From contig NZ_ATYW01000023.1 of the NCBI RefSeq assembly GCF_000427885.1, forward strand, positions 1 to 64,000: a stretch of DNA of 64,000 nt, read 5' to 3'. How positions within the stretch are numbered: the first letter of the stretch is position 1; each line of letters starts with the position of its first letter. The stretch is from Glycomyces tenuis DSM 44171 (GTDB taxonomy: Bacteria; Actinomycetota; Actinomycetes; Mycobacteriales; Micromonosporaceae). The position numbers were made by a program, and so were the translations under genes. Shown here piece by piece: positions 1-64,000 of the stretch. A model generated the notes under the pieces. The model had not been told where the DNA came from. It did not search any database and saw only the letters and a program-made list of their open reading frames with translations.

Positions 1-264
1 AAGTGCTGCAACGAACTTGGCGTCATGCAATCGCGGGCCCGGGTCGGATCCTCGGCTGACAACGCCCTCGCCGAATCGTTCAACGCCACGCTCAAACGAG
101 AAGTCCTGCAAGGACGCCGGACCTTCGCGAACGCATTGGAGGCTCGCTTCCAGGTCGAGTCCTGGATCACCGATTACAACACGACCCGGAGACACTCGTC
201 TCTGGGCCAGATCTCACCGATCGACTACGAACAACGGCAAGCTAGCCTCGCCATCGCCGCATAG
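1..264 (+). CDS. IS3-family transposase OrfB, C-terminal end (partial)
   Basis: The reading frame is open from base 1, so the gene starts left of the window; only about 87 C-terminal residues are present. The sequence around DNALAESFNATLKRE carries the last acidic residue (E) of the DDE integrase catalytic triad, and WITDYNTTRRHSSLG is the typical IS3/IS2-type rve_3 tail. The protein would cut and join the insertion sequence ends. It has landed inside the TraB-like gene of an integrative element that reads on the other strand. Whether the left part of the IS is intact cannot be seen. Confidence 0.9.
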   Translation, partial: KCCNELGVMQSRARVGSSADNALAESFNATLKREVLQGRRTFANALEARFQVESWITDYNTTRRHSSLGQISPIDYEQRQASLAIAA

Positions 265-288
265 GACGGTGTCAACACCAAAGGGGTA
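1..288 (+). mobile_element. Right part of an IS3-family insertion sequence
   Basis: The transposase stop at 262-264 is followed by about 24 bases before sequence that reads, on the minus strand, as the interrupted TraB-like gene. The boundary near 288 is inferred from where the minus-strand protein stops resembling its family (after LLGKPGA). The bases GTGTCAACACCAAAGGGGTA (268-287) are the likely terminal repeat. The other terminus and the target duplication are outside the window. Confidence 0.7.
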
Positions 289-885
289 AGCCCCGGGCTT
301 GCCGAGCAGACCGAGCCCAGCAACGACGGCCGTACCGGTACCCCAGACCGCGACCGGCGGGGCGGCCAGTGCGAGGGCCGTACCGGTAGCGGCCAGGCCC
401 AGGCCGGTGGCGGCGCATACGATGCCGCGCCAGCGGACTCGCCGATCCCGCAGCCGGGCCAAGCTCTGGTACGCCTGCCAGTCGTGACCGGCAACGGCGT
501 CGGCGCGGGCGGGGCGGCCCTCGGCATCCGACGCCCAGTGCCAGACCGCACCAGTGAGGCGGGCCGTACCGACCGGCGCCCACGCGAGCAGTCGGGCGCT
601 GTAGAGCGGGAACCGCACCGCGTGGTAGGCGCACCGGTACGCCGCGAGACGCCCGTACCGGGCGGCCTGGTCGAGCAGACCGGTACGGGACGTGGCCCAC
701 GCCGGAAGGATCGGCGCGCGCTTGTCGGTGGTCGGCGCGTCCCATGCCGCGTGCGCGACCGCATCGTCGACCAGGACCGCGCCAGCGTCGGCGTAGTCGT
801 CGTCGGGGGTGATGGTCTCGATTTCGGGCTTGCGGCCGTTGACGTCGTCCTCGGCGGCCTGCCAGTCGAAGTTTTCAATCGTCAT
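289..885 (-). pseudogene. TraB/TraSA-like FtsK/SpoIIIE conjugative translocase, interrupted N-terminal part
   Basis: About 199 N-terminal residues remain. The order of parts is that of AICE-type FtsK/SpoIIIE translocases: an acidic N-terminus (TITPDDDYADAG), the motif RAPILPAWATSRTGLLDQAARYG in shortened family form, an amphipathic stretch with PLYSARLLAWAP, a charged RLRDRRVRWRGI segment, and two membrane helices (about residues 150-195). The ATPase motor domain is missing because the IS3 element starts right after the second helix. The frame runs on by chance into the IS to base 214. Such proteins pump double-stranded plasmid DNA between mycelia; without the motor this copy should not work unless the rest lies intact beyond the IS. 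The start at 885 has GGGAG about 9 bases upstream. Confidence 0.75.
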
Positions 886-918
886 AGTGGTTGGCTCCCT
901 TCCCTCTCAGGGGGTGGT

Positions 919-957
919 GGGTGTGGCGCGGTCGAGCAGCGATGCCGCGCCACACCC
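919..957 (-). terminator. 13-bp perfect hairpin between the DUF2637 gene and the traB-like gene
   Basis: Bases 919-931 pair perfectly with 945-957 around a 13-base loop. There is no T-run. It sits in the only sizeable gap in this part of the operon, so it may reduce transcription into traB or act as an mRNA-processing or stability element. Confidence 0.5.
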
Positions 958-968
958 GTGGCGGTACG

Positions 969-2189
969 TCAGTTGGCGGACGGGACGGTGGTGGGCTCGG
1001 CGGCGAGCGCGAGGACGCGGCGGGCCCGGTCGGTGCCGATGCCCAGATCGGTGCGGGCCCGGTTGATCGACACCGGTCGGCCGGTGTCGGCCTCGATAGC
1101 GCGGATGCGGTCGACCAAGGCGGCATCGGTCGGGCCCTTGCCCTTGCCGCGCTTGGCGGTACCGGTACGGGCCTTGCGATGCGGCTTAGCGGGAACCTCG
1201 GCGTTGGTCCGGTTAGTGGTTGTGTCCTTGGCGGCGCGGTCGGTCTGCTTGGTGGCCTTGCGCTCGGCGCGGGTCAGTTTCGCGGCGTCGCGGCGTGCGG
1301 CCTTCTCAGCGGTCTTCGCGTCACGCTCGGCAGTGCGGGCGGCATCGGCCTTAGCGGCGGCCCGCTCGGTCCGGTCGGCGTCGACCCGGGCGAGCAGCTC
1401 GGCGGCGCCGGTGCCGACACGCGAGCGCACATCCAGGCTCCAGGCGGCGAAGGTCGAGCGCGGGTAGCGGACCCAGCGGCGCCACCCGAACCGCTCGGGC
1501 GGGTCGGGGATGAGCCCGAGGCGGCGCAGCGCGTCACGATGCTTGGCGCCGGAGCGGACCTCCCACACCACGATCGCGGCCAGGGATGAGGCGCCGAGGA
1601 CGGCGGCCATGACCAGGTCGTCGGCGTGCGCGCCGAAGTTGATCGCGGCCGCGAAAGACGCGGCGACCCAGGTCATGATGCGCGGGGTGAGCGCGCGTTC
1701 GCCCTTGAGGCGCTGCTGGTGGGCCGTCAGCGCCATCGACAGGGCGGTGCCTTCCAGGAACGCGGCCATGCCGATCCCGATCGCGACCGGCCAGCCGCGC
1801 TCGGTGGCGACCGAGATCTGGCCCGAGACGGCCACGTACAGGGCCATGCCGTAGATCCCAGCGGAGTACACGGCTGGGGCGTTGCCGCGCGCGTAGCCGA
1901 TGACCGAGGCGAACGCCTCGGAGTGGCGGGCCGCGCGGGCCTCGCGCCGCTGGGCGCGCCGCTGCGCCTTCCGAGCCGCCTCGGCGTCCCGAGCGGCGGC
2001 CTTGGCCTCACGCTCAGCCAGGGCGGCTTCGGCGCGCTTGCGCGCCAGCTCGGCTTCAGCCTCCTTGGCGCGGATCTTGCGCTCGGTCTCAGCGTCAGCC
2101 GCGGCGATCTTCGCGTCGGTGGTCGCGGCGATCCGGTGTGCCTTGGCCCGAGCGTCCGCCTCGGCGTACGTGGTCACTGGAGCGGTCAT
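969..2189 (-). CDS. DUF2637-type membrane protein of an AICE (Spd/transfer region)
   Basis: A 406-residue protein with three parts. Residues about 1-90 are a long Ala/Glu/Arg/Lys coiled coil. Residues about 95-225 hold four hydrophobic segments (YSAGIYGMALYVAVSG, WPVAIGIGMAAFLEGTALSM, IMTWVAASFAAAINF, LVMAAVLGASSLAAIVVWE), the core of the DUF2637 family found in conjugative elements of actinomycetes. The rest is a basic Lys/Ala-rich tail ending in a predicted helix-turn-helix-like stretch (DLGIGTDRARRVLAL). The family is thought to help plasmid spread between hyphae (Spd functions), probably at the membrane next to TraB, whose gene follows. The start at 2189 overlaps the upstream stop as ATGA, so the two genes are translationally coupled. 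Confidence 0.8.
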   Translation of the reverse strand: MTAPVTTYAEADARAKAHRIAATTDAKIAAADAETERKIRAKEAEAELARKRAEAALAEREAKAAARDAEAARKAQRRAQRREARAARHSEAFASVIGYARGNAPAVYSAGIYGMALYVAVSGQISVATERGWPVAIGIGMAAFLEGTALSMALTAHQQRLKGERALTPRIMTWVAASFAAAINFGAHADDLVMAAVLGASSLAAIVVWEVRSGAKHRDALRRLGLIPDPPERFGWRRWVRYPRSTFAAWSLDVRSRVGTGAAELLARVDADRTERAAAKADAARTAERDAKTAEKAARRDAAKLTRAERKATKQTDRAAKDTTTNRTNAEVPAKPHRKARTGTAKRGKGKGPTDAALVDRIRAIEADTGRPVSINRARTDLGIGTDRARRVLALAAEPTTVPSAN

Positions 2190-2647
2190 CGCTGGTCCTC
2201 CTTTGCGGGCAGGGCCGTCGCGACAGCGGCGGCAAGCTCGTTGGCGGGGGTCCACAGGCCCAGTTGGCCTCGGGCCGGGATCGGGTCGAGGAGCGGGCGG
2301 ACATTGGCCAGGACCCAGTGCCAGGTCTCGGGGCCGTGGTCGCCCCAGCGGGCACATGCGCCGCTGTTGCAGCGCCAGGGCCAGCCCGAACCGTGGCACT
2401 CGGTCAGGTCGGCGACGGCGACCACGGCCCCGAGCGGCAGCGCCTCACGCTCGGGAACCGCCGATTGCCCGAACCGCCCCCGGGCCCGGGCCCACTGGGC
2501 GACCGGGAGGGTCTTGGCGGCGTGGATCAGAACCGGGCCGCGCCAGTGCGTGCGGCGAGTGCGGTTCTCGACGGTCTTGCCGCCACGGGCGATCAGATGC
2601 GCCCAGGGCTGGCGAACGGTCAGCGCCCGGATGACGGTGACGGTCAT
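2186..2647 (-). CDS. ASCH-domain protein
   Basis: A 153-residue protein. The N-terminal part (IRALTVRQPWAHLIARGGKTVENRTRRTHWRGP, shown here only as a landmark from residue 5) has the ASCH hallmark of a Q-P-W-A-x-x-I core followed by G-x-K-x-x-E-x-R. ASCH domains have a PUA-like beta barrel and are believed to bind RNA or modified nucleotides, and they are common in phages and plasmids. The two-Cys segment CNSGACARWG is unusual. The gene is joined by four-base ATGA overlaps to both neighbours, so it is one translational unit with the DUF2637 gene. A role in RNA-level control of the element or as an anti-restriction factor is only a guess. Confidence 0.75.
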   Translation of the reverse strand: MTVTVIRALTVRQPWAHLIARGGKTVENRTRRTHWRGPVLIHAAKTLPVAQWARARGRFGQSAVPEREALPLGAVVAVADLTECHGSGWPWRCNSGACARWGDHGPETWHWVLANVRPLLDPIPARGQLGLWTPANELAAAVATALPAKEDQR

Positions 2648-3123
2648 GCCGCCACCTCCACAGCGTCCGCACGGGCGGCCTCGATCGCCTTGGCGACCAG
2701 GGCCTCGGCGGCCTCGGCATTGACTTCCCAGGGCCAGAAGAACAGGCGCAGGGTCACCGCCAAGCCCGCCAGGTGCACCCGCACGGCGAACATGGTTGGG
2801 CCGGGCTCGCTCTCGGCGACCTTGACGGTGTAGTCCTCAACGCCTTGGTCGACCAGCCAGGCCGCGAACGCTTCGGCTTGGGCCTCGGTACCCCTCGGCG
2901 TACGGGATTTCACCGGGGAGGCACTGAGCCGGGGGTTGCCTGCGCAGTCGGTGAGGCAGTTCAGCCGCAGCGGCGGCAGGTGCGCGGGCAGGTGCGGGCC
3001 GAACAGGTCGGCCAGCGCAGCCGAGCGCGCACGGTTGCGGAGCTGCGCGATTTCATCCTCGACGCTCATATCGGCGGCGAACATCTCGGCAGCGAGGTCG
3101 GCGGTGGTGATCGCTTCGGTCAC
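2644..3123 (-). CDS. Hypothetical protein of the AICE operon
   Basis: A 159-residue protein starting with GTG at 3123, nine bases after the preceding stop. The first 45 residues are acidic and helical (DMSVEDEIAQLRNRARSAAL). The middle is proline-rich. The C-terminal half looks like an alpha/beta fold (DYTVKVAESEPGPTMFAVRVHLAG, TLRLFFWPWE) with a final amphipathic helix. I recognise no named domain. Overlap with the ASCH start and common strand place it in the same mRNA. Function unknown. Confidence 0.7.
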   Translation of the reverse strand: MTEAITTADLAAEMFAADMSVEDEIAQLRNRARSAALADLFGPHLPAHLPPLRLNCLTDCAGNPRLSASPVKSRTPRGTEAQAEAFAAWLVDQGVEDYTVKVAESEPGPTMFAVRVHLAGLAVTLRLFFWPWEVNAEAAEALVAKAIEAARADAVEVAA

Positions 3124-3132
3124 GGCAGCCTC

Positions 3133-3321
3133 CTACGACAGTGAGAAGTCGACGCCGGAGGCGTCGAGGTCGTCGAGCGCGCCGATGGCGTCGAACTCGA
3201 CCAAGCGGTCAAGGACAGAGATCTCAGCGGCGATGACAGGCCACTCGGCCTCGATCGCGGCCAGCTCAGATGCGGTCGGCTCGGAATCGAACCAGTCGAG
3301 CGCGGTCTTAGTGGTGGTCAC
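3133..3321 (-). CDS. Small acidic hypothetical protein
   Basis: A 62-residue, strongly acidic protein (LDWFDSEPTASELAAIEAEW; LVEFDAIGALDDLDASGVDF). I chose the GTG at 3321 because GGGAGG lies about six bases upstream; longer in-frame starts would run into the hammerhead element. It resembles the short acidic proteins often encoded between Spd-type genes of AICEs. Its mRNA leader begins in the hammerhead ribozyme at 3363-3422. Function unknown. Confidence 0.65.
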   Translation of the reverse strand: MTTTKTALDWFDSEPTASELAAIEAEWPVIAAEISVLDRLVEFDAIGALDDLDASGVDFSLS

Positions 3322-3362
3322 AGGTGCCTCCCAGGCAGTGTCTTGGCGGACGGGATTGGCTT

Positions 3363-3422
3363 GGCTCATCAGCGGGCCGGGAGCCACCCGACACCGGACC
3401 AGGCGTGCCGCCTGGTTTCGCC
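3363..3422 (-). ncRNA. Type II hammerhead ribozyme (copy 1)
   Basis: Read on the minus strand, the element has every conserved hammerhead position. GGC-GAAA starts it (3422-3416), then a stem III hairpin CCAGGC/GCCTGG closed by the A15.1-U16.1 pair, the GUC cleavage triplet, a stem I hairpin starting CGG and ending CCG, CTGATGA (3372-3366), and GCC, which closes stem II with the initial GGC. Stem II is the open one, so this is the type II permutation. Cleavage is predicted between 3397 and 3396. The element starts directly behind the DUF3307 stop codon and about 40 bases ahead of the next start. Stem II is only 3 bp. Confidence 0.9.
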
Positions 3423-3863
3423 CTAGACGTTGGCGCCAGCGGCGATCAGCACGGACGCGACGAACAGGCATCCGGCGTGAAATGACTGGTCGAGCAGGTA
3501 CGGGCCGTTGATGCCGCCGCCCTTGACCTCGGTGAACTCGCCATGACCAGTGGCGCGGGCCAGCCACAGCAGCGGAGCCCGACGATCAGCGAAGTAGTGC
3601 GTGACAGCGGAGAACACCAACCCAGCGACGGTGAACGGCACCGACAGCGGCAGGCCGACCACGAACACCAAGGCCAGCAGCGCCGCAAGCGCCGTGGCCG
3701 TATAAGTGACGACGTGAGCGATGCAGTGCAGGCGGCCAGACCATCCGGACTCAGCCTTGGCCTGGCTCTGGTGGTGGCTCTGCACCCAGTGGTCCCCCAC
3801 CTGGTGCGCGGCCCACAGCGCGCCATACACGGCTCCGAACGACGCGATAGCAAGGGTGTTCAT
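3423..3863 (-). CDS. DUF3307-type membrane protein
   Basis: A 146-residue membrane protein. The N-terminal helix holds AAHQVGDHWVQ, the metal-binding-looking H-x-x-x-D-H signature of DUF3307 proteins, followed by hydrophobic segments at about 50-72 (VVTYTATALAALLALVFVVG) and 75-92, then HYFADRRAP and a final helix. The start at 3863 is chosen because GGAG lies six bases before it; an ATG at 3884 in the same frame has no ribosome site. DUF3307 genes are frequent in AICEs and actinomycete plasmids, and their function is unknown. Hammerhead elements flank the gene on both sides, so its mRNA could be cut out as a separate transcript. Confidence 0.75.
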   Translation of the reverse strand: MNTLAIASFGAVYGALWAAHQVGDHWVQSHHQSQAKAESGWSGRLHCIAHVVTYTATALAALLALVFVVGLPLSVPFTVAGLVFSAVTHYFADRRAPLLWLARATGHGEFTEVKGGGINGPYLLDQSFHAGCLFVASVLIAAGANV

Positions 3864-3902
3864 CAGCAACTCCAGGTCTTTCATGACGGACGAAATCGGC
3901 TT

Positions 3903-3973
3903 GGCTCATCAGCACCCCGGAAGCCACCCGGAATGGACCAGACCCGCCCCCGTAGCACGGGCCTGGTTTCGCC
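3903..3973 (-). ncRNA. Type II hammerhead ribozyme (copy 2)
   Basis: Same layout as the copy at 3363-3422 but with changed stems that keep pairing. Stem III here is 9 bp (CCAGGCCCG with CGGGTCTGG, one G-T pair). Stem I starts CAT and ends GTG instead of CGG/CCG, a clear set of compensatory changes. The core letters GAAA, GUC and CTGATGA and the 3-bp stem II are intact. Predicted cleavage is between 3936 and 3935. The first G of the ribozyme is the last base of the TAG stop of the upstream gene. Confidence 0.9.
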
Positions 3974-4179
3974 TAGCGGCTCCTGCGAGAAGGCCAGCGA
4001 GACTCGCTCCAGCCGCGCTCGTCTTCCTGGCGCGACTGCTCCAAGGCGGTCTCGGCCTTGCGGACCTCACGCATGATGCGGTTGGTTTCCTTGCGGTCGC
4101 CTCGCTCGTCAGCGGCCATCGCGCCATCGAGCAGGCGGTTGTACTCGTTGCGGTAGTGGTTGGTGTGTCGGCTCCACAT
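3973..4179 (-). CDS. Small charged hypothetical protein
   Basis: A 68-residue protein that is mostly one charged helix (RNEYNRLLDGAMAADERGDR; MREVRKAETALEQSRQEDER) with a basic tail. The ATG at 4179 has AAGGAG eight bases upstream. A short coiled-coil or nucleic-acid-binding role would fit the composition, but no family is recognised. It lies between two hammerhead elements. Confidence 0.65.
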   Translation of the reverse strand: MWSRHTNHYRNEYNRLLDGAMAADERGDRKETNRIMREVRKAETALEQSRQEDERGWSESRWPSRRSR

Positions 4180-4207
4180 GGCGTTGCTCCTTATGCAGGT
4201 TCGGCTT

Positions 4208-4277
4208 GGCTCATCAGCGGGCCGGGAGCCACCCGGGCCCGGACGCTCGACCCCTATGCGGGGCCGGGCGTTTCGCC
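4208..4277 (-). ncRNA. Type II hammerhead ribozyme (copy 3)
   Basis: The element lies two bases after the TGA stop of the NUDIX gene. Stem III is extended (CGC/GCG, one C-A mismatch, then a 7-bp stem). Stem I (CGG ... CCG with an inner CGGG/CCCG hairpin) is like copy 1. GAAA, GUC and CTGATGA are complete and stem II is again GGC/GCC. Predicted cleavage is between 4242 and 4241. Three copies with independent stem sequences but the same core make chance very unlikely. Confidence 0.9.
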
Positions 4278-4279
4278 GG

Positions 4280-4906
4280 TCAAACGGTGAGCTGGGCGAA
4301 CTGGTCACGCAACAGGCCGACATGGGCGGCGAAGAGCTCCCCGCCCCGATCGGCGACCGCGACGGCCAACTGGGCGTAGGAGGCGGCAGGCAGCCAGGCC
4401 GCCCGGCGCGCGTCGTCGCGGCCGTCCACCTCGGGCAGAGCGGGCGTGTGGAGCACGGCGACGCCGGGAACGGTGACCATCCACGCGGCCCGGCCCGCAC
4501 GCGGGTCCGGGACGTACCGGCCCGGGAGCATGGCGAACGCCTCGGCGTCGAGGACGAGCCCGGTCTCTTCGGCCAGCTCACGCGCGGCAGCGGTCTGGGG
4601 CGTCTCGCCGGAGTCGAGCATCCCGCCCGGCAGTGCCCAGCCGTGGTCGTCGCCTCGCTCGACCATCAGCAGGTGCCGGGCGCCGACGGCGTCGAAGGCG
4701 AACACGATCGCGTCGGCCGCGACGGCCTCACCCCAGTGCCACAGGCCGCCCCGACCGGCGGGCAGGGACGGCTCGACCGGGTTGATCGGCAGGCCATCGA
4801 CGTCCACGTTGAACGGGACCACCGCGCGCTCCTGCCGCACCGGCCAGTCGATGACGCGCGGGTCGGTGGCATCCGGGCCACCCGAAACGGTGATGTTGAA
4901 AGACAT
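4280..4906 (-). CDS. NUDIX hydrolase
   Basis: A 208-residue protein. The Nudix box is clear around residues 95-117: GGMLDSGETPQTAAARELAEE with TG next, matching G-x5-E-x7-R-E-x-x-E-E-x-G. These enzymes cleave nucleoside diphosphates linked to another group, here with unknown substrate. An N-terminal extension of about 70 residues precedes the fold. In AICEs such as pSAM2 a Nudix protein (Pra) activates element replication, so a regulatory role is an attractive but unproven inference. The ATG at 4906 has AGGAG upstream. It is the first gene of the minus-strand operon and diverges from the GntR-kinase gene, sharing its operator region. Confidence 0.85.
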   Translation of the reverse strand: MSFNITVSGGPDATDPRVIDWPVRQERAVVPFNVDVDGLPINPVEPSLPAGRGGLWHWGEAVAADAIVFAFDAVGARHLLMVERGDDHGWALPGGMLDSGETPQTAAARELAEETGLVLDAEAFAMLPGRYVPDPRAGRAAWMVTVPGVAVLHTPALPEVDGRDDARRAAWLPAASYAQLAVAVADRGGELFAAHVGLLRDQFAQLTV

Positions 4907-4999
4907 GCATTGCTCCTGTCGTGTCTTGGCGGACGGGAAGGACACCGGACGGTGGCCTCGTGTCGCTGGCCACTTGCCGTGACCGGCGATACATAGAAG

Positions 5000-5032
5000 T
5001 TATCAGTTGATAAGTTTCAGAGTCAACTGATA
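5000..5032. promoter_or_regulatory. Palindromic operator region between the NUDIX operon and the GntR-kinase gene
   Basis: Bases 5000-5013 read TTATCAGTTGATAA, and a 10-bp inverted repeat links TATCAGTTGA (5001-5010) to TCAACTGATA (5023-5032). A related palindrome, CTCTCAACTGAGAG, lies at 5118-5131, just before the GntR-kinase start. The sequence is AT-rich against its surroundings. Autoregulation by the encoded GntR winged helix is the simplest reading. Confidence 0.6.
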
Positions 5033-5139
5033 CCTAGAAAGTTCCCGAATGTTGGGAATGTTGGATTAATGCCGCTGGTAGATGCTGTTCACCTACAGAA
5101 CGCAGCTGATAGGCTTGCTCTCAACTGAGAGGATGTGGG

Positions 5140-5979
5140 ATGACCGACGAACGAATGCTGGTTACCGGAGGCTCCAAACACGAGCAGATCGCCAGGATCA
5201 TCAGGAACGACATTGAGTCGGGCAAGCTCCGCCACGGCCAGAAGCTCCCATCCGACCGAGAGCAGGCGGTGCAGTTCGGCGTCAGCTCCCCCGTCGTCGC
5301 CAAGGCAATGAGCAAGCTGACCGATGAAGGTCTCGTCATATCGAAGCCGCGCGCGGGACGGGTCGTCCACGCTCCCGACCAGGCGGAAACCCGAGAGGTG
5401 GAGACCTCAATGCCCCATCTCATCCTCATCGGTGGTTACGCAGGCAGCGGAAAGTCAGAACTTGGCAGAACGCTGGCACGTCTGACAAGCTGGGCGATGG
5501 TCGACAAGGACACGACCACGCGCCCCGTCGTCGAGACGGCCCTTGAGGTGATGGGCACTTCGCCCAACGACCGCGAGTCGGACATCTACCTCAACCAGGT
5601 CCGACCGCGCGAGTACGAAGCGGTAATGGCCACCATCACTGAAAACCTCACCTCTGGAAGCAACGTCATTGCCACAGCTCCCTTCATCAGGGAGTTGAAG
5701 GACGAAGCCTGGATTCAGCGCCTCCAGTCTCTCTGTGACGCAACCGGAGCCCGGCTGATGGTCATCTGGGTTTACTGCGACGCCGAGTCGATGCACACAT
5801 ACCTACGCGGTCGAGGTGCCGCGCGGGATGCGACCAAGCTCGCAAACTGGAGTCAGTACCTGGCCAACATCGACCTTGACTACCGCCCCGCCATAGACCA
5901 TTTCGTGGTCGACAACTCTCTGAGCGGTTCGCCGCTGCTCGATCAAGCCAAGGAACTGGTGGCCAAGCTCCGCCAGTGA
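5140..5979 (+). CDS. GntR winged-helix fused to a P-loop (AAA_33-like) kinase
   Basis: A 279-residue fusion. Residues about 12-78 are a GntR helix-turn-helix (IRNDIESGKLRHGQKLPSDR, then EGLVISKPRAGRVV). Residues about 93-275 form a P-loop kinase domain with Walker A GGYAGSGKSE at 98-107. Zeta-toxin-like or AAA_33 kinases look like this and phosphorylate small molecules such as nucleotides or sugars. The domain could instead be a ligand sensor replacing the usual GntR effector domain. The ATG at 5140 follows GAGAGGATG. It diverges from the NUDIX operon with palindromic operators in between. It is probably the element's regulator coupling a metabolic signal to transfer genes. Confidence 0.75.
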   Translation: MTDERMLVTGGSKHEQIARIIRNDIESGKLRHGQKLPSDREQAVQFGVSSPVVAKAMSKLTDEGLVISKPRAGRVVHAPDQAETREVETSMPHLILIGGYAGSGKSELGRTLARLTSWAMVDKDTTTRPVVETALEVMGTSPNDRESDIYLNQVRPREYEAVMATITENLTSGSNVIATAPFIRELKDEAWIQRLQSLCDATGARLMVIWVYCDAESMHTYLRGRGAARDATKLANWSQYLANIDLDYRPAIDHFVVDNSLSGSPLLDQAKELVAKLRQ

Positions 5980-5999
5980 GCTGAAGCTCTGAGTCCTTG

Positions 6000-6252
6000 G
6001 CCAATATGGCCAATATGGCCAGAATTTCAAAACGTCGCTTCTGAGCTGGGGAAATGTCCTGAACTCCGGCATGGCCAGAATTCGGACAGAAATGGAGGAG
6101 GCATGGCCAGAATTCCACGGGCAGGCCGCGCCGGACTGAATTCTGGCCATGTCCGGTTGATTTCTGTCCGAATTCTGGCCATGCCGACGCATCGGGTATT
6201 TCCGCAGGTCAACCCGCACAAGCTGGAATTCTGGCCATATTGGCCATTTTGG
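6000..6252. repeat. 250-bp near-symmetric palindrome with six copies of ATGGCCAGAATT
   Basis: Direct copies of the 12-mer lie at 6015-6026, 6071-6082 and 6103-6114. Inverted copies lie at 6139-6150, 6171-6182 and 6227-6238. All three pairs share the same centre (6126.5), with spacings of 56 and 32 bases mirrored on both sides. The pair 6071-6093/6160-6182 is a perfect 23-bp inverted repeat, and the outer arms extend with repeated AATATGGCC. No protein is encoded. An origin of replication or transfer, or a cluster of repressor sites, would fit an AICE. Confidence 0.85.
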
Positions 6253-6261
6253 CCAGGGGTC

Positions 6262-6450
6262 TTACGTCTGGGGTAGCGGATAGAGCCGTGGCCATCGCTT
6301 GGGGTCGGCGTCCGGGCATGGCCAGGTTCGGCGGCAGCACTGGCAGATGCACATATGGCGGGTCGGTATGTGGAAGGCGGCTGAGTTGCGGGCCGCTTGC
6401 GGCGCGTTGGTCGGCGCGGAGGGCTGCTCGTGGTCACGGTCGGCGGACAT
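6262..6450 (-). CDS. Small Cys-rich protein of the AICE
   Basis: A 62-residue product with a hydrophilic N-terminus and the motif CICQCCRRTWPCPDADPKRW near the C-terminus, which could bind zinc. Similar short CxxC...WPC peptides occur near the regulatory genes of actinomycete elements. GAGGAGG lies upstream of the ATG at 6450, though about 13 bases away, which is long. It lies between the palindromic repeat and the small GntR gene, on the strand of the transfer operon. Could be a chance frame. Confidence 0.45.
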   Translation of the reverse strand: MSADRDHEQPSAPTNAPQAARNSAAFHIPTRHMCICQCCRRTWPCPDADPKRWPRLYPLPQT

Positions 6451-6515
6451 CGGGCCGTGCGCCTCCTCGCAGTCGTAGAGCGTCGAGCCTGGAAGGACCT
6501 CAGTCTACGATAAGA

Positions 6516-6571
6516 CGTCTATAGTCGTCTAGATACGTTGATCCTGCTAGGTGGGCGCGCCTTCACGTCTA
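6516..6571. promoter_or_regulatory. CGTCTA boxes upstream of the small GntR gene
   Basis: The hexamer CGTCTA occurs at 6516-6521, 6526-6531 and 6566-6571, with spacings of 10 and 40 bases, that is, on the same face of the helix. A fourth copy lies downstream of the gene at 6916-6921. GACGTCTATAGTCGTCTAGA contains partial dyad symmetry. They are likely binding sites for the adjacent GntR protein. Confidence 0.5.
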
Positions 6572-6582
6572 GCGTCAGGCTC

Positions 6583-6852
6583 ATGGACCCAGACGCCGAG
6601 ATCGACCACGAGGGCCCGGTGCCGGTCTTCCGGCAACTCGTCGAAATCCTTCGCGCCCGCATCGACCGTGGCGACTGGCAACCCAACCGCCCGATCCCCT
6701 CCGAGGCCCAACTCGTGCAGACCTACGGCATCGCCCGTGAGACCGTCCGCAAGGCCATCCGCGTTCTCGTCGACGACGGCGTCGTGTTCGTCGTTCACGG
6801 CCGAGGCACGTTCGTGTCCCATCCCGATATCCAAGGCGAACAAGCCGATTGA
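6583..6852 (+). CDS. Short GntR-family regulator (Kor-like)
   Basis: An 89-residue protein that is almost only a GntR winged helix: PVFRQLVEILRARIDRGDWQ, PSEAQLVQTYGIARETVRKA and the wing VVFVVHGRGTFV. There is no effector domain. Such stand-alone GntR proteins act as repressors in pSAM2-type elements (KorSA), where they keep the element integrated, so a similar role is inferred. The start at 6583 follows the CGTCTA boxes, which suggests self-repression. It is the last gene before the attachment site. Confidence 0.8.
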   Translation: MDPDAEIDHEGPVPVFRQLVEILRARIDRGDWQPNRPIPSEAQLVQTYGIARETVRKAIRVLVDDGVVFVVHGRGTFVSHPDIQGEQAD

Positions 6853-7147
6853 CCTCGAAAAACGGTCCGCTCAGCGCGCTTCAGGCGATCCGGCCCTATA
6901 TCTAAGCAGGGACAGCGTCTAAAAGTCGCTTAGAATGCCCCTCAGAGGGTTGCATTTCCGCAGGTCAGAGCCTATACTAAGCATTTCTGGCGCTTGGCTT
7001 GGGCGCGAGCACTCTCGCTGAGCATCGGGTGTCAACTACCGACCCCAAGGGCCGGGTTCAGGGTCGAATCTGGGGCCGCAAGTCAGAATGTGGTCAGATT
7101 TTCGGGGGGATCTTGCCTAGGCAGCAGGTCACGGCGGGTTCGTTCGT
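6853..7147. other. Non-coding end of the element
   Basis: I find no convincing gene here. The 14-mer ATTTCCGCAGGTCA at 6954-6967 repeats the copy at 6198-6211 inside the palindrome. A CGTCTA box lies at 6916-6921. The stretch is less GC-rich than its surroundings. The integrase that AICEs carry beside one attachment site is not here, so it should be at the left end, outside the window. Confidence 0.55.
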
Positions 7148-7193
7148 CGGTTTCCTAAACCGTGCGTCGCAGGTTCGAATCCTGCCTGGGGCA
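7148..7193 (+). other. Attachment site: 3' part of tRNA-Arg(CCU)
   Basis: From 7148 the sequence reads as the anticodon arm with loop TTCCTAA (anticodon CCU), the variable loop, a perfect T-arm (GCAGG TTCGAAT CCTGC at 7069+100 to 7185), the acceptor strand CTGGGGC and discriminator A at 7193. The 5' half of a tRNA (an acceptor strand GCCCCAG and D-arm) is absent upstream. The outermost anticodon-stem pair is a T-T mismatch, which marks the crossover border. This is the right junction of an element inserted in tRNA-Arg; the complete tRNA is expected at the left junction. Confidence 0.85.
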
Positions 7194-7210
7194 CCCATGG
7201 ACACAGGTCA

Positions 7211-7232
7211 GGGCCGGGTATGCACCCGGCCC
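7211..7232 (+). terminator. Hairpin behind the tRNA 3' end
   Basis: GGGCCGGGT pairs with ACCCGGCCC around ATGC. It lies 18 bases after the tRNA end and is probably the original tRNA terminator, which shows that chromosome resumes here. From here to 7528 I see only the upstream region of the next gene. Confidence 0.65.
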
Positions 7233-7528
7233 TCAGCCTTTCCCGCACCCCTGGAACGGATCCGGAACGGATGGGATCGGCCGGCCGGTCGACGCGAGCG
7301 CGGACGCGCGGCGAGGCTTCGGCGCCGCCGCGGGTGATGGCGAGGGCAGAGGTCGGGCGCCTGGACGTCCTCGACGGCGGCGGCCTCAAGAGCACGGCCG
7401 CGAGGACGGCGGGCCGGGGGCCCCGGCGGATTTCATGCCTCGGCACGGCCGTGACAGCGCGGGGACGGGCCTCTGACAGGACGGCGGGCGATCGTTGCTT
7501 CAACACAGCAACGACCTGGAGGAAGACC

Positions 7529-8308
7529 ATGACCCGCCACCTCAGGATCCCCGTCGCCGACACCGTCCTGGACGCCAACGACACCGGCGGCCCCGGCCGC
7601 CCCGTCGTCTACCTGAACGGCGGCTACGCCGGACAGCGGCCCTGGCGGCCCGTGCTCGCCGAGCTCGGCGCCGACTACCGGCACATCACCTTCGACCCGC
7701 GGGCCCGAGGCAAGTCGGGGCGCTCGGCGGACAACTCCTTCGAGGCGTGCCTCAGCGACATCGACGCCGTCCTCGAAGCCACCGGCGTGGAACGCCCGCT
7801 GCTCGTCGGCTGGTCCTACGGCGCGACGCTCGGAGCCCACTGGGCCGAGCGGAACCCGGACCGCGTCGCCGGAGTGGTGTCCGTGGACGGCGCCATGCCG
7901 TACGGTCTGACCGGCGAGGAGGGCCGCGAGCGGATCCGCAGGCTGTTCCACAGGATGCGGTGGCTGCTGCCGCTGGTGCGCCCGCTGGGCCTGTCCGCGA
8001 AGATGACCGCCGCCGAGCACGCCGAGAACAACATCGAGGTCAACGAGATCACGGCCGCGATGGCCCCGGTCCTCGAGCGCATCGCCTGCCCGGTGCGGTA
8101 CGTCCTGGCCACCAGCGGCAACCTCGGCGCGGGCGACGAGGAAATGGAAGCGGTGCGGGCCTCGCTCGACCCGGTGCTCGCCCGGAACCCGAACCTCCAG
8201 ATCAGCGCGAAGGTCGACAGCAACCACTCCCAGATCCTGCGCAAGGACTTCCGGGCCGTCGCCCGGGCCGTGCGCGAGACCGAGGCGGCCGTTGTCGGGC
8301 AGCGCTGA
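7529..8308 (+). CDS. Alpha/beta hydrolase
   Basis: A 259-residue cytoplasmic protein. The nucleophile elbow GWSYGA (G-x-S-x-G) lies near residue 95. The oxyanion region is VVYLNGGYAGQRPW, and the Asp of FDPRARGKSGRS belongs to the usual strand-4 motif. The C-terminal SNHSQ supplies the catalytic His. A small lid occupies about 135-190. Substrate unknown. The ATG at 7529 has TGGAGGAA seven bases upstream; a longer frame runs upstream but has no ribosome site. It is followed 39 bases later by the DUF4097-like gene on the same strand. Confidence 0.85.
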   Translation: MTRHLRIPVADTVLDANDTGGPGRPVVYLNGGYAGQRPWRPVLAELGADYRHITFDPRARGKSGRSADNSFEACLSDIDAVLEATGVERPLLVGWSYGATLGAHWAERNPDRVAGVVSVDGAMPYGLTGEEGRERIRRLFHRMRWLLPLVRPLGLSAKMTAAEHAENNIEVNEITAAMAPVLERIACPVRYVLATSGNLGAGDEEMEAVRASLDPVLARNPNLQISAKVDSNHSQILRKDFRAVARAVRETEAAVVGQR

Positions 8309-8347
8309 CCGCACCGTCCATCGACAACGACTCAGGAGGGCGCCATC

Positions 8348-8890
8348 ATGCCTGCTTTCGACACTCCCGCTCCGATCTCCGCCGTCGTCGACATCGTCCT
8401 CGGGGACGTCCGCTTCATCGCCTCGGACCGCGCCGACACCGTCGTCGAGGTCCACCCGCTCGACCCGTCCCGGCGGCTGGACGTCGAGGCCGCCGAACGG
8501 CTCGGCGTCGAGTTCGCCGACGGGAGGCTGACGGTCGCGCCGCGCGCGGCGTCCGCCGGCAAGCACGGCTCGGTCAGGGTGCTGGTCGAGCTGCCGACCG
8601 GCTCGGACGTGCGCGGCCAGACCGAGCAGGGCGAGCACCTCGTCCGAGGCGCGGTCGGCTCGTGCCGGCTGACGACCGCCATCGGGGACATCCGGGTCGG
8701 TCGGGCCGCCGAGGCGCGATTGCGGGTCGGCGACGGCAAGGTGATCGTGGACCACGTGACCGGCCGGGCCGAGGTCCGCGGCAACGGGGACGTCCGGATC
8801 CGCCGGGCCGACGGCGGCGCGACGGTCGAGAACGCGGGCGGCGACATCGTCGTCCACCGCGCCCGGCCCGAGCTCACCGGGCGAGCGTGA
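8348..8890 (+). CDS. DUF4097-like beta-helix protein
   Basis: A 180-residue protein without signal peptide or membrane helix. It consists of short beta repeats typical of the DUF4097/DUF4098 family (GDVRFIAS, GSVRVLVELPTGSDVRG, GDIRVGRA, GDVRIRRADGG, GDIVVHRA). The family folds as a beta helix and has no known activity; many members sit near transport or stress regulators. RBS CAGGAGG lies upstream of ATG 8348. The 3' end overlaps the AfsR-like gene tail by 17 bases in convergent orientation. Confidence 0.75.
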   Translation: MPAFDTPAPISAVVDIVLGDVRFIASDRADTVVEVHPLDPSRRLDVEAAERLGVEFADGRLTVAPRAASAGKHGSVRVLVELPTGSDVRGQTEQGEHLVRGAVGSCRLTTAIGDIRVGRAAEARLRVGDGKVIVDHVTGRAEVRGNGDVRIRRADGGATVENAGGDIVVHRARPELTGRA

Positions 8891-11800
8891 CCTCGGCCAG
8901 CTCGCGCCAGTCCGAGCCCTGCCCGTCGCGGACCGCCTCGGCGAACGCCGTTTCGCCGAGGCGGCTTCGCGCGTCCTCGGCGATCCGGTCGGCGTCGGGC
9001 TGGGAGCGGTCCGGCGTGCCGCGCACGCCGTCGCTCGCCGCGAGCAACCGCACGGCCTGCTCCTCGTCTCCTCGGCGCATCGCGAGGTCCGCGATCCCCA
9101 CCAGCGCCTGCGCGATCATCGGCGGATAGCCCAACTCGACGGCGGCGCGGAGCGCCTCGGCCCGGTGGGCGCCGGACCGGTCGAGGTCCTCGGCGAGGTA
9201 GCCGCGCAGGTGCTCGGCCATGACGTGGATGCCGCTGCGTTCGCCGCCGGAGTTCTCGACCGTCGCCAGCTGCTCGCGCGCCGCTTCGGGCTCGCCGCGC
9301 CACAGCGCCAGCTGCGCCCTCGCGAACGCCAGCTCGGCGAGCGTGTCCGGCCAGGTGATCCCCTCGGCGAACCGCCGCGCCCGCGCCATGGCGGCGTCGC
9401 AGGACCGCTCGTCGCCGAGCATCCAGTACAGCCGGGCCTGCCGCGTCCGCAGCCCGACCACCTCTTCGGTGGAGCCCAGCGCGGTCAGCGCCGCGATCGC
9501 CTCCTCGTAGTGCTCGCACGCGGACGCGAACTCGCCGCGCGCGGCGAGCCGGTCGGCGAGGAAGGTCAGCGCCGAGGAGACGCCCCACCGGTCGCCCAGC
9601 GCGCGGAACTCGGCGAGGGCGGTCTCGATGTCGTCGTCCACATCGGTCTCGTCGCGGCCGAGCGAGAGCCGCAGCCGGCCGCGGGCGAGCCTGGCCTGCG
9701 CGCGCACCCACGGGTCGGCGTCGGCGACGAGCGGGTCGAACGCGGGCAGGAAGTTCTCCGGTTCCCGCAGCATCCGCTCCAGCGGCCGGACGAAGCCGAG
9801 CATCGGGTGGTGGTACCCGCTGCGCTCGGCGGACCGGTGCGCCTTCTCGATCCACTCCCGCGCCCGGTACTGGTCGCCGCCGTACCCGGAGGACAGGAAC
9901 AGCGCCACGAGGTTGTACACCAGCGCCCGCACCTCGTCGGGCACCTCGCCTTCGAGGGAGGCGGCGGCGACGGCCAGCTCGGTGCCCTCGGCCCGGTGCC
10001 CGCCGAGGTACCAGTACCAGCCCGCGGCCCCGGCCAGCCGCATCGCCTCCTCGGCCCGCCCTTCGGCGACGGCGCCGCGCAGGGCTGCGCCGATGTCGTC
10101 GTGCTCGGCTTCGAGCGCGGCCAGCCATTCCAGCTGCTCGGCGCGGCGCAGGTGCGGGTCGGCGGTCTCGGCCAGCTCGGTGACGTGGGCCAGGCGCGCC
10201 TGGCGCGCCGACTCGGCCTCTCCGGCCTCGGCGAGCCGCTGCGCCGCGTACTCCCTGATGGTGCCCAGCATCCGGTACCGCGGCGCGCCTTCGCCGTAGG
10301 AGCGCAGCAGCGACTTCTCGGTCAAGGAGGTCAGCAGGTCGAGCGCGTACTCCCCTTCGGGGCACACCCGTTCGGCCGCTTCCAGGCTCACTCCGCCGGT
10401 GAACACCGACAGCCGCCGCAGCAACCGGCGTTCGGCCTCGCTCAGCAGGTCCCAGCTCCAGTCCACGACGGCGCGCAGCGTCCTGTGGTGGGGCAGCGCC
10501 GTGCGGCTGCCGCCGGTCAGGAGCTGGAAGCGGTCGTCGAGCCGGTCGGCCAGCTGCTCGACGGACATGGTGCGCAGGCGGGCCGCGGCCAGTTCGATCG
10601 CCAGCGGCATCCCGTCGAGCGCCCGGCAGATCCGCGCCATCGTGGCCACGGTCCGCTCGTCGGAGCCGATGTTCCTGCGCACCGCCTCGGCCCGGTCCCG
10701 CAGCAGCCGCACCGCGGGCGAGGAGCCGGCCTCCGCCGGGTCCGCGTCCTCGGCGGGCACGGCGAGCGGCTCGACCTGCCACAGCGCCTCTCCGGTGATG
10801 CCGAGCGGTTCCCGGCTCGTGGCGATGATCCGCAGGTTCCGGCATTCCCCGAGGAGCCGGTCGGCGAAGACCGAGACCTCCTCGATCATGTGCTCGCAGT
10901 TGTCCAGGACCAGCAGCATCACGCGCTCGCGGACGGCGGCGACGAGCCGGTCCGTCGCGTCCCCGGCCGCGGCCCCGCCGGACGGGGCCTGGTCGCGCAG
11001 GCCGATCGCGGTCAGCGCGGCCTGCGCGAGCTCGCCGCCCGCCCGCAGCGGGGCCAGTTCCACCAGCCACGCCCCGTCCGGCAGCTCGCCGAGCATCCTC
11101 CGCGCGGTCTCGGTGGCCGTTCTGGTCTTGCCGGAGCCGCCGGCGCCGGTCAAGGTGACCAGGCGGTGCCCGGCGGCGAGCGCGGCGACGGCGGCGACGC
11201 CGTCCTCCTTGCCGACGAAGGCGGTCAGCTCGGCGCGCAGGTTCGTCCTGCGGTTCTCCGCCCGCCCGCCGATCTCGCCGCGCAGCAGCGCGGTGTGCAG
11301 CGCCGACAGTTCGGCGGAGGGGTCCGCTCCCAGTTCGTCGGCCAGCCGCTCGGACAGCTCCCGGTAGACCGTCAGGGCCTCGGCGCCCCGGCCGGAGTCG
11401 GCGAGGGCGCGCATCAGGGCCGCGACGAAGCCTTCCCGCAGCGGGTACCTCGCCACCAGATCGGTCAGTTCGGGGACCAGGTCCGCGCCTCGGCCGAGGC
11501 GGATCTCCGCGTCCACCCGGTCCCCGAGCACGGCGAGGCGGCGCTCGCCCAGCCCGGCGACCTCGGCGTCGAAGGCCCTGCTGCCGAGCAGCGCGATGCC
11601 TTCCATGGGGCTTCCGCGCCACAGGTCCAGGGCCGAGCGCAGCAGCTCCACCCGCTCGGGGTCCTCGGCGGAGCGGGAGCGGGCGAGCAGCGACTCGAAG
11701 CGGCTCACGTCCACTTCGTCGGAGTCGACGACGAGCCGGTACCCGCCGGACTTCGCCTCGACCGAGCCGTCCGGCAGGACCTTGCGCAGCCTGGAGACCA

Positions 11801-11996
11801 GGACCTGCAGGGCGTTCACCTCGTCGGCGGGCGGCTCCTCGCCCCAGATCCAGTCGACCAGTCTCGCCCGCTGGACGATCCGGCCGGGTTCGAGCGCGAG
11901 CGCCGCCAGCAGCGCGCGCAGGCGGGCGCCGGGGACCTCCACCGCGGCCCCGTCGCCGGTCTGGACTTCGAACGGGCCGAGTATTCCGATTCGCAC
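8874..11996 (-). CDS. AfsR/SARP-type regulator with NTPase and TPR domains
   Basis: A 1040-residue protein with the classical AfsR order. Residues 1-92 are an OmpR-like winged helix (LVDWIWGEEPPADEVNALQV), residues 95-240 the BTAD domain, then an NB-ARC-type ATPase with P-loop GAGGSGKTR at 284-292 and LLVLDNCEH as Walker B. A TPR-like C-terminal half follows (about 600-1030). SARPs activate secondary metabolite or export genes, and ATP hydrolysis tunes activity. The GTG at 11996 may be leaderless, as AAGATT lies six bases upstream. It diverges from an ABC exporter operon, a likely target. The long open frame on the opposite strand is a codon-bias shadow. Confidence 0.9.
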   Translation of the reverse strand: MRIGILGPFEVQTGDGAAVEVPGARLRALLAALALEPGRIVQRARLVDWIWGEEPPADEVNALQVLVSRLRKVLPDGSVEAKSGGYRLVVDSDEVDVSRFESLLARSRSAEDPERVELLRSALDLWRGSPMEGIALLGSRAFDAEVAGLGERRLAVLGDRVDAEIRLGRGADLVPELTDLVARYPLREGFVAALMRALADSGRGAEALTVYRELSERLADELGADPSAELSALHTALLRGEIGGRAENRRTNLRAELTAFVGKEDGVAAVAALAAGHRLVTLTGAGGSGKTRTATETARRMLGELPDGAWLVELAPLRAGGELAQAALTAIGLRDQAPSGGAAAGDATDRLVAAVRERVMLLVLDNCEHMIEEVSVFADRLLGECRNLRIIATSREPLGITGEALWQVEPLAVPAEDADPAEAGSSPAVRLLRDRAEAVRRNIGSDERTVATMARICRALDGMPLAIELAAARLRTMSVEQLADRLDDRFQLLTGGSRTALPHHRTLRAVVDWSWDLLSEAERRLLRRLSVFTGGVSLEAAERVCPEGEYALDLLTSLTEKSLLRSYGEGAPRYRMLGTIREYAAQRLAEAGEAESARQARLAHVTELAETADPHLRRAEQLEWLAALEAEHDDIGAALRGAVAEGRAEEAMRLAGAAGWYWYLGGHRAEGTELAVAAASLEGEVPDEVRALVYNLVALFLSSGYGGDQYRAREWIEKAHRSAERSGYHHPMLGFVRPLERMLREPENFLPAFDPLVADADPWVRAQARLARGRLRLSLGRDETDVDDDIETALAEFRALGDRWGVSSALTFLADRLAARGEFASACEHYEEAIAALTALGSTEEVVGLRTRQARLYWMLGDERSCDAAMARARRFAEGITWPDTLAELAFARAQLALWRGEPEAAREQLATVENSGGERSGIHVMAEHLRGYLAEDLDRSGAHRAEALRAAVELGYPPMIAQALVGIADLAMRRGDEEQAVRLLAASDGVRGTPDRSQPDADRIAEDARSRLGETAFAEAVRDGQGSDWRELAEVTLAR

Positions 11997-12128
11997 GTCG
12001 GCAATCTTGCCGCATCGGCGGCCGTGGCATCCAGGCCGCGTGCCCGGCTGTGTCGACCACTCGGTGGACAGCCGGATTCGGCCGCGCGGTCGTCGCGGCG
12101 GCGAGCGCGGCGGGCCACGCTGGACCAC

Positions 12129-12962
12129 ATGAACGACACAGCGATCCGAGTGCGCGGCCTGCGCAAGCGCTACGGGGGAACCCCCGCGGTCGACGGCCTC
12201 GACCTCGACGTCACCAGAGGCGAGACCCTCGCCGTCCTCGGCCCCAACGGCGCCGGCAAGTCCACCACCGTGCAGATCCTCTCCGCCCAGCTGCCTCGGG
12301 ACGGCGGCGAGGTCGCCGTGCTCGGCACCGACCCCGCGCAGGCCGACCGGCGCTTCCGCTCCCGCCTGGGCATCGTCTCCCAGACTGCGGGCGACCTGCT
12401 CGAACTCACCGTCGCGGAGGTCGTCAGGCACTTCGCCGGCTACTACCCGCGCCCCCGCGACCCGGGCCGCGTGATCGCCGAGGTCGGCCTCGCCGAGCAG
12501 GCGAAGCGGAAGATCCGTCAGCTCTCCGGCGGCCAGCGCCGCCGCGTCGACGTCGCGCTCGGCGTCGTCGGCAACCCCGAGCTGCTGTTCCTCGACGAGC
12601 CCACCACCGGCTTCGACCCCGAAGCGCGCCGCCGGTTCTGGGACCTCGTCCGCTCCCTGGCCGCCGACGGCACCACCATCCTGCTCACCACCCATTACCT
12701 CGACGAGGCCGAGGCGCTGGCCGACCGGATCGCCGTCATCGCGTCGGGCCGCATCCGCGCCTGCGGCACCGTCGCCGAGCTGGTCGACGACCGCGAGGTC
12801 ACCGTCTCCTGGCGGGACGGCGGCAAGACCACCGACACGCCGGCCGCGCTGATCGCCGAACTGAGCGCGGGCTACGCCGGCGAGGTCCCCGGACTCACCG
12901 TCACCCGCCCGTCCCTCGAAGACGCGTATCTGCGCCTGACCGGTCAGGAGGCGATCGCATGA
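12129..12962 (+). CDS. ABC transporter ATPase (ABC-2 exporter type)
   Basis: A 277-residue ATPase with Walker A GPNGAGKST (about 38-46), signature LSGGQRRRVD, Walker B LLFLDEPTTGFDP and the switch His in TTHYLDEAE. The C-terminal extension is that of DrrA/CcmA-like drug-efflux ATPases. It energises the membrane protein encoded next, with which it shares an ATGA overlap at 12959-12962. The operon continues into a sensor kinase and response regulator, so export is probably under control of that two-component pair and perhaps of the divergent AfsR protein. Confidence 0.93.
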   Translation: MNDTAIRVRGLRKRYGGTPAVDGLDLDVTRGETLAVLGPNGAGKSTTVQILSAQLPRDGGEVAVLGTDPAQADRRFRSRLGIVSQTAGDLLELTVAEVVRHFAGYYPRPRDPGRVIAEVGLAEQAKRKIRQLSGGQRRRVDVALGVVGNPELLFLDEPTTGFDPEARRRFWDLVRSLAADGTTILLTTHYLDEAEALADRIAVIASGRIRACGTVAELVDDREVTVSWRDGGKTTDTPAALIAELSAGYAGEVPGLTVTRPSLEDAYLRLTGQEAIA

Positions 12963-13762
12963 CCATGCCGAACGCCCTGAGCATCGGGGCCGCCCGCGGC
13001 GCCGTCGAGCTCAAGCAGTTCTTCCGCGAGCGCAGCTCCGTGGTCTTCACCTTCACCTTCCCGGCCGTGCTGCTGGCCCTGGTGGGCTCCATCTTCGACA
13101 GCGACGCCCTCACCGGGGCCGTCGGCGGCGGCCAGGTCCTCACCGCCAGCTTCGCCGCCGCCGGGATCGTCTCCACCTCGTTCGTCAACCTCGGCACCGC
13201 TCTGGCCGTCGAGCGCGACGACGGCACCCTGAAGCGGCTGCGCTCCCTGCCCATGCCGCCGGTCTCGTTCTTCCTGGGCAAGATCGTGCTGGTCGTCGTG
13301 GCCAGCGTCGCCGAACTGGTGCTGCTGCTGGCCATCGGCGTGCTGATGTTCGACGTCGCCCTGCCGAGCGAGGCGAGCGCCTGGCTGACGGTGGCGTGGC
13401 TGTTCGCCCTCGGGATCACCGCCTGCTCCCTGCTGGGCATCGCCGCCTCCAGCCTGGCGCGCAGCGCCCGCAGCGCCGGGGTGATGACGACGCTGCCGTA
13501 CACGGTGCTGCTGTTCATCTCCGGGGTCTACACCCCGATCCAGACGCTCCCGGACTGGATGGCCGGCATCGGCTCGGTCTTCCCCGTCAAATGGCTCGCC
13601 CAGGGCTTCCGGGCCGCGCTCCTGCCCGAGCACATGGCCGCCCAAGAGCCGGCCGGGCAGTGGGAGCTGGGGAAGGTCGCCGTTGTCCTGGCGCTGTGGT
13701 GTGTTGGAGGATTGGTGCTGTGCCTGACGACCTTTCGCTGGCGGAGCAGTCTCACCCGATGA
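12959..13762 (+). CDS. ABC-2 type permease
   Basis: A 267-residue membrane protein with six predicted helices, for example TFTFPAVLLALVGS, FAAAGIVSTSFVNLGTALAV, IVLVVVASVAELVLLLAIGV, LTVAWLFALGITACSLLGIA, TLPYTVLLFISGVYTP and VAVVLALWCVGGLVL. The loop ERDDGTLKRLRSLPMP between helices 2 and 3 is the conserved ABC-2 coupling motif. It forms the pore partner of the preceding ATPase. Substrate unknown, drug or lipid likely. It is coupled by ATGA at both ends. Confidence 0.9.
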   Translation: MTMPNALSIGAARGAVELKQFFRERSSVVFTFTFPAVLLALVGSIFDSDALTGAVGGGQVLTASFAAAGIVSTSFVNLGTALAVERDDGTLKRLRSLPMPPVSFFLGKIVLVVVASVAELVLLLAIGVLMFDVALPSEASAWLTVAWLFALGITACSLLGIAASSLARSARSAGVMTTLPYTVLLFISGVYTPIQTLPDWMAGIGSVFPVKWLAQGFRAALLPEHMAAQEPAGQWELGKVAVVLALWCVGGLVLCLTTFRWRSSLTR

Positions 13763-14913
13763 GGCAGCACGCGTGGAGCCGGAGCTTCCGCTACTGGGAG
13801 TGGTTCTTCGCGCTGTCCACCGCGGCCGTGACGGCGCTGGTGTGGAACGCCGCCGACTCGGTCGGCGGCGGCCTGGCCGCCTCGGCGTGGATCGCCGCGC
13901 TGGTGCTGTGGTACCTGGTGCTGGGGCGGCGGCTCATCACCGTCGACCTCAGCGTCGCCGAGCCCGACACCCGGCTCGCGCACCTCTACCGCCTCGGGGT
14001 GACGGCGCTGTTCATCCCCTTGGCGCTGACCGAGCGCGAGGCCCTGCTGCTGCTGGTGCCGCTCATCTCGCATCTGTTCTGGCTCGTCCCATGGCGGCCG
14101 ACCGTCCCGGTGGTGGTGGCGCTCAACTTCGTCCAGGTGCTGGTGCTCGCCGTCGACGGCGAGCCCCTCGGCACCGTACTGGAGGCGGTGCCGTTCTGCG
14201 CCGCCGGTGCGGCCCTGTCGGTCGCCTTCGGCGTGTTCATCCACCGCGTCATCGACCAGAGCGTCGACCGCTTCGAGCTGATCGAGGAGCTCAAGGACAG
14301 CCGCGCCGAAGTGGAGCGGCTGTCCCACGAGGCCGGGGTCGCCGCCGAGCGGCGGCGCCTGGCCGCCGAACTCCACGACACCGTCACGCAGGGGCTGAGC
14401 AGCATCGTCATGCTGGCCCAGGCCTCGCGCGCGGCCGTCGACGAACGGCGGCGCGAGGAGCATCTGGACCTGATCGAGCGGACCGCCCGCGCGAATCTGG
14501 CCGAGGCCAGGGCGATGGTGGAGGCGCTGGCGACCGACGACGCCGGGCCGGTCCAGGCCGAGGCCTCGCTCGCCGAGCTGGCCGAGACGGCGGGCGCGGC
14601 GTTCGTCGTGGACGGCGAGCCGCGGCACCTGGCGCCCGCGACGGCGGTGGCGCTGGTGCGGGCCGTGCAGGAGGCGCTGCGCAACGTCGACAAGCACGCC
14701 GCGGGCGCGAGCGTGCGGGTGCGGCTCGCCTATCGCGAGTCCGATGTGGCAGTGTCGGTCGCCGACGACGGCCCCGGTTTCGACCCCGAGGCCCCCGCTT
14801 CCGGCTTCGGGCTGCTCGGCACCCGCAACCGGGTGCTCGGCCTCGGCGGGAGATTCGAAGTGGACTCGGCTCCGGGCCGAGGAGCGACGGTGCGACTGGA
14901 GGTGCCCGCGTGA
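13759..14913 (+). CDS. Sensor histidine kinase (NarL/DesK type)
   Basis: A 384-residue kinase. Residues about 15-165 hold five to six membrane helices without a large outside domain, so it senses the membrane or something in it. Residues 190-260 are HisKA_3 with the phospho-acceptor in RRLAAELHDTVTQGL. The ATPase domain follows with N-box ALRNVDKHA and G boxes DDGPGFDP and GFGLLGTRNR. I prefer ATG 13759 because it overlaps the permease stop (ATGA); a GTG at 13720 with GGAGG upstream is an alternative. It ends in a GTGA overlap with its response regulator. Confidence 0.9.
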   Translation: MRQHAWSRSFRYWEWFFALSTAAVTALVWNAADSVGGGLAASAWIAALVLWYLVLGRRLITVDLSVAEPDTRLAHLYRLGVTALFIPLALTEREALLLLVPLISHLFWLVPWRPTVPVVVALNFVQVLVLAVDGEPLGTVLEAVPFCAAGAALSVAFGVFIHRVIDQSVDRFELIEELKDSRAEVERLSHEAGVAAERRRLAAELHDTVTQGLSSIVMLAQASRAAVDERRREEHLDLIERTARANLAEARAMVEALATDDAGPVQAEASLAELAETAGAAFVVDGEPRHLAPATAVALVRAVQEALRNVDKHAAGASVRVRLAYRESDVAVSVADDGPGFDPEAPASGFGLLGTRNRVLGLGGRFEVDSAPGRGATVRLEVPA

Positions 14914-15524
14914 TCAGGGTGATGCTGGTGGACGACCATCCGGTGGTGCGGGCGGGCCTGCGCGGCATGCTGTCCGGCGAGCCGGACATCGAGGTCGTCG
15001 GCGAGGCCGCCTCGGGCGCCGAGGCGCGGACGACGGCGGCCGCTCTGGCGCCGGACGTCGTCCTCATGGACCTGCGCATGCCCGGCGGCGACGGCGTCAC
15101 CGCCACCGGGCACCTCGCGAAGACCGCGAACGTGGTGGTGCTGACCACCTACGAGACCGACGCCGACATCGTCCGCGCCGTGGCGGCCGGGGCGGTCGGC
15201 TATCTGCTCAAGGACACGCCGATCGCCGAACTGGTGCGGGCGATCCGGGCCGCGGCGCGCGGCGAGACGGTCCTGGCCCCGTCGGTGGCGGCGCGGCTGG
15301 TCGGCACGGTGCGGTCCCCGCGCGGCCACGAGCTGTCCGAACGCGAGCTCGAGGTGCTGCGCCTGGTGGCCGACGGCGCCTCGAACGCCGAGATCGGCAG
15401 GCGGCTGCACATCAGCGAGGCCACGGTCAAGACGCATCTGCTGCGCAGTTACCAGAAGCTGGGCGTGGGCGACCGCACGGCGGCGGTGACGTCCGCGATC
15501 AGGCGCGGGCTGCTCGAGCTGTGA
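14910..15524 (+). CDS. NarL/LuxR-family response regulator
   Basis: A 204-residue regulator. The receiver (1-120) has the acidic pocket VDDH, the phospho-Asp in VVLMDLRMPGG and the Lys in YLLKD. The LuxR helix-turn-helix (about 140-200) shows ELSERELEVLRLVADGASNA and SEATVKTHL. It works with the overlapping kinase gene and most likely controls the exporter in the same operon. A weak hairpin (CCCCTTGAG/CTCAGGGG with one bulge, 15541-15558) follows. Confidence 0.92.
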   Translation: MIRVMLVDDHPVVRAGLRGMLSGEPDIEVVGEAASGAEARTTAAALAPDVVLMDLRMPGGDGVTATGHLAKTANVVVLTTYETDADIVRAVAAGAVGYLLKDTPIAELVRAIRAAARGETVLAPSVAARLVGTVRSPRGHELSERELEVLRLVADGASNAEIGRRLHISEATVKTHLLRSYQKLGVGDRTAAVTSAIRRGLLEL

Positions 15525-15683
15525 GCGGACGGGACGGAAGCCCCTTGAGGCTCAGGGGTTCTCGGATGTATCGCCTGGCAGACGGGAGTGTTTCGACTTC
15601 AAGGCATTCCTGGTAAAATGGCCGGTCAAGCCGCCATGGCGATGCCGGGGCGGCCGCGGTGACGCTTCCGCGGACGCGTCCGC

Positions 15684-15751
15684 TTGCCGTCGCGCTGACG
15701 CTTGCGGAAGCGCACATTTGCCGTCGCGCTGACGCTTGCGGAAGCGCACAT
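15684..15751. repeat. Two perfect tandem copies of a 34-bp unit
   Basis: The units are 15684-15717 and 15718-15751, each containing GACGCTTGCGGAAGC, and a five-base start of a third copy follows. Single copies of GCTTCC/GGAAGC lie on both sides (15664, 15846-15863). The stretch 15525-15851 holds no convincing gene apart from these repeats. Confidence 0.8.
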
Positions 15752-15851
15752 TTGCCTTGCCCCTGTGGAGCTCGGGGAGGCCCCCACCGGCCTCCCCGAG
15801 TCTCTTCCCACCAAACAGAGCAAAGTCTGCGTCCGCGCCGGGCTTCCGCGC

Positions 15852-16166
15852 CTAGCGGAAGCGGGCGGTGTAAATGTCGCCGTCGCGCACCCATGCCAGT
15901 TGGAGCGCGTCGAACATCTCCTCCACGATCTCCTCGTCCGGCAGCCCGTAGAGCTTGCCGACGCTGCGGCCGCGGTAGTGCCACAGCAGCCCCGCCTGCA
16001 CTTGTCGCGCGTCGGCGAAGTGCTTGCCGCACGACATGGCGCAGCGGTATATCGCCTGGCCGTTCCTGTCGTACTCGATCGCCATGACCTGCTGGCACAT
16101 AGAGCTCCGCAGCTTGCCTGCCGCGGCCGCCTGTAGCAACGTCTGGGTCTGTAGACGCTCCACCAT
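15852..16166 (-). CDS. Hypothetical protein with conserved-looking Cys/His residues
   Basis: A 104-residue protein from the ATG at 16166 (GAGAGGGG nine bases upstream). Residues 20-60 (MCQQVMAIEYDRNGQAIYRC, AMSCGKHF) carry three Cys and a His that could hold a metal, followed by LLWHYRGRSVGKLYGLPDEE. I recognise no family. Its codon use is less GC-biased in the third position than its neighbours, and it sits beside repeats, so recent arrival is possible. It diverges from the DUF397 gene across a 480-base gap. Confidence 0.6.
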   Translation of the reverse strand: MVERLQTQTLLQAAAAGKLRSSMCQQVMAIEYDRNGQAIYRCAMSCGKHFADARQVQAGLLWHYRGRSVGKLYGLPDEEIVEEMFDALQLAWVRDGDIYTARFR

Positions 16167-16649
16167 GGCACCCAACCCCTCTCCGGGCGACGATCAAGAC
16201 CTGCCGGGGTGCGGCCCGACGAGGTACTGCCAAACGACTCGATCCGGTTGTGCGATGTGGGTCGCCGCGTTGCGATGGCGGTTGCCGTCCAAGGAGTCGC
16301 ATCACACGGCCCCTTGGACGGGTCCCCACCGAGCATCGCGCCGAAGCCGGTTGTTGCCTGAGTCTGCGATCACGATCGCATGCCCCAGACGAAAATGTCT
16401 ATGTGCAGTATCACATTCATCCTAGCATGCATTCACACGGGGCAGATGCACGTGCAGATGCCCGCGAATAGGATCGTGCAGACTACCGTGCGTAGTGTGC
16501 GACACTGTGCATGACAGCACAGGGAACGACGGAAACACCCGGTAAGCGGCCTTTCGGCCGCGGACGGCCACCGCCGGTGCTCGCTGCGCATGTCATTTGA
16601 AAGATCGAGATACCGGCCGGTTCGCCGGCCACTGGTGGAAGGAATTTCG
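16167..16649. other. Long intergenic region before the DUF397 gene
   Basis: No protein-coding signal convinced me. The region is less GC-rich around 16380-16520 and contains several TGCA/GTGCA-like motifs. A small hairpin GGCCGG-TTCG-CCGGCC lies at 16615-16630, just ahead of the ribosome site of the DUF397 gene. It probably holds promoters for the genes on both sides. Confidence 0.5.
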
Positions 16650-16895
16650 ATGGACAAGGCACGCAACGGAATCCCCGCGGGAGAGCTTCCCGCGTCGATC
16701 ACGTGGCAGAAGAGCAGCCGCAGCGGCCCCAACGGCGGCAACTGCGTCGAACTGGCCGCCCTGCCCGGCGACCAGGGCGTCGCCGTCCGCAACTCCCGCG
16801 ACCCGGAGGGCCCGGCCCTCGTCTACACGGTCGCGGAGATCAAGGCGCTCATCGAGGGCGCCAAGGACGGCGAGTTCGACAACCTGATCGCCTGA
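16650..16895 (+). CDS. DUF397 protein
   Basis: An 81-residue protein matching the DUF397 family: ITWQKSSRSGPNGGNCVELA, then VAVRNSRDPEGPALVYT and a final helix. In Streptomyces these proteins pair with XRE-type regulators carrying a DUF5753 domain (for example the WhiJ-like systems) and modulate development. Such a regulator follows at 17027. The ATG at 16650 has GGAAGGAA upstream. Confidence 0.9.
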   Translation: MDKARNGIPAGELPASITWQKSSRSGPNGGNCVELAALPGDQGVAVRNSRDPEGPALVYTVAEIKALIEGAKDGEFDNLIA

Positions 16896-16929
16896 CGACC
16901 GGTCGGACGCGCGTCACCCGCGCTCCACT

Positions 16930-16975
16930 CTCACCCTGACAAGGGGATACTCTCCGGTTACCCTGTCAGGGTGAG
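16930..16975. promoter_or_regulatory. 12-bp inverted repeat between the DUF397 and XRE genes
   Basis: CTCACCCTGACA (16930-16941) is perfectly inverted as TGTCAGGGTGAG (16964-16975) with a 22-base spacer containing GATACT, a possible -10 box. It may be an operator for the XRE protein; a terminator for the DUF397 gene is less likely because the loop is long. Confidence 0.55.
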
Positions 16976-17026
16976 CTATTCGTCCTTGGCCGCCTCTCCA
17001 TCGAGACCCCAGGAGGTGAGAGGCAT

Positions 17027-17908
17027 ATGAGCATGACCCCTCCGACCGGAGGAAGTCCGGGCGGCCCCACCGCCCTGCGCATGATCATGGGCGGCTACCT
17101 CCGCCGACTGCGAGAGGCGAAGGGCATCACACGCGAGGACGCGGGCTACGAGATCCGCTCCTCGGAGTCGAAGATCAGCCGCATGGAACTCGGCCGCGTG
17201 GGCTTCAAGGTCCGCGACGTCGAGGACCTGCTGCGCATGTACGGCATCACCGACGAGGCCGAGGTCGAGCGCCTCATCGCGCTGATCAAGCAGGCCAACC
17301 AGCCCGGCTGGTGGCACCGCTACGGCGACGCCCTGCCGAACTGGTTCAGCGCCTATCTGGACCTGGAGGGCGCCGCCTCGATGATCCGCACCTACGAGGT
17401 GCAGCTCATCCCCGGCCTGCTCCAGACCCGCGAGTACGCGCGGGCGCTGCTCATGCTCGGCTTCGGGCACACGCCGCTGCAAGAGATCGACGACCGCGTC
17501 AACGTGCGCCTGTCGCGCCAGGACATCCTCACCAAGGACGACCCGCCCACGCTGTGGACGGTGATCGACGAGGCGGCGCTACACCGGCCGTTCGGCGGCA
17601 GAGAGGTCATGCGCCAGCAGCTCCAGTCGCTCATCGAGGCGTGCGACAAGCCGAACGTGCGCATCCAGATCGTCCGCTTCTCCTCCGGCGCGCACTCCGG
17701 CGCCGGCGCCCCGTTCACCTGGCTGCGGTTCGGCTCCGAGGACCTCAAGGACGTCATCTACATCGAACACCTCACCAGCGGCCTGTACCTCGACCGCGAC
17801 GACGAGGTCGACGCCTACCAGGCGGCCATGGAGCACCTGTGCGTGCAGGCCGCCCAGCCCGCGCAGACTCCCGACATCCTGCGCGAGATCCTCAACGATC
17901 ACTACTGA
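17027..17908 (+). CDS. XRE-family regulator with DUF5753 domain
   Basis: A 293-residue protein. Residues about 18-75 are a helix-turn-helix of the XRE type (LRRLREAKGITREDAGYEIR, SSESKISRMELGRVGFK). Residues about 105-285 match the DUF5753 ligand-binding-like domain (YLDLEGAASMIRTYEVQLIP, GLLQTREYARAL). It is the standard partner of the DUF397 protein upstream and probably represses its own cluster through the inverted repeat at 16930-16975. The start has AGGAGGTGAG upstream. Confidence 0.92.
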   Translation: MSMTPPTGGSPGGPTALRMIMGGYLRRLREAKGITREDAGYEIRSSESKISRMELGRVGFKVRDVEDLLRMYGITDEAEVERLIALIKQANQPGWWHRYGDALPNWFSAYLDLEGAASMIRTYEVQLIPGLLQTREYARALLMLGFGHTPLQEIDDRVNVRLSRQDILTKDDPPTLWTVIDEAALHRPFGGREVMRQQLQSLIEACDKPNVRIQIVRFSSGAHSGAGAPFTWLRFGSEDLKDVIYIEHLTSGLYLDRDDEVDAYQAAMEHLCVQAAQPAQTPDILREILNDHY

Positions 17909-17914
17909 GCATGA

Positions 17915-17936
17915 CGTCGCACAGATCTGTGCGACG
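17915..17936. promoter_or_regulatory. Perfect 22-bp palindrome behind the XRE gene
   Basis: The left half is CGTCGCACAGA and the right half TCTGTGCGACG, with no spacer. It starts seven bases after the TGA. As an RNA hairpin it would lack a loop, so a dimeric DNA-binding site is more plausible than a terminator; a separate terminator follows. Confidence 0.55.
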
Positions 17937-17967
17937 AATGAGTTTCACTCTTTCGGCGGACATGAAA

Positions 17968-17994
17968 AAGGCGCGTGGCCGAGCCACGCGCCTT
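17968..17994. terminator. Bidirectional terminator
   Basis: AAGGCGCGTGGC pairs perfectly with GCCACGCGCCTT around a 3-base loop. It lies between the convergent XRE and methyltransferase genes, with A-rich sequence on the left that gives a U-run on the minus strand. Confidence 0.85.
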
Positions 17995-18007
17995 GCCTAT
18001 GGGGACG

Positions 18008-18850
18008 TCAGGCCTTGTAGGCGACGCCGGCCATCATGATCCGCTGATGGTCTTCGAGGTCCTCGACGGCGGGAACCTCCCGGTCCGGGTCCTCGGGGAA
18101 CCAGCGCGAGATGAAGTCCAGTCCGGGCGGCTGGAGCGGCAGCCCCTGGAAGTGCGCCTCGATCTCCTCCGGGGTGCGGCTCCACCCGTTGCCGAGGGCC
18201 TGGAGGCAGGAGCGCTGGAACGCGTCCTGCTCCGGGCGGCCGGTGTCGACGAAGTCGGTGATGTGCAGGTACGAGCCGCTCGGCAGGGCGTCGACCAGTT
18301 CGCGGATCCAGTTGCCGGGCTGCTCGTCGACGTGGAAGTGCATGATCAGGCCGATGATCATCAAGCCGATCGGGCGGTCGAAGTCGAGCATCTTCAGCAC
18401 GTCCGGGTGGTTCAGGATGCTCGGCGGGTCCCGCAGGTCGGCCGTGGCGATGGAGGTCGACTCGTTCTTGGCCAGCAGCGCCCGGCCGTGCGCGAGCACG
18501 ATCGGGTCGTTGTCGACGTACATCACCTTCGCGTCGGGGTTGATCTCCTGCGCCACTTCGTGAGTGTTCCGCACGGTCGGCAGCCCGGCGCCGATGTCGA
18601 GGAACTGGTCGATGCCCTGCTTGGCCATGTAGGCGACGCCCCTTTCGAGGCCGGCGCGGTTGTCGAGGCCGGCCTCGCGCGCCCCGGGGAGGTACTTCAG
18701 CATGATGGCCGCGCCTTCGCGGTCGACCGCGAAGTTGTCCTTGCCACCGAGGACCGCGTCGTAGACACGCGCGATGGTGGGCTTGCTGATGTCGAAATCG
18801 GGAGTGTACGGCGGGTCTTCGCCGGGGACGGTGACGGCTTCTTCGCTCAT
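18008..18850 (-). CDS. SAM-dependent methyltransferase, DUF574 type
   Basis: A 280-residue protein of the actinomycete DUF574 (Methyltransf_19) family. It begins with the family pattern FDISKPTIARVYDAVLGGKDNF, then FLDIGAGLPTVRNTHEVAQ as the SAM-binding loop, VMYVDNDPIVLAHGRALL and YLHITDFV. The methylated substrate is unknown. Genes of this type commonly sit next to DUF397/XRE pairs, as here. ATG 18850 has GAGGAAGAGG upstream. Confidence 0.9.
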   Translation of the reverse strand: MSEEAVTVPGEDPPYTPDFDISKPTIARVYDAVLGGKDNFAVDREGAAIMLKYLPGAREAGLDNRAGLERGVAYMAKQGIDQFLDIGAGLPTVRNTHEVAQEINPDAKVMYVDNDPIVLAHGRALLAKNESTSIATADLRDPPSILNHPDVLKMLDFDRPIGLMIIGLIMHFHVDEQPGNWIRELVDALPSGSYLHITDFVDTGRPEQDAFQRSCLQALGNGWSRTPEEIEAHFQGLPLQPPGLDFISRWFPEDPDREVPAVEDLEDHQRIMMAGVAYKA

Positions 18851-19052
18851 CGGCACACCTCTTCCTCGAAGGAACGTTGCGATCATCGTACGACCGATGA
18901 AGCCGCAGGCCAAGAGCGGGATACTTCCGCACGCACGTACGGATCCGTTGGGACACAAAGAGGTCAATCACCACAGTGGCAACATCGGTCGCTCTGGTGA
19001 CGATGTGGACGGCGCCTGGCGGCCCGGCCGCCGAGGGCGGCCGGGCCGGGCG

Positions 19053-20171
19053 TCACTCCTCTTCCTCTTCGCCCTGTCCGGCGGCCTCGGGGTTCTCCGC
19101 GACCCACTGGCCCACGGTGTCGTCCTTCAGCGCCTCCCACAGGCCCGGGGCGTGCTCCTCGTCGGGGGCGACCCCGGAGGGCCCGCCGCCGACCGTCGGC
19201 ATGGTCATGAAGACGATGTCGTCGCTGCGCAGGTGCATGAACTCGATGCCGGTCTCGACGACGTTGAACTCGGTGTCGACCTTGATCGCGTCCGAGACCG
19301 AGTCGATGAACGAGGTCAGCTTCGACTGCGAGGTGAGGACCTCGGCGGTGACCGCCGCGTCCATGATGGCCTTGATGAGCTCCTGCTGGTGCCGCATGCG
19401 GGCGAAGTCGCCCTCGGCGTACTGGTAGCGCTGGCGGACGTAGTCGAGCGCCTCTTCGCCGTTCAGGGTGTTCATGCCCGCCTCGAAATAGCGGTAGGGC
19501 GGGTGGATCGACTCCACGCCGCCCTCGTCGTAGTAGTCCGGGGCGTCGGCGTGCTCGACGTTCATCTGGACGCCGCCGAGGGCGTCGACGACCTGGACCA
19601 GGCCCGCGAAGTCGATCTCCACGATGTGGTCCATGCGAACGCCGGTGAGCTCCTCGATGGTCTGGACCGTCAGGCTGGCCCCGCCCCAGCCGTAGGCGGA
19701 GTTGAACTTGTCCTCGGCGCCGGTGTAGTCGGCGTACTCCGCGTCGGGGTCCTCGGGGATGTAGACCCACGTGTCGCGGGGGATCGAGATGCCGTAGGCC
19801 TCGTCGCCCGCCTCGTTGACGTGCATGATGATGCAGGTGTCGCTGCGGGCGTCGTCGCCCTCTTCGCGGGCGTCCGAACCGAGGACGACGACGTTCATCG
19901 CGCCGGTGGTCTTCTCGGGGCGGTCGTCGAGGCCGCCCAGGTCGAAGGCCCGGTCGAGGTCGTCGTTGGCGCCGTTGGCGGTCGCCCACACGGCGGCACC
20001 GCCGCCCGCGGCGGCGACGGAGGCCACCAGTCCGACGGCCGAGCCGATCAGGCCGCGCCGCGTCGGGCCGCCGCCGGTCGGCGCCGGCGGGGCGACGCGC
20101 GCGCCGCCACGGGCGCTGCCGCCGCCCGGCACCGAGGCGCTGCCCCGGTAGTTGGAACCGGAATAGGTCAT
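19053..20171 (-). CDS. LytR-CpsA-Psr (LCP) family protein
   Basis: A 372-residue membrane-anchored protein. The N-terminus is a Gly/Pro-rich cytoplasmic stretch, with a twin-Arg-like RRGLIGSAVGLVASVAAAGG helix at about 38-60. The outside LCP domain (about 95-300) has MNVVVLGSDAREEGDDARSD, SIPRDTWVYIPE and the Arg-rich ALDYVRQRYQYAEGDFARMRHQQ. LCP enzymes attach glycopolymers from lipid carriers to peptidoglycan. The tail is an acidic EEEEE. It lies upstream, in reading direction, of no gene but heads away from the polymer genes that follow on the same strand. Confidence 0.92.
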   Translation of the reverse strand: MTYSGSNYRGSASVPGGGSARGGARVAPPAPTGGGPTRRGLIGSAVGLVASVAAAGGGAAVWATANGANDDLDRAFDLGGLDDRPEKTTGAMNVVVLGSDAREEGDDARSDTCIIMHVNEAGDEAYGISIPRDTWVYIPEDPDAEYADYTGAEDKFNSAYGWGGASLTVQTIEELTGVRMDHIVEIDFAGLVQVVDALGGVQMNVEHADAPDYYDEGGVESIHPPYRYFEAGMNTLNGEEALDYVRQRYQYAEGDFARMRHQQELIKAIMDAAVTAEVLTSQSKLTSFIDSVSDAIKVDTEFNVVETGIEFMHLRSDDIVFMTMPTVGGGPSGVAPDEEHAPGLWEALKDDTVGQWVAENPEAAGQGEEEEE

Positions 20172-20177
20172 GGCCCC

Positions 20178-20183
20178 AGCTTA
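20178..20183 (-). promoter_or_regulatory. Putative -10 box for a leaderless LCP transcript
   Basis: On the minus strand TAAGCT is followed by six bases and then the ATG at 20171. No ribosome site is visible. That spacing is typical of leaderless actinomycete mRNAs. Confidence 0.5.
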
Positions 20184-20280
20184 CGCAATGGCGACATCAT
20201 GGCGCTGACCACGCTTGTTCACGGCTCGCGCGCGTCGCCGCGGGCGCTGACGCACGGCTTCTCGTCCTCGCGGGGACGGC

Positions 20281-21261
20281 TCACCTGCCGCCGGTGAGCG
20301 CGGCCGCGTCCTCCCCTTTCGAGGCGGCGGCGAAGTAGTCGATGGTGGTCTTCAGGCCGGCCTCGTAGTGGACCTGCGGCTCGTAGCCGAGCAGTTCGCG
20401 GGCCGCGGTCAGGTCGGGGCGGCGGCGCTCGGGGTCGTCCGAGGGGCGGTCGGTGTACTCGATGGTCGAGGCCGAGCCGGTGAGGCGGATGATGAGCTCG
20501 GCGGTCTCGCGGACCGTCAGCTCGTACTCGGTGCCCAGGTTGACCGGGCCGTACTCGCCGGACTCCAGGAGCATGACCAGGCCGCGGACGAGGTCGTCGA
20601 TGTAGCACAGGGAGCGGGTCTGGGAGCCGTCGCCGTGGACGGTCAGGGGCTCACCGGCGAGGGCCTGTGTGATGAAGGTCGGCACGAAGCGGCCGTCGTC
20701 GGGGCGCATCCGCGGGCCGTAGGTGTTGAAGATCCGCACGATGGCCCCGTCCAGGCCCTTGTGGCGCTGGTAGGCGGCGACGGCGGCCTCGCTGAAGCGC
20801 TTGGCCTCGTCGTAGCAGGAGCGCACGCCGATGGGGTTGACGTTGCCCCAGTAGGTCTCCGCCTGCGGGTGGACGAGCGGGTCGCCGTAGACCTCGGAGG
20901 TGGAGGCGAGCAGGAAGCGGGCGCCGTCGGCCAGGGCGCGGTCGAGCGCGTGGAGGGTGCCCACGGAGTCGACGCGGAGGATCTCGACCGGGAGGGTGGC
21001 GAAGTCCACGGGGCTGGCGGGGCACGCGAAGTGCAGGACGGCGTCGAACGGCTCGTCCCCGACGGGGAGGCCCTCGGTGACGTCGGCCTCGACCACCGTG
21101 AGCTTCGGGTGGTCGGCGAGGTTGTCGCGGGAGCCGGTCGAGAAGTTGTCGACGGCCGTCACGTCGCAGCCGCGCATGAGGAACGCGTCGACGAGGTGGG
21201 AGCCGACGAGGCCCGCACCGCCGGTGACGAGTATCCGGCTGCCTGTTCCGTAAGAAGTCAT
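20281..21261 (-). CDS. UDP-glucuronate decarboxylase / UDP-xylose synthase-like SDR
   Basis: A 326-residue extended SDR. The NAD loop is GGAGLVGSHLV. The active site has STSEVYGDP (Ser/Thr and Glu) and YDEAKR (Tyr-x-x-x-Lys). HFACPASPVDF and RIFNTYGPRMRPDDGR are typical of UDP-xylose synthases, which oxidise and decarboxylate UDP-glucuronate. The product would supply xylose for wall or exported polysaccharide made by the neighbouring transferases. The ATG at 21261 is preferred to a TTG three bases upstream. Exact substrate cannot be proved from sequence. Confidence 0.88.
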   Translation of the reverse strand: MTSYGTGSRILVTGGAGLVGSHLVDAFLMRGCDVTAVDNFSTGSRDNLADHPKLTVVEADVTEGLPVGDEPFDAVLHFACPASPVDFATLPVEILRVDSVGTLHALDRALADGARFLLASTSEVYGDPLVHPQAETYWGNVNPIGVRSCYDEAKRFSEAAVAAYQRHKGLDGAIVRIFNTYGPRMRPDDGRFVPTFITQALAGEPLTVHGDGSQTRSLCYIDDLVRGLVMLLESGEYGPVNLGTEYELTVRETAELIIRLTGSASTIEYTDRPSDDPERRRPDLTAARELLGYEPQVHYEAGLKTTIDYFAAASKGEDAAALTGGR

Positions 21262-21312
21262 CAATTCCCCAGATTATCAGGGTTCCCTGATTGTTCACCT
21301 GCTCGTAACCGG

Positions 21313-22869
21313 TCAGTAGGCGCCTTGCCGGCGCAACACTACCGCCACGGTGCGGAAGAGAATCTGCAGGTCGGTCGTGAGGGACCAGTTGTCGACGTAG
21401 TAGAGGTCCAGGCGGACGGCGTCGTCCCAGGACAGGTCCGAGCGTCCCGAGACCTGCCACAGGCCGGTGATGCCGGGCCGCACGAGCAGGCGGCGGCGGA
21501 CGTCCCCGAGGAAGTCGCCGTTCTCGGCGGGCAGCGGGCGGGGGCCGACGAGGCTCATCTCGCCGCGGACGACATTGATGAGCTGGGCGAACTCGTCGAT
21601 GGAGGTGCGGCGCAGGAAGCGGCCGACGCGGGTGATGCGCGGGTCGTCCTTCATCTTGAACAGCAGGCCGTCGGTCTCGTTGTGCATCATGAGCGCGGCC
21701 TGGCGTTCCTCCGCGTCGATGTACATCGTGCGGAACTTCCAGCAGCGGAAGGTCTCGCCGTCGCGGCCGACGCGCGCCTGGCGGAAGAAGACCGGGCCGG
21801 GGCTGTCGACCTTGATGGCGATGGCCACGGCCAGGAACAGCGGGGACAGGACGACCAGGCCGATCACCGAGGAGGAGATGTCGAGGATGTTCTTGATGAG
21901 CCAGCCGACGCCGGAGATCTTGGGCTCCTCGACGTGGAGGAGCGGGAGGCCCTCGACGGGGCGGATGTGGACGCGGGGCCCGGCGATGTCGGTGAGCTGG
22001 GGGGCGACGACGAGGTCGCGGCCGGTGCCCTCGAGCTGCCAGGCGAGGCGGCGCAGGTCGCCGGCGTCGGCGGAGGCGGTGCCGCAGACGGCGAGGGTGT
22101 CGGCCTCGAGCTGCTCGGCGCAGGTGACGACGTCGGTGCCCGCGAAGACGGGGACGGGCGTGTCGAGGTTGCGCACCGAGGAGGCGCCCTCGGTGACGTA
22201 GATCCCGACGGGGACGAGCCCGGCGGCGGGGGCGCGGCGCACGGTGCGGTAGACCTCGAGGGCCTCGGGGTAGGAGCCGATGAGCAGGACGCGCTGGACG
22301 GCGCGGCCCGCGTCGCGCATCTTGTGCAGGCCGATGCGGGCGGCGTAGCGGCAGGCGGCGATGAGCAGCGAGGCCGAGAGCAGGATGACGGCGACGGCGA
22401 CACGCGAGACGTCGGCCTTGAAGGTCAGGGCCAGGAACGAGACCAGGGCGAGCATGAACATCGAGGCGCGCACGACGCGCTTGAACTCGTCGTTGCCCAG
22501 GCCGAGGTAGCGGCGGTCGTAGGCGCCGGTGCCCCACAGTGACAGCAGCCACGCCAGCGGCAGCAGCAGCCATACCAGGAAGTAGAAGAAGCCCATCTGG
22601 CCGTCTTCGAAGCCGGCGTCGGCGTGGGGGGTGAGGTTGACGGCGATGGCGGAGCCGACGAGGGCGGCGGCGAAGTCGACGCCCACGAGTGCGGCCTGGT
22701 AGGAGCGGTGCCAGTTGGAGGCGCGGACGAGCCTGCGCCATGCCGAACGGGTGACGCCGTTGGTGACAAGCTGCGGATCACCGTCCTTCTGCTTGCCAGC
22801 CACGTAGGTCCCCGTCCGTTCGTACTTCCCGGCTGGGTATTGCTTCGGGCGTTCCAGGCTAGTCGCCAC
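21313..22869 (-). CDS. Polyprenyl sugar-1-phosphate transferase (exopolysaccharide priming enzyme)
   Basis: A 518-residue membrane enzyme. Residues about 55-180 hold four to five helices plus a CoA-binding-like middle region (VLLIGSYPEALEVYRTV). The catalytic part (about 325-518) begins with membrane segment ILDISSSVIGLVVLSPLFLA and has the hallmarks DSPGPVFFRQARVGRDGE, KFRTMYIDAE, LLFKMKDDPRITRVGRFLRR, SIDEFAQLINVVRGEMSLVG and RPGITGLWQVSGRS. It starts polymer synthesis by loading a sugar phosphate on the lipid carrier. The start is GTG 22869. It forms one block with the UDP-xylose synthase gene downstream. Confidence 0.93.
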   Translation of the reverse strand: MATSLERPKQYPAGKYERTGTYVAGKQKDGDPQLVTNGVTRSAWRRLVRASNWHRSYQAALVGVDFAAALVGSAIAVNLTPHADAGFEDGQMGFFYFLVWLLLPLAWLLSLWGTGAYDRRYLGLGNDEFKRVVRASMFMLALVSFLALTFKADVSRVAVAVILLSASLLIAACRYAARIGLHKMRDAGRAVQRVLLIGSYPEALEVYRTVRRAPAAGLVPVGIYVTEGASSVRNLDTPVPVFAGTDVVTCAEQLEADTLAVCGTASADAGDLRRLAWQLEGTGRDLVVAPQLTDIAGPRVHIRPVEGLPLLHVEEPKISGVGWLIKNILDISSSVIGLVVLSPLFLAVAIAIKVDSPGPVFFRQARVGRDGETFRCWKFRTMYIDAEERQAALMMHNETDGLLFKMKDDPRITRVGRFLRRTSIDEFAQLINVVRGEMSLVGPRPLPAENGDFLGDVRRRLLVRPGITGLWQVSGRSDLSWDDAVRLDLYYVDNWSLTTDLQILFRTVAVVLRRQGAY

Positions 22870-23041
22870 TGCACATCCCTGCGGTCGTCAGCTTACGGTG
22901 GAGGTGAGTGTCCGCGGGGGAGATCGAATCCACCGACCTCTACCGGGGGCCCGCCGACACGGTACCCGACAACCTACACCTATTCGCGGTCTGAGGTATC
23001 TTCGGCCGAGCTGAAAGCCGTGCACGCCACCCGGAGGCTCT

Positions 23042-24196
23042 GTGAAGATCGTCATCGCTCACAACCGGTATTCGTCGGCGCAGCCGTCGGGTGAGAACGT
23101 GATCGTGGATTACGAGATCGGGGCGCTCCGGGAGGCGGGCGTGGAGGTCGTGCCGTTCCTGCGCTCGTCCGACGAGATCGGCGGTCTTGCGCCGCATAAG
23201 AAAGCGATGCTCGCGATTTCCCCAGTGCACGCGGCGGGAACGCAGCGGGAGCTGGCGGCGCTGCTGGAGCGCGAGCGCCCGGACATTCTCCACCTCCACA
23301 ATCCGTATCCGCTGCTCTCACCCTCGGTGGTGACGACGGCGCACCGCGCCGGGGTGAAAGTGGTGCAGACCATTCACAACTATCGGCACGACTGCGTGAA
23401 CGGGCTGTACTTCCGCGACGGGCACGACTGCCGCGACTGCCACGGGAAGCGCTGGAACGGCCCGGGTGTGCTGCACGCCTGCTACCGGGGGTCGCGGCCG
23501 CAGAGCGCGATCATGGCCGCGGCGCTCGGGGTCCACCAGGGGACGTGGAAGACGGTGGACAGGTATATAGCACTGACGGACGCGATCGCGGACTTCCTGC
23601 GAAGCATCGGCATCGGGGGCGAGCGGATCCGGGTCAAGCCGAACGCGACAGCCGACCCCGGTCGGGTGCCGCTGGGCGAGGGCTTCCTGTTCGGGGCGCG
23701 ACTGGTGCCGGAGAAGGGCGTGGAGCTGCTCCTCGACGCCTGGCGGCGGGCCGATCTGCCGGGCGGGACGCTGCGCGTCGCGGGCGACGGGCCGCTGCGC
23801 CCGCTCGTGGAGGAGGCCGCGGGCGAGAGCGGCGTCGAATACCTGGGCCGGCTCGACGCGGAGGGCATGCGGGCGGCCGTGGCCGCTTCGGCGGCGATGG
23901 TGATCCCCTCGATCTGGCAGGACATCCTCCCGACCACGGGCCTCGAGGCGCTCGCGAGCGGCAGGGCGATCGTCGCCACCCGCATGGGCGGGGCGCCTTT
24001 CATAGCCGGAGCCGACACCGACGCCCCGGCGGGAGTGGCGGTGGAGCCGACTCCGGAGGCGTTGGCGAGCGCACTGGAGACGGTGGCGAAGGACCCGACA
24101 TATGCGGCGAACGCGAGGGGAAGATACGAGTCGACCTTCTCCCCCGGCGTGGTCCTGGACCGGCTCATCGCCATATATGAGGAGCTGCTGCACTGA
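23042..24196 (+). CDS. GT4-family glycosyltransferase
   Basis: A 384-residue GT-B enzyme. The N-terminal domain has VIAHNRYSSAQPSGENVIVD and a Cys-rich insert with HDCRDCHGKRW plus a later Cys. The C-terminal domain has GARLVPEKGVELLLDAWR and the E-x7-E motif in PTTGLEALASGRAIVA. It probably adds a sugar to the lipid-linked polymer begun by the divergently encoded priming enzyme. The GTG at 23042 has CCGGAGG upstream. Confidence 0.9.
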   Translation: MKIVIAHNRYSSAQPSGENVIVDYEIGALREAGVEVVPFLRSSDEIGGLAPHKKAMLAISPVHAAGTQRELAALLERERPDILHLHNPYPLLSPSVVTTAHRAGVKVVQTIHNYRHDCVNGLYFRDGHDCRDCHGKRWNGPGVLHACYRGSRPQSAIMAAALGVHQGTWKTVDRYIALTDAIADFLRSIGIGGERIRVKPNATADPGRVPLGEGFLFGARLVPEKGVELLLDAWRRADLPGGTLRVAGDGPLRPLVEEAAGESGVEYLGRLDAEGMRAAVAASAAMVIPSIWQDILPTTGLEALASGRAIVATRMGGAPFIAGADTDAPAGVAVEPTPEALASALETVAKDPTYAANARGRYESTFSPGVVLDRLIAIYEELLH

Positions 24197-24270
24197 AGGC
24201 GGGCCCGCGGGCCCGGCCGATGGCGTCGCCCGCCGCGAGAAGCGCCGCGCGGGCGACCCGGCCCGGCGCC

Positions 24271-24975
24271 TCAGCGCAGGGTGGTCCGGCTCGCGGCGGC
24301 GATGCTCGCCAGGAGGAACAGGCCGTTGACCGCGCCGAAGCACAGCATGACCGCGGCCATCGCCTCCGGCCACAGCAGGGCGAGGGCGATCACGATGATG
24401 ACGAAGCCGTAGTCGCGCACCAGTTTGACCAGGCGCACCGCCAGGCCGGTCGACTTGACGAGCGAGACGCCGTCGTCCTCTTTGGCCATCACCGAGGTGA
24501 CGAGGTTGGTCATCCACAGCGCCGCGAAGGCCGCGCCGCACCACGCCGGGACGCCGGGCGCGTACGCGTCGGTCACGGCCACGACGACCGCGACCACCGA
24601 GGTCTGGATCGCCACGTCGCACAGGATGTCGACGCGCGCGCCCGCCTCGGAGCCGGTCTTCGTGACGCGGGCGAGCTGGCCGTCGGCGCAGTCGAGCATG
24701 TAGGCGATCTTCCAGAGCACCAGCGCCGCGAGCGCCACCGGCCACCATGGAGCGCCGTCCCGCGCGGCCGGGATGTACGCGATGACGCCCGCCGAGGCGG
24801 CCAGGCCGAGGAGCAGGTTGAGCAGCGTCAGATGGGTCGGCTTCAGGCCGAAGCGGTATGCGAGGGAAGCGAACACGGCTCCGCCTCGCTGGTCGAGCAT
24901 GGTGATCATGCCGCCGCCCCGGTTGGCGGCGAGGAAGTCGGCCGGCCCCGGCCGGGATGGGCGCTCTTCGGTCAC
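24271..24975 (-). CDS. CDP-alcohol phosphatidyltransferase family protein
   Basis: A 234-residue membrane protein with the full catalytic signature D-x-x-D-G-x-x-A-R-x8-G-x3-D-x3-D in DCADGQLARVTKTGSEAGAR plus VDILCD. About five helices follow. Such enzymes transfer a phospho-alcohol from a CDP-linked donor to make phospholipids or polymer precursors; a role with the sugar-polymer genes beside it is possible. The N-terminus RPGPADFLAANRGGG is hydrophilic. Confidence 0.9.
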   Translation of the reverse strand: MTEERPSRPGPADFLAANRGGGMITMLDQRGGAVFASLAYRFGLKPTHLTLLNLLLGLAASAGVIAYIPAARDGAPWWPVALAALVLWKIAYMLDCADGQLARVTKTGSEAGARVDILCDVAIQTSVVAVVVAVTDAYAPGVPAWCGAAFAALWMTNLVTSVMAKEDDGVSLVKSTGLAVRLVKLVRDYGFVIIVIALALLWPEAMAAVMLCFGAVNGLFLLASIAAASRTTLR

Positions 24976-25179
24976 GCGCTGATACTACTCGTCCGCTGGT
25001 AGCGCACCCACCGTTGCCAAGTGAGACCCGATTGTGTCAGTCTTCTGACACCACTGGGAGTAACCGATCCCTAATATGTGCGTGAACCGATCATTTGGGA
25101 TGAAACGGTATTCCCTCTGGTAGCCGTGAAGTGACCTACCGCTTAATGTTGATGGACCATCGATTCCTGGGGAGGAAAC

Positions 25180-26673
25180 ATGGGCGACGAGGTGAGCGGT
25201 CCTGCCTTGGCGCGTTGGGATCAATCCGCATACCAGGCGAAACTCCAAGCAGGACGAGAGGCCCTCGCGCAGCTCCTGGCCGATCGGCGTCTCGACCGAG
25301 GACGGCCCCTCACCGGCATCGAACTGGAACTCGACCTCCTTGAGCGCAACGGGGATCCGGCGTTCGCGAACGAGACCGTCCTGCAGTACCTGCACACCGA
25401 GGGCGACGAAGAGGCCCTCTACAGCGCGCAGCACGAACTGGGCGCCTTCAACATCGAGCTGAACCTCCCTCCCAGGCTGCTCGACGGCGCCGGGATCTCC
25501 TGGTACGAGAGCGACCTGGCCGTCGTCCTCTCCGAGGTGCGCGAGGCCGCGGGCAAGGCCGGCGTCTACTGCTGCCCCATCGGCACCATGCCGACCCTGT
25601 TCACCGACCACATGGGAGTCAACACGCTCTCCAGCGCCAAGCGCTACCGGGTCCTCAACGACGAGATCATGGCCGCGCGCGGCGAGGACGTCCACATCGA
25701 CATCGCCGGAGCCGAGGCGGTCGACTTCTCGTGCCCCAACATCGCCCCCGAGTCGGCCAACACCTCCGTGCAGTTCCACCTCCAGGTCACCCCCGAGGAC
25801 TTCCACCGCTACTGGAACACCGCGCAGGCCCTGGCGGGGATCCAGATCGCGCTCGGGGCCAACTCCCCCTACCTGTTCGGGCGGCAGCTGTGGGCCGAGA
25901 CCCGCATCATCCTGTTCGAGCAGGGCACCGACACGCGCCACGCCGCCGAGCGCGCGGCCGGGGCGATGCCGCGGGCCTGGTTCGGCGAGCGCTGGATCGA
26001 CAGCGTCCTGGACCTGTTCGACGAGAACTACCGTCACTTCGCGCCTCTTTTACCACTGTGCGACGCCGAGGACCCGCTCGCGGTCGTCACCGGCGGCGGT
26101 GTGCCGAGCCTCCAGGAGCTGCGCTTCCACAACGGCACCATCTACCGCTGGAACCGCCCGGTCTACGACATCAGGTCGGGCCGCCCGCACCTGCGCGTGG
26201 AGAACCGGGTGCTCCCGGCCGGGCCGACCCCGATCGACATCTGCGCGAACATGGCGCTGTTCTACGGACTCACCGTGTACTTCGCCGACCGCGACGAGCA
26301 GCTGGCCGACCGGCTCGACTTCGCCGAGGCCGCGGCGAACTTCCGCACCGCCGCCAGGCACGGCATCCACGCCGACCAGGTCTGGCCGGGACGCGGCCGC
26401 GTCCCGGCCCGCGAGCTCGTCGTGGAGCTGCTGCCGCTGGCCGCCGAGGGGCTCGCGTCCCTGGGCGTGGTCCGCCGCGACGCCGAGCGCTTCCTCGCGG
26501 TGATCGAGCAGCGGTGCCGCCGCGGGGTCAACGGCGCGTCCTGGCAGGTCGCGAGGGTCCGGGTGGCCGAGCACCGCGAGCGCCTGGAGCGGGCCGACGC
26601 CCTGCGGGCGATGGTGCTCGACTACGCGGCCCAGTCGGCCGACGGCCGCCCCGTCCACGAGTGGGAGGTCTAG
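25180..26673 (+). CDS. Glutamate-cysteine ligase family (GCS2) enzyme
   Basis: A 497-residue soluble enzyme. GIELELDLLERNGDP is the GCS2 nucleotide/glutamate-binding start. The core has NIELNLPPR, DHMGVNTLSSAKRYRVLNDE and SVQFHLQV, and RVENRVLPAGPTP completes the active site. These ATP-grasp-like ligases form gamma-glutamyl bonds; in actinomycetes that may serve ergothioneine or other thiol metabolism rather than glutathione. The start at 25180 has GGGGAGGAAAC upstream. Its stop overlaps that of the convergent gene by two bases. Confidence 0.85.
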   Translation: MGDEVSGPALARWDQSAYQAKLQAGREALAQLLADRRLDRGRPLTGIELELDLLERNGDPAFANETVLQYLHTEGDEEALYSAQHELGAFNIELNLPPRLLDGAGISWYESDLAVVLSEVREAAGKAGVYCCPIGTMPTLFTDHMGVNTLSSAKRYRVLNDEIMAARGEDVHIDIAGAEAVDFSCPNIAPESANTSVQFHLQVTPEDFHRYWNTAQALAGIQIALGANSPYLFGRQLWAETRIILFEQGTDTRHAAERAAGAMPRAWFGERWIDSVLDLFDENYRHFAPLLPLCDAEDPLAVVTGGGVPSLQELRFHNGTIYRWNRPVYDIRSGRPHLRVENRVLPAGPTPIDICANMALFYGLTVYFADRDEQLADRLDFAEAAANFRTAARHGIHADQVWPGRGRVPARELVVELLPLAAEGLASLGVVRRDAERFLAVIEQRCRRGVNGASWQVARVRVAEHRERLERADALRAMVLDYAAQSADGRPVHEWEV

Positions 26674-27890
26674 GACTCCTCTTTCTCGGCGTCGGGCTCG
26701 GCGTCGGCGAGCTTGCGGCGGGTCCGCTTCGCGGCCTTCCTGGTCCGCTTCGGCTTGGTCTTCGTCTCGGTCCTGGTCTCCGCCTCGGCGGTGACGGTGC
26801 CGCCCTCGCCGACCGGCTTGAGCTCCTGGACCCAGTCGACGTCGGGGTCCGAGGGGGCCTCGGTGCCGGAGGCGGGCAGGTCCTTCGTGTCGCCGCGCTT
26901 CGTGTCCGAGTAGGCCGAGCCGGGCGCCTCGGGCACGGTCCAGCCCGGCGCGGTCTGCACGAGCGACTCGGTCCGCTCGCGCTGCTCCTCGGCGGTGTCG
27001 TCGATCTGCCCGCCCGCACGGGGGATGGCCGAGACGATCAGCGAGCCGAGGAGTCCGGCGATGGCCGCGTAGGGGCCGACGAGCATGACCGCCATCGACT
27101 CGGGGTCGTCGGCGCTCCACGGGTTGGCGACGAGGTGGGCGACGGTGACGATGAGCGGCCCGGCGATCCCGGAGGCCGCGGCGATGCGGTAGCCGGAGTT
27201 GGTGATGGGGCCGCGCCGGGCCAGGGCGGCGACGACGGCGCCGATGAGGGCCGAGCCGACCACGAACGGGACCGCGATCGAGAAGCCGCGGCGGCCCAGC
27301 ATCGAGTCGGGGCTCGCCCACGAGCCCCACACGGCCAGGTCGATGACGGACGCCGAGGACGTGGCGGGCTCGCCGATGTCGGTGAACCGCGCCAGGATCG
27401 CGAAGACCCAGATCAGGACGACCGAGGCGCCGACGTTGACCGCGACGGAGCGCGAGCTGAGGCCGATGAGGGTCAGCACGAAGCCGACAGCGGCGCCGAC
27501 GCCGGAGGCGATCAGCGGCTCGGTGGGGAACGAGGAGGACACGGCGTTCTGCTCGGCGGACAGGGCCACGAGCGGGCCGACGGCGAAGGCGCCGACCGCG
27601 GCGGCGAAGACCGCGCCGAAGCGCACGCCCGGTGAGCCGGACGCGGCGCCGCGTCCGCCGATGACGCCCGAGGCGAGGCCGCCGACCACGCAGGAGGCGG
27701 CCGCGAACCAGGCGACCCAGGCGAGGTTGGCGTTCCAGCGGTAGTCGAGGACGGGATCGGTGGAGCCGGGGGAGGCGTCGGCCCAGGACAGCAAGCCGAA
27801 GCCGTAGGCGAGGCCGAGCTGGGCCAGCGCGGCGCCCGCGGCGACGGCGAAGCCGAGGCCGAGCGCGCTGCTCGCTGATTTAGGTGACAT
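26670..27890 (-). CDS. Multi-helix membrane protein with charged cytoplasmic tail
   Basis: A 406-residue protein. About eight hydrophobic segments fill residues 8-285 (ALGLGFAVAAGAALAQLGLA; VGAAVGFVLTLIGLSS; VVLIWVFAILARF; YAAIAGLLGSLIVSAI). The final 120 residues are hydrophilic and end in a very basic Lys/Arg/Thr stretch followed by an acidic end (AEPDAEKEES). I do not recognise a family; the pattern resembles uncharacterised actinomycete envelope proteins. It diverges from glyA. ATG 27890 was chosen as first Met of the hydrophobic domain; no strong ribosome site is visible. Confidence 0.65.
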   Translation of the reverse strand: MSPKSASSALGLGFAVAAGAALAQLGLAYGFGLLSWADASPGSTDPVLDYRWNANLAWVAWFAAASCVVGGLASGVIGGRGAASGSPGVRFGAVFAAAVGAFAVGPLVALSAEQNAVSSSFPTEPLIASGVGAAVGFVLTLIGLSSRSVAVNVGASVVLIWVFAILARFTDIGEPATSSASVIDLAVWGSWASPDSMLGRRGFSIAVPFVVGSALIGAVVAALARRGPITNSGYRIAAASGIAGPLIVTVAHLVANPWSADDPESMAVMLVGPYAAIAGLLGSLIVSAIPRAGGQIDDTAEEQRERTESLVQTAPGWTVPEAPGSAYSDTKRGDTKDLPASGTEAPSDPDVDWVQELKPVGEGGTVTAEAETRTETKTKPKRTRKAAKRTRRKLADAEPDAEKEES

Positions 27891-28070
27891 ACATCGCACG
27901 GTACTGCGTGTACGCAATGGAGTCTCGCACGGCCGATCGCGTCACCTCGGACCGGCCTCACAGGCGGCAAACGCAGGTGAGCGAAGACGCGGGCGCCGGT
28001 TATGCTCGGGGTGCCAAGGCCACCTGCCCGGTCGCCGTGCTCAGACCATGCCGATCGACAAGGAGCATCA

Positions 28071-29345
28071 ATGACCGACGCCTATGAGGCACTCACCGCG
28101 AACCTCGCGGCCGCCGACCCGGAGATCGAGCGGCTCATCGAGGCCGAGGGACGCCGCGAGTCGGAGAAGATCCGGCTCATCGCCTCCGAGAACTACGTCT
28201 CCGAGGCGGTCATGCAGGCCACCGGGTCCATCCTGACGAACAAGTACTCCGAGGGCTACTCCCGCAAGCGCTACTACGAGGGCCAGCAGCTCGTCGACGA
28301 GGTCGAGGAGCTGGCGATCGCCCGCGCCAAGGAGCTGTTCGGCGTCGAGCACGCCAACGTGCAGCCCTACTCCGGGAGCCCCGCGAACCTCGCCGTCTAC
28401 CTGGCGTTCCTCAAGCCGGGCGACACCGTGATGGGCATGGGCCTGCCGATGGGCGGGCACCTGACCCACGGCTGGAGCGTCTCGGCGACGGGCAAGTGGT
28501 TCAACGCCGTGCACTACGGGGTCCGCGAGGACACCGGCCGGATCGACCTCGACGAGGTCGCCGAGATCGCCCGCCGAGAGCGCCCGAAGCTCATGATCTG
28601 CGGCGGGACCGCGATCCCGCGCACGATCGACTTCGAGGGCTTCGCGGCGATCGCCGCCGAGGTGGACGCGGTGCTCATGGCCGACATCGCCCACATCGCG
28701 GGGCTCGTGGCCGGCGGCGCGCACCCGAGCCCGGTGGGCCACGCGCCGGTCATCACGACCACGACGCACAAGACGCTGCGCGGCCCGCGCGGGGCGATGA
28801 TCATGACCGACGCCGAGCACGCGAAGGCCATCGACAAGGCGGTCTTCCCCGGCCTCCAGGGCGGCCCGCACAACCACACGACCGCGGCGATCGCGGTGGC
28901 GCTGCGCGAGGCGGCCCGCGAGTCGTTCCGCGCCTACGCGCACCAGATCGTGGCGAACGCGAAGGCGCTGGCCTCGGCCCTGAACGACCGCGGCTACGAC
29001 CTGGTCTCGGGCGGCACGGACAACCACCTGATCCTGGTCGACCTGAGCGGCAAGGAGATCGGCGGGAAGCCCGCGGCGAAGGCCCTGGACGTGGCCGGGA
29101 TCGAGCTGAACTTCAACACGGTGCCGTTCGACAAGCGCAAGCCGTTCGACCCGTCGGGGCTGCGCATCGGCACCGCCGCCGTGACCACCCGCGGCATGAC
29201 CGAGGGCGACATGGAACTGGTGGCGAACTGGATCGACCGGGCGATCGGCGCGGCGAAGGCGGAGAAGGACGCCGAGCTGGACGTGATCGCGGGCGAGATC
29301 CGCGAGTTCTGCAGGGCCTATCCGATTCCGGGCTGGCGCGCCTAG
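28071..29345 (+). CDS. glyA: Serine hydroxymethyltransferase
   Basis: A 424-residue PLP enzyme of normal family length. It has the start motif ESEKIRLIASENYVS, the substrate-entry ILTNKYSEGYSRKRYYEG, VQPYSGSPANLAVY and the PLP lysine in TTTTHKTLRGPRG. It interconverts serine and glycine with transfer of a one-carbon unit to tetrahydrofolate. AAGGAG lies five bases before ATG 28071. The 180-base leader holds no riboswitch that I can name. Confidence 0.97.
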   Translation: MTDAYEALTANLAAADPEIERLIEAEGRRESEKIRLIASENYVSEAVMQATGSILTNKYSEGYSRKRYYEGQQLVDEVEELAIARAKELFGVEHANVQPYSGSPANLAVYLAFLKPGDTVMGMGLPMGGHLTHGWSVSATGKWFNAVHYGVREDTGRIDLDEVAEIARRERPKLMICGGTAIPRTIDFEGFAAIAAEVDAVLMADIAHIAGLVAGGAHPSPVGHAPVITTTTHKTLRGPRGAMIMTDAEHAKAIDKAVFPGLQGGPHNHTTAAIAVALREAARESFRAYAHQIVANAKALASALNDRGYDLVSGGTDNHLILVDLSGKEIGGKPAAKALDVAGIELNFNTVPFDKRKPFDPSGLRIGTAAVTTRGMTEGDMELVANWIDRAIGAAKAEKDAELDVIAGEIREFCRAYPIPGWRA

Positions 29346-29364
29346 GCGGCACAAGCGCATGAGC

Positions 29365-29399
29365 GAGGGCGCCCGGTTCTTTCGGAACCGGGCGCCCTC
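29365..29399. terminator. Strong hairpin terminator after glyA
   Basis: A perfect 15-bp stem starting GAGGGCGCCCGGTTC with a five-base loop. It lies between the convergent glyA and nucleoside hydrolase genes and can serve both. Confidence 0.9.
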
Positions 29400-29425
29400 A
29401 CCGTGTCCCCGAAGGCCGAGGGACC

Positions 29426-30388
29426 TCAGCGGCCCGCGAGGAAGGCGGTCCTGAGGAAGTCGCGGTAGACCGCTGCCGAGGCGCGGAGGGCGACGGTGGC
29501 GTTCGGCGGTTCCGGGCACCAGGGCCGGGTGTCCACCACGAGCTCGCCGAGTGTCCGGCCGCCGGTCGTCTCGACGCTCACGAAGGCCTTGACCTGCTCG
29601 GTGATGGCCTCCGGTCGCACCAGGTAGGCGAGGCACAGGGGGTCGTGCACGGGTGAGGCCGCTTCGCCCTCGCCTTCGACGGCGGCCTGGTCGTGCCGGA
29701 TTCGGTGGCGGATGAGCTTCGCGGCCCCCGCTGCGGCGGGGGTGCCGATCTCGTCGAACTCGTCGCAGTCGGCGAGGGACAGCGGCGCGCTGTGCGTGGC
29801 GTCGAGGGTGACGATGACGACGTCGCGGATACCGGCGGCGAGGACCGCTTCGGCCGCCTCCGGGTCCACCCAGAAGTTGAACTCGGCGGCCGCCGTCACG
29901 TTGCCGTTGGCGTGCGCCCCTCCCATGATCACGAGCCGGGGGATCCGCTCGGCGAGGCGCGGTTCCGCCGCGAGCGCGAGTGCGACGTTGGTCAGCGGCC
30001 CGGTGGCCACGAGTGTCACATCGGCGTTGGCGTCGTCCATGTACGCGTCGACGAGGAAGGCGGCCGCGGACCGCTCCGTCTCGGCGGTCGACACCGCGTC
30101 GGGGAAGTCGAGGCGGGCCGACTGGAAGTCGCTGCCCTCGTTCAGGACGTCTCGCGGGATCGGGAGGTCGGGCCGCGCGAAGGGCCGGGCGGCGCCCCGA
30201 TAGACGGGGACCTCGGCGCCGACGTGGTCGAGCGCGCGCAGCGTGTTGTCGGTGACGTGTTCGAGCGCGACGTTGCCGTTGACGGTGGTGATGGCGATCG
30301 CTTCGAGCTCGGGGTGCGCCGCGGCCGCGAAGATCGCGATCGCGTCGTCCGAGCCGGTGTCGCAGTCGAGTATGAATCTCGTGGGCAA
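29426..30388 (-). CDS. Inosine/uridine-preferring nucleoside hydrolase
   Basis: A 320-residue enzyme. The calcium-binding start ILDCDTGSDDAIAI is the family signature (D-x-D-x-G-x-D-D). TTVNGNVALEHVTDNTLRAL, NADVTLVATGPLTNVALAL, IMGGAHANGNVT and AEFNFWVDPEAA complete the active site, and the catalytic His is expected in PVHDPLCLAY. It splits ribonucleosides into base and ribose for salvage. No partner permease is next to it. Confidence 0.93.
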   Translation of the reverse strand: MPTRFILDCDTGSDDAIAIFAAAAHPELEAIAITTVNGNVALEHVTDNTLRALDHVGAEVPVYRGAARPFARPDLPIPRDVLNEGSDFQSARLDFPDAVSTAETERSAAAFLVDAYMDDANADVTLVATGPLTNVALALAAEPRLAERIPRLVIMGGAHANGNVTAAAEFNFWVDPEAAEAVLAAGIRDVVIVTLDATHSAPLSLADCDEFDEIGTPAAAGAAKLIRHRIRHDQAAVEGEGEAASPVHDPLCLAYLVRPEAITEQVKAFVSVETTGGRTLGELVVDTRPWCPEPPNATVALRASAAVYRDFLRTAFLAGR

Positions 30389-30533
30389 CGGTGGCTCCTT
30401 TTCTCGACGGGCCGGTGCGGCGGTGGGGATGGCGAAACGCGCTGGCCTCGGTGGGCTCAGCGCGTCGCGTGTGTGTTCTTCGGATTGTGCTGTCAGGCCG
30501 GCACCTTGTGGGTGCGCTCGTGCCTTCGCCTCG

Positions 30534-30749
30534 CTAGGCGGCGCGGGTCAGCGAACCGCGCTCGACGCGGTTGGCCATCCGGCGGAGGGCGGCGGCGGTG
30601 GAGACGCGGACCTTGTCCTGGGCGGTGACGCCGGGGACGTAAGGCTTGTTCGCGCGACCGTCGTCGACGACCGGAGCGTTCGGCAGCGCCGAGAGCGCTT
30701 CGGTGTTGGAGGCGTCGACTGCGAGGTAAGCACCTACGAGCTCGTTCAT
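30534..30749 (-). CDS. Small hypothetical protein
   Basis: A 71-residue product from ATG 30749, with GGAAGGAAGAG seven bases upstream. The first half reads MNELVGAYLAVDASNTEALS, the middle has PNAPVVDDGRANKPYVPGV and the last third is a basic helix (ALRRMANRVERGSLTRAA). No domain is recognised. No modification enzyme lies near, so a peptide-product role is not supported. Confidence 0.6.
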   Translation of the reverse strand: MNELVGAYLAVDASNTEALSALPNAPVVDDGRANKPYVPGVTAQDKVRVSTAAALRRMANRVERGSLTRAA

Positions 30750-31052
30750 TGCTCTTCCTTCCCGGCAGGGTGTGCCGGATAGTGATTTCTGGGGGGATGA
30801 CCGCTCGTCGATGACGCCATTGTCGACGGCGGCGGGCCGATGCTTCGGCATCGGGACCGGGGGGCTTGAGGCCAGATCGGGATTGCCGCGTCTTCGCTGT
30901 GCCTCCCGGCTTCGATACCCATCATATGAGGTGCTTTACCGAGAAATCCAGGGATTTCGCGTGGGTCACATGTATCGCGCACCACTGTCTACAAAGATCT
31001 GAGTTACCGTTCGGTTATCGAATTCGACGGGCTCGTCACGCGCGGGTGGCGG
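30750..31052. other. Intergenic region without recognised gene
   Basis: The stretch is less GC-rich from about 30900 to 31020. It should hold the promoter of the small gene at 30534-30749 and of the P1 peptidase. A short hairpin GATGCTTCGGCATC occurs at 30838-30851. I see nothing else. Confidence 0.5.
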
Positions 31053-31058
31053 TAATCT
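31053..31058 (+). promoter_or_regulatory. Putative -10 box of a leaderless transcript
   Basis: TAATCT is followed by six bases and the ATG at 31065. There is no ribosome site between them, so a leaderless mRNA is likely. Confidence 0.55.
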
Positions 31059-31064
31059 GGCGCC

Positions 31065-31895
31065 ATGCGGGACTTGGGCGTCCGAGTGGGCCATTGGACG
31101 GGCGAGCGCACCGGTTGCACGGTGCTGCTGTTCGCCGAGCCGACCCTGGCCTCGGGCGAGGTGCGGGGCGGGGCCCCGGCCTCCCGCGAGATCGAGCTGC
31201 TCGACCCGGTCCGCTCGAACGCCGGGATCGACGCGGTCCTGCTCACCGGCGGTTCGGCGTTCGGGCTCGCCGCCGCCGACGGGGTGGTGCGGTGGCTCGC
31301 CGAGCGCGGCCACGGGGTCGCCACGCCCGGCGGGGTGGTGCCGATCGTGCCGACCCTGGGCCTGTACGACCTCGACGGCTCCGGTGTCGTTCCGCAAGCG
31401 GCCCAAGGCTATGCCGCGTGCGAGGCCGCGGACGGCGAGGCGGCGCTCACCGGGCCGGTGGGCGCCGGGCGCGGGGCGACGGTCGGGCAGTGGCGCGGGG
31501 CGGCGCTGCCTTCCGGCCTGGCGTCGGCCACGCTGCGGCTCGGGGAGCTGGTCGTGAGCGCCGTGGCGGCGGTCAACGCCTTCGGCGAGCCGGGCCCGCT
31601 CGACCGCGGGCTGCTCGAACCCGAGGGCTTCCCCGTCGGTTTCGGCCGCAACACCACGATCGGGCTCGTCGCCACGAACGCGCGGCTGGGCAAGGTCGAG
31701 TGCCACCTGCTCGCGCAGGGCGCGCACGACGGCCTGGCCAGGGCGATCAGCCCGGTCCACACCCGGATGGACGGCGACGCCTTCGTCGCGGCCGCGACGG
31801 GGAAGGTGGAGGCCTCGCCCGACGTCGTCCGGGCGCTGGTGGTGGAGGCGGTCGCCGAGGCGATCGGCACGATGGGGCCGGCCTCGCGGTCGTGA
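31065..31895 (+). CDS. P1 family (S58/DmpA-like) peptidase
   Basis: A 276-residue Ntn-like hydrolase that is expected to cut itself into two chains. GVRVGHWTGERTGCTVLLF is the family start. LTGGSAFGLAAADGVVRWL contains the Ser/Asn site. GRNTTIGLVATNARL carries the Asn-Thr-Thr where self-cleavage frees the nucleophile (Thr in place of Ser). Members are aminopeptidases acting on small or beta-amino peptides. It stands alone, before a symporter gene on the same strand. Confidence 0.9.
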   Translation: MRDLGVRVGHWTGERTGCTVLLFAEPTLASGEVRGGAPASREIELLDPVRSNAGIDAVLLTGGSAFGLAAADGVVRWLAERGHGVATPGGVVPIVPTLGLYDLDGSGVVPQAAQGYAACEAADGEAALTGPVGAGRGATVGQWRGAALPSGLASATLRLGELVVSAVAAVNAFGEPGPLDRGLLEPEGFPVGFGRNTTIGLVATNARLGKVECHLLAQGAHDGLARAISPVHTRMDGDAFVAAATGKVEASPDVVRALVVEAVAEAIGTMGPASRS

Positions 31896-32059
31896 ACCGG
31901 CCACGTCGCCTCGGTCGAGCTCGACGCGATCGGACCACCTGCGGCCGCCCGTAGCGAGGGCCGCTCGGAGAACGATGGCGAACAACGGTTCCATCGCAGT
32001 GCGAACCGCAATATGATCGGGGTCACTGCCCGAAACGCCTTCGATTGTGAGGTGCTCAC

Positions 32060-33568
32060 ATGATCGAGCTCTCCGGTCCGATCGTCACGACCTTCGTCGC
32101 CTACCTGCTGCTCATGGTCCTGATCGGCGTCTGGGTCTACAACCGCACCAAGACCCTCGCCGACTTCGCCCTCGGCGGCCGCCGCCTCAACGCGCCCACC
32201 GCCGCGCTCTCCGCGCAGGCCTCCGACATGTCCGGCTGGCTGCTCATGGGCCTGCCCGGCGCCATCTACGCCTTCGGCCTCGGCGAGGCCTGGATCGCCG
32301 TCAGCCTCGCCGTCGGCACCTACCTCAACTGGCTGTTCGTCGCCCCGCGCCTGCGCACCTACACCGAACGCGCGCACAACGCCATCAGCCTCTCCGCCTA
32401 CCTCGAATCGCGCTTCGAGGACCGCACCCACCTGCTGCGCGTCGTCTCGGCGCTCATCATCGGCGTGTTCTTCACGATCTACGTCGCCTCCGGCCTCGTG
32501 GCGGGCGGCCTGCTGTTCGAAGAGATCTTCGGCGTCGACCCGACGCTGGCCATCACCGTGGCCGTCGTCGTCATCGTCGCCTACACCTTCCTCGGCGGCT
32601 TCCTGGCCGTGTCCTTCACCGACTTCATCCAGGGCCTGCTCATATTCCTGGCCCTGGTCGTCGTCCCGCTCATGGTCATCGGGACGCTCGGCGGCTTCGA
32701 CGCGCTCTTCGGCGGCGTCGAGGAGACCCATCCGGACCTGCTCAACTGGTTCGCCGAGCCCACGTTCGAGAACGGGGCCTGGGGCGACGGCTCGGCGCTG
32801 TCGTTCGTCTACATCGCCGGGCTGCTCGCGTGGGGCCTGGGCTACTTCGGCCAGCCGCACATCCTCGCGCGGTTCATGGGCATCCGCTCGGCGCGGGACG
32901 TGCCCGTCGCCCGCCGCATCGCCACGACCTGGGTGCTGATCACCCTCTCCGCGACCGTCGTCATCGGCCTGGCGGGCATCGCCTACTTCGAGGAGCCGCT
33001 CGACAACCCCGAGACGGTGTTCCTCTCGCTCACGCAGGAGCTGTTCAACCCGTGGATCGCGGGCATCCTGCTCTCGGCCGTGCTGGCCGCGATCATGTCC
33101 ACCGCGGACTCCCAGTTGCTGGTGGCCTCGACCGCCGTCACCGAGGACTTCTACCGCCGGTACCTCCGGCGCGAGGCCCGCGACGCGGAACTGGTGTGGA
33201 TCGGGCGCGGCGCCGTCGTCGTGGTGGCCGTGATCGCCTACGCGCTGGCGCTCCAGGGCGGCACCGTGCTCGACATCGTGGCCTACGCCTGGGCCGGATT
33301 CGGCGCGGCCTTCGGGCCGATCATCCTGCTGTCGCTGTACTGGTCGCGCATGACCTGGCTCGGCGCCCTCGCCGGGATGATCGCCGGCGCGGGGACCGTG
33401 ATCGTGTGGGAGGCGCTCGCGTCGCCGGGCGGGGTGTACTCGCTGCTGCCGGGCTTCGCCGCCGGTCTCCTCGCCGCCTGGGGGTTCGGCATGGCGGGCC
33501 GCCGCCCCGAACGCGAATGGATCGGCGCCTACCACGAGGAGGACGAGGCCGAGACGGCCGCTCAGTAG
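32060..33568 (+). CDS. Sodium/solute symporter, PutP-like
   Basis: A 502-residue membrane protein with about 13 helices, the normal length of PutP. DFALGGRRLNAPTAALSAQA and SDMSGWLLMGLPGAIYAFGL contain the sodium-binding Ser/Asp region. GYFGQPHILARFMGIRS and AAIMSTADSQLLVASTAV are the other family signatures. It should import proline or a similar solute with sodium. Its stop overlaps the convergent GGDEF gene end by seven bases. Confidence 0.9.
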   Translation: MIELSGPIVTTFVAYLLLMVLIGVWVYNRTKTLADFALGGRRLNAPTAALSAQASDMSGWLLMGLPGAIYAFGLGEAWIAVSLAVGTYLNWLFVAPRLRTYTERAHNAISLSAYLESRFEDRTHLLRVVSALIIGVFFTIYVASGLVAGGLLFEEIFGVDPTLAITVAVVVIVAYTFLGGFLAVSFTDFIQGLLIFLALVVVPLMVIGTLGGFDALFGGVEETHPDLLNWFAEPTFENGAWGDGSALSFVYIAGLLAWGLGYFGQPHILARFMGIRSARDVPVARRIATTWVLITLSATVVIGLAGIAYFEEPLDNPETVFLSLTQELFNPWIAGILLSAVLAAIMSTADSQLLVASTAVTEDFYRRYLRREARDAELVWIGRGAVVVVAVIAYALALQGGTVLDIVAYAWAGFGAAFGPIILLSLYWSRMTWLGALAGMIAGAGTVIVWEALASPGGVYSLLPGFAAGLLAAWGFGMAGRRPEREWIGAYHEEDEAETAAQ

Positions 33569-35073
33569 GACTTGCGGGCCCGTTTCATCTGGTACATCGC
33601 CTGGTCGGCGGCCCACAGCGTCTGCGCGGGGTTGCCGCCGGGCACCAGCCGGGCCCAGCCGATCGAGACGTCGACCGGCGTGCCGGGGACCGAGTACTCC
33701 CAGTTCTCGGCGGCCACCGCCACGCGGATGCGCTCCGAGACCGCGTCGGCGTCGACCTCGTTCGCGCCGGGCAGCACCAGGATGAACTCGTCGCCTCCGG
33801 TGCGCGCCAACAGGTCTCCTGAGCGCACGACGCTCGACAGCAGCGCCGCCACCCGCTGGAGGATCGCGTCGCCCGCCTGGTGGCCGTGCGTGTCGTTGAC
33901 GGCCTTGAAGCCGTCCAGGTCCAGCACCGCGATCATGCCGTCGCCTTCGACGTCGGCGAGGAAGGAGTCGAGCCGGCGCCGGTTCGGCAGCCCGGTCAGG
34001 TCGTCGGTGTTGGCCCGGTCGGCCCAGCCGGCGGCGGCCTGGCGCAGCTGGTCGTGGTCCACCAGCGCCGCGGCCGAGTCCAGGTAGATGGTGTGGAACT
34101 CGTTGATCTGCTTGTACAGCGCGTACGTGGTGGCGTGGGCGGCCAGGATCGACTCGGCGTGGTCGCCCTTGGCGACCAGCGCGAGGGAGCGCAGGTGCTC
34201 GGGCTCCATGACGCCGACCGTCTCGTCGCCGATCTCGCGCTCCTCGAGCGTCGACAGGGCCTCGGGCCCGCGGCCCTGGGCGATGAGCCGCGAGGCCCGC
34301 GCCAGCGCGCGCAGGTCGAGCGCCTCGGCCGAGGAGGTCGTGGGGGACAGCATCTGCTCGACGGTCCACCGCTCGGAGAAGCCGAGCAGGCTGAGGCGGG
34401 CGAGCGCGTAGTGGATCCACTCGAGTTCGCGCTTGTCGAGCTCGTGCAGGTGGGGCTTGACGCGGCGCAGCTCCTTGCCGAGCAGGCCGATGCAGGCGTG
34501 CGGGTCGCCGCTGTAGTAGCACAGCAGGGCTTCGCGGACGCGGATCTCGACGCCCTCGACCGAGGAGCGCGGGATGCCGATGCGCTCGGCGAGCATGTGG
34601 CACTGGTCGAGGGCCTCGGTGGACTGCTGCTGGTAGCCGCAGTTGCTCATGACGACGGCGAGGTCGTACCAGGCGTCGACGGCGGCCTGGCTGGCCTCGT
34701 TCATCGAGCGCAGGGCGCGGCGGGCGAGCACGAGGTGCTGGGCGGTGAAATGGAGCGACTTGACGTGGTGGTGGTGGTACCAGGCGGCGAGGGCGTGGAA
34801 CTTGCCGGTCAGCCGGTAGTCGCGGCAGCGGCGGACGGCGGAGTTCGACTGGTCGAGGGTCGTGGGGATCTTGGCGATGGCGCGCTGGTCGATCTGGCCT
34901 TGGAGGATGAACAGCCAGGCCTGGGCCCGGCGCTGCGCGGTCGATGCGTTGTAGGCGATGGTGGTGGCGCTGTCGACGGCCTCGGACACCCGCCCCGATC
35001 CCATCAGCGTGCGCAGGCGACGGTATTCCTCGACATAATCACGCGCAGGTGTGGTCTCCCTCCATGGCGTCAC
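33562..35073 (-). CDS. Diguanylate cyclase with TPR-like N-terminal part
   Basis: A 503-residue soluble protein. Residues about 1-335 are helical pairs resembling TPR repeats and have no membrane segment. The GGDEF domain (about 345-503) starts DDLTGLPNRRRLDSFLADV and has the intact active motif TGGDEF. RSGD five residues before it matches the RxxD inhibitory site. The product c-di-GMP controls development in actinomycetes. The start is GTG 35073. Confidence 0.92.
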   Translation of the reverse strand: MTPWRETTPARDYVEEYRRLRTLMGSGRVSEAVDSATTIAYNASTAQRRAQAWLFILQGQIDQRAIAKIPTTLDQSNSAVRRCRDYRLTGKFHALAAWYHHHHVKSLHFTAQHLVLARRALRSMNEASQAAVDAWYDLAVVMSNCGYQQQSTEALDQCHMLAERIGIPRSSVEGVEIRVREALLCYYSGDPHACIGLLGKELRRVKPHLHELDKRELEWIHYALARLSLLGFSERWTVEQMLSPTTSSAEALDLRALARASRLIAQGRGPEALSTLEEREIGDETVGVMEPEHLRSLALVAKGDHAESILAAHATTYALYKQINEFHTIYLDSAAALVDHDQLRQAAAGWADRANTDDLTGLPNRRRLDSFLADVEGDGMIAVLDLDGFKAVNDTHGHQAGDAILQRVAALLSSVVRSGDLLARTGGDEFILVLPGANEVDADAVSERIRVAVAAENWEYSVPGTPVDVSIGWARLVPGGNPAQTLWAADQAMYQMKRARKSY

Positions 35074-35282
35074 AGCCCTATCCTGCCACCCTGAGGCGGA
35101 TATAGCTAGTGCACTGCTCGCTTTCGCGGAGGGCGCGGCCCGATGCGCATGGGCACGAATCGATCCGCGCGCGGCCGGGGTGCGACCGGGGCGCCGTGCG
35201 CTGGGCCTTCACGTCTCAGACCGGCCATGTGAGGACCGTTTCGGCGTTAGAGTGAGGCGGAACGCACCTGTGGCGAGGGGAG

Positions 35283-36245
35283 GTGTGGGCCTTGTTCTCG
35301 AGGCTCCGCGGCGACTTCGTGGACATCGTCGAGCGGCCCGAGGAGGCGCTCGGCGCCCGCGTCTGGCGGTTCCCCAGGTACGACAACGAGATCAAGACGG
35401 GCGCGCGGCTGATCGTGCGCGAATGCGAGGCGGCCGTGCTCGTGGCCGAGGGGCGGGTCGCGGACGTCTTCGGCCCCGGCGCCCACACGCTCGAGCCCGA
35501 TCGCCTGCCGCGGCTCTCCTCGCTCCAGGACTGGCCGCGCGGCCGCAATGCGCCGTTCCGGGCTGAGGTGTACTTCGTGGCCTCGGGGCCCTTCGCCGAC
35601 CTCGAGTGGGCCGCGCCGGAGCCGGTGCGGGTGCACGACCCCGAGTTCGGGCGGCTCGGCGTGCACGCGGCGGGGGTCTGCGAGGCGCGGGTGGCGAACG
35701 CGGCGCGGCTGCTGCGCGAGAGCGCCGCCGCCGAGGAGGCCGACCCGGCCGAGGCGCTCGGGGCGTGGCTGCGCGGGCGGATCGGGGCGGCGTTCGCCGC
35801 GGCGGCGGCGTCGGCGGACGTGTCGGCGCGGGACATGGCGGCCGGGTGCGGCGCGCTCGGGGAGCTGCTGCGCGGGACGGTGGCGAGGCAGTTGGCCTCG
35901 GCCGGGCTCGACGTCGTCTCGTTCACGGTCGCGGAGCTGACGCTGCCGCCCGAGGTGGAGGCGGCGCTCGAGGAGCGCGCCGCCAAGGGCTCGATCGGCG
36001 ACGCGTACACCGAGACCGGGTCCAGGGAGGCGGGCGGGCACCGCGCCGGACGGCCGTCGGCCGAGTGGTACCTCGGGCTGGACGGGCACCAGGTGGGCCC
36101 CTTCGGCGAGGAGGAGCTGCGGGAGCGGGCCGCCTCGGGAGAGCTGACGCCGCAGACCCTGGTGCGGCGCTCGGGGCGGGAGGAGTGGTCGGCGGCGGGC
36201 GAGCTCCCGGAGCTGGCCGACGTCGTCGACTCGGCGCCGCGGTAG
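35283..36245 (+). CDS. SPFH-domain protein with C-terminal GYF_2-like domain
   Basis: A 320-residue protein. Residues about 1-230 resemble the bacterial SPFH/virion-core-like family (FSRLRGDFVDIVERPEEALG, GARLIVRECEAAVLVAEGRV, FGPGAHTLEPDRLPRL). Residues about 255-305 look like GYF_2/DUF4339 (AEWYLGLDGHQVGPFGEEEL, LTPQTLVRRSGREEWSAA). The function of such proteins is unknown; a scaffold at membranes is assumed. A start at TTG 35292, better spaced from GGGGAGG, is possible. Nine bases later the zinc-ribbon membrane gene begins. Confidence 0.8.
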   Translation: MWALFSRLRGDFVDIVERPEEALGARVWRFPRYDNEIKTGARLIVRECEAAVLVAEGRVADVFGPGAHTLEPDRLPRLSSLQDWPRGRNAPFRAEVYFVASGPFADLEWAAPEPVRVHDPEFGRLGVHAAGVCEARVANAARLLRESAAAEEADPAEALGAWLRGRIGAAFAAAAASADVSARDMAAGCGALGELLRGTVARQLASAGLDVVSFTVAELTLPPEVEAALEERAAKGSIGDAYTETGSREAGGHRAGRPSAEWYLGLDGHQVGPFGEEELRERAASGELTPQTLVRRSGREEWSAAGELPELADVVDSAPR

Positions 36246-36253
36246 GAGGGGCC

Positions 36254-37165
36254 GTGGTCGAGCGGATCGCCGCGCCGGGCGCCTGCCGGTGCACCACGTG
36301 CAGCGCGGCGCTGGCGGCGAGGGCCGCAGAGACGCTGCTCGCCTGCCCGTATTGCGGCACCGAGCAGCACATGCGGCGGGGGCGGCGCCTCGTCGACCGC
36401 GACTGGGCGGCGCTGGAGGCCGAGGCGCGGCGGCCGCAGGAGCTGGTGGTGCCGTTCGCAGTCGACCGGGAGGGCGCGCGGCTGGCGCTGCGGGCGTGGG
36501 CGCGGGGGCGGCGCTTCGCGCCGCGGCGGCTCCGGCGGCTCGACCGGGCCGAGACGCTCACGAGCGTCTATCTGCCGCATTGGATGTGGGGGGCGCGGAC
36601 GTGTTCGCACTACACCGGCGGCCGCGGGCGGCACCACTGGTCGGTGGACGGCCGGGGGAACCGCTTCCGGCGCACGAGCTGGGATCCGGTGCGGGGGACG
36701 GTGTCGCGCTCGTTCGCCGAGGTGGCGGTGCCTGCGACGAGGAGCGTGCCGGGGCGGCTGCTGTGGGGTCTGGCGGCCGGGCCCGCGGTGCCGTCGCGGC
36801 CGGAGCTCTTGGCCGGGCACCGCGTGGCGGACTGCGACGTGGACCCGGCGACGGGCCTGGCGGAGGCGAAGCTGAAGATGGACGAGCTGGTGCGGCGCGA
36901 GGTGCGGCGCGACATCGGCGGGGACGCGCAGCGGGTCCGCGCCGTCGACACGGAGTACGCGGACCTCAACTGCCGTCTGCTGCTGCTGCCGGTGTGGTCG
37001 GTGGAGTACACGGCGGGCGGTCGGCCGCGGCAGGTGCTGGTGGACGGCCGGACGGGCGCGGTGAGCGGGGTGCGATCGTGGAGCGCGTGGAAGCTCGGCT
37101 TCGTCCTCGCCCTGCCGTTCATTGTGACGGCCGTCGCGTCGGTTATCCTTGCGATTGCGGATTAG
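36254..37165 (+). CDS. Zinc-ribbon protein with C-terminal membrane helix
   Basis: A 303-residue protein. The first 35 residues hold four paired Cys (CRCTTC ... CPYCGTEQH) of a zinc ribbon. The middle is a beta-rich domain with WMWGARTCSHYTGGRGRHHW and LPVWSVEYTAGGRPRQVLVD. One membrane helix ends the chain (LGFVLALPFIVTAVASVILA). Such proteins commonly neighbour SPFH-GYF genes, as here, and are probably their membrane partner. GGAGGGG lies before GTG 36254. Confidence 0.75.
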   Translation: MVERIAAPGACRCTTCSAALAARAAETLLACPYCGTEQHMRRGRRLVDRDWAALEAEARRPQELVVPFAVDREGARLALRAWARGRRFAPRRLRRLDRAETLTSVYLPHWMWGARTCSHYTGGRGRHHWSVDGRGNRFRRTSWDPVRGTVSRSFAEVAVPATRSVPGRLLWGLAAGPAVPSRPELLAGHRVADCDVDPATGLAEAKLKMDELVRREVRRDIGGDAQRVRAVDTEYADLNCRLLLLPVWSVEYTAGGRPRQVLVDGRTGAVSGVRSWSAWKLGFVLALPFIVTAVASVILAIAD

Positions 37166-37313
37166 TCTCGGATTAGTCTCGATCGGTCCCCACCGCGAGC
37201 GGAGCCGGCCTCCCCCGGCGCGGCGACTTGCTCTAAGGTGCTGGACCAATGCAACCCCACCATTGGTCTGCGCGTGTACCCCGCACAGATACCGGATACC
37301 CCTGGGAGTAGTA

Positions 37314-38465
37314 GTGAGCGAGCCGATCAAGCATGCGGCCCGGGCGTCGTCCCCCTGGTGGGCGAAGGCGATGGTGATCGCCGGTGCGATAGTGATGGTC
37401 ATCTCCGGCGGCGGCGCGCTCGCCACGCAGATCAGCCTGAACCTCGTGAACAACTCCGTGGAGACCCAGGATCTCCTCGGCGACCAGCGCGTCGACAGCG
37501 AGGAGGGCGCGGACATCGAAGGGCCGCTCAACTTCCTGGTGCTGGGCACGGACGCGCGGGTGGGCGACGAGGGCGTGGCCCGCACCGACGCCGACATCAT
37601 CGTCCACATCAACGAGGACCTCACCGAGGTCAGCCTCATCTCGCTGCCGCGCGACCTGCTGGTGGAGATCCCCAGCGGCGTCCCCGCCGATGAGACGAAG
37701 CTCACTGAGGCGTTCGCCTACTCCGAGGACTGGGGCGAGTCGTTCCAGAACACCGCCGAGACGATCACGCACCTCACCGACATCCAATTCGACGGCGGCG
37801 CGATCGCGAACTTCGAGGGCTTCCTGGACCTGGTCGACGAACTGGGCACGATCGAGCTGTGCCTGTGGCACGAGATCACCTCGATCCACACCGACATCAC
37901 CTACGACGAGGGCTGCAACCGCTACGACAAGGACGCCGCGCTCGACATCGTCCGCCAGCGCTACGTCTGGGACTGGCCCGAGGACTACGAGAACGGCACC
38001 TGGGGCGACTTCGGCCGCCAGAAGATGCAGCAGCACGCCATCAAGCAGCTCCTGGTCGAGGCCAAGGCGCAGGGCTACCACACGAACCCCACCAAGGCCG
38101 TCGACCTGCTCAACAGCTTCGGCGAGTCCCTCACGATCGACCTGGGCGGCTACAAGCTCACCGACATGATCACGCAGATGGCCGACGTCGACCCGAACTC
38201 GATGATCTCGATCGGCGTGCCGTCCACGGCCGAGGAGATCAACGGCACCTCCTATGTGGTCACACACGAGGGCGAGGAGCAGATCGCGGCCGAGGCGCTG
38301 TACCAGGCGGTCCGCGACGACACGATCGCCGAGTGGATCTGCCAGTACCCCGAGTGGACCAGCGGCGACACGAAGCCCGACTGCGGCGGCACGGACGCGC
38401 CGAGCGGCGGGGCCACCGAATCGGCGGGCGCGGAGGAGGACGCCGCCGAGGACGCCGGGAATTGA
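37314..38465 (+). CDS. LCP family protein, first of a tandem pair
   Basis: A 383-residue protein with an N-terminal helix (AMVIAGAIVMVISGGGALAT) and an outside LCP domain: LNFLVLGTDARVGDEGVART, LISLPRDLLVEIPSG and LDIVRQRYVW. An unusual insert has CLWHEITSIHTDITYDEGCN, with two Cys that may form a disulfide. The end is an acidic Ser/Ala-rich tail. LCP enzymes link glycopolymers to peptidoglycan. GGGAG lies before GTG 37314. The next gene is a close relative. Confidence 0.9.
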   Translation: MSEPIKHAARASSPWWAKAMVIAGAIVMVISGGGALATQISLNLVNNSVETQDLLGDQRVDSEEGADIEGPLNFLVLGTDARVGDEGVARTDADIIVHINEDLTEVSLISLPRDLLVEIPSGVPADETKLTEAFAYSEDWGESFQNTAETITHLTDIQFDGGAIANFEGFLDLVDELGTIELCLWHEITSIHTDITYDEGCNRYDKDAALDIVRQRYVWDWPEDYENGTWGDFGRQKMQQHAIKQLLVEAKAQGYHTNPTKAVDLLNSFGESLTIDLGGYKLTDMITQMADVDPNSMISIGVPSTAEEINGTSYVVTHEGEEQIAAEALYQAVRDDTIAEWICQYPEWTSGDTKPDCGGTDAPSGGATESAGAEEDAAEDAGN

Positions 38466-38543
38466 TCGGCCGCGTCTGCAACTCCAGTCGGCCGTCAGGG
38501 CGTTATACATACCGGACGGCGCCTGTCGACCGATGGAGGGCAG

Positions 38544-39602
38544 ATGGCGATCAAGCGGGCACCCTGGTGGGCGCATGTGATGCTGTACGGGGGCGGCCTG
38601 ACCATGGTCGTCGCCGGCGGCGCGGCGGCGGTGACCCAGTACGGGGTGCACACGGCGAACACGGCGGTCGAGCAGGAGAACATCCTCGGCGACAACCAGG
38701 CCGAGATCGACGCGGACAACATGGAAGGGCCGCTTGACATCCTGGTGCTCGGCGTCGACGAGCAGGGCGGTTCGACCAGATCGGACACCATGATCATGGT
38801 GCACGTCAACCGGGAGCTGACCGAGGCCACCATGATCTCGCTGCCGCGGGACCTGTGGGTGGAGATCCCCGACTGCGGGCCCGGCTGGGGCAACAACCCC
38901 TGCGAGTTCAAGCTCAACCACGCCGCCTCCATCAGCGACGACTGGGAGGTGACCCGCGCGAACGTCGTGGAGACGATCGACGACCTCACCGGCGTCGAGT
39001 TCCACATGGCCGCGACGGCCAACTTCAACGGCTTCCTCGAGATGGTGGACCTGGTCGGCGAGATCGAGCTGTGCCCCTGGCACGAGATCACCTCGATCCA
39101 CACCGACACGGTCTTTCCCGAAGGCTGCGCCTACTACGACAAGGAGGAGGCGCTGGACCTGGTGCGGCAGCGCAAGGGCTGGAGCTGGGAATCGGACTGG
39201 GACGAGGGCCGCGGCGGCGACTTCGGCCGCCAGGAGATGCAGCAGCAGGCCATCAAGTCGCTCCTGGTCGAGGCGAAGGCCCAGGGCCTCCACACGGACC
39301 CGGCGGCCCTGACCGAGCTGCTCGACGGCTTCGGCGACTCGCTCACGCTCCACCTGCCGCAGGACGTGACGGTGACGGACCTGGTGGTGAACCTGCGCGA
39401 CATCGACCCGAACGCCATCAACACGATCCAGGTGCCGTCGAGCGCCGAGACCATCGACCACAACGGGGAGCCGCTGTCGATCGTGCGGACCCACGAGGGC
39501 GAGCAGCAGGTCGCCGCCGACGCGCTGTGGGAGGCGGTCGACAACGACACGATCGACCAGTGGATGGCCCAGTATCCCGAGTGGGTCAAGGGCGGCTCAT
39601 GA
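38544..39602 (+). CDS. LCP family protein, second of a tandem pair
   Basis: A 352-residue paralogue of the preceding protein with the same order of parts: membrane helix at about 10-32, LDILVLGVDEQGGSTRSDTM, MISLPRDLWVEIPDCG, the same Cys-bounded insert (CPWHEITSIHTDTVFPEGCA) and LDLVRQRKGW. An extra Cys pair (PDCGPGWGNNPCEFKLN) is not in its neighbour. The two genes probably arose by duplication and are co-transcribed. Confidence 0.9.
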   Translation: MAIKRAPWWAHVMLYGGGLTMVVAGGAAAVTQYGVHTANTAVEQENILGDNQAEIDADNMEGPLDILVLGVDEQGGSTRSDTMIMVHVNRELTEATMISLPRDLWVEIPDCGPGWGNNPCEFKLNHAASISDDWEVTRANVVETIDDLTGVEFHMAATANFNGFLEMVDLVGEIELCPWHEITSIHTDTVFPEGCAYYDKEEALDLVRQRKGWSWESDWDEGRGGDFGRQEMQQQAIKSLLVEAKAQGLHTDPAALTELLDGFGDSLTLHLPQDVTVTDLVVNLRDIDPNAINTIQVPSSAETIDHNGEPLSIVRTHEGEQQVAADALWEAVDNDTIDQWMAQYPEWVKGGS

Positions 39603-39613
39603 GGCCCGTCCGG

Positions 39614-40654
39614 TCAGCCGTTCGGGAGGATGACCGCCCGCCCGTTGATCTGCCCGTGGTGCAGCCGCTCGTAGGCGCGCGGCGCCTCGTCCAGTGAGTA
39701 CGTCTCCACGTGCACGTCGACCAGTCCGCTCCGGGCCAGCTCGAAGACCTCGATGAGCTCGTCCCGGCTGCCCCAGTAGGGGGCTCTGACCGTCGCCTCG
39801 TAGGGGAGCTCGCCGAAGCCGACCGGCAGCATGCCGCCGCCGATGCCGACGATCACCACGTCGGACTCCACGCCGGCGCAGGCGCCCGCGATGGCGACGG
39901 TCGGCTCGGCGCCGACGAAGTCGAACACCGCCTGCGCGCCGACCCCGCCGGTCAGCTCCTTGACGCGCTGGGCGGCGTGCTCGTCGGACATGACCGCGTC
40001 GTGCGCGCCGACCTTCCGCGCGAGGTCGAGCTTGTCCTCGTTCACGTCCAGGGCGATCACGCGCGCGGCCGTCAGCGCCCGCAGCAGCTGGACGGCCACG
40101 TGCCCGAGGCCGCCGGTGCCGATGACCACGGCGGTGCTGCCGGGCGTCAGCTTCGGCAGCGAGCCCTTGACGGCGTGGTAGGGCGTCAGGCCCGCGTCGG
40201 TGAGCGAGACGGTGCTCACCGGGTCGAGGTCCATCAGCTGCACCAGGTGCCGGGCGTCGTCGACGATCATGTACTCGGCGATCGCCCCGGGCGAGCCCAG
40301 GCCGGGCGGCCAGATGCCGAGTTCGGCGGCGCGCAGGCAGTAGTTCTCCTCCCCCGCGGCGCATTTGATGCAGCGCCCGCAGCCCCACGGGCCGTAGACG
40401 GCGACCGAGTCGCCGACCTCCACGCCCTTGACGCCGGCGCCGACCGCGGCGACCGTGCCGGCGCCCTCGTGGCCGAGGGTGAGCGGCAGCTCGTACGGCA
40501 TCTGCTCGGCGGGCCAGGACATGACGGCGATGTCGGAGTGGCACACGCCCGCGGCGGTGACCTTGAGCAGCACTTCGCCGGCCCCGGGGCCGGGCGTGGG
40601 GACGTCGACGACGACCGGGGCGGAGCCGATCTCGCGGTATTGCAGCGCCTTCAT
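39614..40654 (-). CDS. Zinc-dependent alcohol dehydrogenase
   Basis: A 346-residue MDR-family enzyme. Catalytic zinc ligands lie in GVCHSDI and LGHEGAGTV; the structural zinc has CGRCIKCAAGEENYC. The cofactor loop is GTGGLGHVAVQLL, followed by ALDVNEDKL with an acidic end that favours NAD. It interconverts alcohols and aldehydes; substrate not determinable. It is convergent with the tandem LCP genes. Confidence 0.93.
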   Translation of the reverse strand: MKALQYREIGSAPVVVDVPTPGPGAGEVLLKVTAAGVCHSDIAVMSWPAEQMPYELPLTLGHEGAGTVAAVGAGVKGVEVGDSVAVYGPWGCGRCIKCAAGEENYCLRAAELGIWPPGLGSPGAIAEYMIVDDARHLVQLMDLDPVSTVSLTDAGLTPYHAVKGSLPKLTPGSTAVVIGTGGLGHVAVQLLRALTAARVIALDVNEDKLDLARKVGAHDAVMSDEHAAQRVKELTGGVGAQAVFDFVGAEPTVAIAGACAGVESDVVIVGIGGGMLPVGFGELPYEATVRAPYWGSRDELIEVFELARSGLVDVHVETYSLDEAPRAYERLHHGQINGRAVILPNG

Positions 40655-40784
40655 GACGGGTGCCTCCTCGTGGCGTCTCCGATCCGGTCACGGTAGCAAC
40701 GGGCGTGGCCCTGATGAGGGAAGTTCGCGAAGTCGGGGTGCACCGTCCTGCCTGAAAGCGGCGTTCGGACCCGGCGGCGGACTT

Positions 40785-40790
40785 TAAGCT
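40785..40790 (+). promoter_or_regulatory. Putative -10 box of a leaderless transcript
   Basis: TAAGCT stands seven bases before GTG 40798. GGAGG is only one base from the GTG and so cannot serve it, which supports a leaderless start. Confidence 0.5.
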
Positions 40791-40797
40791 CGGAGGC

Positions 40798-41745
40798 GTG
40801 GGCGACGAGACGGGGGCGGTGAAGTCGGAGAGCGTGATCACCGTCGTGGTGGCCGCGCTGATGAACCTCGCCATCGCCGTCGCCAAGCTCGTCGCGGGCC
40901 TGCTCAGCGGCTCGGCCGCGATGGTCTCCGAGGCCGCGCACTCGGCGGCCGACACCGTCACCCAGATCATGCTGTACGCGGCGCTGCGCAACAGCGCCCG
41001 ACCGGCCGATGAGGTGCATCCGTTCGGGTACGGGCGCACCGCGTACCTGTGGGCGGTGCTGGCGGCGGCGTGCACCTTCGTGGCGGGCGGGCTGTTCTCC
41101 ATCACCCACGGCGTGCACTCGATGAGCGAGGAGGCCGAGACCGGCTTCCTGGTCTCGTACATCGTGCTCGCGATCGCCTTCGTGCTCGAAGGCGTCTCCT
41201 TCCTGCGCACGATCCGCCAGCTCCGCTCGGAGTCGAGCCGGTGGTCCACGCGGCCGCTCAGGCTGCTGCGCGTCACGCCCGACACGACGCTCAAGGCGGT
41301 CTTCCTGGAGGACTCGGCGGCGCTGATCGGGCTGCTGCTGGCCGCGCTCGGCCTGGCGCTGACCGAGATCACCGGGAACGCGTTCTTCGACGGGGCCGCG
41401 TCGGTCCTCATCGGCGTCCTGCTGCTGATCGTGGCGGTGAGCCTGGGGCGGGCGAACATCTCGCTGCTGGTCGGGCGCTCGGTGCCGCCGAGGCTGCGGG
41501 AGGTGATCCGCGCCGAGCTGGAGGCGCACGACGACATCACGGGCGTCGGGGAGCTGCTCACCCTCTACCTCGGACCGACCGAGGTGCTCGTGGCCGCCCG
41601 GGTCGACTTCCGCGACGCCGCCGGCGGCGCGGCGATCGAGCGGACGGGCCGCTCGGCTGAGGCGCGGCTGCGCGAGCGCTTCCCTTCGATCCGGTACGTC
41701 TTCCTCAGCCCGTACGGGCCGTCCGACGGGGACCGGGACGGCTGA
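40798..41745 (+). CDS. Cation diffusion facilitator efflux protein
   Basis: A 315-residue transporter with six helices. The metal site of helix 2 is in SEAAHSAADTVTQI (H-x3-D) and that of helix 5 in LEDSAALIGLLLAALG. HPFGYGRTAYLWAVLAAACT is the conserved family loop. The cytoplasmic end (about 225-310) is the CDF C-terminal domain. It exports zinc, cobalt or manganese in exchange for protons. Confidence 0.92.
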   Translation: MGDETGAVKSESVITVVVAALMNLAIAVAKLVAGLLSGSAAMVSEAAHSAADTVTQIMLYAALRNSARPADEVHPFGYGRTAYLWAVLAAACTFVAGGLFSITHGVHSMSEEAETGFLVSYIVLAIAFVLEGVSFLRTIRQLRSESSRWSTRPLRLLRVTPDTTLKAVFLEDSAALIGLLLAALGLALTEITGNAFFDGAASVLIGVLLLIVAVSLGRANISLLVGRSVPPRLREVIRAELEAHDDITGVGELLTLYLGPTEVLVAARVDFRDAAGGAAIERTGRSAEARLRERFPSIRYVFLSPYGPSDGDRDG

Positions 41746-41746
41746 G

Positions 41747-41775
41747 GCGCGGCCGGGAGGCGATCCCGGCCGCGC
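41747..41775. terminator. Hairpin between convergent genes
   Basis: GCGCGGCCGGGA pairs perfectly with TCCCGGCCGCGC around five bases. It lies between the cation efflux gene and the DUF4097 gene. Confidence 0.85.
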
Positions 41776-41779
41776 GCCG

Positions 41780-42571
41780 TCAGGAGACGTAGCGGACCTC
41801 CAGGTTGCCGGTGGTGGTGGTCACGTCGATGACCTGTCCGTTCGTTTCGGAGGGGTCGGTGGCGATGCCGATCTCCTCCGCACCGGTGGTGGAGTCGTAC
41901 CGCACCTCGTAGGCGGTGCCGTCGTCGGGCACGAGGACGGTCACGTTGCCGGTGGTCGTGGAGATGTCGACGCCGCCGGTCAGCTCGGCGAAGGAGACGG
42001 TCACGTCGGCGGTGGTCGAGGTGATCGAGGTGTCGCTCGTGCGGAGGTTCCGGGCGTCGACCTCGCCGGTGGTGGTCTCGATGTCGAGCTCGCCGTCGAG
42101 GCCGTCGACGTCGATGTCGGCGACGCTCGTCCGCACCAGCGCAGGGGTGCCGGAGGGCACGGCGGCCGAGTAGTCGACCTCGCACTGGGCGCCGAGCAGC
42201 CAGAACAGGTAGTCCTCCCCGCACTGGGCGCGGGCCTCGAAGACGCCGTCGGCGGTCAGCTCCTCTTCGACCTGCGGCTCGGGGCCCTTCCAGTGCATGT
42301 CGCTCTCGACGCTCAGCTCCGCGCCGTCGCCGCCGGTCAGGCTCACGCTCCCCACCGCCACGTCCAGGTCCACGCCGGCGACGGACTCGTAGGTCTGGGC
42401 GCGGGAGTCGGTCTCGCGCGGCGAAGAGGCGCTCCAGATCAGCACGCCGGCCACGGCGACGACGAACAGCAGGATCACCGCGGTGAGGGCGCCGCCGACG
42501 ACCAGCCAGGCCTTGCGGCGGGGCTGCTTCGCGGGCGCCTCGGTCGGGGCATCGTTCTCGATGGTGGTCAT
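41780..42571 (-). CDS. Membrane-anchored DUF4097-type protein
   Basis: A 263-residue protein with one membrane helix (AWLVVGGALTAVILLFVVAV at 22-41) and an outside beta-helix of DUF4097 repeats (TSVADIDVDGLDGELDIETT, GEVDARNL, TADVTVSFAELTGGVDISTT, GNVTVLVP, GNLEVRYVS). A Cys pair (ARAQCGEDYLFWLLGAQCEV) could be a disulfide. It follows a response regulator gene by four bases, the last gene of that operon. Proteins of this type often sit in two-component operons and may be sensor partners. Confidence 0.85.
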   Translation of the reverse strand: MTTIENDAPTEAPAKQPRRKAWLVVGGALTAVILLFVVAVAGVLIWSASSPRETDSRAQTYESVAGVDLDVAVGSVSLTGGDGAELSVESDMHWKGPEPQVEEELTADGVFEARAQCGEDYLFWLLGAQCEVDYSAAVPSGTPALVRTSVADIDVDGLDGELDIETTTGEVDARNLRTSDTSITSTTADVTVSFAELTGGVDISTTTGNVTVLVPDDGTAYEVRYDSTTGAEEIGIATDPSETNGQVIDVTTTTGNLEVRYVS

Positions 42572-42575
42572 TCGT

Positions 42576-43229
42576 TCAGTCCTTCTCGTTCTCGCGCAGG
42601 TACTTCAAGATGGCGAGCACCCTGCGGTTGTGGCTGTCGGTGGGCGGGAGCCCGAGTTTGGTGAAGATGCTGTGGATGTGCTTCGAGACGGCGCCGTCGC
42701 TCAGGTACAGGGCCTCGGCGATGCCGCCGTTGGAGCGGCCCTCGGCCATGTGGGACAGGACCTCCCGTTCGCGGGGCGTCAGTCGCTCGACCTCGCTGCC
42801 TTCGCGGCGGACGAGGAGCTGGGAGACGACCTCGGGGTCGAGCGCGGTCCCGCCCTCGGCGACCCGCTTGACGGAGTCGAGGAACTCCGGGACGTCGGCG
42901 ACCCGGTCCTTGAGGAGGTAGCCGACGCCGCGGGTCCGTCCGGTGAGGAGCTCGACGGCGTAGCGCTCCTCGACGTACTGGGAGAGCATGAGGACGGCGA
43001 GCCCGGGGTAGCGGCGGCGCAGCACCAGCGCGGCCCTCAGGCCCTCGTCGCTCTGGTCGGGCGGCATCCGCACGTCGACCACGACCAGGTCGGGGCAGTC
43101 GGCCTCGACGGAGCGGAGCAGCTGCTCGGCGTCCCCGACGGTGTCGAGGACCTCGATGCCGCCGAGTTCCATGAGACGGGCGAGCCCTTCCCGCAGCAGG
43201 ACCGAGTCCTCGGCTATGACGACGCGCAT
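42576..43229 (-). CDS. NarL/LuxR-family response regulator
   Basis: A 217-residue regulator. The receiver has VIAEDSVLLREGL, phospho-Asp in LVVVDVRMPP and GYLLKDRV. The output domain has LTPREREVLSHMAEGRSNGG and DGAVSKHIHSIF. It partners the kinase gene upstream, with which it overlaps by 16 bases, and probably controls the DUF4097 gene and the divergent ABC exporter. Confidence 0.92.
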   Translation of the reverse strand: MRVVIAEDSVLLREGLARLMELGGIEVLDTVGDAEQLLRSVEADCPDLVVVDVRMPPDQSDEGLRAALVLRRRYPGLAVLMLSQYVEERYAVELLTGRTRGVGYLLKDRVADVPEFLDSVKRVAEGGTALDPEVVSQLLVRREGSEVERLTPREREVLSHMAEGRSNGGIAEALYLSDGAVSKHIHSIFTKLGLPPTDSHNRRVLAILKYLRENEKD

Positions 43230-44476
43230 GGCAGCTCCACTTCGATGGCGGTCGGTCCCCCTGCGGGACTGGCGAGGGTGAAGGTCCCGTCGACCGAGCG
43301 CACCCGGTCGGCCAGGCCGCGCAGGCCGGTGCCGTCCGCCGGGTCGGCGCCGCCGGTCCCGTCGTCGGTGACGACGAGGCGGAGGCGGTCGTCCCGCAGT
43401 GCGACGTCGACGGCGGCGCGGGAGGCGCCGGAGTGCCTGGCGACGTTGGCGAGCGCCTCGGAGACCACGAAGTAGGCCACCGCCTCGACGTCGCGGCCCG
43501 CGCGGCGGTCCATGTCGACGTGGACGCGCACCGGCACCGGGGAGCGGGCGGCGACGGCCGAGAGGGCCGCGTCGAGCCCGCGGTCCTCCAGCACCGCCGG
43601 GTGCAGGCCGCGGACGAGGTCGCGCAGTTCGGTGAGGGCCTGCTTGGCCTCCTCGTGCGCCTGCTCCAGGGCGCGGGCGCCGGGTTCGGGCAGGTCGGTG
43701 AGGGTGGCGCGGGCGATGCCGAGGTTCATCGCCAGGGAGGTGATGCGCTGCTGGGCGCCGTCGTGGAGGTCGCGTTCGATGCGCCTGCGCTCGGCGTCGG
43801 CCGCGTCGACGGTGGAGTCGCGGCTGGCGGCCAGGTCGCCGATGCGCTGTTCGAGCTCCTCGCTGCGGGTGACGCCGAGCATCAGGCGCGCCATCTGCGC
43901 GTCGAGGGCCGCGAGCCCGCGGGTGAGCCAGGGGGCCGCCAGCAGCAGGGCGAGGCCGAGGAGGGCGAACAGGAACGGCTCGGCCCCCGGGTCGGGGCCG
44001 CCCCAGTAGAGCGGGGCGGGCAGCAGCGCCGCGCCGACGCACCAGGTCGCGATGGCGATCGTCGCGGCGAGGGGCCCGTAGACGAACGCCAGGAGGTGGT
44101 AGGCCAGGCGTCCCCAGACCTTGCCGGTGCTCAGGAGGTCGAGCAGGACGCGGGGGCGGAGCGTGAAGCCCCGCTCGGGCCGTTCGCCGGGGAGGCTCAG
44201 ACCGAGGTAGGCGGCGTGGCGGGAGCGCTGGAGGGCGGTCAGGCCCCGGTTCAGGGCGACGATCGCGCCGCAGGCCGCGAGCGCGAGGATGATCGTGGGC
44301 GCGCCGGCGATCGCGACGATCATCAGGCACAGGAGCGCGAGGCCGCCGAAGAGGCCGATGAACAGGCCGGTGACGAGGTGGGTGAGCGAGCGCCACGTCC
44401 GCGCCGCCCACAGCGCCCCGATCAGGCCGAGTGCTCCGGGCGGCCGCGGAGCGGCCGAGTCGGTGGTGGTGTCCAT
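43214..44476 (-). CDS. Sensor histidine kinase with paired sensor-domain helices
   Basis: A 420-residue kinase. Residues about 25-205 hold four helices in two pairs (THLVTGLFIGLFGGLALLCL; TIILALAACGAIVAL; LLAFVYGPLAATIAIATWCV; FLFALLGLALLLAAPWL), the layout of the actinomycete sensor domain often found in LiaS/DesK-like kinases. HisKA_3 has the phospho-His in RRRIERDLHDGAQQRITSLA. The ATPase part has EALANVARHSGAS and GTGLRGLADRV. It diverges from an ABC exporter, a likely target of the system. Confidence 0.92.
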   Translation of the reverse strand: MDTTTDSAAPRPPGALGLIGALWAARTWRSLTHLVTGLFIGLFGGLALLCLMIVAIAGAPTIILALAACGAIVALNRGLTALQRSRHAAYLGLSLPGERPERGFTLRPRVLLDLLSTGKVWGRLAYHLLAFVYGPLAATIAIATWCVGAALLPAPLYWGGPDPGAEPFLFALLGLALLLAAPWLTRGLAALDAQMARLMLGVTRSEELEQRIGDLAASRDSTVDAADAERRRIERDLHDGAQQRITSLAMNLGIARATLTDLPEPGARALEQAHEEAKQALTELRDLVRGLHPAVLEDRGLDAALSAVAARSPVPVRVHVDMDRRAGRDVEAVAYFVVSEALANVARHSGASRAAVDVALRDDRLRLVVTDDGTGGADPADGTGLRGLADRVRSVDGTFTLASPAGGPTAIEVELPCASS

Positions 44477-44624
44477 GCCTGAACCCTATTTTCGCAGGAC
44501 GTGGGGCGCATTGCCGCTGGCCTCCGGCTTCGCGGTGGAGTTTTCTCCCGTACCCCCGGGCGTTGAGGCCGGGATACGTTCGCGCGCTGATGCCCCTTCG
44601 GCCCGCCGCGCCGACGATGGGGTC

Positions 44625-45533
44625 ATGGACGACGACATCGTGTCGACCGACCGGTTGACGAAACGCTACGGCGACCGCGCGGCCGCCGACCGGGTCAGCC
44701 TGACCGTTCGCCGCGGCGAGGTCTACGGCTTCCTCGGCCCCAACGGGGCGGGCAAGACCACGACCCTGCGGATGCTGCTGGGGCTGGTCGAGCCCAGCGG
44801 CGGCTCGGCGCTCGTGCACGGCCTGCCTCCGGGCAGCCCCGGGGCGCTGCGCCGCACCGGCTCCCTCATCGAGGGGCCCGGCTTCTACCCCTACCTGTCC
44901 GGCCTGGAGAACCTCCGGGTCGTCGCCCGCTACCGCGGGCTGGGCCGGCGCGAGGCCGAGGAGGCCCTCGAGCGGGTCGACCTCGCCGAGCGCGGGAAGG
45001 ACCGCTTCCGGACCTACTCGCTGGGGATGAAGCAGCGGCTCGGCGTCGCCGCGGCCCTCATGGGCCGCCCCGACCTGCTCGTGCTCGACGAGCCCACCAA
45101 CGGCCTCGACCCGGCGGGCATGGCCTCGATGCGGCGCCTGATCCAGGACCTGAGCGGCGACGGGCAGACCGTCCTGCTCTCCAGCCACCTGCTCGCGGAG
45201 GTGCAGCAGTGCTGCCACCGCGTCGGCGTCATCGTCGACGGCCGAATGTCCTTCGAGGGCACCGTGGCCGACCTGCGCGGCGCCCGGGTGCTCCAGGTCG
45301 GCGCCGAGCCCGCCGAGCGGGCGGCGCCGATCGTGAAGGGAGCGGCGAGGGCCGAGGTCGAACAGGCCCGCGACGAGGACGGGCGCACGGTCCTCACCAC
45401 CGAGGCTTCGGGCGTCGACGTCCCGGCCATGGTCCGCGAGCTCGTGGCCGACGGCGTGGACGTCCACTCGGTGGCGGTGCGCGAACGCTCGCTCGAAGAC
45501 GTGTTCCTGACGATGACGGAGGCGCAGCGATGA
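44625..45533 (+). CDS. ABC transporter ATPase (bacitracin-resistance-like)
   Basis: A 302-residue ATPase: Walker A GPNGAGKTTT, signature YSLGMKQRLGVA, Walker B LLVLDEPTNGLDP and the His of LLSSHLLAEVQ. The signature YSLGMKQR and the extended C-terminus are those of the BcrA/DrrA-like exporters. It pairs with the permease encoded next (ATGA overlap at 45530). A role in antibiotic or lipid export under the neighbouring two-component system is inferred. Confidence 0.92.
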   Translation: MDDDIVSTDRLTKRYGDRAAADRVSLTVRRGEVYGFLGPNGAGKTTTLRMLLGLVEPSGGSALVHGLPPGSPGALRRTGSLIEGPGFYPYLSGLENLRVVARYRGLGRREAEEALERVDLAERGKDRFRTYSLGMKQRLGVAAALMGRPDLLVLDEPTNGLDPAGMASMRRLIQDLSGDGQTVLLSSHLLAEVQQCCHRVGVIVDGRMSFEGTVADLRGARVLQVGAEPAERAAPIVKGAARAEVEQARDEDGRTVLTTEASGVDVPAMVRELVADGVDVHSVAVRERSLEDVFLTMTEAQR

Positions 45534-46381
45534 ACGCATGGATCGACAGCACCCGGGCCGAGCTGCGCAGGCTGATGCTCTGGCCGGCCACGTGGGTGCT
45601 CGGAGGCATCTGGATCACGCTCCTGTTCGCCTTCGTGTTCGCCTTCCCCTACATCGCCTACCGCTCGGGCGACCAGGACGCCTTCCAGGGCGGGCCGACG
45701 TCCGAGCTCCTGGCCTCGATGCTGCCGCAGGCGGCCCCGGCGTCGCTGATCCAGGGCACGCCGATGTTCGGCGGCGCCGTGGCCATGATCTTCGCGGCGC
45801 TCGTCGTGGGCAACGCCTACGGCTGGGGGACGTGGAAGACGGTCCTGACGCAGGGGCCCGGCCGCCTCGCCGCCACCGGCGGCACGCTCGCGGCGATCGG
45901 GGCGTGCGTGCTCGGGCTCGTGCTCTTCAGCACCGTGTTCGTCCTCGGCATGTCGAGCCTGGTCGCCGCGGTCGAGTCGCAGGACCTGGTGTGGCCCGAC
46001 TGGGGCGAGACGGCGGCCTCGATGGGCGGGACGGCGCTGGTGCTCGGCATGTGGGCGTCCGGCGGCGCGTTCCTCGGGGCGCTGACGCGGGGCCCGGCGC
46101 TGAGCGTCGGCCTGGGCCTGCTGTGGACGCTGGTGGTGGAGAACCTGCTGCGGGGCGTGGCGCAGCTGATCGACGGCCTCCCGGCCGTGGTCGACCGGCT
46201 GCCCGGCTCCAGCGCGGGCTCCCTGGCCGGGGCGCTCAGCTCGGCGTCGGGCGACGCGGAGGGCACGCCGGGCGTGCTCGACGCCCTGTCCGGCCCGGTC
46301 GCGGCGGGCATGCTGGGCGGCTACGTGGTGGTCTTCCTGGTGCTCGCCTTCGCCCTGGTCGAACGGCGGGACGTGGCCTGA
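45530..46381 (+). CDS. ABC-2 type permease
   Basis: A 283-residue membrane protein with six predicted helices (TWVLGGIWITLLFAFVFAFP; VAMIFAALVVGNAYGWGTWK; GTLAAIGACVLGLVLFSTVF; GGTALVLGMWASGGAFLGAL; SVGLGLLWTLVVENLLRG; GMLGGYVVVFLVLAFALVER). The motif TWKTVLTQGPGR after helix 2 is the ABC-2 coupling loop. It works with the preceding ATPase. Confidence 0.88.
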   Translation: MNAWIDSTRAELRRLMLWPATWVLGGIWITLLFAFVFAFPYIAYRSGDQDAFQGGPTSELLASMLPQAAPASLIQGTPMFGGAVAMIFAALVVGNAYGWGTWKTVLTQGPGRLAATGGTLAAIGACVLGLVLFSTVFVLGMSSLVAAVESQDLVWPDWGETAASMGGTALVLGMWASGGAFLGALTRGPALSVGLGLLWTLVVENLLRGVAQLIDGLPAVVDRLPGSSAGSLAGALSSASGDAEGTPGVLDALSGPVAAGMLGGYVVVFLVLAFALVERRDVA

Positions 46382-46390
46382 GGACGCGGC

Positions 46391-46419
46391 GCGGGGGCGG
46401 TCGGTCAGACCGCCCCCGC
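46391..46419. terminator. Hairpin between convergent genes
   Basis: GCGGGGGCGGTC pairs perfectly with GACCGCCCCCGC. The stop codon of the minus-strand response regulator lies in the five-base loop, so the hairpin overlaps that gene's end. Confidence 0.85.
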
Positions 46420-47058
46420 GTCGTGCGCCAGGAGCGCGATCTGCGTGCGGTTGTCGAGGCCGAGCTTGGCCAGGATGCTGGAGACGTGGGCCTTCGCGGT
46501 GGTGACGCTCATGGCGAGCTCGGAGGCGAGCTCGGCGTTGGAGCGGCCGCGCGCGATCGCGAGCGCCACCTCCCGCTCGCGCGGGGTGAGCGCGTCGAGC
46601 GCGGCCCGCGCCCGGTCGTAGGCGCCGGACTGGGCGACGGTGCGCTCCATCAGCCGCCGGGTGACGCTCGGGGAGAGGATCGGCTCCCCGGCGGCGACGC
46701 GGGTGACCGCGGCGACGATCTGCTCGGGCGGGGTGTCCTTGAGCAGGAAGCCGCTCGCGCCGACGCGCAGCGCCCGCAGGACGTTCTCGTCGGAGTCGAA
46801 GGTGGTCAGCACGATCACCTCGGGCGGGCGGGCGAGGGCGCGCAGCCGCCGGGTGGCGTCGATGCCGTCCACTCGCGGCATGCGCAGGTCCATGAGGACC
46901 ACGTCGGGCGAGTGGGCGTCGGCGGCGGTGAGGGCCTCGCGGCCGTCGGCCGCCTCGGCGACCACGCTGATCCCCGCGGCACCATCGAGCATCATGGACA
47001 GTCCGGCGCGGACGAGGGCGTCGTCGTCGACCAGGAGCACGCGGATCACGCGGGCCAT
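46405..47058 (-). CDS. NarL/LuxR-family response regulator
   Basis: A 217-residue regulator with receiver landmarks LLVDDDALVRAGL, VVLMDLRMPRVDG and GFLLKDTPP, and a LuxR output domain (LTPREREVALAIARGRSNAE, TTAKAHVSSI). It overlaps its kinase gene by 13 bases. Its targets are not evident; the convergent exporter is a candidate. Confidence 0.92.
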   Translation of the reverse strand: MARVIRVLLVDDDALVRAGLSMMLDGAAGISVVAEAADGREALTAADAHSPDVVLMDLRMPRVDGIDATRRLRALARPPEVIVLTTFDSDENVLRALRVGASGFLLKDTPPEQIVAAVTRVAAGEPILSPSVTRRLMERTVAQSGAYDRARAALDALTPREREVALAIARGRSNAELASELAMSVTTAKAHVSSILAKLGLDNRTQIALLAHDAGAV

Positions 47059-48161
47059 GGTAGCCGGGCCCGCAGGCGGAAGCGCCGCTCGGCGACGCCG
47101 TGGTCCAGTTCCCCTCCGGCGAGCTTGACCCGCTCGGCGAGCCCGACCAGGCCGAGGCCGGAGCCGCTGCCGTTCCCGGCGGGGACGGGCGGCAGCGGGT
47201 TGCGCAGCTCGATGAGCAGGCGGCCGCCGGGCTCGCCGCGGAGCACCGCCTCGACCGGGAGGCCGGGGGCGTGCTTGCGGGCGTTGGTCAGGCCCTCCTG
47301 GAGCACGCGGAAGGCCGTGCGGCCGATCGAGACCGGGGGCGCGGCCTCGGCGCGCTCGTCGACGAGGCGGATCGACTGGCCGACGCGGCGGGCCTCCTCC
47401 AGCAGCCGCGGCAGGTCGGCGAGGGTCGGCACGAAGCCGTCGTCGTCGGCCGTGTCGTTCTCCCGCAGCAGGCCGATGACCTGCCGCAGTTCGTCGAGCG
47501 CCTCGTGGATGCCCTGGCGGACGATGCCCGCGGCGGTGGCGAGCTGCTCGGGCGGGGCGTCGGGGCGGTACTCCAGCGCCCCGGCGTAGGTCGACACCAG
47601 CGACAGGCGGTGGGCCAGCACGTCGTGCATCTCCCGGGCGAGCTCGCGCCGCTCGGCGGCGCGGGCCTCGGCGACGCGGCGGCCCTGCTCGGCCTCGGCG
47701 CGGTGGGCGCGCTCGCGCAGCGAGGCGAGCAGTTCGCGGCGGGAGCGGGTCAGCGCTCCCCAGCCGAGCAGCGCGCCGTACACGGCGACGTCCAGCAGCA
47801 GCCACCATTCGTAGGAGATGGCCGGGTTCGGGTCCACCAGTCCCTGCACGGCGTGCGCGGCGACCCCGAGCGCCGCGACGGCCGCCGCGGGCGGCAGTCT
47901 CCGGTGCTGCGCCACCTGGACCACCCCGGCCGTCGCGGCCGGGGTCGCGATCGGCGTGAACGCGGCGAGGACCGTGGCGGCGATTGTGCCGCCGATCGGC
48001 CGCCACAGCTGCGCGAGCGCGGCGGCCACGCTCGCGACGGCGGCGGCGACGTCCCAGGCGGTGACGGGGTCGCGCGCCCACAGCGCGAGCGCGGTCAGCC
48101 CTCCGACGCCCACGAACATGACGGTCGCGGCCGCGAGCACGGGCTTCAGTCGCATCAGCAT
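47046..48161 (-). CDS. Sensor histidine kinase (DesK-like)
   Basis: A 371-residue kinase. About four hydrophobic segments lie in residues 8-140. HisKA_3 has the phospho-His in RRELAREMHDVLAHRLSLVS. The ATPase domain has RVLQEGLTNARKHAPG and SGLGLVGLAERV. The DHp helix is rich in Arg/Ala. Proteins like this sense membrane state or cell-wall stress. The start is ATG 48161; an ATG six bases downstream is also possible. Confidence 0.92.
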   Translation of the reverse strand: MLMRLKPVLAAATVMFVGVGGLTALALWARDPVTAWDVAAAVASVAAALAQLWRPIGGTIAATVLAAFTPIATPAATAGVVQVAQHRRLPPAAAVAALGVAAHAVQGLVDPNPAISYEWWLLLDVAVYGALLGWGALTRSRRELLASLRERAHRAEAEQGRRVAEARAAERRELAREMHDVLAHRLSLVSTYAGALEYRPDAPPEQLATAAGIVRQGIHEALDELRQVIGLLRENDTADDDGFVPTLADLPRLLEEARRVGQSIRLVDERAEAAPPVSIGRTAFRVLQEGLTNARKHAPGLPVEAVLRGEPGGRLLIELRNPLPPVPAGNGSGSGLGLVGLAERVKLAGGELDHGVAERRFRLRARLPWPA

Positions 48162-48299
48162 CGGGCCAGGCTAGCGCCGGGCGCGGAGGGCCGGACACCT
48201 ACGGAAGTAGGGGGCGCCCGCCACCCGAGGAGGAGCGGCGGCGTTTCGCGGGCCGCGTCCGGGGAACCCGGCGGCGACGTCCGCAGGAGGGGGAACGCG

Positions 48300-49511
48300 A
48301 TGAAGGCCGTGGTGTGGCACGGGACCGGGGACATCCGCTTGGACGAGGTGCCCGATCCGAAGATCGAGGAGGCGACCGACGCGATCGTGCGCATCACGCG
48401 CAGCGCGATCTGCGGCACGGACCTGCACATGGTGCGCGGCACGCTGCCGGGCATGGTCGAGGGCACGATCCTGGGCCACGAGGCCGTGGGCGTGGTCGAG
48501 GAGGTCGGGCCGGCGGTGCGCGGCTTCGTCCCCGGCGACCGGGTGGTGGTGCCCTCCACGGTGGGGTGCGGCACGTGCTCGTACTGCCGGGCCGGCTACT
48601 ACGCGCAGTGCGACACCGCCAATCCGAACGGGCCCTCGGCGGGCACGTGCTTCTTCGGCGGGCCGAAGTCGACCGGGCCGGTCGACGGCCTCCAGGCCGA
48701 GTACGCGCGCGTGCCGTACGCGATGACGGGCCTGGTGCGCGTCCCGGACTCGGTGAGCGACGACCAGGCGATCCTGCTCTCGGACATCTTCCCCACCTCG
48801 TGGTTCGGCGCGAAGCTCGCCGAGGTCGGCAGGGGGGACACCGTGCTGGTGCTGGGCGCGGGCGTGGTGGGCCAGTTCGCGATCGCCTCGGCCAAGCGGC
48901 AGGGCGCCGGGCGGGTGCTCGTCGTCGACGGCATCGCCTCCCGGTTGGACAAGGCTCGCGAGCAGAACGCCGAGCCGATCGACTTCAACCGCGAGGACCC
49001 GGTCGACGCGGTCAAGGAGCTCACCGGCGGCATCGGCGTCGACCGCGTCATCGAGGCCGTGGGCGTGGACGCCCAGCGCCCGAAGTCCGGGCCCGCCGCC
49101 GAGCGGGCCGGGAGGATGGCCGAGCGCTTCGAGGCCGAGCGGCGGCAGGCCGCCCCCGAGGCGAACCCGAGCGGCGACCAGTGGGTGCCGGGCGACGCGC
49201 CGAGCCTCGCCTTCGAATGGGCCGTGGAGGCCGTGGCCAAGGCGGGCAGCATCGGCGTCATCGGCGTCTACCCGCCCGGCTTCAACAGCTTCCCCATCGG
49301 CACGGCGATGAACAAGAACCTCACCGTCCAGATGGGCAACTGCAACCACCGCCGCTATCTGCCCGCGCTGCTCGACCTCGTGGTCTCCGGCACGGTCGAC
49401 CCGACCGCGTTCATCACGCGGCACGAGCGGCCCACGAACGCCGTCGAGGCCTACGAGACCTTCGACCGGCGCGAGGACGGCTGGCTCAAGACCGTTCTGG
49501 ACGTCGCCTGA
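48300..49511 (+). CDS. Zinc-dependent alcohol dehydrogenase, larger type
   Basis: A 403-residue MDR enzyme, longer than usual owing to an insert of about 45 residues (about 265-310, rich in Arg and Glu). Zinc ligands lie in ICGTDLHM and LGHEAVGVV; the structural zinc has CGTCSYCRAGYYAQC. The cofactor loop is GAGVVGQFAIASAK. Family relatives act on formaldehyde or sugar alcohols. CAGGAGGGGGAA lies before ATG 48300. The VOC gene follows on the same strand. Confidence 0.92.
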   Translation: MKAVVWHGTGDIRLDEVPDPKIEEATDAIVRITRSAICGTDLHMVRGTLPGMVEGTILGHEAVGVVEEVGPAVRGFVPGDRVVVPSTVGCGTCSYCRAGYYAQCDTANPNGPSAGTCFFGGPKSTGPVDGLQAEYARVPYAMTGLVRVPDSVSDDQAILLSDIFPTSWFGAKLAEVGRGDTVLVLGAGVVGQFAIASAKRQGAGRVLVVDGIASRLDKAREQNAEPIDFNREDPVDAVKELTGGIGVDRVIEAVGVDAQRPKSGPAAERAGRMAERFEAERRQAAPEANPSGDQWVPGDAPSLAFEWAVEAVAKAGSIGVIGVYPPGFNSFPIGTAMNKNLTVQMGNCNHRRYLPALLDLVVSGTVDPTAFITRHERPTNAVEAYETFDRREDGWLKTVLDVA

Positions 49512-49566
49512 GCGCCGGTGTCGCAGGCGGCCGGTAGTGTCCGGTCTCCTACGAGAGGAGGCCCGC

Positions 49567-49980
49567 ATGGCGACGAGGATCGATCTGACGCTCGACTGCG
49601 CGGACGCGGTGCTGCTGGGCGAGTTCTGGAAGCTGGCGCTGGGGTATGTGGACGAGCCGCCTCCGGCGCCGTTCGCCACCCGCGAGGAGTGGCTGCGGCA
49701 CCACGGGGTGACCGAGGTCGACCCGCGCGAGGGCGCCTGGCTCTGCGACCCTGACGGGCTCGGCCCGCGGCTGTCGATCCTGCGCGTCCCCGAGCCGAAG
49801 ACGGCGAAGAACCGGCTCCACATCGACGTCCGCGTCGGCGGCAGCGGCGACGACCGGTGGGAGCGGATCACCGCCGAGGTCGAGCGGCTGCGGGCGGCCG
49901 GGGCGGGCGTGCTGTGGGAGGAGGCGGGCCATCACGTGGTCATGGCCGACCCGGAGGGCAACGAGTTCTGCGTCGCCTGA
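49567..49980 (+). CDS. VOC-family (glyoxalase-like) protein
   Basis: A 137-residue protein of the glyoxalase/bleomycin-resistance fold, type Glyoxalase_6. It has TLDCADAVLLGEFWKLALGY at the start, NRLHIDVRVGG in the middle and HVVMADPEGNEFCVA at the end, where His and Glu are metal ligands of the family. Substrate unknown. GAGAGGAGG lies before ATG 49567. Confidence 0.88.
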   Translation: MATRIDLTLDCADAVLLGEFWKLALGYVDEPPPAPFATREEWLRHHGVTEVDPREGAWLCDPDGLGPRLSILRVPEPKTAKNRLHIDVRVGGSGDDRWERITAEVERLRAAGAGVLWEEAGHHVVMADPEGNEFCVA

Positions 49981-50196
49981 GCCCGGGGCCTGGTCGACAG
50001 ATCCGACCGGGCGCCGTCCGGCCCGTCCGCGCCCGCTCGCCGCGTTGCCGGGGCGCCCGGATCCGACACCGTCTCCCTGCCGCATACTGCCGCCTCCTGA
50101 CGTTAAATGCGTTGATTCTCGCCCCGCGATCCCGGAGGATGTGTCTCGCGACGAGGCCCGTTGTCCCCCAGTCACTCAAGCGAGAGGAGTCTTGCC

Positions 50197-51384
50197 GTGC
50201 CATTCACCACCCTCGAGACCAAGGCGGCTCCGATCCGCCTGTGGGGCGATGTCGACGCGGTCGAGCCGCAGGCGCGCGGGCAGCTGTACAACATCGCGAA
50301 GCTGCCGTGGGTCCACGGCGTCGCGGTCATGCCCGACGTCCACTACGGCATCGGCGCCACCGTCGGCTCGGTCATCGCCATGCGCGGCGCGGTCTCGCCC
50401 GCCGCCGTCGGCGTCGACATCGGCTGCGGCATGACCGCGCAGCGCACCTCCCTGACCGCCTCGGACCTGCCCGACGACCTGGGCCGTCTGCGCTCGGACA
50501 TCGAGGCGGCCGTCCCGGTCGGACAGTCGATGCACAAGAACTCGGTCGACACCAAGAGCCTGGGGACCGGCCTGCACGGCTGGCACGAGTTCTGGTCGGG
50601 CCTCGACGAGCTCGCCGGGCCGGTGGCCCGGCGCGTCCAGGGCAAGGCCATGAAGCAGCTGGGCACGCTCGGCGGCGGCAACCACTTCATCGAGGTGTGC
50701 CTGTCCGACGACGACCAGGTCTGGCTCATGCTGCACTCCGGTTCGCGGTTCGTCGGCAACGCCTTGGCGCAGCACCACATCGAACGCGCCAAGTCCCTGC
50801 CGCACAACGCGGACCTGCCGGACCCGGACCTGGCGGTCTTCGTGGCCGACACGCCGCAGATGGAGGCCTACCGGCGCGACCTGTACTGGGCGCAGGACTA
50901 CGCCCGCCGCAACCGGGCGGTCATGATGGCGCTGCTGCGCAAGGTCGTGAAGAAGCGGTTCGCCAAGGCGCGCTTCGACACCGAGATCTCCGCGCACCAC
51001 AACTACGTGGCCGAGGAGACCCACGACGGCCAGGACCTGCTGGTCACCCGGAAGGGCGCGATCCGCGCCGGGAAGGGCGACATGGGGATCATCCCCGGCT
51101 CGATGGGCGCCTCCAGCTTCATCGTGCGCGGCCTGGGGAACGGGGCGGCCTTCGAGTCGGCCTCGCACGGGGCCGGCCGGAAGATGAGCCGCAACGCCGC
51201 CAAGCGACGGTTCACCGCCGCGGACCTCGCCGCCCAGACCGAGGGCGTCGAATGCCGCAAGGACGCCGGGGTCGTCGACGAGATCCCGGCCGCCTACAAG
51301 GACATCGAGGAGGTCATGGCCGCCCAGGCCGACCTGGTCGAGGTCGTGGCCCGGCTCCGCCAGGTCGTCTGCGTCAAGGGCTGA
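50197..51384 (+). CDS. rtcB: RNA ligase RtcB
   Basis: A 395-residue RNA ligase that joins 2',3'-cyclic phosphate (or 3'-phosphate) ends to 5'-OH ends using GTP and manganese. Motifs: VMPDVHYGIGATVGSVIAM, GVDIGCGM with the metal Cys, GTLGGGNHFIE, LMLHSGSRFVGN, SAHHNYV and PGSMGASSFIV, plus HGAGRKMSR at the guanylation site. GAGAGGAG lies before GTG 50197. It stands alone here, without an archease gene. Confidence 0.95.
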   Translation: MPFTTLETKAAPIRLWGDVDAVEPQARGQLYNIAKLPWVHGVAVMPDVHYGIGATVGSVIAMRGAVSPAAVGVDIGCGMTAQRTSLTASDLPDDLGRLRSDIEAAVPVGQSMHKNSVDTKSLGTGLHGWHEFWSGLDELAGPVARRVQGKAMKQLGTLGGGNHFIEVCLSDDDQVWLMLHSGSRFVGNALAQHHIERAKSLPHNADLPDPDLAVFVADTPQMEAYRRDLYWAQDYARRNRAVMMALLRKVVKKRFAKARFDTEISAHHNYVAEETHDGQDLLVTRKGAIRAGKGDMGIIPGSMGASSFIVRGLGNGAAFESASHGAGRKMSRNAAKRRFTAADLAAQTEGVECRKDAGVVDEIPAAYKDIEEVMAAQADLVEVVARLRQVVCVKG

Positions 51385-51393
51385 ACCGCGTGC

Positions 51394-51425
51394 ACCGCCC
51401 GCGGCCCGCACGGGCCGCGGGCGGT
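51394..51425. terminator. Strong hairpin after rtcB
   Basis: A 14-bp stem (ACCGCCCGCGGCCC with its complement) around GCAC. It ends the rtcB transcript before the oxidoreductase gene. Confidence 0.85.
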
Positions 51426-51553
51426 CGCGTCTCCGGCCGCTTCATCGCTCTCCCACTCGGAACCCCGACGGTCTCGTGACCTGCGACACAGCATGTCACG
51501 GGGATCGGCGGGGCGGTGTCTTGAGACGAACCCGAGAAACCGAAGGAGACACG

Positions 51554-52738
51554 ATGAGCGAGACATGCAAGGTGGTGGTGGTCGGCGGCGGATACGCCGG
51601 AGCCATGGCCGCCAACCGCCTGACCCAGCGCGACGACGTCGCGGTGACGCTGGTCAACCCGCGCCCGCACTTCGTCGAGCGGCTCCGGCTGCACCAGCTG
51701 GTGGGCGGGTCGCACAAGGCGGTCGTCGACTTCCAGGAGATCCTGTCGCCGAAGGTCCGTCTGGTGGTCGACACCGTGGAGCGGATCGACGCCGCCGGAC
51801 GCCGGGTCGCTCTGAAAGAGGGCGGCGCGCTCGGCTACGACTATCTGATCTACGCGGTGGGCAGCGGCAGCGCCGACCCGAGCGTGCCGGGGGCGGCCGA
51901 GTTCTCCTACCCGATCGCCTCCCTGGAGGAGGCGCAGCTGCTGCGCTCGGCCATGGACGAGCTGCCCCGGGCCGCGGCCGTGGTCGTGGTCGGCGGCGGC
52001 CCGACCGGCATCGAAGTCGCCTCCGAACTGGCCGAGCAGGGCCGCGCCGTGACCATGGTTTGCGGCGGCGTGCTCGGGCCGTACCTGCACCCGCAGGGCC
52101 GCCGCACCGTCGCCAAGAAGCTCGCCGCGCTCGGCGTGACCGTGCGCGAAGGCGGGGACACGAGGGTCACGGAGGTCATGAGCGACGCGGTGCGGCTCGC
52201 GGGCGGCCGGGAGCTGCCGAGCGCGCTGACCATCTGGACCACCGGCTTCGGCGTGCCGAAGCTGGCCATGGAGAGCGGGCTGCGCACCGACGCCCTGGGG
52301 CGCCTGCTCACTGACGAGACGCTGACCAGTGTCGACGACGACCGCATTCTCGCCGCCGGGGACTCGGCCGCGCCTTCGGGCATGCCGCTGCGCATGAGCT
52401 GCCAGGCCGCGGCCAGGGTCGGCGCGCACGCCGCCGACACGGTGCTCAACCGGCTCGCCGGCGCGCGGCCCGGCCCGCTCGACGTCGGCTTCTTCGGCCA
52501 GTGCCTCAGCCTGGGCCGGCGCGACGGCGTCTTCCAGTTCGCCTCCAAGGACGACAACGCGATCAGGTGGCACCTGCGCGGCTCCTTCGCGGCGAAGGTC
52601 AAGGAGACCACCTGCCAGAAGTCCGTCGAGCACATGGCGCAGGAGGGGCGCAAACCCGGCTCGATGACCTGGCGCAGGGACGACGAGCGCCAGCAGCGGC
52701 TGCGGGACGCCTCGCACGCGGGGAAACAGGCCGCCTGA
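51554..52738 (+). CDS. FAD-dependent NADH dehydrogenase-like oxidoreductase
   Basis: A 394-residue flavoprotein of the NDH-2 / AIF-like class. The FAD loop is VVVVGGGYAGAMAANRL, the NADH loop VVVVGGGPTGIEVASEL, and the second FAD contact ILAAGDSAAPSGM. No membrane-binding tail is evident. It is followed 81 bases later by a SigJ-type sigma gene, a common pairing in actinobacteria, which suggests the sigma factor drives or responds to this redox enzyme. AAGGAGAC lies before ATG 51554. Confidence 0.9.
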   Translation: MSETCKVVVVGGGYAGAMAANRLTQRDDVAVTLVNPRPHFVERLRLHQLVGGSHKAVVDFQEILSPKVRLVVDTVERIDAAGRRVALKEGGALGYDYLIYAVGSGSADPSVPGAAEFSYPIASLEEAQLLRSAMDELPRAAAVVVVGGGPTGIEVASELAEQGRAVTMVCGGVLGPYLHPQGRRTVAKKLAALGVTVREGGDTRVTEVMSDAVRLAGGRELPSALTIWTTGFGVPKLAMESGLRTDALGRLLTDETLTSVDDDRILAAGDSAAPSGMPLRMSCQAAARVGAHAADTVLNRLAGARPGPLDVGFFGQCLSLGRRDGVFQFASKDDNAIRWHLRGSFAAKVKETTCQKSVEHMAQEGRKPGSMTWRRDDERQQRLRDASHAGKQAA

Positions 52739-52819
52739 CGAGGGCGGGCGCGCCGTCGGCGCGGCTGAGGCCCCGCCGACGGCGATCATTGAGGCGACGG
52801 CGAAGAAGGGAACCGAGAC

Positions 52820-53719
52820 ATGAGCGACCAGTCCACCGATCCGGCGACGGAGGCGTTCGTCGCCTACCGCAATCTGCTGTTCACCGTCGCCTACGAGATC
52901 CTCGGCTCGGCCGCCGACGCCGAGGACGTCCTCCAGGAGACGTGGCTGCGATGGGTCAATGTGGACCTGGCGGAGGTGCGCGACCAGCGCGCCTACCTGG
53001 TCCGCATCACCACCCGGCAGTCGCTGAACCGGCTGCGCGCCATGCAGCGCCGCAAGGAGGCCTACATCGGGCCGTGGCTGCCCGAGCCGCTGCTCACCTC
53101 GCCGGACGTGGCCGAGGACGTAGAGCTCGCCGAGAACGTGTCGATGGCGCTCATGGTCGTCCTCGAAGCGCTCTCACCGACCGAGCGCGCCGTCTTCGTG
53201 CTGCGGGAGGCCTTCGACGTCGGCTACGACGAGATCGCGGCCACCCTCGGCAAGACACCGGAGGCCGTCCGGCAGATCGCCCACCGCGCCCGCGCCCACG
53301 TCGAGGAGCGCCGCCCCCGCAAGGCGGTCTCCCCCACGAGCGAGACCCGCGCGACGGTGGACTTCATCGTCCGCGCGCTCCACGAAGGGGAGCCGCACCG
53401 GCTCCTCGAAGTGCTCGCCCCCGAGGTCGTCCTCATCACCGACGGCGGCGGCATCAAGCAGGCCACGCTGCGGCCGATCACCGGCGCCGAGCGGGTGACC
53501 CGGATGGCCGCGGGCCGCCTCGCCAAGCTGTCCTCCGCCGTCACCGTGGAGGCCACCGTGGTCAACGGCAGCCCGGGGATTCTCCTGCGCCTCAACGGGG
53601 AGATCGACGGCGTCCTGGCGCTCCGCGTCGACGACGCCCGCGTCACCGGCCTCTACTACGTCCGCAACCCCGAGAAGCTCGCTCGCCTCGGCGCCGAGAC
53701 GGTGCTGACCCTGCGCTGA
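52820..53719 (+). CDS. sigJ: ECF sigma factor of the SigJ type
   Basis: A 299-residue sigma factor. Region 2 (about 10-75) has FTVAYEILGSAADAEDVLQE and TWLRW. Region 4 (about 110-165) has LSPTERAVFVLREAFDVGYD and IAATLGKTPEAVRQIAHRAR. The C-terminal SnoaL/NTF2-like domain (about 175-295) is the SigJ hallmark and replaces a separate anti-sigma factor. The last 96 bases are duplicated at 55891-55986. Symbol given by family resemblance. Confidence 0.88.
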   Translation: MSDQSTDPATEAFVAYRNLLFTVAYEILGSAADAEDVLQETWLRWVNVDLAEVRDQRAYLVRITTRQSLNRLRAMQRRKEAYIGPWLPEPLLTSPDVAEDVELAENVSMALMVVLEALSPTERAVFVLREAFDVGYDEIAATLGKTPEAVRQIAHRARAHVEERRPRKAVSPTSETRATVDFIVRALHEGEPHRLLEVLAPEVVLITDGGGIKQATLRPITGAERVTRMAAGRLAKLSSAVTVEATVVNGSPGILLRLNGEIDGVLALRVDDARVTGLYYVRNPEKLARLGAETVLTLR

Positions 53720-53840
53720 GTCTGTGCCCTGCCTCGAACCGCGGCTCAGTCGATGCCCTACATGGATCGAGTGGGCCCGGGCTCGCGAGCGCGGCAGGAA
53801 TCGGAGAGGACGCATCGGCAGTCAGGGGACGCCTTCAAGA

Positions 53841-53883
53841 TCGCAAGGCGCGGGACCTTCCGTGAAGGACCCGCGCCTTGCGA
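53841..53883. terminator. 20-bp hairpin between sigJ and the SDR gene
   Basis: TCGCAAGGCGCGGGACCTTC pairs with 53864-53883 with one mismatch and a three-base loop. It can end both convergent transcripts. Confidence 0.85.
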
Positions 53884-53890
53884 ACGACCA

Positions 53891-54664
53891 TCAGGCCGAG
53901 GCGCCGCCGTCGATGACCAGATCGTGGCCGACCACGTAGCTGGACTGGTCACTGGCCAGCCACAGCACCGCGTCCGCGACCTCCTCGGTGCGGCCGACGC
54001 GGCCGATCGGGATCGTCTCGGTCATGCGGGCGTCGCGGTCGGCGCTGGTCTCACCCGGGCCGAACGACAGGCGGGTGTCGATCGGGCCGGGGCTGACGGC
54101 GTTGACGCGCACGCCCTCGCGGATGTATTCGCGTCCCGCGGTGCGGGTCAGCAGGCTGATCGCGCCATTGGACGCGGTGTAGGGGGCGTATCCGACCGGG
54201 CGGGCATGGACGCCGAACACCGAGGCGTTGTTGACGATGGCGCCGCCGCCGTTGGCGCGCATGTGCGCGATCTCGTGCTTCATCGCCAGCCAGGTCCCCT
54301 TGGCGTTGACGTCCAGCACCTGCGAGAAGTCCTCAAAGGTCTGCTCGGCGGAGGGGCCGACGGTGCCCACGACGCCCGCGTTGTTGAAGGCGATGTGCAG
54401 GCCGCCGTGGCGCTCGACCACGGTCGCGACCAGGGCCTCGACCTGGGCCGGGTCGGCGACGTCGGCCGTGGTCGCCGAGGCCCGGCCGCCCTCGGCCTCG
54501 ATCAGCTTCACGGTCTCCTCCAGGCTCGCCAAAGTGCGGCCCGCCACTGCGACGACGGCCCCGGCCCTGGCGAAGGCGAGCGCGACGGCGCGTCCGATGC
54601 CTGCCCCGCCGCCGGTCACGAGGGCCACTTTGCCGTTGAAGCGGTCGTCGATCTGCGTGCTCAT
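53891..54664 (-). CDS. Short-chain dehydrogenase with altered catalytic motif
   Basis: A 257-residue classical SDR. The cofactor loop is VTGGGAGIGRAVALAFARAG, NNAG and the Ser of NNASVFG are present, and the end SSYVVGHDLVIDGGASA is typical. The usual Tyr-x-x-x-Lys reads YTASN: the codon is AAT, so the catalytic lysine is Asn. The protein may have changed or lost activity. It diverges from a LysR gene, which probably regulates it. ATG 54664 has GAGGAAAC upstream. Confidence 0.88.
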   Translation of the reverse strand: MSTQIDDRFNGKVALVTGGGAGIGRAVALAFARAGAVVAVAGRTLASLEETVKLIEAEGGRASATTADVADPAQVEALVATVVERHGGLHIAFNNAGVVGTVGPSAEQTFEDFSQVLDVNAKGTWLAMKHEIAHMRANGGGAIVNNASVFGVHARPVGYAPYTASNGAISLLTRTAGREYIREGVRVNAVSPGPIDTRLSFGPGETSADRDARMTETIPIGRVGRTEEVADAVLWLASDQSSYVVGHDLVIDGGASA

Positions 54665-54802
54665 GCGTGTTTCCTCTACTGCGTGAATGTGACTACTTGG
54701 CGTGCTCCAACCTTGCGCCCGAACCGAATTGGCATCAAGCACCGATCGCGCTACGGTCGTTTAGCCGGACTCAACAATGCCGTTCTCAACGATGGGGGTC
54801 AC

Positions 54803-55732
54803 ATGCTGGAGCGCCACGAGATCGAGACCTTTCTGATCCTGGCGGAGGAGCTGCACTTCGGGCGCACCGCGACCAGGCTGCGAGTGACCACCGGACGAGT
54901 GAGCCAGACGGTCAAGAAGATCGAGCGCCGCATCGGCGCGGCGCTGTTCGAGCGCACCAGCCGCACCGTGAACCTGACCCCCATCGGGCGGCAGCTGGCG
55001 GCCGACTTGGGCCCCATCGTGTCCGACATGGAGAAAGCGCTCCGGCGGGCCGTCACCGCCGGACGCGGCGTGGAGGGCGTGCTGCGCGTCGGCTTCATGG
55101 GCGCCGCCGCCGGGCAGCTGGTCAGCAAGGCCCTCAACGTGTTCGGCCCCCGCCACCCCGAGTGCGCTCCGCAGCTTGTCGAGGTCGGCAACGCCGACGT
55201 CGGGACGTTGATGCGGGAGGGCGAGGTCGACGTCCTCGTGGCCGCTCGCCCGTTCCCCGGGGTGGTGCTGGGCCCGGTCCTGATGACCGAGCCGCGGGTC
55301 CTGGCGGTGCCCGCGGCCGGACCGCTTGCGGCCGAGGAGTTCGTGCCGGTGGCGGCCCTGACCGAGCACCCGGTGCTCCAGTTGTCCACTCAGGCCCTGC
55401 ACGGGGTGGGCGTGACCCGACAGTCCAGTTGCATCCCCGAGGGCGAGGAGCTGCTGATCGGGCCCAGCGTCAGCACCTTCAGCGAGATGCTGACCATGGT
55501 CGGGGCCGGGCGGGGCGTGGTCCCCGTGGGGGCTCACGTCGCCTCCTACCACCCGCGGCCCGATATCGCCTACGTGCCGTTCTGCGATTCCAGCCCGGTC
55601 GAGTGGGGCCCGGTGTGGCTGGAGGCCAACGAGACAGAGCGGGTGCGCGCGTTCGTACGCGCCGCCGTCGATGCCAACGCGCCGGTGCCGGAGCCGGTGG
55701 GAGCAGACCGGGCCGCGCGGCCGACGAGCTGA
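54803..55732 (+). CDS. LysR-family regulator
   Basis: A 309-residue regulator. The N-terminal helix-turn-helix reads EIETFLILAEELHFGRTATR, then RVSQTVKKIERRIGAALFER. The effector domain follows (about 90-295). Divergent orientation to the SDR gene over 140 bases is the classical LysR layout, so the SDR is the likely target. Confidence 0.92.
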   Translation: MLERHEIETFLILAEELHFGRTATRLRVTTGRVSQTVKKIERRIGAALFERTSRTVNLTPIGRQLAADLGPIVSDMEKALRRAVTAGRGVEGVLRVGFMGAAAGQLVSKALNVFGPRHPECAPQLVEVGNADVGTLMREGEVDVLVAARPFPGVVLGPVLMTEPRVLAVPAAGPLAAEEFVPVAALTEHPVLQLSTQALHGVGVTRQSSCIPEGEELLIGPSVSTFSEMLTMVGAGRGVVPVGAHVASYHPRPDIAYVPFCDSSPVEWGPVWLEANETERVRAFVRAAVDANAPVPEPVGADRAARPTS

Positions 55733-55890
55733 GGCACCGGCCGGTTCGCAGAGCATGCGGCGGCCCGATTCGAAGTCGCGGAAACCGTCCCTCGGCGGTG
55801 CCGCGACCGGCCGCGTCGACTCCTCGAAACCGCACCCGCTCATCAGGTCTGCGAGCCTGCCGATCGACAGCCGCCACGCCGGGGCCCCGC

Positions 55891-55986
55891 CGCGTCGACG
55901 ACGCCCTCGTCACCGGCCTCTACTACGTCCGCAACCCCGAGAAGCTCGCCCACCTCGGCGCCGAGACGGTCCTGACCCTGCGCTGA
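55891..55986 (+). pseudogene. Duplicated 3' end of sigJ
   Basis: These 96 bases match 53624-53719 at 92 positions and would encode RVDDALVTGLYYVRNPEKLA and the rest of the SigJ tail, stop included. The sequence before it is unrelated to sigJ; weak similarity goes on behind it. It is the remnant of a second sigJ copy or a recombination footprint. In the rest of 55733-56158 I see no sound gene; a minus-strand frame from ATG 56127 (MAVGTVHICPVPLDDDSIPV) looks protein-like but runs into this fragment. Confidence 0.85.
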
Positions 55987-56158
55987 GCGCCCGCACCTTG
56001 TCCAGAGTGGAACCGCAGCTAGGCCGGTGCCGGGCCGGAGGCGCTCGGCGACGATGATGCGCTGCTCCACCGGGATCGAATCGTCGTCGAGCGGGACCGG
56101 GCAGATGTGGACGGTGCCGACGGCCATGCCATCGGCCGAGGCATAGGGTCGGGCCTGA

Positions 56159-58168
56159 CTACGCCTTGAGGGCGGACGGTGGCGCCTCGTCCGATATCGA
56201 CGGGGCGTCGAGGAGGAACCGCTGAAGTGCTCCATGACGGAACTCGTATGCCGCGCCGACCCGGCGCAGCACTCCGAGCCGATGTGAGTCTTCGAGGAAG
56301 TCCATGAGATGCCGCGGCAACTTCGACTCCCGTCGGGAAAGGCGGAAGTGTGTGAGGCGGTAGCGAACCCAGTCCTCGCGGCTGAGCGCGCCCGCCAGCC
56401 CGGCCATCAACACGCCCATCAGCACACCCACCAGCCCGGCCACCAGCCCGAGCACCGGCCCGACCTCCAGCCCGGCCATCAGCCCGCTCATCAGCCCGCT
56501 CATCAGCCCGGTTGCCAGCCAAAGTCCAATCAGTGTATTGCGGGAGCCGAGCAGAACCTGCCTGGCCGTAAATGTCTGCAACTGCGACTGAGTATGCGTG
56601 TCTGTTGTCAGCCCGTACACCAGCACGGTCAGGGAACCGACTACCGGCCCGGCCATCAGCCCAGCCACTGGCCCAATCTCCCGCCCGAACGTCAGCCCGA
56701 ACATCAGCCCGAACATCAGCCCGAGCACCGACCCGAACACGACCCCCCGGCGGCCGAGTCTGAGGCGTACGGGCAGGAGTACTTGTTCCGAGGCGCGGCG
56801 AGGGTTCGTTTCGGCCAGTTGCCACCATTCGAACTGCGAGGTCTGGAGCAGGTCCATGTGGGCGGCGATGAACTTCAACCACCTTGTGGCGTCAGCGGGA
56901 TCGTACTTGCGACTGATCGCCGCCATGTCGCTCGCGCCGGGAGACCGCCGCGACGAAGCGGTGGCTTGAGCCTTTGCGGCTGCGGTGCCACGTGTGTACC
57001 GAGAGGAGATGAACCGGCTGATCAGATCGTGTTCGACCGCGTCTCGATCCTTGTACTGCGCGAGCCGATCCAGTTCAGGGCGGTCGTCTTCACTCTTATA
57101 CGCCTCACGGCAGAGGAAGACCATCAGCGGCGTGGTCAGCGCCTGCGCGATAGGGCTGCCGTCCTTCCGCAGCTGTCCGATCACCGCATCCCAGTGGCCC
57201 TCGTCCTGGTGTCCCGATTTCAGGAACAGTTCGGCCTTATCCTGAGTGATCGGCCGCAGGGTCACCGTGGCTGTGACCCCCAGGCGATCGCCGAAGGCGC
57301 TCATGGCCTCGGTGAACTGTTCGATGCGCGAGGTGAGCACGACCGGGCACGGCAGGGTCGTCAGCGTCTGGCGCAGCGCGCGCAAGGCGTCCTGGGAGCG
57401 AGAGGCCGCGATCTCGTCGAACCCGTCGAGCACGAGGACCAGATGACCACCGGCCAAGAGCCGACCGGCGATGTCCGACTCGCGGTCACCGCTTGTCTTC
57501 GGCAGGTCATAGTGTTTGACCAGTTCGTCTTCGATCCATGCTTGCAGGTCATGGCCGGGGTTCCACTCGCCGATGCGGAACAGCACTGGCACCGGACCGG
57601 CGTCTTCTCGGTCGGTCCGCCCTGTGAGGAGCTGGTGTGTCAGCAGCATCGCGGCCGTGGATTTCCCGGCTCCCTTGTGGCCGAGAATCACCGTGAGCTG
57701 CGGACGGTGTTTCCGCCAATCATCGGCGAGTGTCGAGAGACCGCGTGGCGTCGTCGCCTTGGGAACATGGCCGTCTCCGATGAATTTCTGACGAGTCTCA
57801 GCGGTGCTGAACCGGGGATTGAACGTCCAATCGACCTCGATGTAATCGCTTCCGGCCAGGCCGAGCAGGTCAATCTCACTGCCGACCTCTTTGACGACCA
57901 GTTCGGCAAGCCGATCTCCGTAGTCTTGTGGTTCTGCTGTCGTGTTCTGCGCCGCTCGGCGATAGTTGAGCACGTTGACAACCGCAGAGACGGCGGCCCC
58001 GAGCCCGCTCATGATGGAAGACGCCTTCGCCACATCTGCCACGAAATCGTGACCGGCGCGTTCGCCGAGCCACCATGACAGGACGGCCAACGCACACAGA
58101 ACGAGGGCAAGGACGGTCCATATCCATCCTCGTTGTCGACGACGCCGAGAGGGGGAGGGTCTGGGCAT
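56159..58168 (-). CDS. Membrane NACHT-type NTPase
   Basis: A 669-residue protein. A basic N-terminus leads into a helix at about 14-35 and a second hydrophobic stretch at 50-66. The NTPase domain has Walker A GHKGAGKST (163-171) and Walker B LVLVLDGFDE (243-252), the NACHT pattern. Residues about 465-610 are very hydrophobic repeats of Gly-Leu-Met type (VLGLMFGLMFGLTFG; GLMSGLMSGLMAGLEVG), probably several membrane helices. The end is a short helical domain. NACHT proteins serve in bacterial immunity and signalling. DNA is less GC-rich than the surroundings, and an ISL3 remnant lies upstream, signs of transfer. No effector gene is attached. Confidence 0.85.
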   Translation of the reverse strand: MPRPSPSRRRRQRGWIWTVLALVLCALAVLSWWLGERAGHDFVADVAKASSIMSGLGAAVSAVVNVLNYRRAAQNTTAEPQDYGDRLAELVVKEVGSEIDLLGLAGSDYIEVDWTFNPRFSTAETRQKFIGDGHVPKATTPRGLSTLADDWRKHRPQLTVILGHKGAGKSTAAMLLTHQLLTGRTDREDAGPVPVLFRIGEWNPGHDLQAWIEDELVKHYDLPKTSGDRESDIAGRLLAGGHLVLVLDGFDEIAASRSQDALRALRQTLTTLPCPVVLTSRIEQFTEAMSAFGDRLGVTATVTLRPITQDKAELFLKSGHQDEGHWDAVIGQLRKDGSPIAQALTTPLMVFLCREAYKSEDDRPELDRLAQYKDRDAVEHDLISRFISSRYTRGTAAAKAQATASSRRSPGASDMAAISRKYDPADATRWLKFIAAHMDLLQTSQFEWWQLAETNPRRASEQVLLPVRLRLGRRGVVFGSVLGLMFGLMFGLTFGREIGPVAGLMAGPVVGSLTVLVYGLTTDTHTQSQLQTFTARQVLLGSRNTLIGLWLATGLMSGLMSGLMAGLEVGPVLGLVAGLVGVLMGVLMAGLAGALSREDWVRYRLTHFRLSRRESKLPRHLMDFLEDSHRLGVLRRVGAAYEFRHGALQRFLLDAPSISDEAPPSALKA

Positions 58169-58242
58169 GCCGTTGATGATATTGCGGTGCTACCGCATTG
58201 GTTGCACCGCAGCAATCGGAATATCGGTTGGCCGAAGCAGGG

Positions 58243-58575
58243 TTACTGGTCTTCCCGCTCCCACTCGGCTACCAGCTCCTCAGCATCATCAAGGATGCGG
58301 TCGAGGTCGGGACGCACCGAAGTACCCTGAACACCAAGCCTTCCAATGATCATGATCTGCGTGGTCACGATGTCTTCCCTGGTCAGGTCCTCGAAGAGAG
58401 AGACCTCCCCGGCGCTCGCCCGGATGACCGCTTCAGCGGTCAGCGGTTTGAACTCATCGGCGCCGCTGTAGTCTTCCCGCAGCCTTCTGACGAACCCGGC
58501 GATCGCATCTCGGGTGAGGTTGTCCCCGAAGGAATCTTCGAGAATTGCGGCGAAAACCGCAGCCAGGAGCCAGAG
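58243..58575 (-). pseudogene. C-terminal remnant of a relative of the 61127-61642 gene
   Basis: About 110 residues resemble the protein at 61127-61642. FAAILEDSFGDNLTRDAIAG matches FATCVDDHFGDYLDWARLDV, and KPLTAEAVIRASAGEVSLFE matches SPLKTEALIRACYDEPHLLL. The N-terminal part is missing because ISL3 transposase sequence begins at about 58570. Its 3' end lies 75 bases before the NACHT start, on the same strand, so an intact version may once have been its partner. Confidence 0.7.
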
Positions 58576-58794
58576 ACCTGGATCAAGGCCGCCCAAGTCA
58601 GCGGCATCGCCCCCTTGGCGAGCTTCGCGACCGGGCTCTACAAGGACTGGGACGCGGTCGTCAACGGACGCACCTTGCCCTACAGCTCCGGCGTCGTCGA
58701 AGGACATGCCAAGCGCGTCAAGATGATCAAGCGGTAGATGCATGGTGGGGTCGGATTCCACCTGCTGCGCAAGCGAATCCTCTACCCCAACTGA
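58570..58794 (+). pseudogene. ISL3-family transposase, C-terminal remnant
   Basis: ETWIKAAQVSGIAPLASFAT and LPYSSGVVEGHAKRVKMIKR match the end of ISL3 transposases (the Glu of VVEGH is the last catalytic residue). A TAG at 58735-58737 interrupts the frame; the same frame then continues MHGGVGFHLLRKRILYPN to a TGA at 58792. The front of the gene is absent. Confidence 0.85.
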
Positions 58795-58817
58795 GCACTG
58801 CGATCGCGACGATTCCG

Positions 58818-58848
58818 CAGTGCCAGCGTTTCCTCTCCGCTGGCACTG
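58818..58848. terminator. 11-bp hairpin after the ISL3 remnant
   Basis: CAGTGCCAGCG pairs perfectly with CGCTGGCACTG around nine bases. It may be a terminator or part of the IS end. Confidence 0.55.
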
Positions 58849-58869
58849 GAGTTGATTCCAGGACGCGGC

Positions 58870-58901
58870 AACGGCCCGGGCGCTTACACGCTCGGGCCGT
58901 T
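58870..58901 (-). terminator. Terminator of the gene at 58925-59335
   Basis: AACGGCCCGGGCG pairs with CGCTCGGGCCGTT with one mismatch around six bases. It lies 24 bases after the stop. Confidence 0.75.
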
Positions 58902-58924
58902 CGGCTTGCACAGCCCCGGAAGCG

Positions 58925-59335
58925 TCAGGAACTCTCCCGCACCACACGATCCCTGTAGGCCTGCCAGGAGTCAAACGACTCGTCAGCAGACTCGGAAGTC
59001 AGCCACTCGCCACTGCCGGAATCGAGCGCCCGCGCTTCGAATGCCCGCGCCACCGCGAGTGCCGCGGCACCGGCCTCGCCGCCGCCCCGGATGTACAGCG
59101 ACACTGTCCCAACCTCATCGGAACTGTTCGGGTACAGGGACGCCTCCATGGAGAATCCGGGCCCTTCAAACTGCCCCCAGCCGAGGGCGTCGAAGGTGAT
59201 GCCGGGCAGTTGCCCGGCCAGGACCTCGCGGACCTCGGCGACGGAACCCAGGCTCGGCGGCTCCCAGTCGTCCGGGAGGTCGTTGAACTCCTCGAATTCG
59301 CGAGGCGCCCGCATGATGGTCACGTCCCAGCTCAT
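58925..59335 (-). CDS. Hypothetical acidic protein
   Basis: A 136-residue protein from ATG 59335. It begins MSWDVTIMRAPREFEEFNDL and has GWGQFEGPGFSMEASLYPNS and a central beta hairpin (VGTVSLYIRGGGEAG). Size, acidity and beta content resemble immunity-type proteins of toxin systems, but I cannot assign a family. It lies in the accessory island. Confidence 0.65.
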   Translation of the reverse strand: MSWDVTIMRAPREFEEFNDLPDDWEPPSLGSVAEVREVLAGQLPGITFDALGWGQFEGPGFSMEASLYPNSSDEVGTVSLYIRGGGEAGAAALAVARAFEARALDSGSGEWLTSESADESFDSWQAYRDRVVRESS

Positions 59336-59394
59336 GCCGCGACTATATACGTCGCTGGAGACAATCCCGCCGGGTCGTTCCAGCACCGGAATCG

Positions 59395-59610
59395 TCAGGC
59401 GCGCTTGGCGGCCTCGGCGGCGGTGCGGGCCTGCTCGATCTGGTCCTTCGCGGACTGGAGCGCGGCCACGACGCCACCCGCTCCCAGTGATTGAGCGGAG
59501 GAGACGAGCTCCTCGGCCATCTGCTTGCTCGCCTCGATCTGGGCGGTGAGTTCTTCGGCGGCTTGCTTGTTCGCATCGAGCACGGTGACAAGTTCGTCGA
59601 TTGAGGCCAC
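59395..59610 (-). CDS. Small coiled-coil protein
   Basis: A 71-residue product if started at GTG 59610 (a GTG at 59658 gives 87 residues). It is an amphipathic helix pair: SIDELVTVLDANKQAAEELT, AQIEASKQMAEELVSSAQ, a Gly turn and AALQSAKDQIEQARTAAEAA. It resembles the short helical DUF6244-like proteins of actinomycetes. Function unknown. From 59611 to 59889 there is no gene but probably divergent promoters. Confidence 0.6.
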   Translation of the reverse strand: MASIDELVTVLDANKQAAEELTAQIEASKQMAEELVSSAQSLGAGGVVAALQSAKDQIEQARTAAEAAKRA

Positions 59611-59889
59611 GGGGGTGTGATCCGTTCTACTGCGTTCAGTACGGGGTGAGTTACCCACCGAACGCTATCGCATTACGGCAAACCGGTGGGTTCCGGTCGT
59701 GGCCAACGGCACTCGTCATATCGGAAGATCGCGCGTGTTGGGGGTTAAATTTCCGGAACTGATGTGCAAAGATGCTCGCACGCGCAGTGCGCGATTCCTA
59801 AATCTCAACTGAATATGGCCCGGTGGGCCGCCTCCGTAGCTACCAACTTCATTGGCGGCCCACCTCCAAACCCTGGAAGGAAACCTCCC

Positions 59890-60747
59890 ATGGTTGGTGT
59901 CAGCCTACGCCAGAAACCGCTGAACGCAACAGATCAAAACGCTCACATCTCCCTTCGACCCGTCTCCGGTACACCCGTCTGGGCGAGGAACGACCTCGAC
60001 CCCGACACACCGCGCCCGGCCTCGCCCTGGGACCGGTGGACCATCCCACCGAAACCGGCCGTCCTCACCGACAGCCGCAAACCCAGCCCGCACCCGACCG
60101 AACCCGCCGATCTCACCAAGACCACCCCGACCGCCAAGACCACAGCACCCACCGCACCCACCGCACCCACCGCACCCACCACGACAGCAGCGATCCCCAC
60201 GGTTTCCGCGACCGCCGCAGTCCCCACGACCACCACCGTCTCAGCGACCACCGAATCCTCGCCACCGTTCCGACCCTGGCGTATCGACTTCACGCAACCC
60301 GACCTCGTCGAATACCCCAAGCGCCCGGAACAACTGCTCACTGAATCACCCGATTCCGCGACCGTCACCCGGCGGCTGCTCCTGCTCTTCGGCCTCGCCT
60401 ACCTCGTCCTCGCAGCCCTGGTCTCCGGCCTGGCCTACACCGGTTACTTCGCCGTCGCCTCCGGCGGCGACGGCGACCGCGACCGAGACGGCGGTGCGGA
60501 CAGCGGCGAGGAACCGGTGGAAGGCGCCCTACCACCACGGCCACCGACCCCGCGTCCACCATCGCGTGATCCGCACGCCCCCGGCCTGCACACCCGCCCC
60601 GACGGCACCCGCTACCTCGTCATGCCGTTGCCGTCCGACATCGCCGACCGCTTCCGCGGCCAGGCCAACGCCGCCCGCGCCGCCCACGCCATCCACACCA
60701 CCCGCGCCACCCACATGGCTCCGGCGATGGGCGGTGCCGCGCTGTGA
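59890..60747 (+). CDS. Pro/Thr-rich protein with one membrane helix
   Basis: A 285-residue protein. Residues 1-150 are Pro/Thr/Ala-rich and probably unfolded, with a run of APT repeats (about 85-97). One helix follows (RLLLLFGLAYLVLAALVSGL at about 157-176). Then comes an acidic Gly/Asp stretch and a proline-rich end. GGAAGGAAA lies before ATG 59890. It is the first of four genes in a tight cluster. No family is recognised; cell-surface anchoring is the simplest idea. Confidence 0.7.
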   Translation: MVGVSLRQKPLNATDQNAHISLRPVSGTPVWARNDLDPDTPRPASPWDRWTIPPKPAVLTDSRKPSPHPTEPADLTKTTPTAKTTAPTAPTAPTAPTTTAAIPTVSATAAVPTTTTVSATTESSPPFRPWRIDFTQPDLVEYPKRPEQLLTESPDSATVTRRLLLLFGLAYLVLAALVSGLAYTGYFAVASGGDGDRDRDGGADSGEEPVEGALPPRPPTPRPPSRDPHAPGLHTRPDGTRYLVMPLPSDIADRFRGQANAARAAHAIHTTRATHMAPAMGGAAL

Positions 60748-61121
60748 GCCTCTCCCGCTACGCACCACACCGCCTCCGCGTCAACTATCTGCGGGCACTG
60801 AGAACCCTGCCGATCCCGGCACCACAAACCGAACCGATCGACCCCGAGCGCCTGACCGTCCTCGGGCGGGCCTGGATCGACCGGCGCCGCGTCGTCTTCG
60901 GCACCGCCACCGACGCCCCGCGCCTCTGGGTGGCCTTCAACGAGTCCGACACCGAGCCCTCGCTGCTCGGCTACATGACCGGCCTGGCCTGCGGCGAACC
61001 GGACCTGTGGGTCTGCAACGACGCCCACCGGGCCTGGACGCTCGAAGGCGACAACACCGCGAACCTGAAGCGGGCCGCCGCCCGCGTCTGGTCCGACTGC
61101 CAACGCGACTGCGAGGGGTGA
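60744..61121 (+). CDS. Hypothetical protein of the four-gene cassette
   Basis: A 125-residue protein whose GTG at 60744 overlaps the stop of the preceding gene (GTGA). It has alpha/beta features: DPERLTVLGRAWIDRRRVVF, PRLWVAFNESDTEPSLLGYM and CGEPDLWVCNDAHRAWTLEG. Several Trp and Cys are clustered at the end. I recognise no family. Confidence 0.7.
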   Translation: MSLSRYAPHRLRVNYLRALRTLPIPAPQTEPIDPERLTVLGRAWIDRRRVVFGTATDAPRLWVAFNESDTEPSLLGYMTGLACGEPDLWVCNDAHRAWTLEGDNTANLKRAAARVWSDCQRDCEG

Positions 61122-61126
61122 GCCGC

Positions 61127-61642
61127 ATGCACGCCATGGACTACCGCGAACGCCACACGCTCTTCCGCGCCCACGCCACCGCCCTCCTCAACGGCGACGC
61201 CGCCGAGACCGATCGCACCCAACGGCTGATCTACCCCGATCACGCCCTGGCCCACCACGTCTTCGCGCTCGCGCTGTTCGCCACGTGCGTCGACGACCAC
61301 TTCGGCGACTACCTCGACTGGGCGAGGCTGGACGTCCTCATCGAACGCGTGCGCCGAGCCGCCCCGGGCGTCTCGCCGCTGAAGACCGAGGCGCTCATCC
61401 GCGCCTGCTACGACGAACCGCATCTGCTGCTGGAGGTCTCGCAGTCCGAGCAGCTCGCCTCGATCTGGGTCGTCTGCCGCCTCATCGTCGGCGGCGAGCC
61501 CACCGAAGCGGCACTGGCCGAGCTGTACGAACAGGCCGAGGAGGTCGGCCGCGACACGGTGCGAGGCGTCTTCGCCGCCTCGCAACTGCACGCATGGCGG
61601 GTCACGTTCGGAGACGGCGACACCGAAGAGGAGCCGGAGTAA
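61127..61642 (+). CDS. Hypothetical helical protein, intact relative of the remnant at 58243
   Basis: A 171-residue helical protein from ATG 61127, five bases after the previous stop; a second ATG lies nine bases on. Landmarks: YRERHTLFRAHATALLNGDA, ALFATCVDDHFGDYLDWARL and SPLKTEALIRACYDEPHLLL. The same pattern is found in the truncated gene at 58243-58575 and more weakly in the next gene. No named family known to me. Confidence 0.75.
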   Translation: MHAMDYRERHTLFRAHATALLNGDAAETDRTQRLIYPDHALAHHVFALALFATCVDDHFGDYLDWARLDVLIERVRRAAPGVSPLKTEALIRACYDEPHLLLEVSQSEQLASIWVVCRLIVGGEPTEAALAELYEQAEEVGRDTVRGVFAASQLHAWRVTFGDGDTEEEPE

Positions 61643-61665
61643 CGCCCGAAGCGCTGCACCGGGCG

Positions 61666-62115
61666 GTGCTGACGGCCAACGCCTTCGGCGACGACGAGCA
61701 GTACGCGAAGCTGCGCGGGCGCTTCGGCCCGCACGACCACCGGGGCGAGTTCGAGCACCTCGAAGGAGCGGCCGCCGCCTGCCTCGCCTACCGGCTCGGC
61801 AAAGCGGCCCAGTGGGACCGGACATCGTCCGCCGACCGCGCCGAACTCGCCCGCTTCATGGCCGAGCTGCGCGCCGCCGGTCCGGGGCACTGGTCCGAAC
61901 CGGGGCCGCCGAGCAGCCTCCTCGAAGTCGAGGGCGTCATCCGAGGTCTGCGCGGCGAGCGCCACCTGATGGGCGAGATCGGCGGCGACCGGATGCGCTT
62001 CGCCTTCCGCTTCCTGGTCCGCTACCTGACCGCCACCGTCCCCGAGATCCGCGACGACTTCGATGCGGTCGTCGACAAGGCCCGCGAGCACATCATGCGC
62101 CGCCTCATGGGCTGA
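61666..62115 (+). CDS. Hypothetical helical protein, distant relative of its neighbour
   Basis: A 149-residue product if started at GTG 61666; no good ribosome site is seen, and similarity-like sequence (TPEALHRA) lies just before, so the start is uncertain. LARFMAELRAAGPG and SSLLEVEGVIRGLRGERHLM align with IERVRRAAPGVSPLKTEALI of the preceding protein. Possibly an old duplication. It closes the four-gene set. Confidence 0.65.
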   Translation: MLTANAFGDDEQYAKLRGRFGPHDHRGEFEHLEGAAAACLAYRLGKAAQWDRTSSADRAELARFMAELRAAGPGHWSEPGPPSSLLEVEGVIRGLRGERHLMGEIGGDRMRFAFRFLVRYLTATVPEIRDDFDAVVDKAREHIMRRLMG

Positions 62116-62167
62116 ACCGGGCGACCCGAGGCGGTCGCGGCACCGGACGGTTCGGCGCCCGGAGAGC

Positions 62168-62202
62168 AAGACGCCGCCCGCCGGAGCGGCGGGCGGCGTC
62201 TC
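62168..62202. terminator. Terminator between the cassette and the cellulase gene
   Basis: A 13-bp perfect stem (GACGCCGCCCGCC with its complement), extendable by AGA/TCT-type pairs, with a five-base loop. It lies between convergent genes. Confidence 0.85.
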
Positions 62203-62215
62203 TCAGTCGTACGAG

Positions 62216-63607
62216 CTATGGCAGGTTCTCGACGACGAAGGGCGCATGCCCGTGGAGGTGGTTGTCCCAACCTCCCGTGACGGGCGCGCCGCTGGAGAGC
62301 AGGTTCGTGGTGTCGGTGCCGACGTCCAGTTTCCAAGCCGTCCAGGAGATGCCGTTCGACGCCATCCAGTCGATCCAGCGCTGCGCCTCGTCGAGGCAGG
62401 CGCGGCCGTCGAGCCCGCCGTCGGCGGCGCTCGCGCCCCATTCGGTGACGAACAGGGCCAGCCCCGCGTCGATCGCGGTGTCGGCCTTGGCGCGCAGCCA
62501 GTCGGTGTGCGTGCACGAGTAGAAGTGCAGCGTGTACATCAGGTTCGTGCCCGAGACCGGGTCGGCGGCGGCCACGTCGACGTCCTGCGACCAGGTCGGG
62601 CTGCCGAGCACGATGATGTTGTCCGGGTCGTGCTCGCGGATCGTCGAGACGACGGCCTCGTGGTACGGCTTGACCGTGCCGCTCCACGACACGTCCGTCG
62701 GCTCGTTGTACGGCTCCCAGATGACGTTCGGCAGGTCCCCGTAGCGCTCGGCCAGGTCGTCGAAGAACGCAACCGCCTCGGACTGGTGCTGGTGCGCCTC
62801 GTGCGCGTGGAAGTCGACGATGACGTAGACGCCCGCGGTGGCGGCGTTGTTGATGACGGTCTCGACCTCGGCCTTCCAGCGGGCGGAGTCGGAGAGGTAG
62901 GCGCCTTCGGGCTCGACGCCCATGGCGACCCGGAACACCTCGATGTTCCAGTTGTCCCGCATCCACTCCAGCGCCTGGAGGTTCTGGGCGTAGGGCTGGG
63001 TCTGCCAGTGCAGCCACATGCTCGAGACGCCGCGCAGCTGGACCTGCTCGCCCTGCTCATTGCACATGGCGGCGCCGCAGACGCTCAGCTGCCCGTGCCG
63101 CTCGACGGGCGTGCCCCCCTGGTCGGGGTCGCCGGTCGGGTCGTCGGTCGGGTCCGGCCCGGGGTCGGTCGTCTGCTCGCCGCCGCCTTCGCCGCCGCAG
63201 CTGACGCCGTTGACGGCGACGTCGGTGATCTCGCCGGGAGTGCCGCTGGCGGTGAAGCCGAAGACCTCGCGGGTCTGGCCGGAGGCGACCGAGCCGTTCC
63301 AGCCCGCGTCGGAGGCGGTGAAGTGCGATCCGCTCAAGGACTGGTCGGTGACGTTCCAAGCGCTGATGCCGGAGACGGCGCTGGTGAAGTCCCACTCGAT
63401 CGTCCAGCCGTCGATCGCCTCACCGGCGGTGATGCTGACGTTGGCCTGGAAGCCCGAGCCCCATTCGCTCACGACGTCGTATCGGACCTCGCAGCCCTCT
63501 TCGGCACCGGCGACCTGTGCCGAGACGATCGTCAGCGCGCTCGCGGCGAGCGCGGCGACGGCCGCGGCGATGATCGCCAGTCTCTTTCGTCTTCGGTCTG
63601 TTCGCAT
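62216..63607 (-). CDS. Secreted GH5 cellulase with N-terminal CBM2
   Basis: A 463-residue exported enzyme. Signal peptide at about 1-36 (RRRKRLAIIAAAVAALAASA, cut near GAEE). CBM2 cellulose-binding module at about 38-140 with Cys at both ends and exposed Trp. A Pro/Thr/Asp linker follows to about 172. The GH5 domain has the acid/base Glu in WEPYNEP and the nucleophile Glu in LFVTEWGAS. It cuts beta-1,4-glucan outside the cell. A CebR-like box lies 70 bases upstream. Confidence 0.95.
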   Translation of the reverse strand: MRTDRRRKRLAIIAAAVAALAASALTIVSAQVAGAEEGCEVRYDVVSEWGSGFQANVSITAGEAIDGWTIEWDFTSAVSGISAWNVTDQSLSGSHFTASDAGWNGSVASGQTREVFGFTASGTPGEITDVAVNGVSCGGEGGGEQTTDPGPDPTDDPTGDPDQGGTPVERHGQLSVCGAAMCNEQGEQVQLRGVSSMWLHWQTQPYAQNLQALEWMRDNWNIEVFRVAMGVEPEGAYLSDSARWKAEVETVINNAATAGVYVIVDFHAHEAHQHQSEAVAFFDDLAERYGDLPNVIWEPYNEPTDVSWSGTVKPYHEAVVSTIREHDPDNIIVLGSPTWSQDVDVAAADPVSGTNLMYTLHFYSCTHTDWLRAKADTAIDAGLALFVTEWGASAADGGLDGRACLDEAQRWIDWMASNGISWTAWKLDVGTDTTNLLSSGAPVTGGWDNHLHGHAPFVVENLP

Positions 63608-63676
63608 GATTCGATGTCCTTCGCTGGTGCGGCGCGTAGCCGACCGGTCGGTGTCGGTGCGCGGAGCGCCTCGGGG

Positions 63677-63690
63677 AGGAAGCGCTCCCA
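63677..63690 (-). promoter_or_regulatory. CebR-like operator
   Basis: On the minus strand TGGGAGCGCTTCCT matches 12 of 14 positions of the CebR box TGGGAGCGCTCCCA known from Streptomyces cellulase and cellobiose genes. It lies in the expected promoter region of the cellulase gene. Cellobiose induction is the inferred outcome. Confidence 0.7.
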
Positions 63691-63855
63691 AACGATACAT
63701 CGAAGTCTGCCAATATGTTGTCGCCGAGTCAAGCCCCCCGGTCTGATCGTCACCGGCGGCGCCGCGACCTCGCGGCCCGGCTCGTTCGCGGCCGCCTCGG
63801 CTCGGCGCACTTCGGATTCGCAGGTCGCGCCCGGCGGCCCCTGCGGCTGAGCGAA

Positions 63856-63888
63856 CGCCCGCGGGCCCGGTGCGCGGGCCCGCGGGCG
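63856..63888. terminator. 14-bp GC hairpin
   Basis: CGCCCGCGGGCCCG pairs perfectly with CGGGCCCGCGGGCG around five bases. It follows, in minus direction, the hairpin at 63890-63927 behind the last gene. Confidence 0.75.
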
Positions 63889-63889
63889 A

Positions 63890-63927
63890 GCGGGAGGACC
63901 GACGTGGGAGGCGACCGGTCCTCCCGC
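63890..63927 (-). terminator. Terminator of the gene entering at the right edge
   Basis: GCGGGAGGACCG pairs perfectly with CGGTCCTCCCGC around 14 bases. It starts three bases after the stop codon at 63931-63933, reading on the minus strand. Confidence 0.75.
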
Positions 63928-63930
63928 GTC

Positions 63931-64000
63931 TCACCGGCGACCCGACTGCATCGCGAAGATCTCGTCGTAGGTGCCGTCGACCTCGGCCCAGCGCTGCCGC
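63931..64000 (-). CDS. C-terminal end of an unidentified protein (partial)
   Basis: Only 22 residues and a TGA are present: RQRWAEVDGTYDEIFAMQSG then RR. The ending GTYDEIFAMQ recalls the tails of ABC exporters of the fused membrane/ATPase type, but this is too short for a firm call. The gene starts right of the window. Confidence 0.5.
   Translation of the reverse strand, partial: RQRWAEVDGTYDEIFAMQSGRR

Follow-up and report, generated by a model that had tools for sequence, protein, structure and literature searches.

Three consecutive intergenic gaps of one operon in Glycomyces tenuis DSM 44171 each hold a type II hammerhead ribozyme on the sense strand. Each of these gaps probably encodes an active ribozyme that cuts the operon transcript between genes and uncouples the stability and expression of the neighbours. 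The ribozymes and the genes around them lie near the start of the window, i.e., the whole stretch of 64,000 nucleotides that was analysed, and their coordinates are collected in Table 1. Self-cleavage is known for the type II hammerhead class; that the window copies are active in the cell, with consequences for mRNA ends and expression, we infer.

Table 1. Hammerhead ribozymes of the window, the genes of the operon that carries them and the divergent regulator gene (positions are those of the window).
Feature	Position	Strand	Support
Last operon gene in the window (weak DUF3040)	214-885	minus	Pfam
DUF2637 gene	969-2189	minus	Pfam
ASCH gene	2186-2647	minus	Pfam
Operon gene	2644-3123	minus	no Pfam match
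DUF6284-like gene, downstream of copy 1	3133-3321	minus	PF19801, E 1.1e-9
Type II hammerhead, copy 1	3354-3423 (core 3363-3422; pseudoknot tail to 3354; predicted cut 3397/3396)	minus	RF02276, 30.4 bits, E 0.0035; descriptor
DUF3307-like gene, between copies 2 and 1	3423-3884	minus	PF11750, E 1.7e-5
Type II hammerhead, copy 2	3894-3974 (core 3903-3973; predicted cut 3936/3935)	minus	RF02276, 36.7 bits, E 7.6e-5; minimum-energy fold
68-aa gene, weakly DUF6435-like, between copies 3 and 2	3973-4179	minus	PF20027, E 0.0079, below curated cut-off
Type II hammerhead, copy 3	4199-4278 (core 4208-4277; predicted cut 4242/4241)	minus	RF02276, 32.4 bits, E 0.0011; descriptor
NUDIX hydrolase gene, first of the operon, ends 2 bases before copy 3	4280-4903	minus	PF00293, E 4.4e-17
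Divergent GntR-AAA_33 regulator gene	5140-5979	plus	PF00392, PF13671

The ribozymes were sought with a structural descriptor that was blind to the coordinates of the window copies and demanded a CUGANGA core, GAAA, U16.1-H17, at least three pairs in each of stems I and III and at least two in stem II. The descriptor yielded coordinates and cleavage bonds identical to those of the original prediction, as well as the proposed type II order in all copies (GGC-GAAA, stem III hairpin, UC, stem I hairpin, CUGAUGA-GCC). Across 382,586 bases from 16 loci it found 45 copies, and in the same bases reversed or in six dinucleotide shuffles it found none. A search of the 64-kb window for the exact string CTGATGAGCC gives three matches, each inside one hammerhead copy. 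The covariance-model check that had been suggested succeeded in part: when positions 1-6000 of the window (6 kb) were compared by cmscan with 4227 Rfam families, Hammerhead_II (RF02276) matched at all three sites, but each score lay below the gathering score of 37 bits, and a scan of the window at that level returned zero matches. This threshold is a database cut-off and not a biological feature, and the window copies are filed here as members of RF02276 despite their sub-gathering scores.

Single-strand folding gave the three-way hammerhead junction as the minimum-energy fold of copies 2 and 3, and a lowest-energy fold different from the hammerhead for copy 1. Compared with shuffled sequences, the stability of the folds is unremarkable, with z values of -0.87, -1.72 and -1.41 for copies 1, 2 and 3, respectively. 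The Rfam scores under threshold would suit relics or plain structured spacers, such as hairpin 3' ends or terminators, that do not catalyse anything. Such a reading is scarcely credible, however, as all three copies preserve the catalytic residues and the cleavage site, and in relatives loop I covaries with the tail, while a spacer needs neither.

All three copies retain the CUGANGA ... GAAA core, A15.1-U16.1 and an NUH cleavage site (UC), and by both Rfam and the descriptor, stems I and III are closed by loops and stem II is open, in the type II order. Read from the sequence, stem I consists of an outer helix of at least three pairs, an internal loop and an inner helix with a loop containing GGCU, and in all three copies this GGCU can pair with AGCC located directly 3' of stem II. 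The resulting pseudoknot between loop I and the 3' tail, which was absent from the original prediction, adds about nine bases to the 3' end of each element. In the portions of Perreault et al. 2011 (PMC3088659) available for this comparison, a pseudoknot is described for the majority of type II hammerheads and as critical for fast cleavage.

Stems I and III had been noted to vary between copies while remaining paired, and this mostly holds in related elements too. Across 17 copies (14 related ones and the three of the window), stem I pairs 1-3 are paired in all 17, stem III pairs 3 to 7 are paired in 17, 14, 13, 16 and 16 copies, respectively, and changes on both sides occur at III.3-III.7, I.2 and I.3; in this count the search pattern largely dictates stem II and III.1-III.2, and the best-pairing register was chosen by the script. 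A covariance model (R1) was discarded because it had been built on a wrong RNAalifold structure and its MAFFT alignment misregistered the stems.

Complementarity between loop I and the 3' tail exceeds what chance would give. Among the matches listed for 127 loci, fetched by patterns without pseudoknot letters and passed by a descriptor that imposes no loop/tail pairing, a Watson–Crick run of at least four between loop I and tail was present in 102 of 200 distinct combinations. Over 500 permutations of these combinations the mean was 50.2 and the maximum 68. When the TGGCT/AGCC combinations were removed, 87 of 185 were still complementary, with a permutation maximum of 61. This test replaces an earlier one (134/251, maximum 89 in 200 permutations) that had included loci fetched with pseudoknot letters. 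Individual copies illustrate the compensation: in one copy of genome G004, the change of the loop from GGCU to GGUU comes together with a change of the tail from AGCC to AACC, while a copy in the Streptomyces phage Janus (L093, 41310-41364) has stem II as GCC/GGC rather than GGC/GCC and loop I/tail as UCUC/GAGA, both of them compensatory.

As the RF02276 profile search of the whole genome recovered only one of the three window copies and gave sub-cut-off matches in five of 14 control genomes, DNA patterns were used to find relatives. Pattern matches were obtained in 11 of 300 genomes of the family, seven of which have real-looking copies, and in 5 of 22 genomes of the genus. Besides the three copies in the window's genome, six other family genomes carry one to four copies in elements: one in G049, four within 1 kb in G108, two in G004, one in G066, two by pattern and a third by descriptor in G135, and two plus one in G148. 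At the level of the order, 20 of 397 genomes matched, and real copies beyond the family are found in G557 (one) and G615 (six by pattern, ten by descriptor). The latter ten hammerheads lie within 6.3 kb of a prophage-like region (L086, G615:C65:308000-327500; 7418-13732, minus strand) with an integrase and a dATP/dGTP diphosphohydrolase domain, and in most of them the loop UGGCA is complementary to the tail UGCC(A). Among 396 genomes of the phylum, the window's genome is the only one with pattern matches that pass the descriptor. Matches in five other phylum genomes (one each), chance-looking family matches (L004, L005, L011, L014, L020) and chance-looking order matches (L060, L061, L063-L069, L071-L074) failed the descriptor and were dropped. 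A control with the pattern written backwards gave one match in the family search (G148) and one in the phylum search (G756). Four stretches with relatives of the flanking genes, namely L002, L003 and the plasmid pieces L058 and L059, contain no hammerhead by descriptor, and L002 and L003 none by Rfam either. With hammerheads in 5 of 22 genus genomes and about 7 of 300 family genomes, the ribozymes are dispensable. The description of the window copies as type II ribozymes that fill gaps on the sense strand was borne out, and such copies recur in related elements.

The operon had been assigned to the transfer region of an actinomycete integrative and conjugative element (AICE). Such elements combine an integrase, a Prim-Pol or RepSA replication protein and a TraB-type translocase. 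Replication, integrase and weakly TraB-like genes are indeed present in related elements, but no transfer, replication or integrase gene of the element was identified in the window, as the contig begins at base 1 of the window, within a match to IS3-type transposases, and lacks the remainder of the element. The related element L081 has both a Prim-Pol and an integrase, and its TraB-like protein, at 24.9 of 800 bits, falls far short of the curated cut-off. So does the TraB-like protein of L080, which moreover has no match in the window's genome; L080 itself bears hammerheads and shares the GntR-AAA_33 regulator with the window (76% identity, tblastn). The element is likely an AICE, the support for a transfer operon being indirect. 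By eye, window positions 7155-7195 resemble the 3' end of a tRNA gene and could be an attachment site of the element; in the whole window ARAGORN called no tRNA.

A second, related integrative element on another contig of the same genome (L283, G000:C24:341000-357099) is 82.7% identical to the window over 294-2148 and continues with a 707-codon open frame and with Prim-Pol (PF09250), AAA_25-like and integrase-like genes. Within the 707-codon frame, the match to the last operon gene of the window is confined to the first 203 residues (79% identity), and the similarity of the two elements ends near window position 294, where the IS3-like stretch starts; from this comparison, the gene looks as if it was cut by an insertion. 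No hammerhead was found in the L283 stretch. Similarly, the gaps between operon genes at 969-3123 of the window hold no further hammerhead by Rfam or descriptor. In L080 and L081, a 167-aa gene is followed by a hammerhead; its homologue in L283 (75% identity) runs straight into the DUF2637 gene. As L283 joins two of its backbone genes without a hammerhead, the ribozymes are located among the accessory genes.

This distribution raises the question of whether the conserved cores are recombination sites at the boundaries of gene cassettes, so that cleavage would be incidental or would insulate newly arrived genes. The accessory genes around the hammerheads vary from one related element to another, the 167-aa gene precedes a ribozyme in L080 and L081 but directly adjoins the DUF2637 gene in L283, and four homologous genes each precede a hammerhead in two elements although the genes that follow have no blastp match. 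A unit composed of a gene plus its 3' hammerhead fits these four homologous pairs and was rejected because it fails for the 167-aa gene in L283. Recombination at the cores is nevertheless improbable: the stems vary between copies, the shared stretch is short, and core, stems and pseudoknot change as selection on an RNA predicts. Further, a tRNA-like element that occurs in related phages differs from the hammerheads in both sequence and fold.

The position of each copy relative to the adjacent codons had been given as zero to two bases after a stop codon. This is correct for copy 1 (0) and copy 3 (2), but not for copy 2, which lies at -1, the final G of the upstream TAG doubling as the first base of stem II. 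The accompanying statement that the copies end 23-42 bases before the next start is only approximate, the measured distances being 41 for copy 1, 18 (or 39 with the next ATG) for copy 2 and 28 for copy 3. Tight spacing is common in the element loci, where a stop codon lies near 24 of 28 copies; for 22 of these, its end falls in the span from 4 bases ahead of the ribozyme to 1 base into it. Of the 28 copies, 25 are followed by a start that has a ribosome-binding site, 22-44 bases after the core (17 at 24-31). The distance to the annotated next gene is 22-28 bases for 15 of the 20 copies in the Streptomyces phages Celia and Janus. Such distances would allow cutting to be regulated, in that a ribosome terminating or initiating nearby would cover part of the ribozyme and make cleavage dependent on translation of a neighbour. 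The chance that this is so appears small: the distance from stop to ribozyme in Celia and Janus can be anything from 0 to 47 bases (and 270 for one copy of a pair that shares a gap), so that the 5' spacing is not fixed there, and a compact genome has short gaps in any case.

Hammerhead arrays also occur in viral contigs. One pattern scan of these returned 23 stretches and a second at least 120, and among the matches listed the descriptor recognises 273 distinct copies in 156 loci, a set that includes near-duplicate loci, with ten in the most crowded ones. In a set of 127 loci, again among the matches listed, every copy lies on one strand in all 47 multi-copy loci. Two of the contigs are the annotated Streptomyces phages Celia (L092) and Janus (L093), each of which carries 10-11 type II hammerheads on the minus strand at about 41-49 kb, in the right-arm operon. 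Seven hammerheads in Celia and eight in Janus score above the Rfam threshold. The strict descriptor finds ten copies in each phage, 19 of the 20 lying wholly in annotated gaps and the remaining one overlapping an annotated start by 25 bases.

With a laxer stem III, the right-arm minus-strand gaps of 50 nt or more that hold a hammerhead number 10 of 12 for Celia, 9 of 10 for Janus (Rfam supplies one for the tenth gap), 4 of 6 for Amethyst and 5 of 7 for Diane. When gaps of at least 30 nt were counted over longer stretches with the strict descriptor, 10 of 14 were occupied in Celia and 9 of 14 in Janus. Counts by the strict descriptor are lower bounds, as mismatches in stem III cost it the one copy of L079, two of the four copies of L081 and a Celia copy, and it also misses one Janus copy that Rfam finds. 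An eleventh Celia copy, in the gap 48440-48548, was recognised with a laxer descriptor and by eye, and has no Rfam match at E 1.

A different structure occupies the same kind of gap in phages related to these. Endor1 (L094, NC_054672) belongs to the same subfamily as Celia and Janus and has zero hammerheads by descriptor or Rfam; Chucky (L281) is a further related phage without a hammerhead. A recurring hairpin resembling the tRNA elbow is present in the Endor1 gaps that start at 43440, 44116, 44985, 45539, 46342, 46985, 47719 and 48055 (minus strand). Its parts, in order, are a 5-bp acceptor-like stem, a GGCA-containing linker of 12 nt, a second 5-bp stem whose loop is TTCGANN, a single base, the partner of the acceptor-like stem and ACT. 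A letter pattern that does not require pairing has eight matches in Endor1, where none is expected, and all eight lie in gaps and are fully paired. Counting right-arm minus-strand gaps of at least 50 nt, the tRNA-like hairpin occupies 8 of 12 in Endor1 and 6 of 11 in Chucky. A pattern search brought up 65 viral stretches (L214-L278), 59 of which have at least one copy that passes a paired descriptor. The 166 distinct copies show changes on both sides at eight or nine of ten pairs; the descriptor itself demands pairing, and the fetching pattern demands GGCA. All 45 multi-copy hairpin loci keep their copies on a single strand, as the hammerhead loci do.

The Endor1 hairpins are called neither by ARAGORN nor as any known Rfam family, and they are possibly an undescribed RNA element. 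RNase P recognises the tRNA elbow, and given the likeness to this elbow, the tRNA-like hairpin is likely an RNase P substrate. Few loci contain both devices: one of 142 fetched by hammerhead patterns (among the matches listed) and 4 of 65 fetched by the tRNA-like pattern. Where a gene followed by the hairpin is matched in Celia, a hammerhead follows it there in 5 of 5 cases for Endor1 and 4 of 4 for Chucky; the other matched genes are followed by a Celia hammerhead in 3 of 6 and 3 of 7 cases, respectively, all of these numbers being small. For hairpin-followed genes matched in Janus the corresponding values are 2 of 4 from each phage, which again are small numbers. The exchange of hammerhead and tRNA-like hairpin favours transcript cutting between genes as the function. 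A broader proposition is that some actinobacterial phages and integrative elements split an accessory or early operon into single-gene mRNAs with an RNA-cutting device in nearly every gap. Two unrelated devices would serve interchangeably, one being the type II hammerhead and the other a tRNA reduced to its acceptor stem, D-loop GG and T-arm, which the tRNA-processing enzyme of the host would cut. This generalisation is put forward tentatively, its chances of being right lying a little below even.

For the window itself, cutting between genes is the preferred account because of the orientation of the ribozymes, their placement in gaps, their recurrence, the covariation of the catalytic fold and the existence of another likely cut site in the same type of gap. 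Against it stand the sub-gathering Rfam scores, the fold of copy 1, the several operon gaps without a hammerhead, the directly joined backbone genes of L283, the hammerhead-free relatives of the flanking genes, the small share of genomes that have copies and the inactivity in vitro of some consensus-fitting hammerheads in the available portions of Perreault et al. 2011 (PMC3088659). A type II hammerhead would cut the nascent operon transcript between two genes. The upstream mRNA would then end in a stem III hairpin, which would cap its 3' end and carry a 2',3'-cyclic phosphate, whereas the downstream mRNA would start with a 5'-hydroxyl leader made of the stem I hairpin, the pseudoknot tail and, usually, the ribosome-binding site. 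The result would be that stability and expression of adjacent accessory genes in one operon are uncoupled. The excised single-gene RNAs might instead be circularised or ligated, their 5' end (CUGANGA-stem II) pairing with their 3' end (stem II-GAAA-stem III), and the GGC/GCC geometry of stem II shared by consecutive type II copies in the window would permit this. Such a fate is very improbable, as tRNA-like hairpins could not give the ends needed and as, according to the portions of Perreault et al. 2011 (PMC3088659) available here, circular or spliced products were sought and none was detected.

The interpretation is only partly new. The original prediction had considered a set of self-cleaving elements between cistrons to be a new kind of operon processing, a claim that finds no support on comparison with Perreault et al. 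2011 (PMC3088659): even the portions of that paper available here already contain the clusters, their cleavage and the proposal of single-gene mRNAs. There, prophage clusters of hammerheads flank single genes or short blocks, natural tandem arrays cleave in vitro, with one triple array also cleaving in E. coli, and single-gene mRNAs are proposed as the outcome of clustering; 4 of 18 hammerheads that fit the consensus were inactive in vitro. What is added here is the setting in an integrative element, the large share of phage-operon gaps that are filled and the tRNA-elbow-like hairpin that replaces the hammerheads in Endor1 and Chucky. In the open-licence literature, searched through titles and the openings of abstracts, no report was found that places hammerheads in conjugative elements of actinomycetes or in operons of Streptomyces phages, or that describes such tRNA-like hairpins. 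A link to phages through the binding of aminoglycosides to hammerheads (PMC9239200) was set aside, as it is mentioned only in the discussion in the available parts of that paper.

The role of self-cleaving ribozymes in bacterial mobile elements is called open in the parts of two papers available here (PMC6155905, PMC10085705). Streptomyces phages with named Streptomyces hosts, some with hammerheads and related ones with the tRNA-like element, offer a testable set for this question. If both devices are cut, separation of transcripts would be their shared purpose and the ribozyme one of several routes to it.

Among known systems, the closest is RF02276 Hammerhead_II as treated in the available portions of PMC3088659, with which the window copies share the core, the type II order, a short stem II, the pseudoknot and the bacterial or phage setting. 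They differ in the long, partly interrupted stem III of copies 2 and 3, in the internal loop of stem I and in their scores of 30-37 bits. The clustered prophage hammerheads described there (the triple array of A. tumefaciens with ardA, A. caulinodans and C. scindens) are likewise several per transcript and flank single genes, and the window array, with two or more close together around single genes, fits this feature. Unlike those clusters, as far as the available portions describe them, the window array belongs to the operon of an integrative element, and the Streptomyces phages have ten to eleven copies per operon. The halovirus HF1/HF2 hammerhead, in the available text of PMC3088659 and PMC7230728, also lies in an early-gene transcript just upstream of a start (13 bases ahead of a helicase gene), with a 5' end mapped near the cut, but it belongs to an archaeal virus, has a variant core and is a single copy. 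Finally, twister and other self-cleaving RNAs whose neighbouring genes are of the kinds also found next to hammerheads (PMC10085705, available parts) suggest that different cutters can take similar places; in contrast to the cases given there, the substitute in the phage operons is tRNA-like and lies where Rfam finds no known family.
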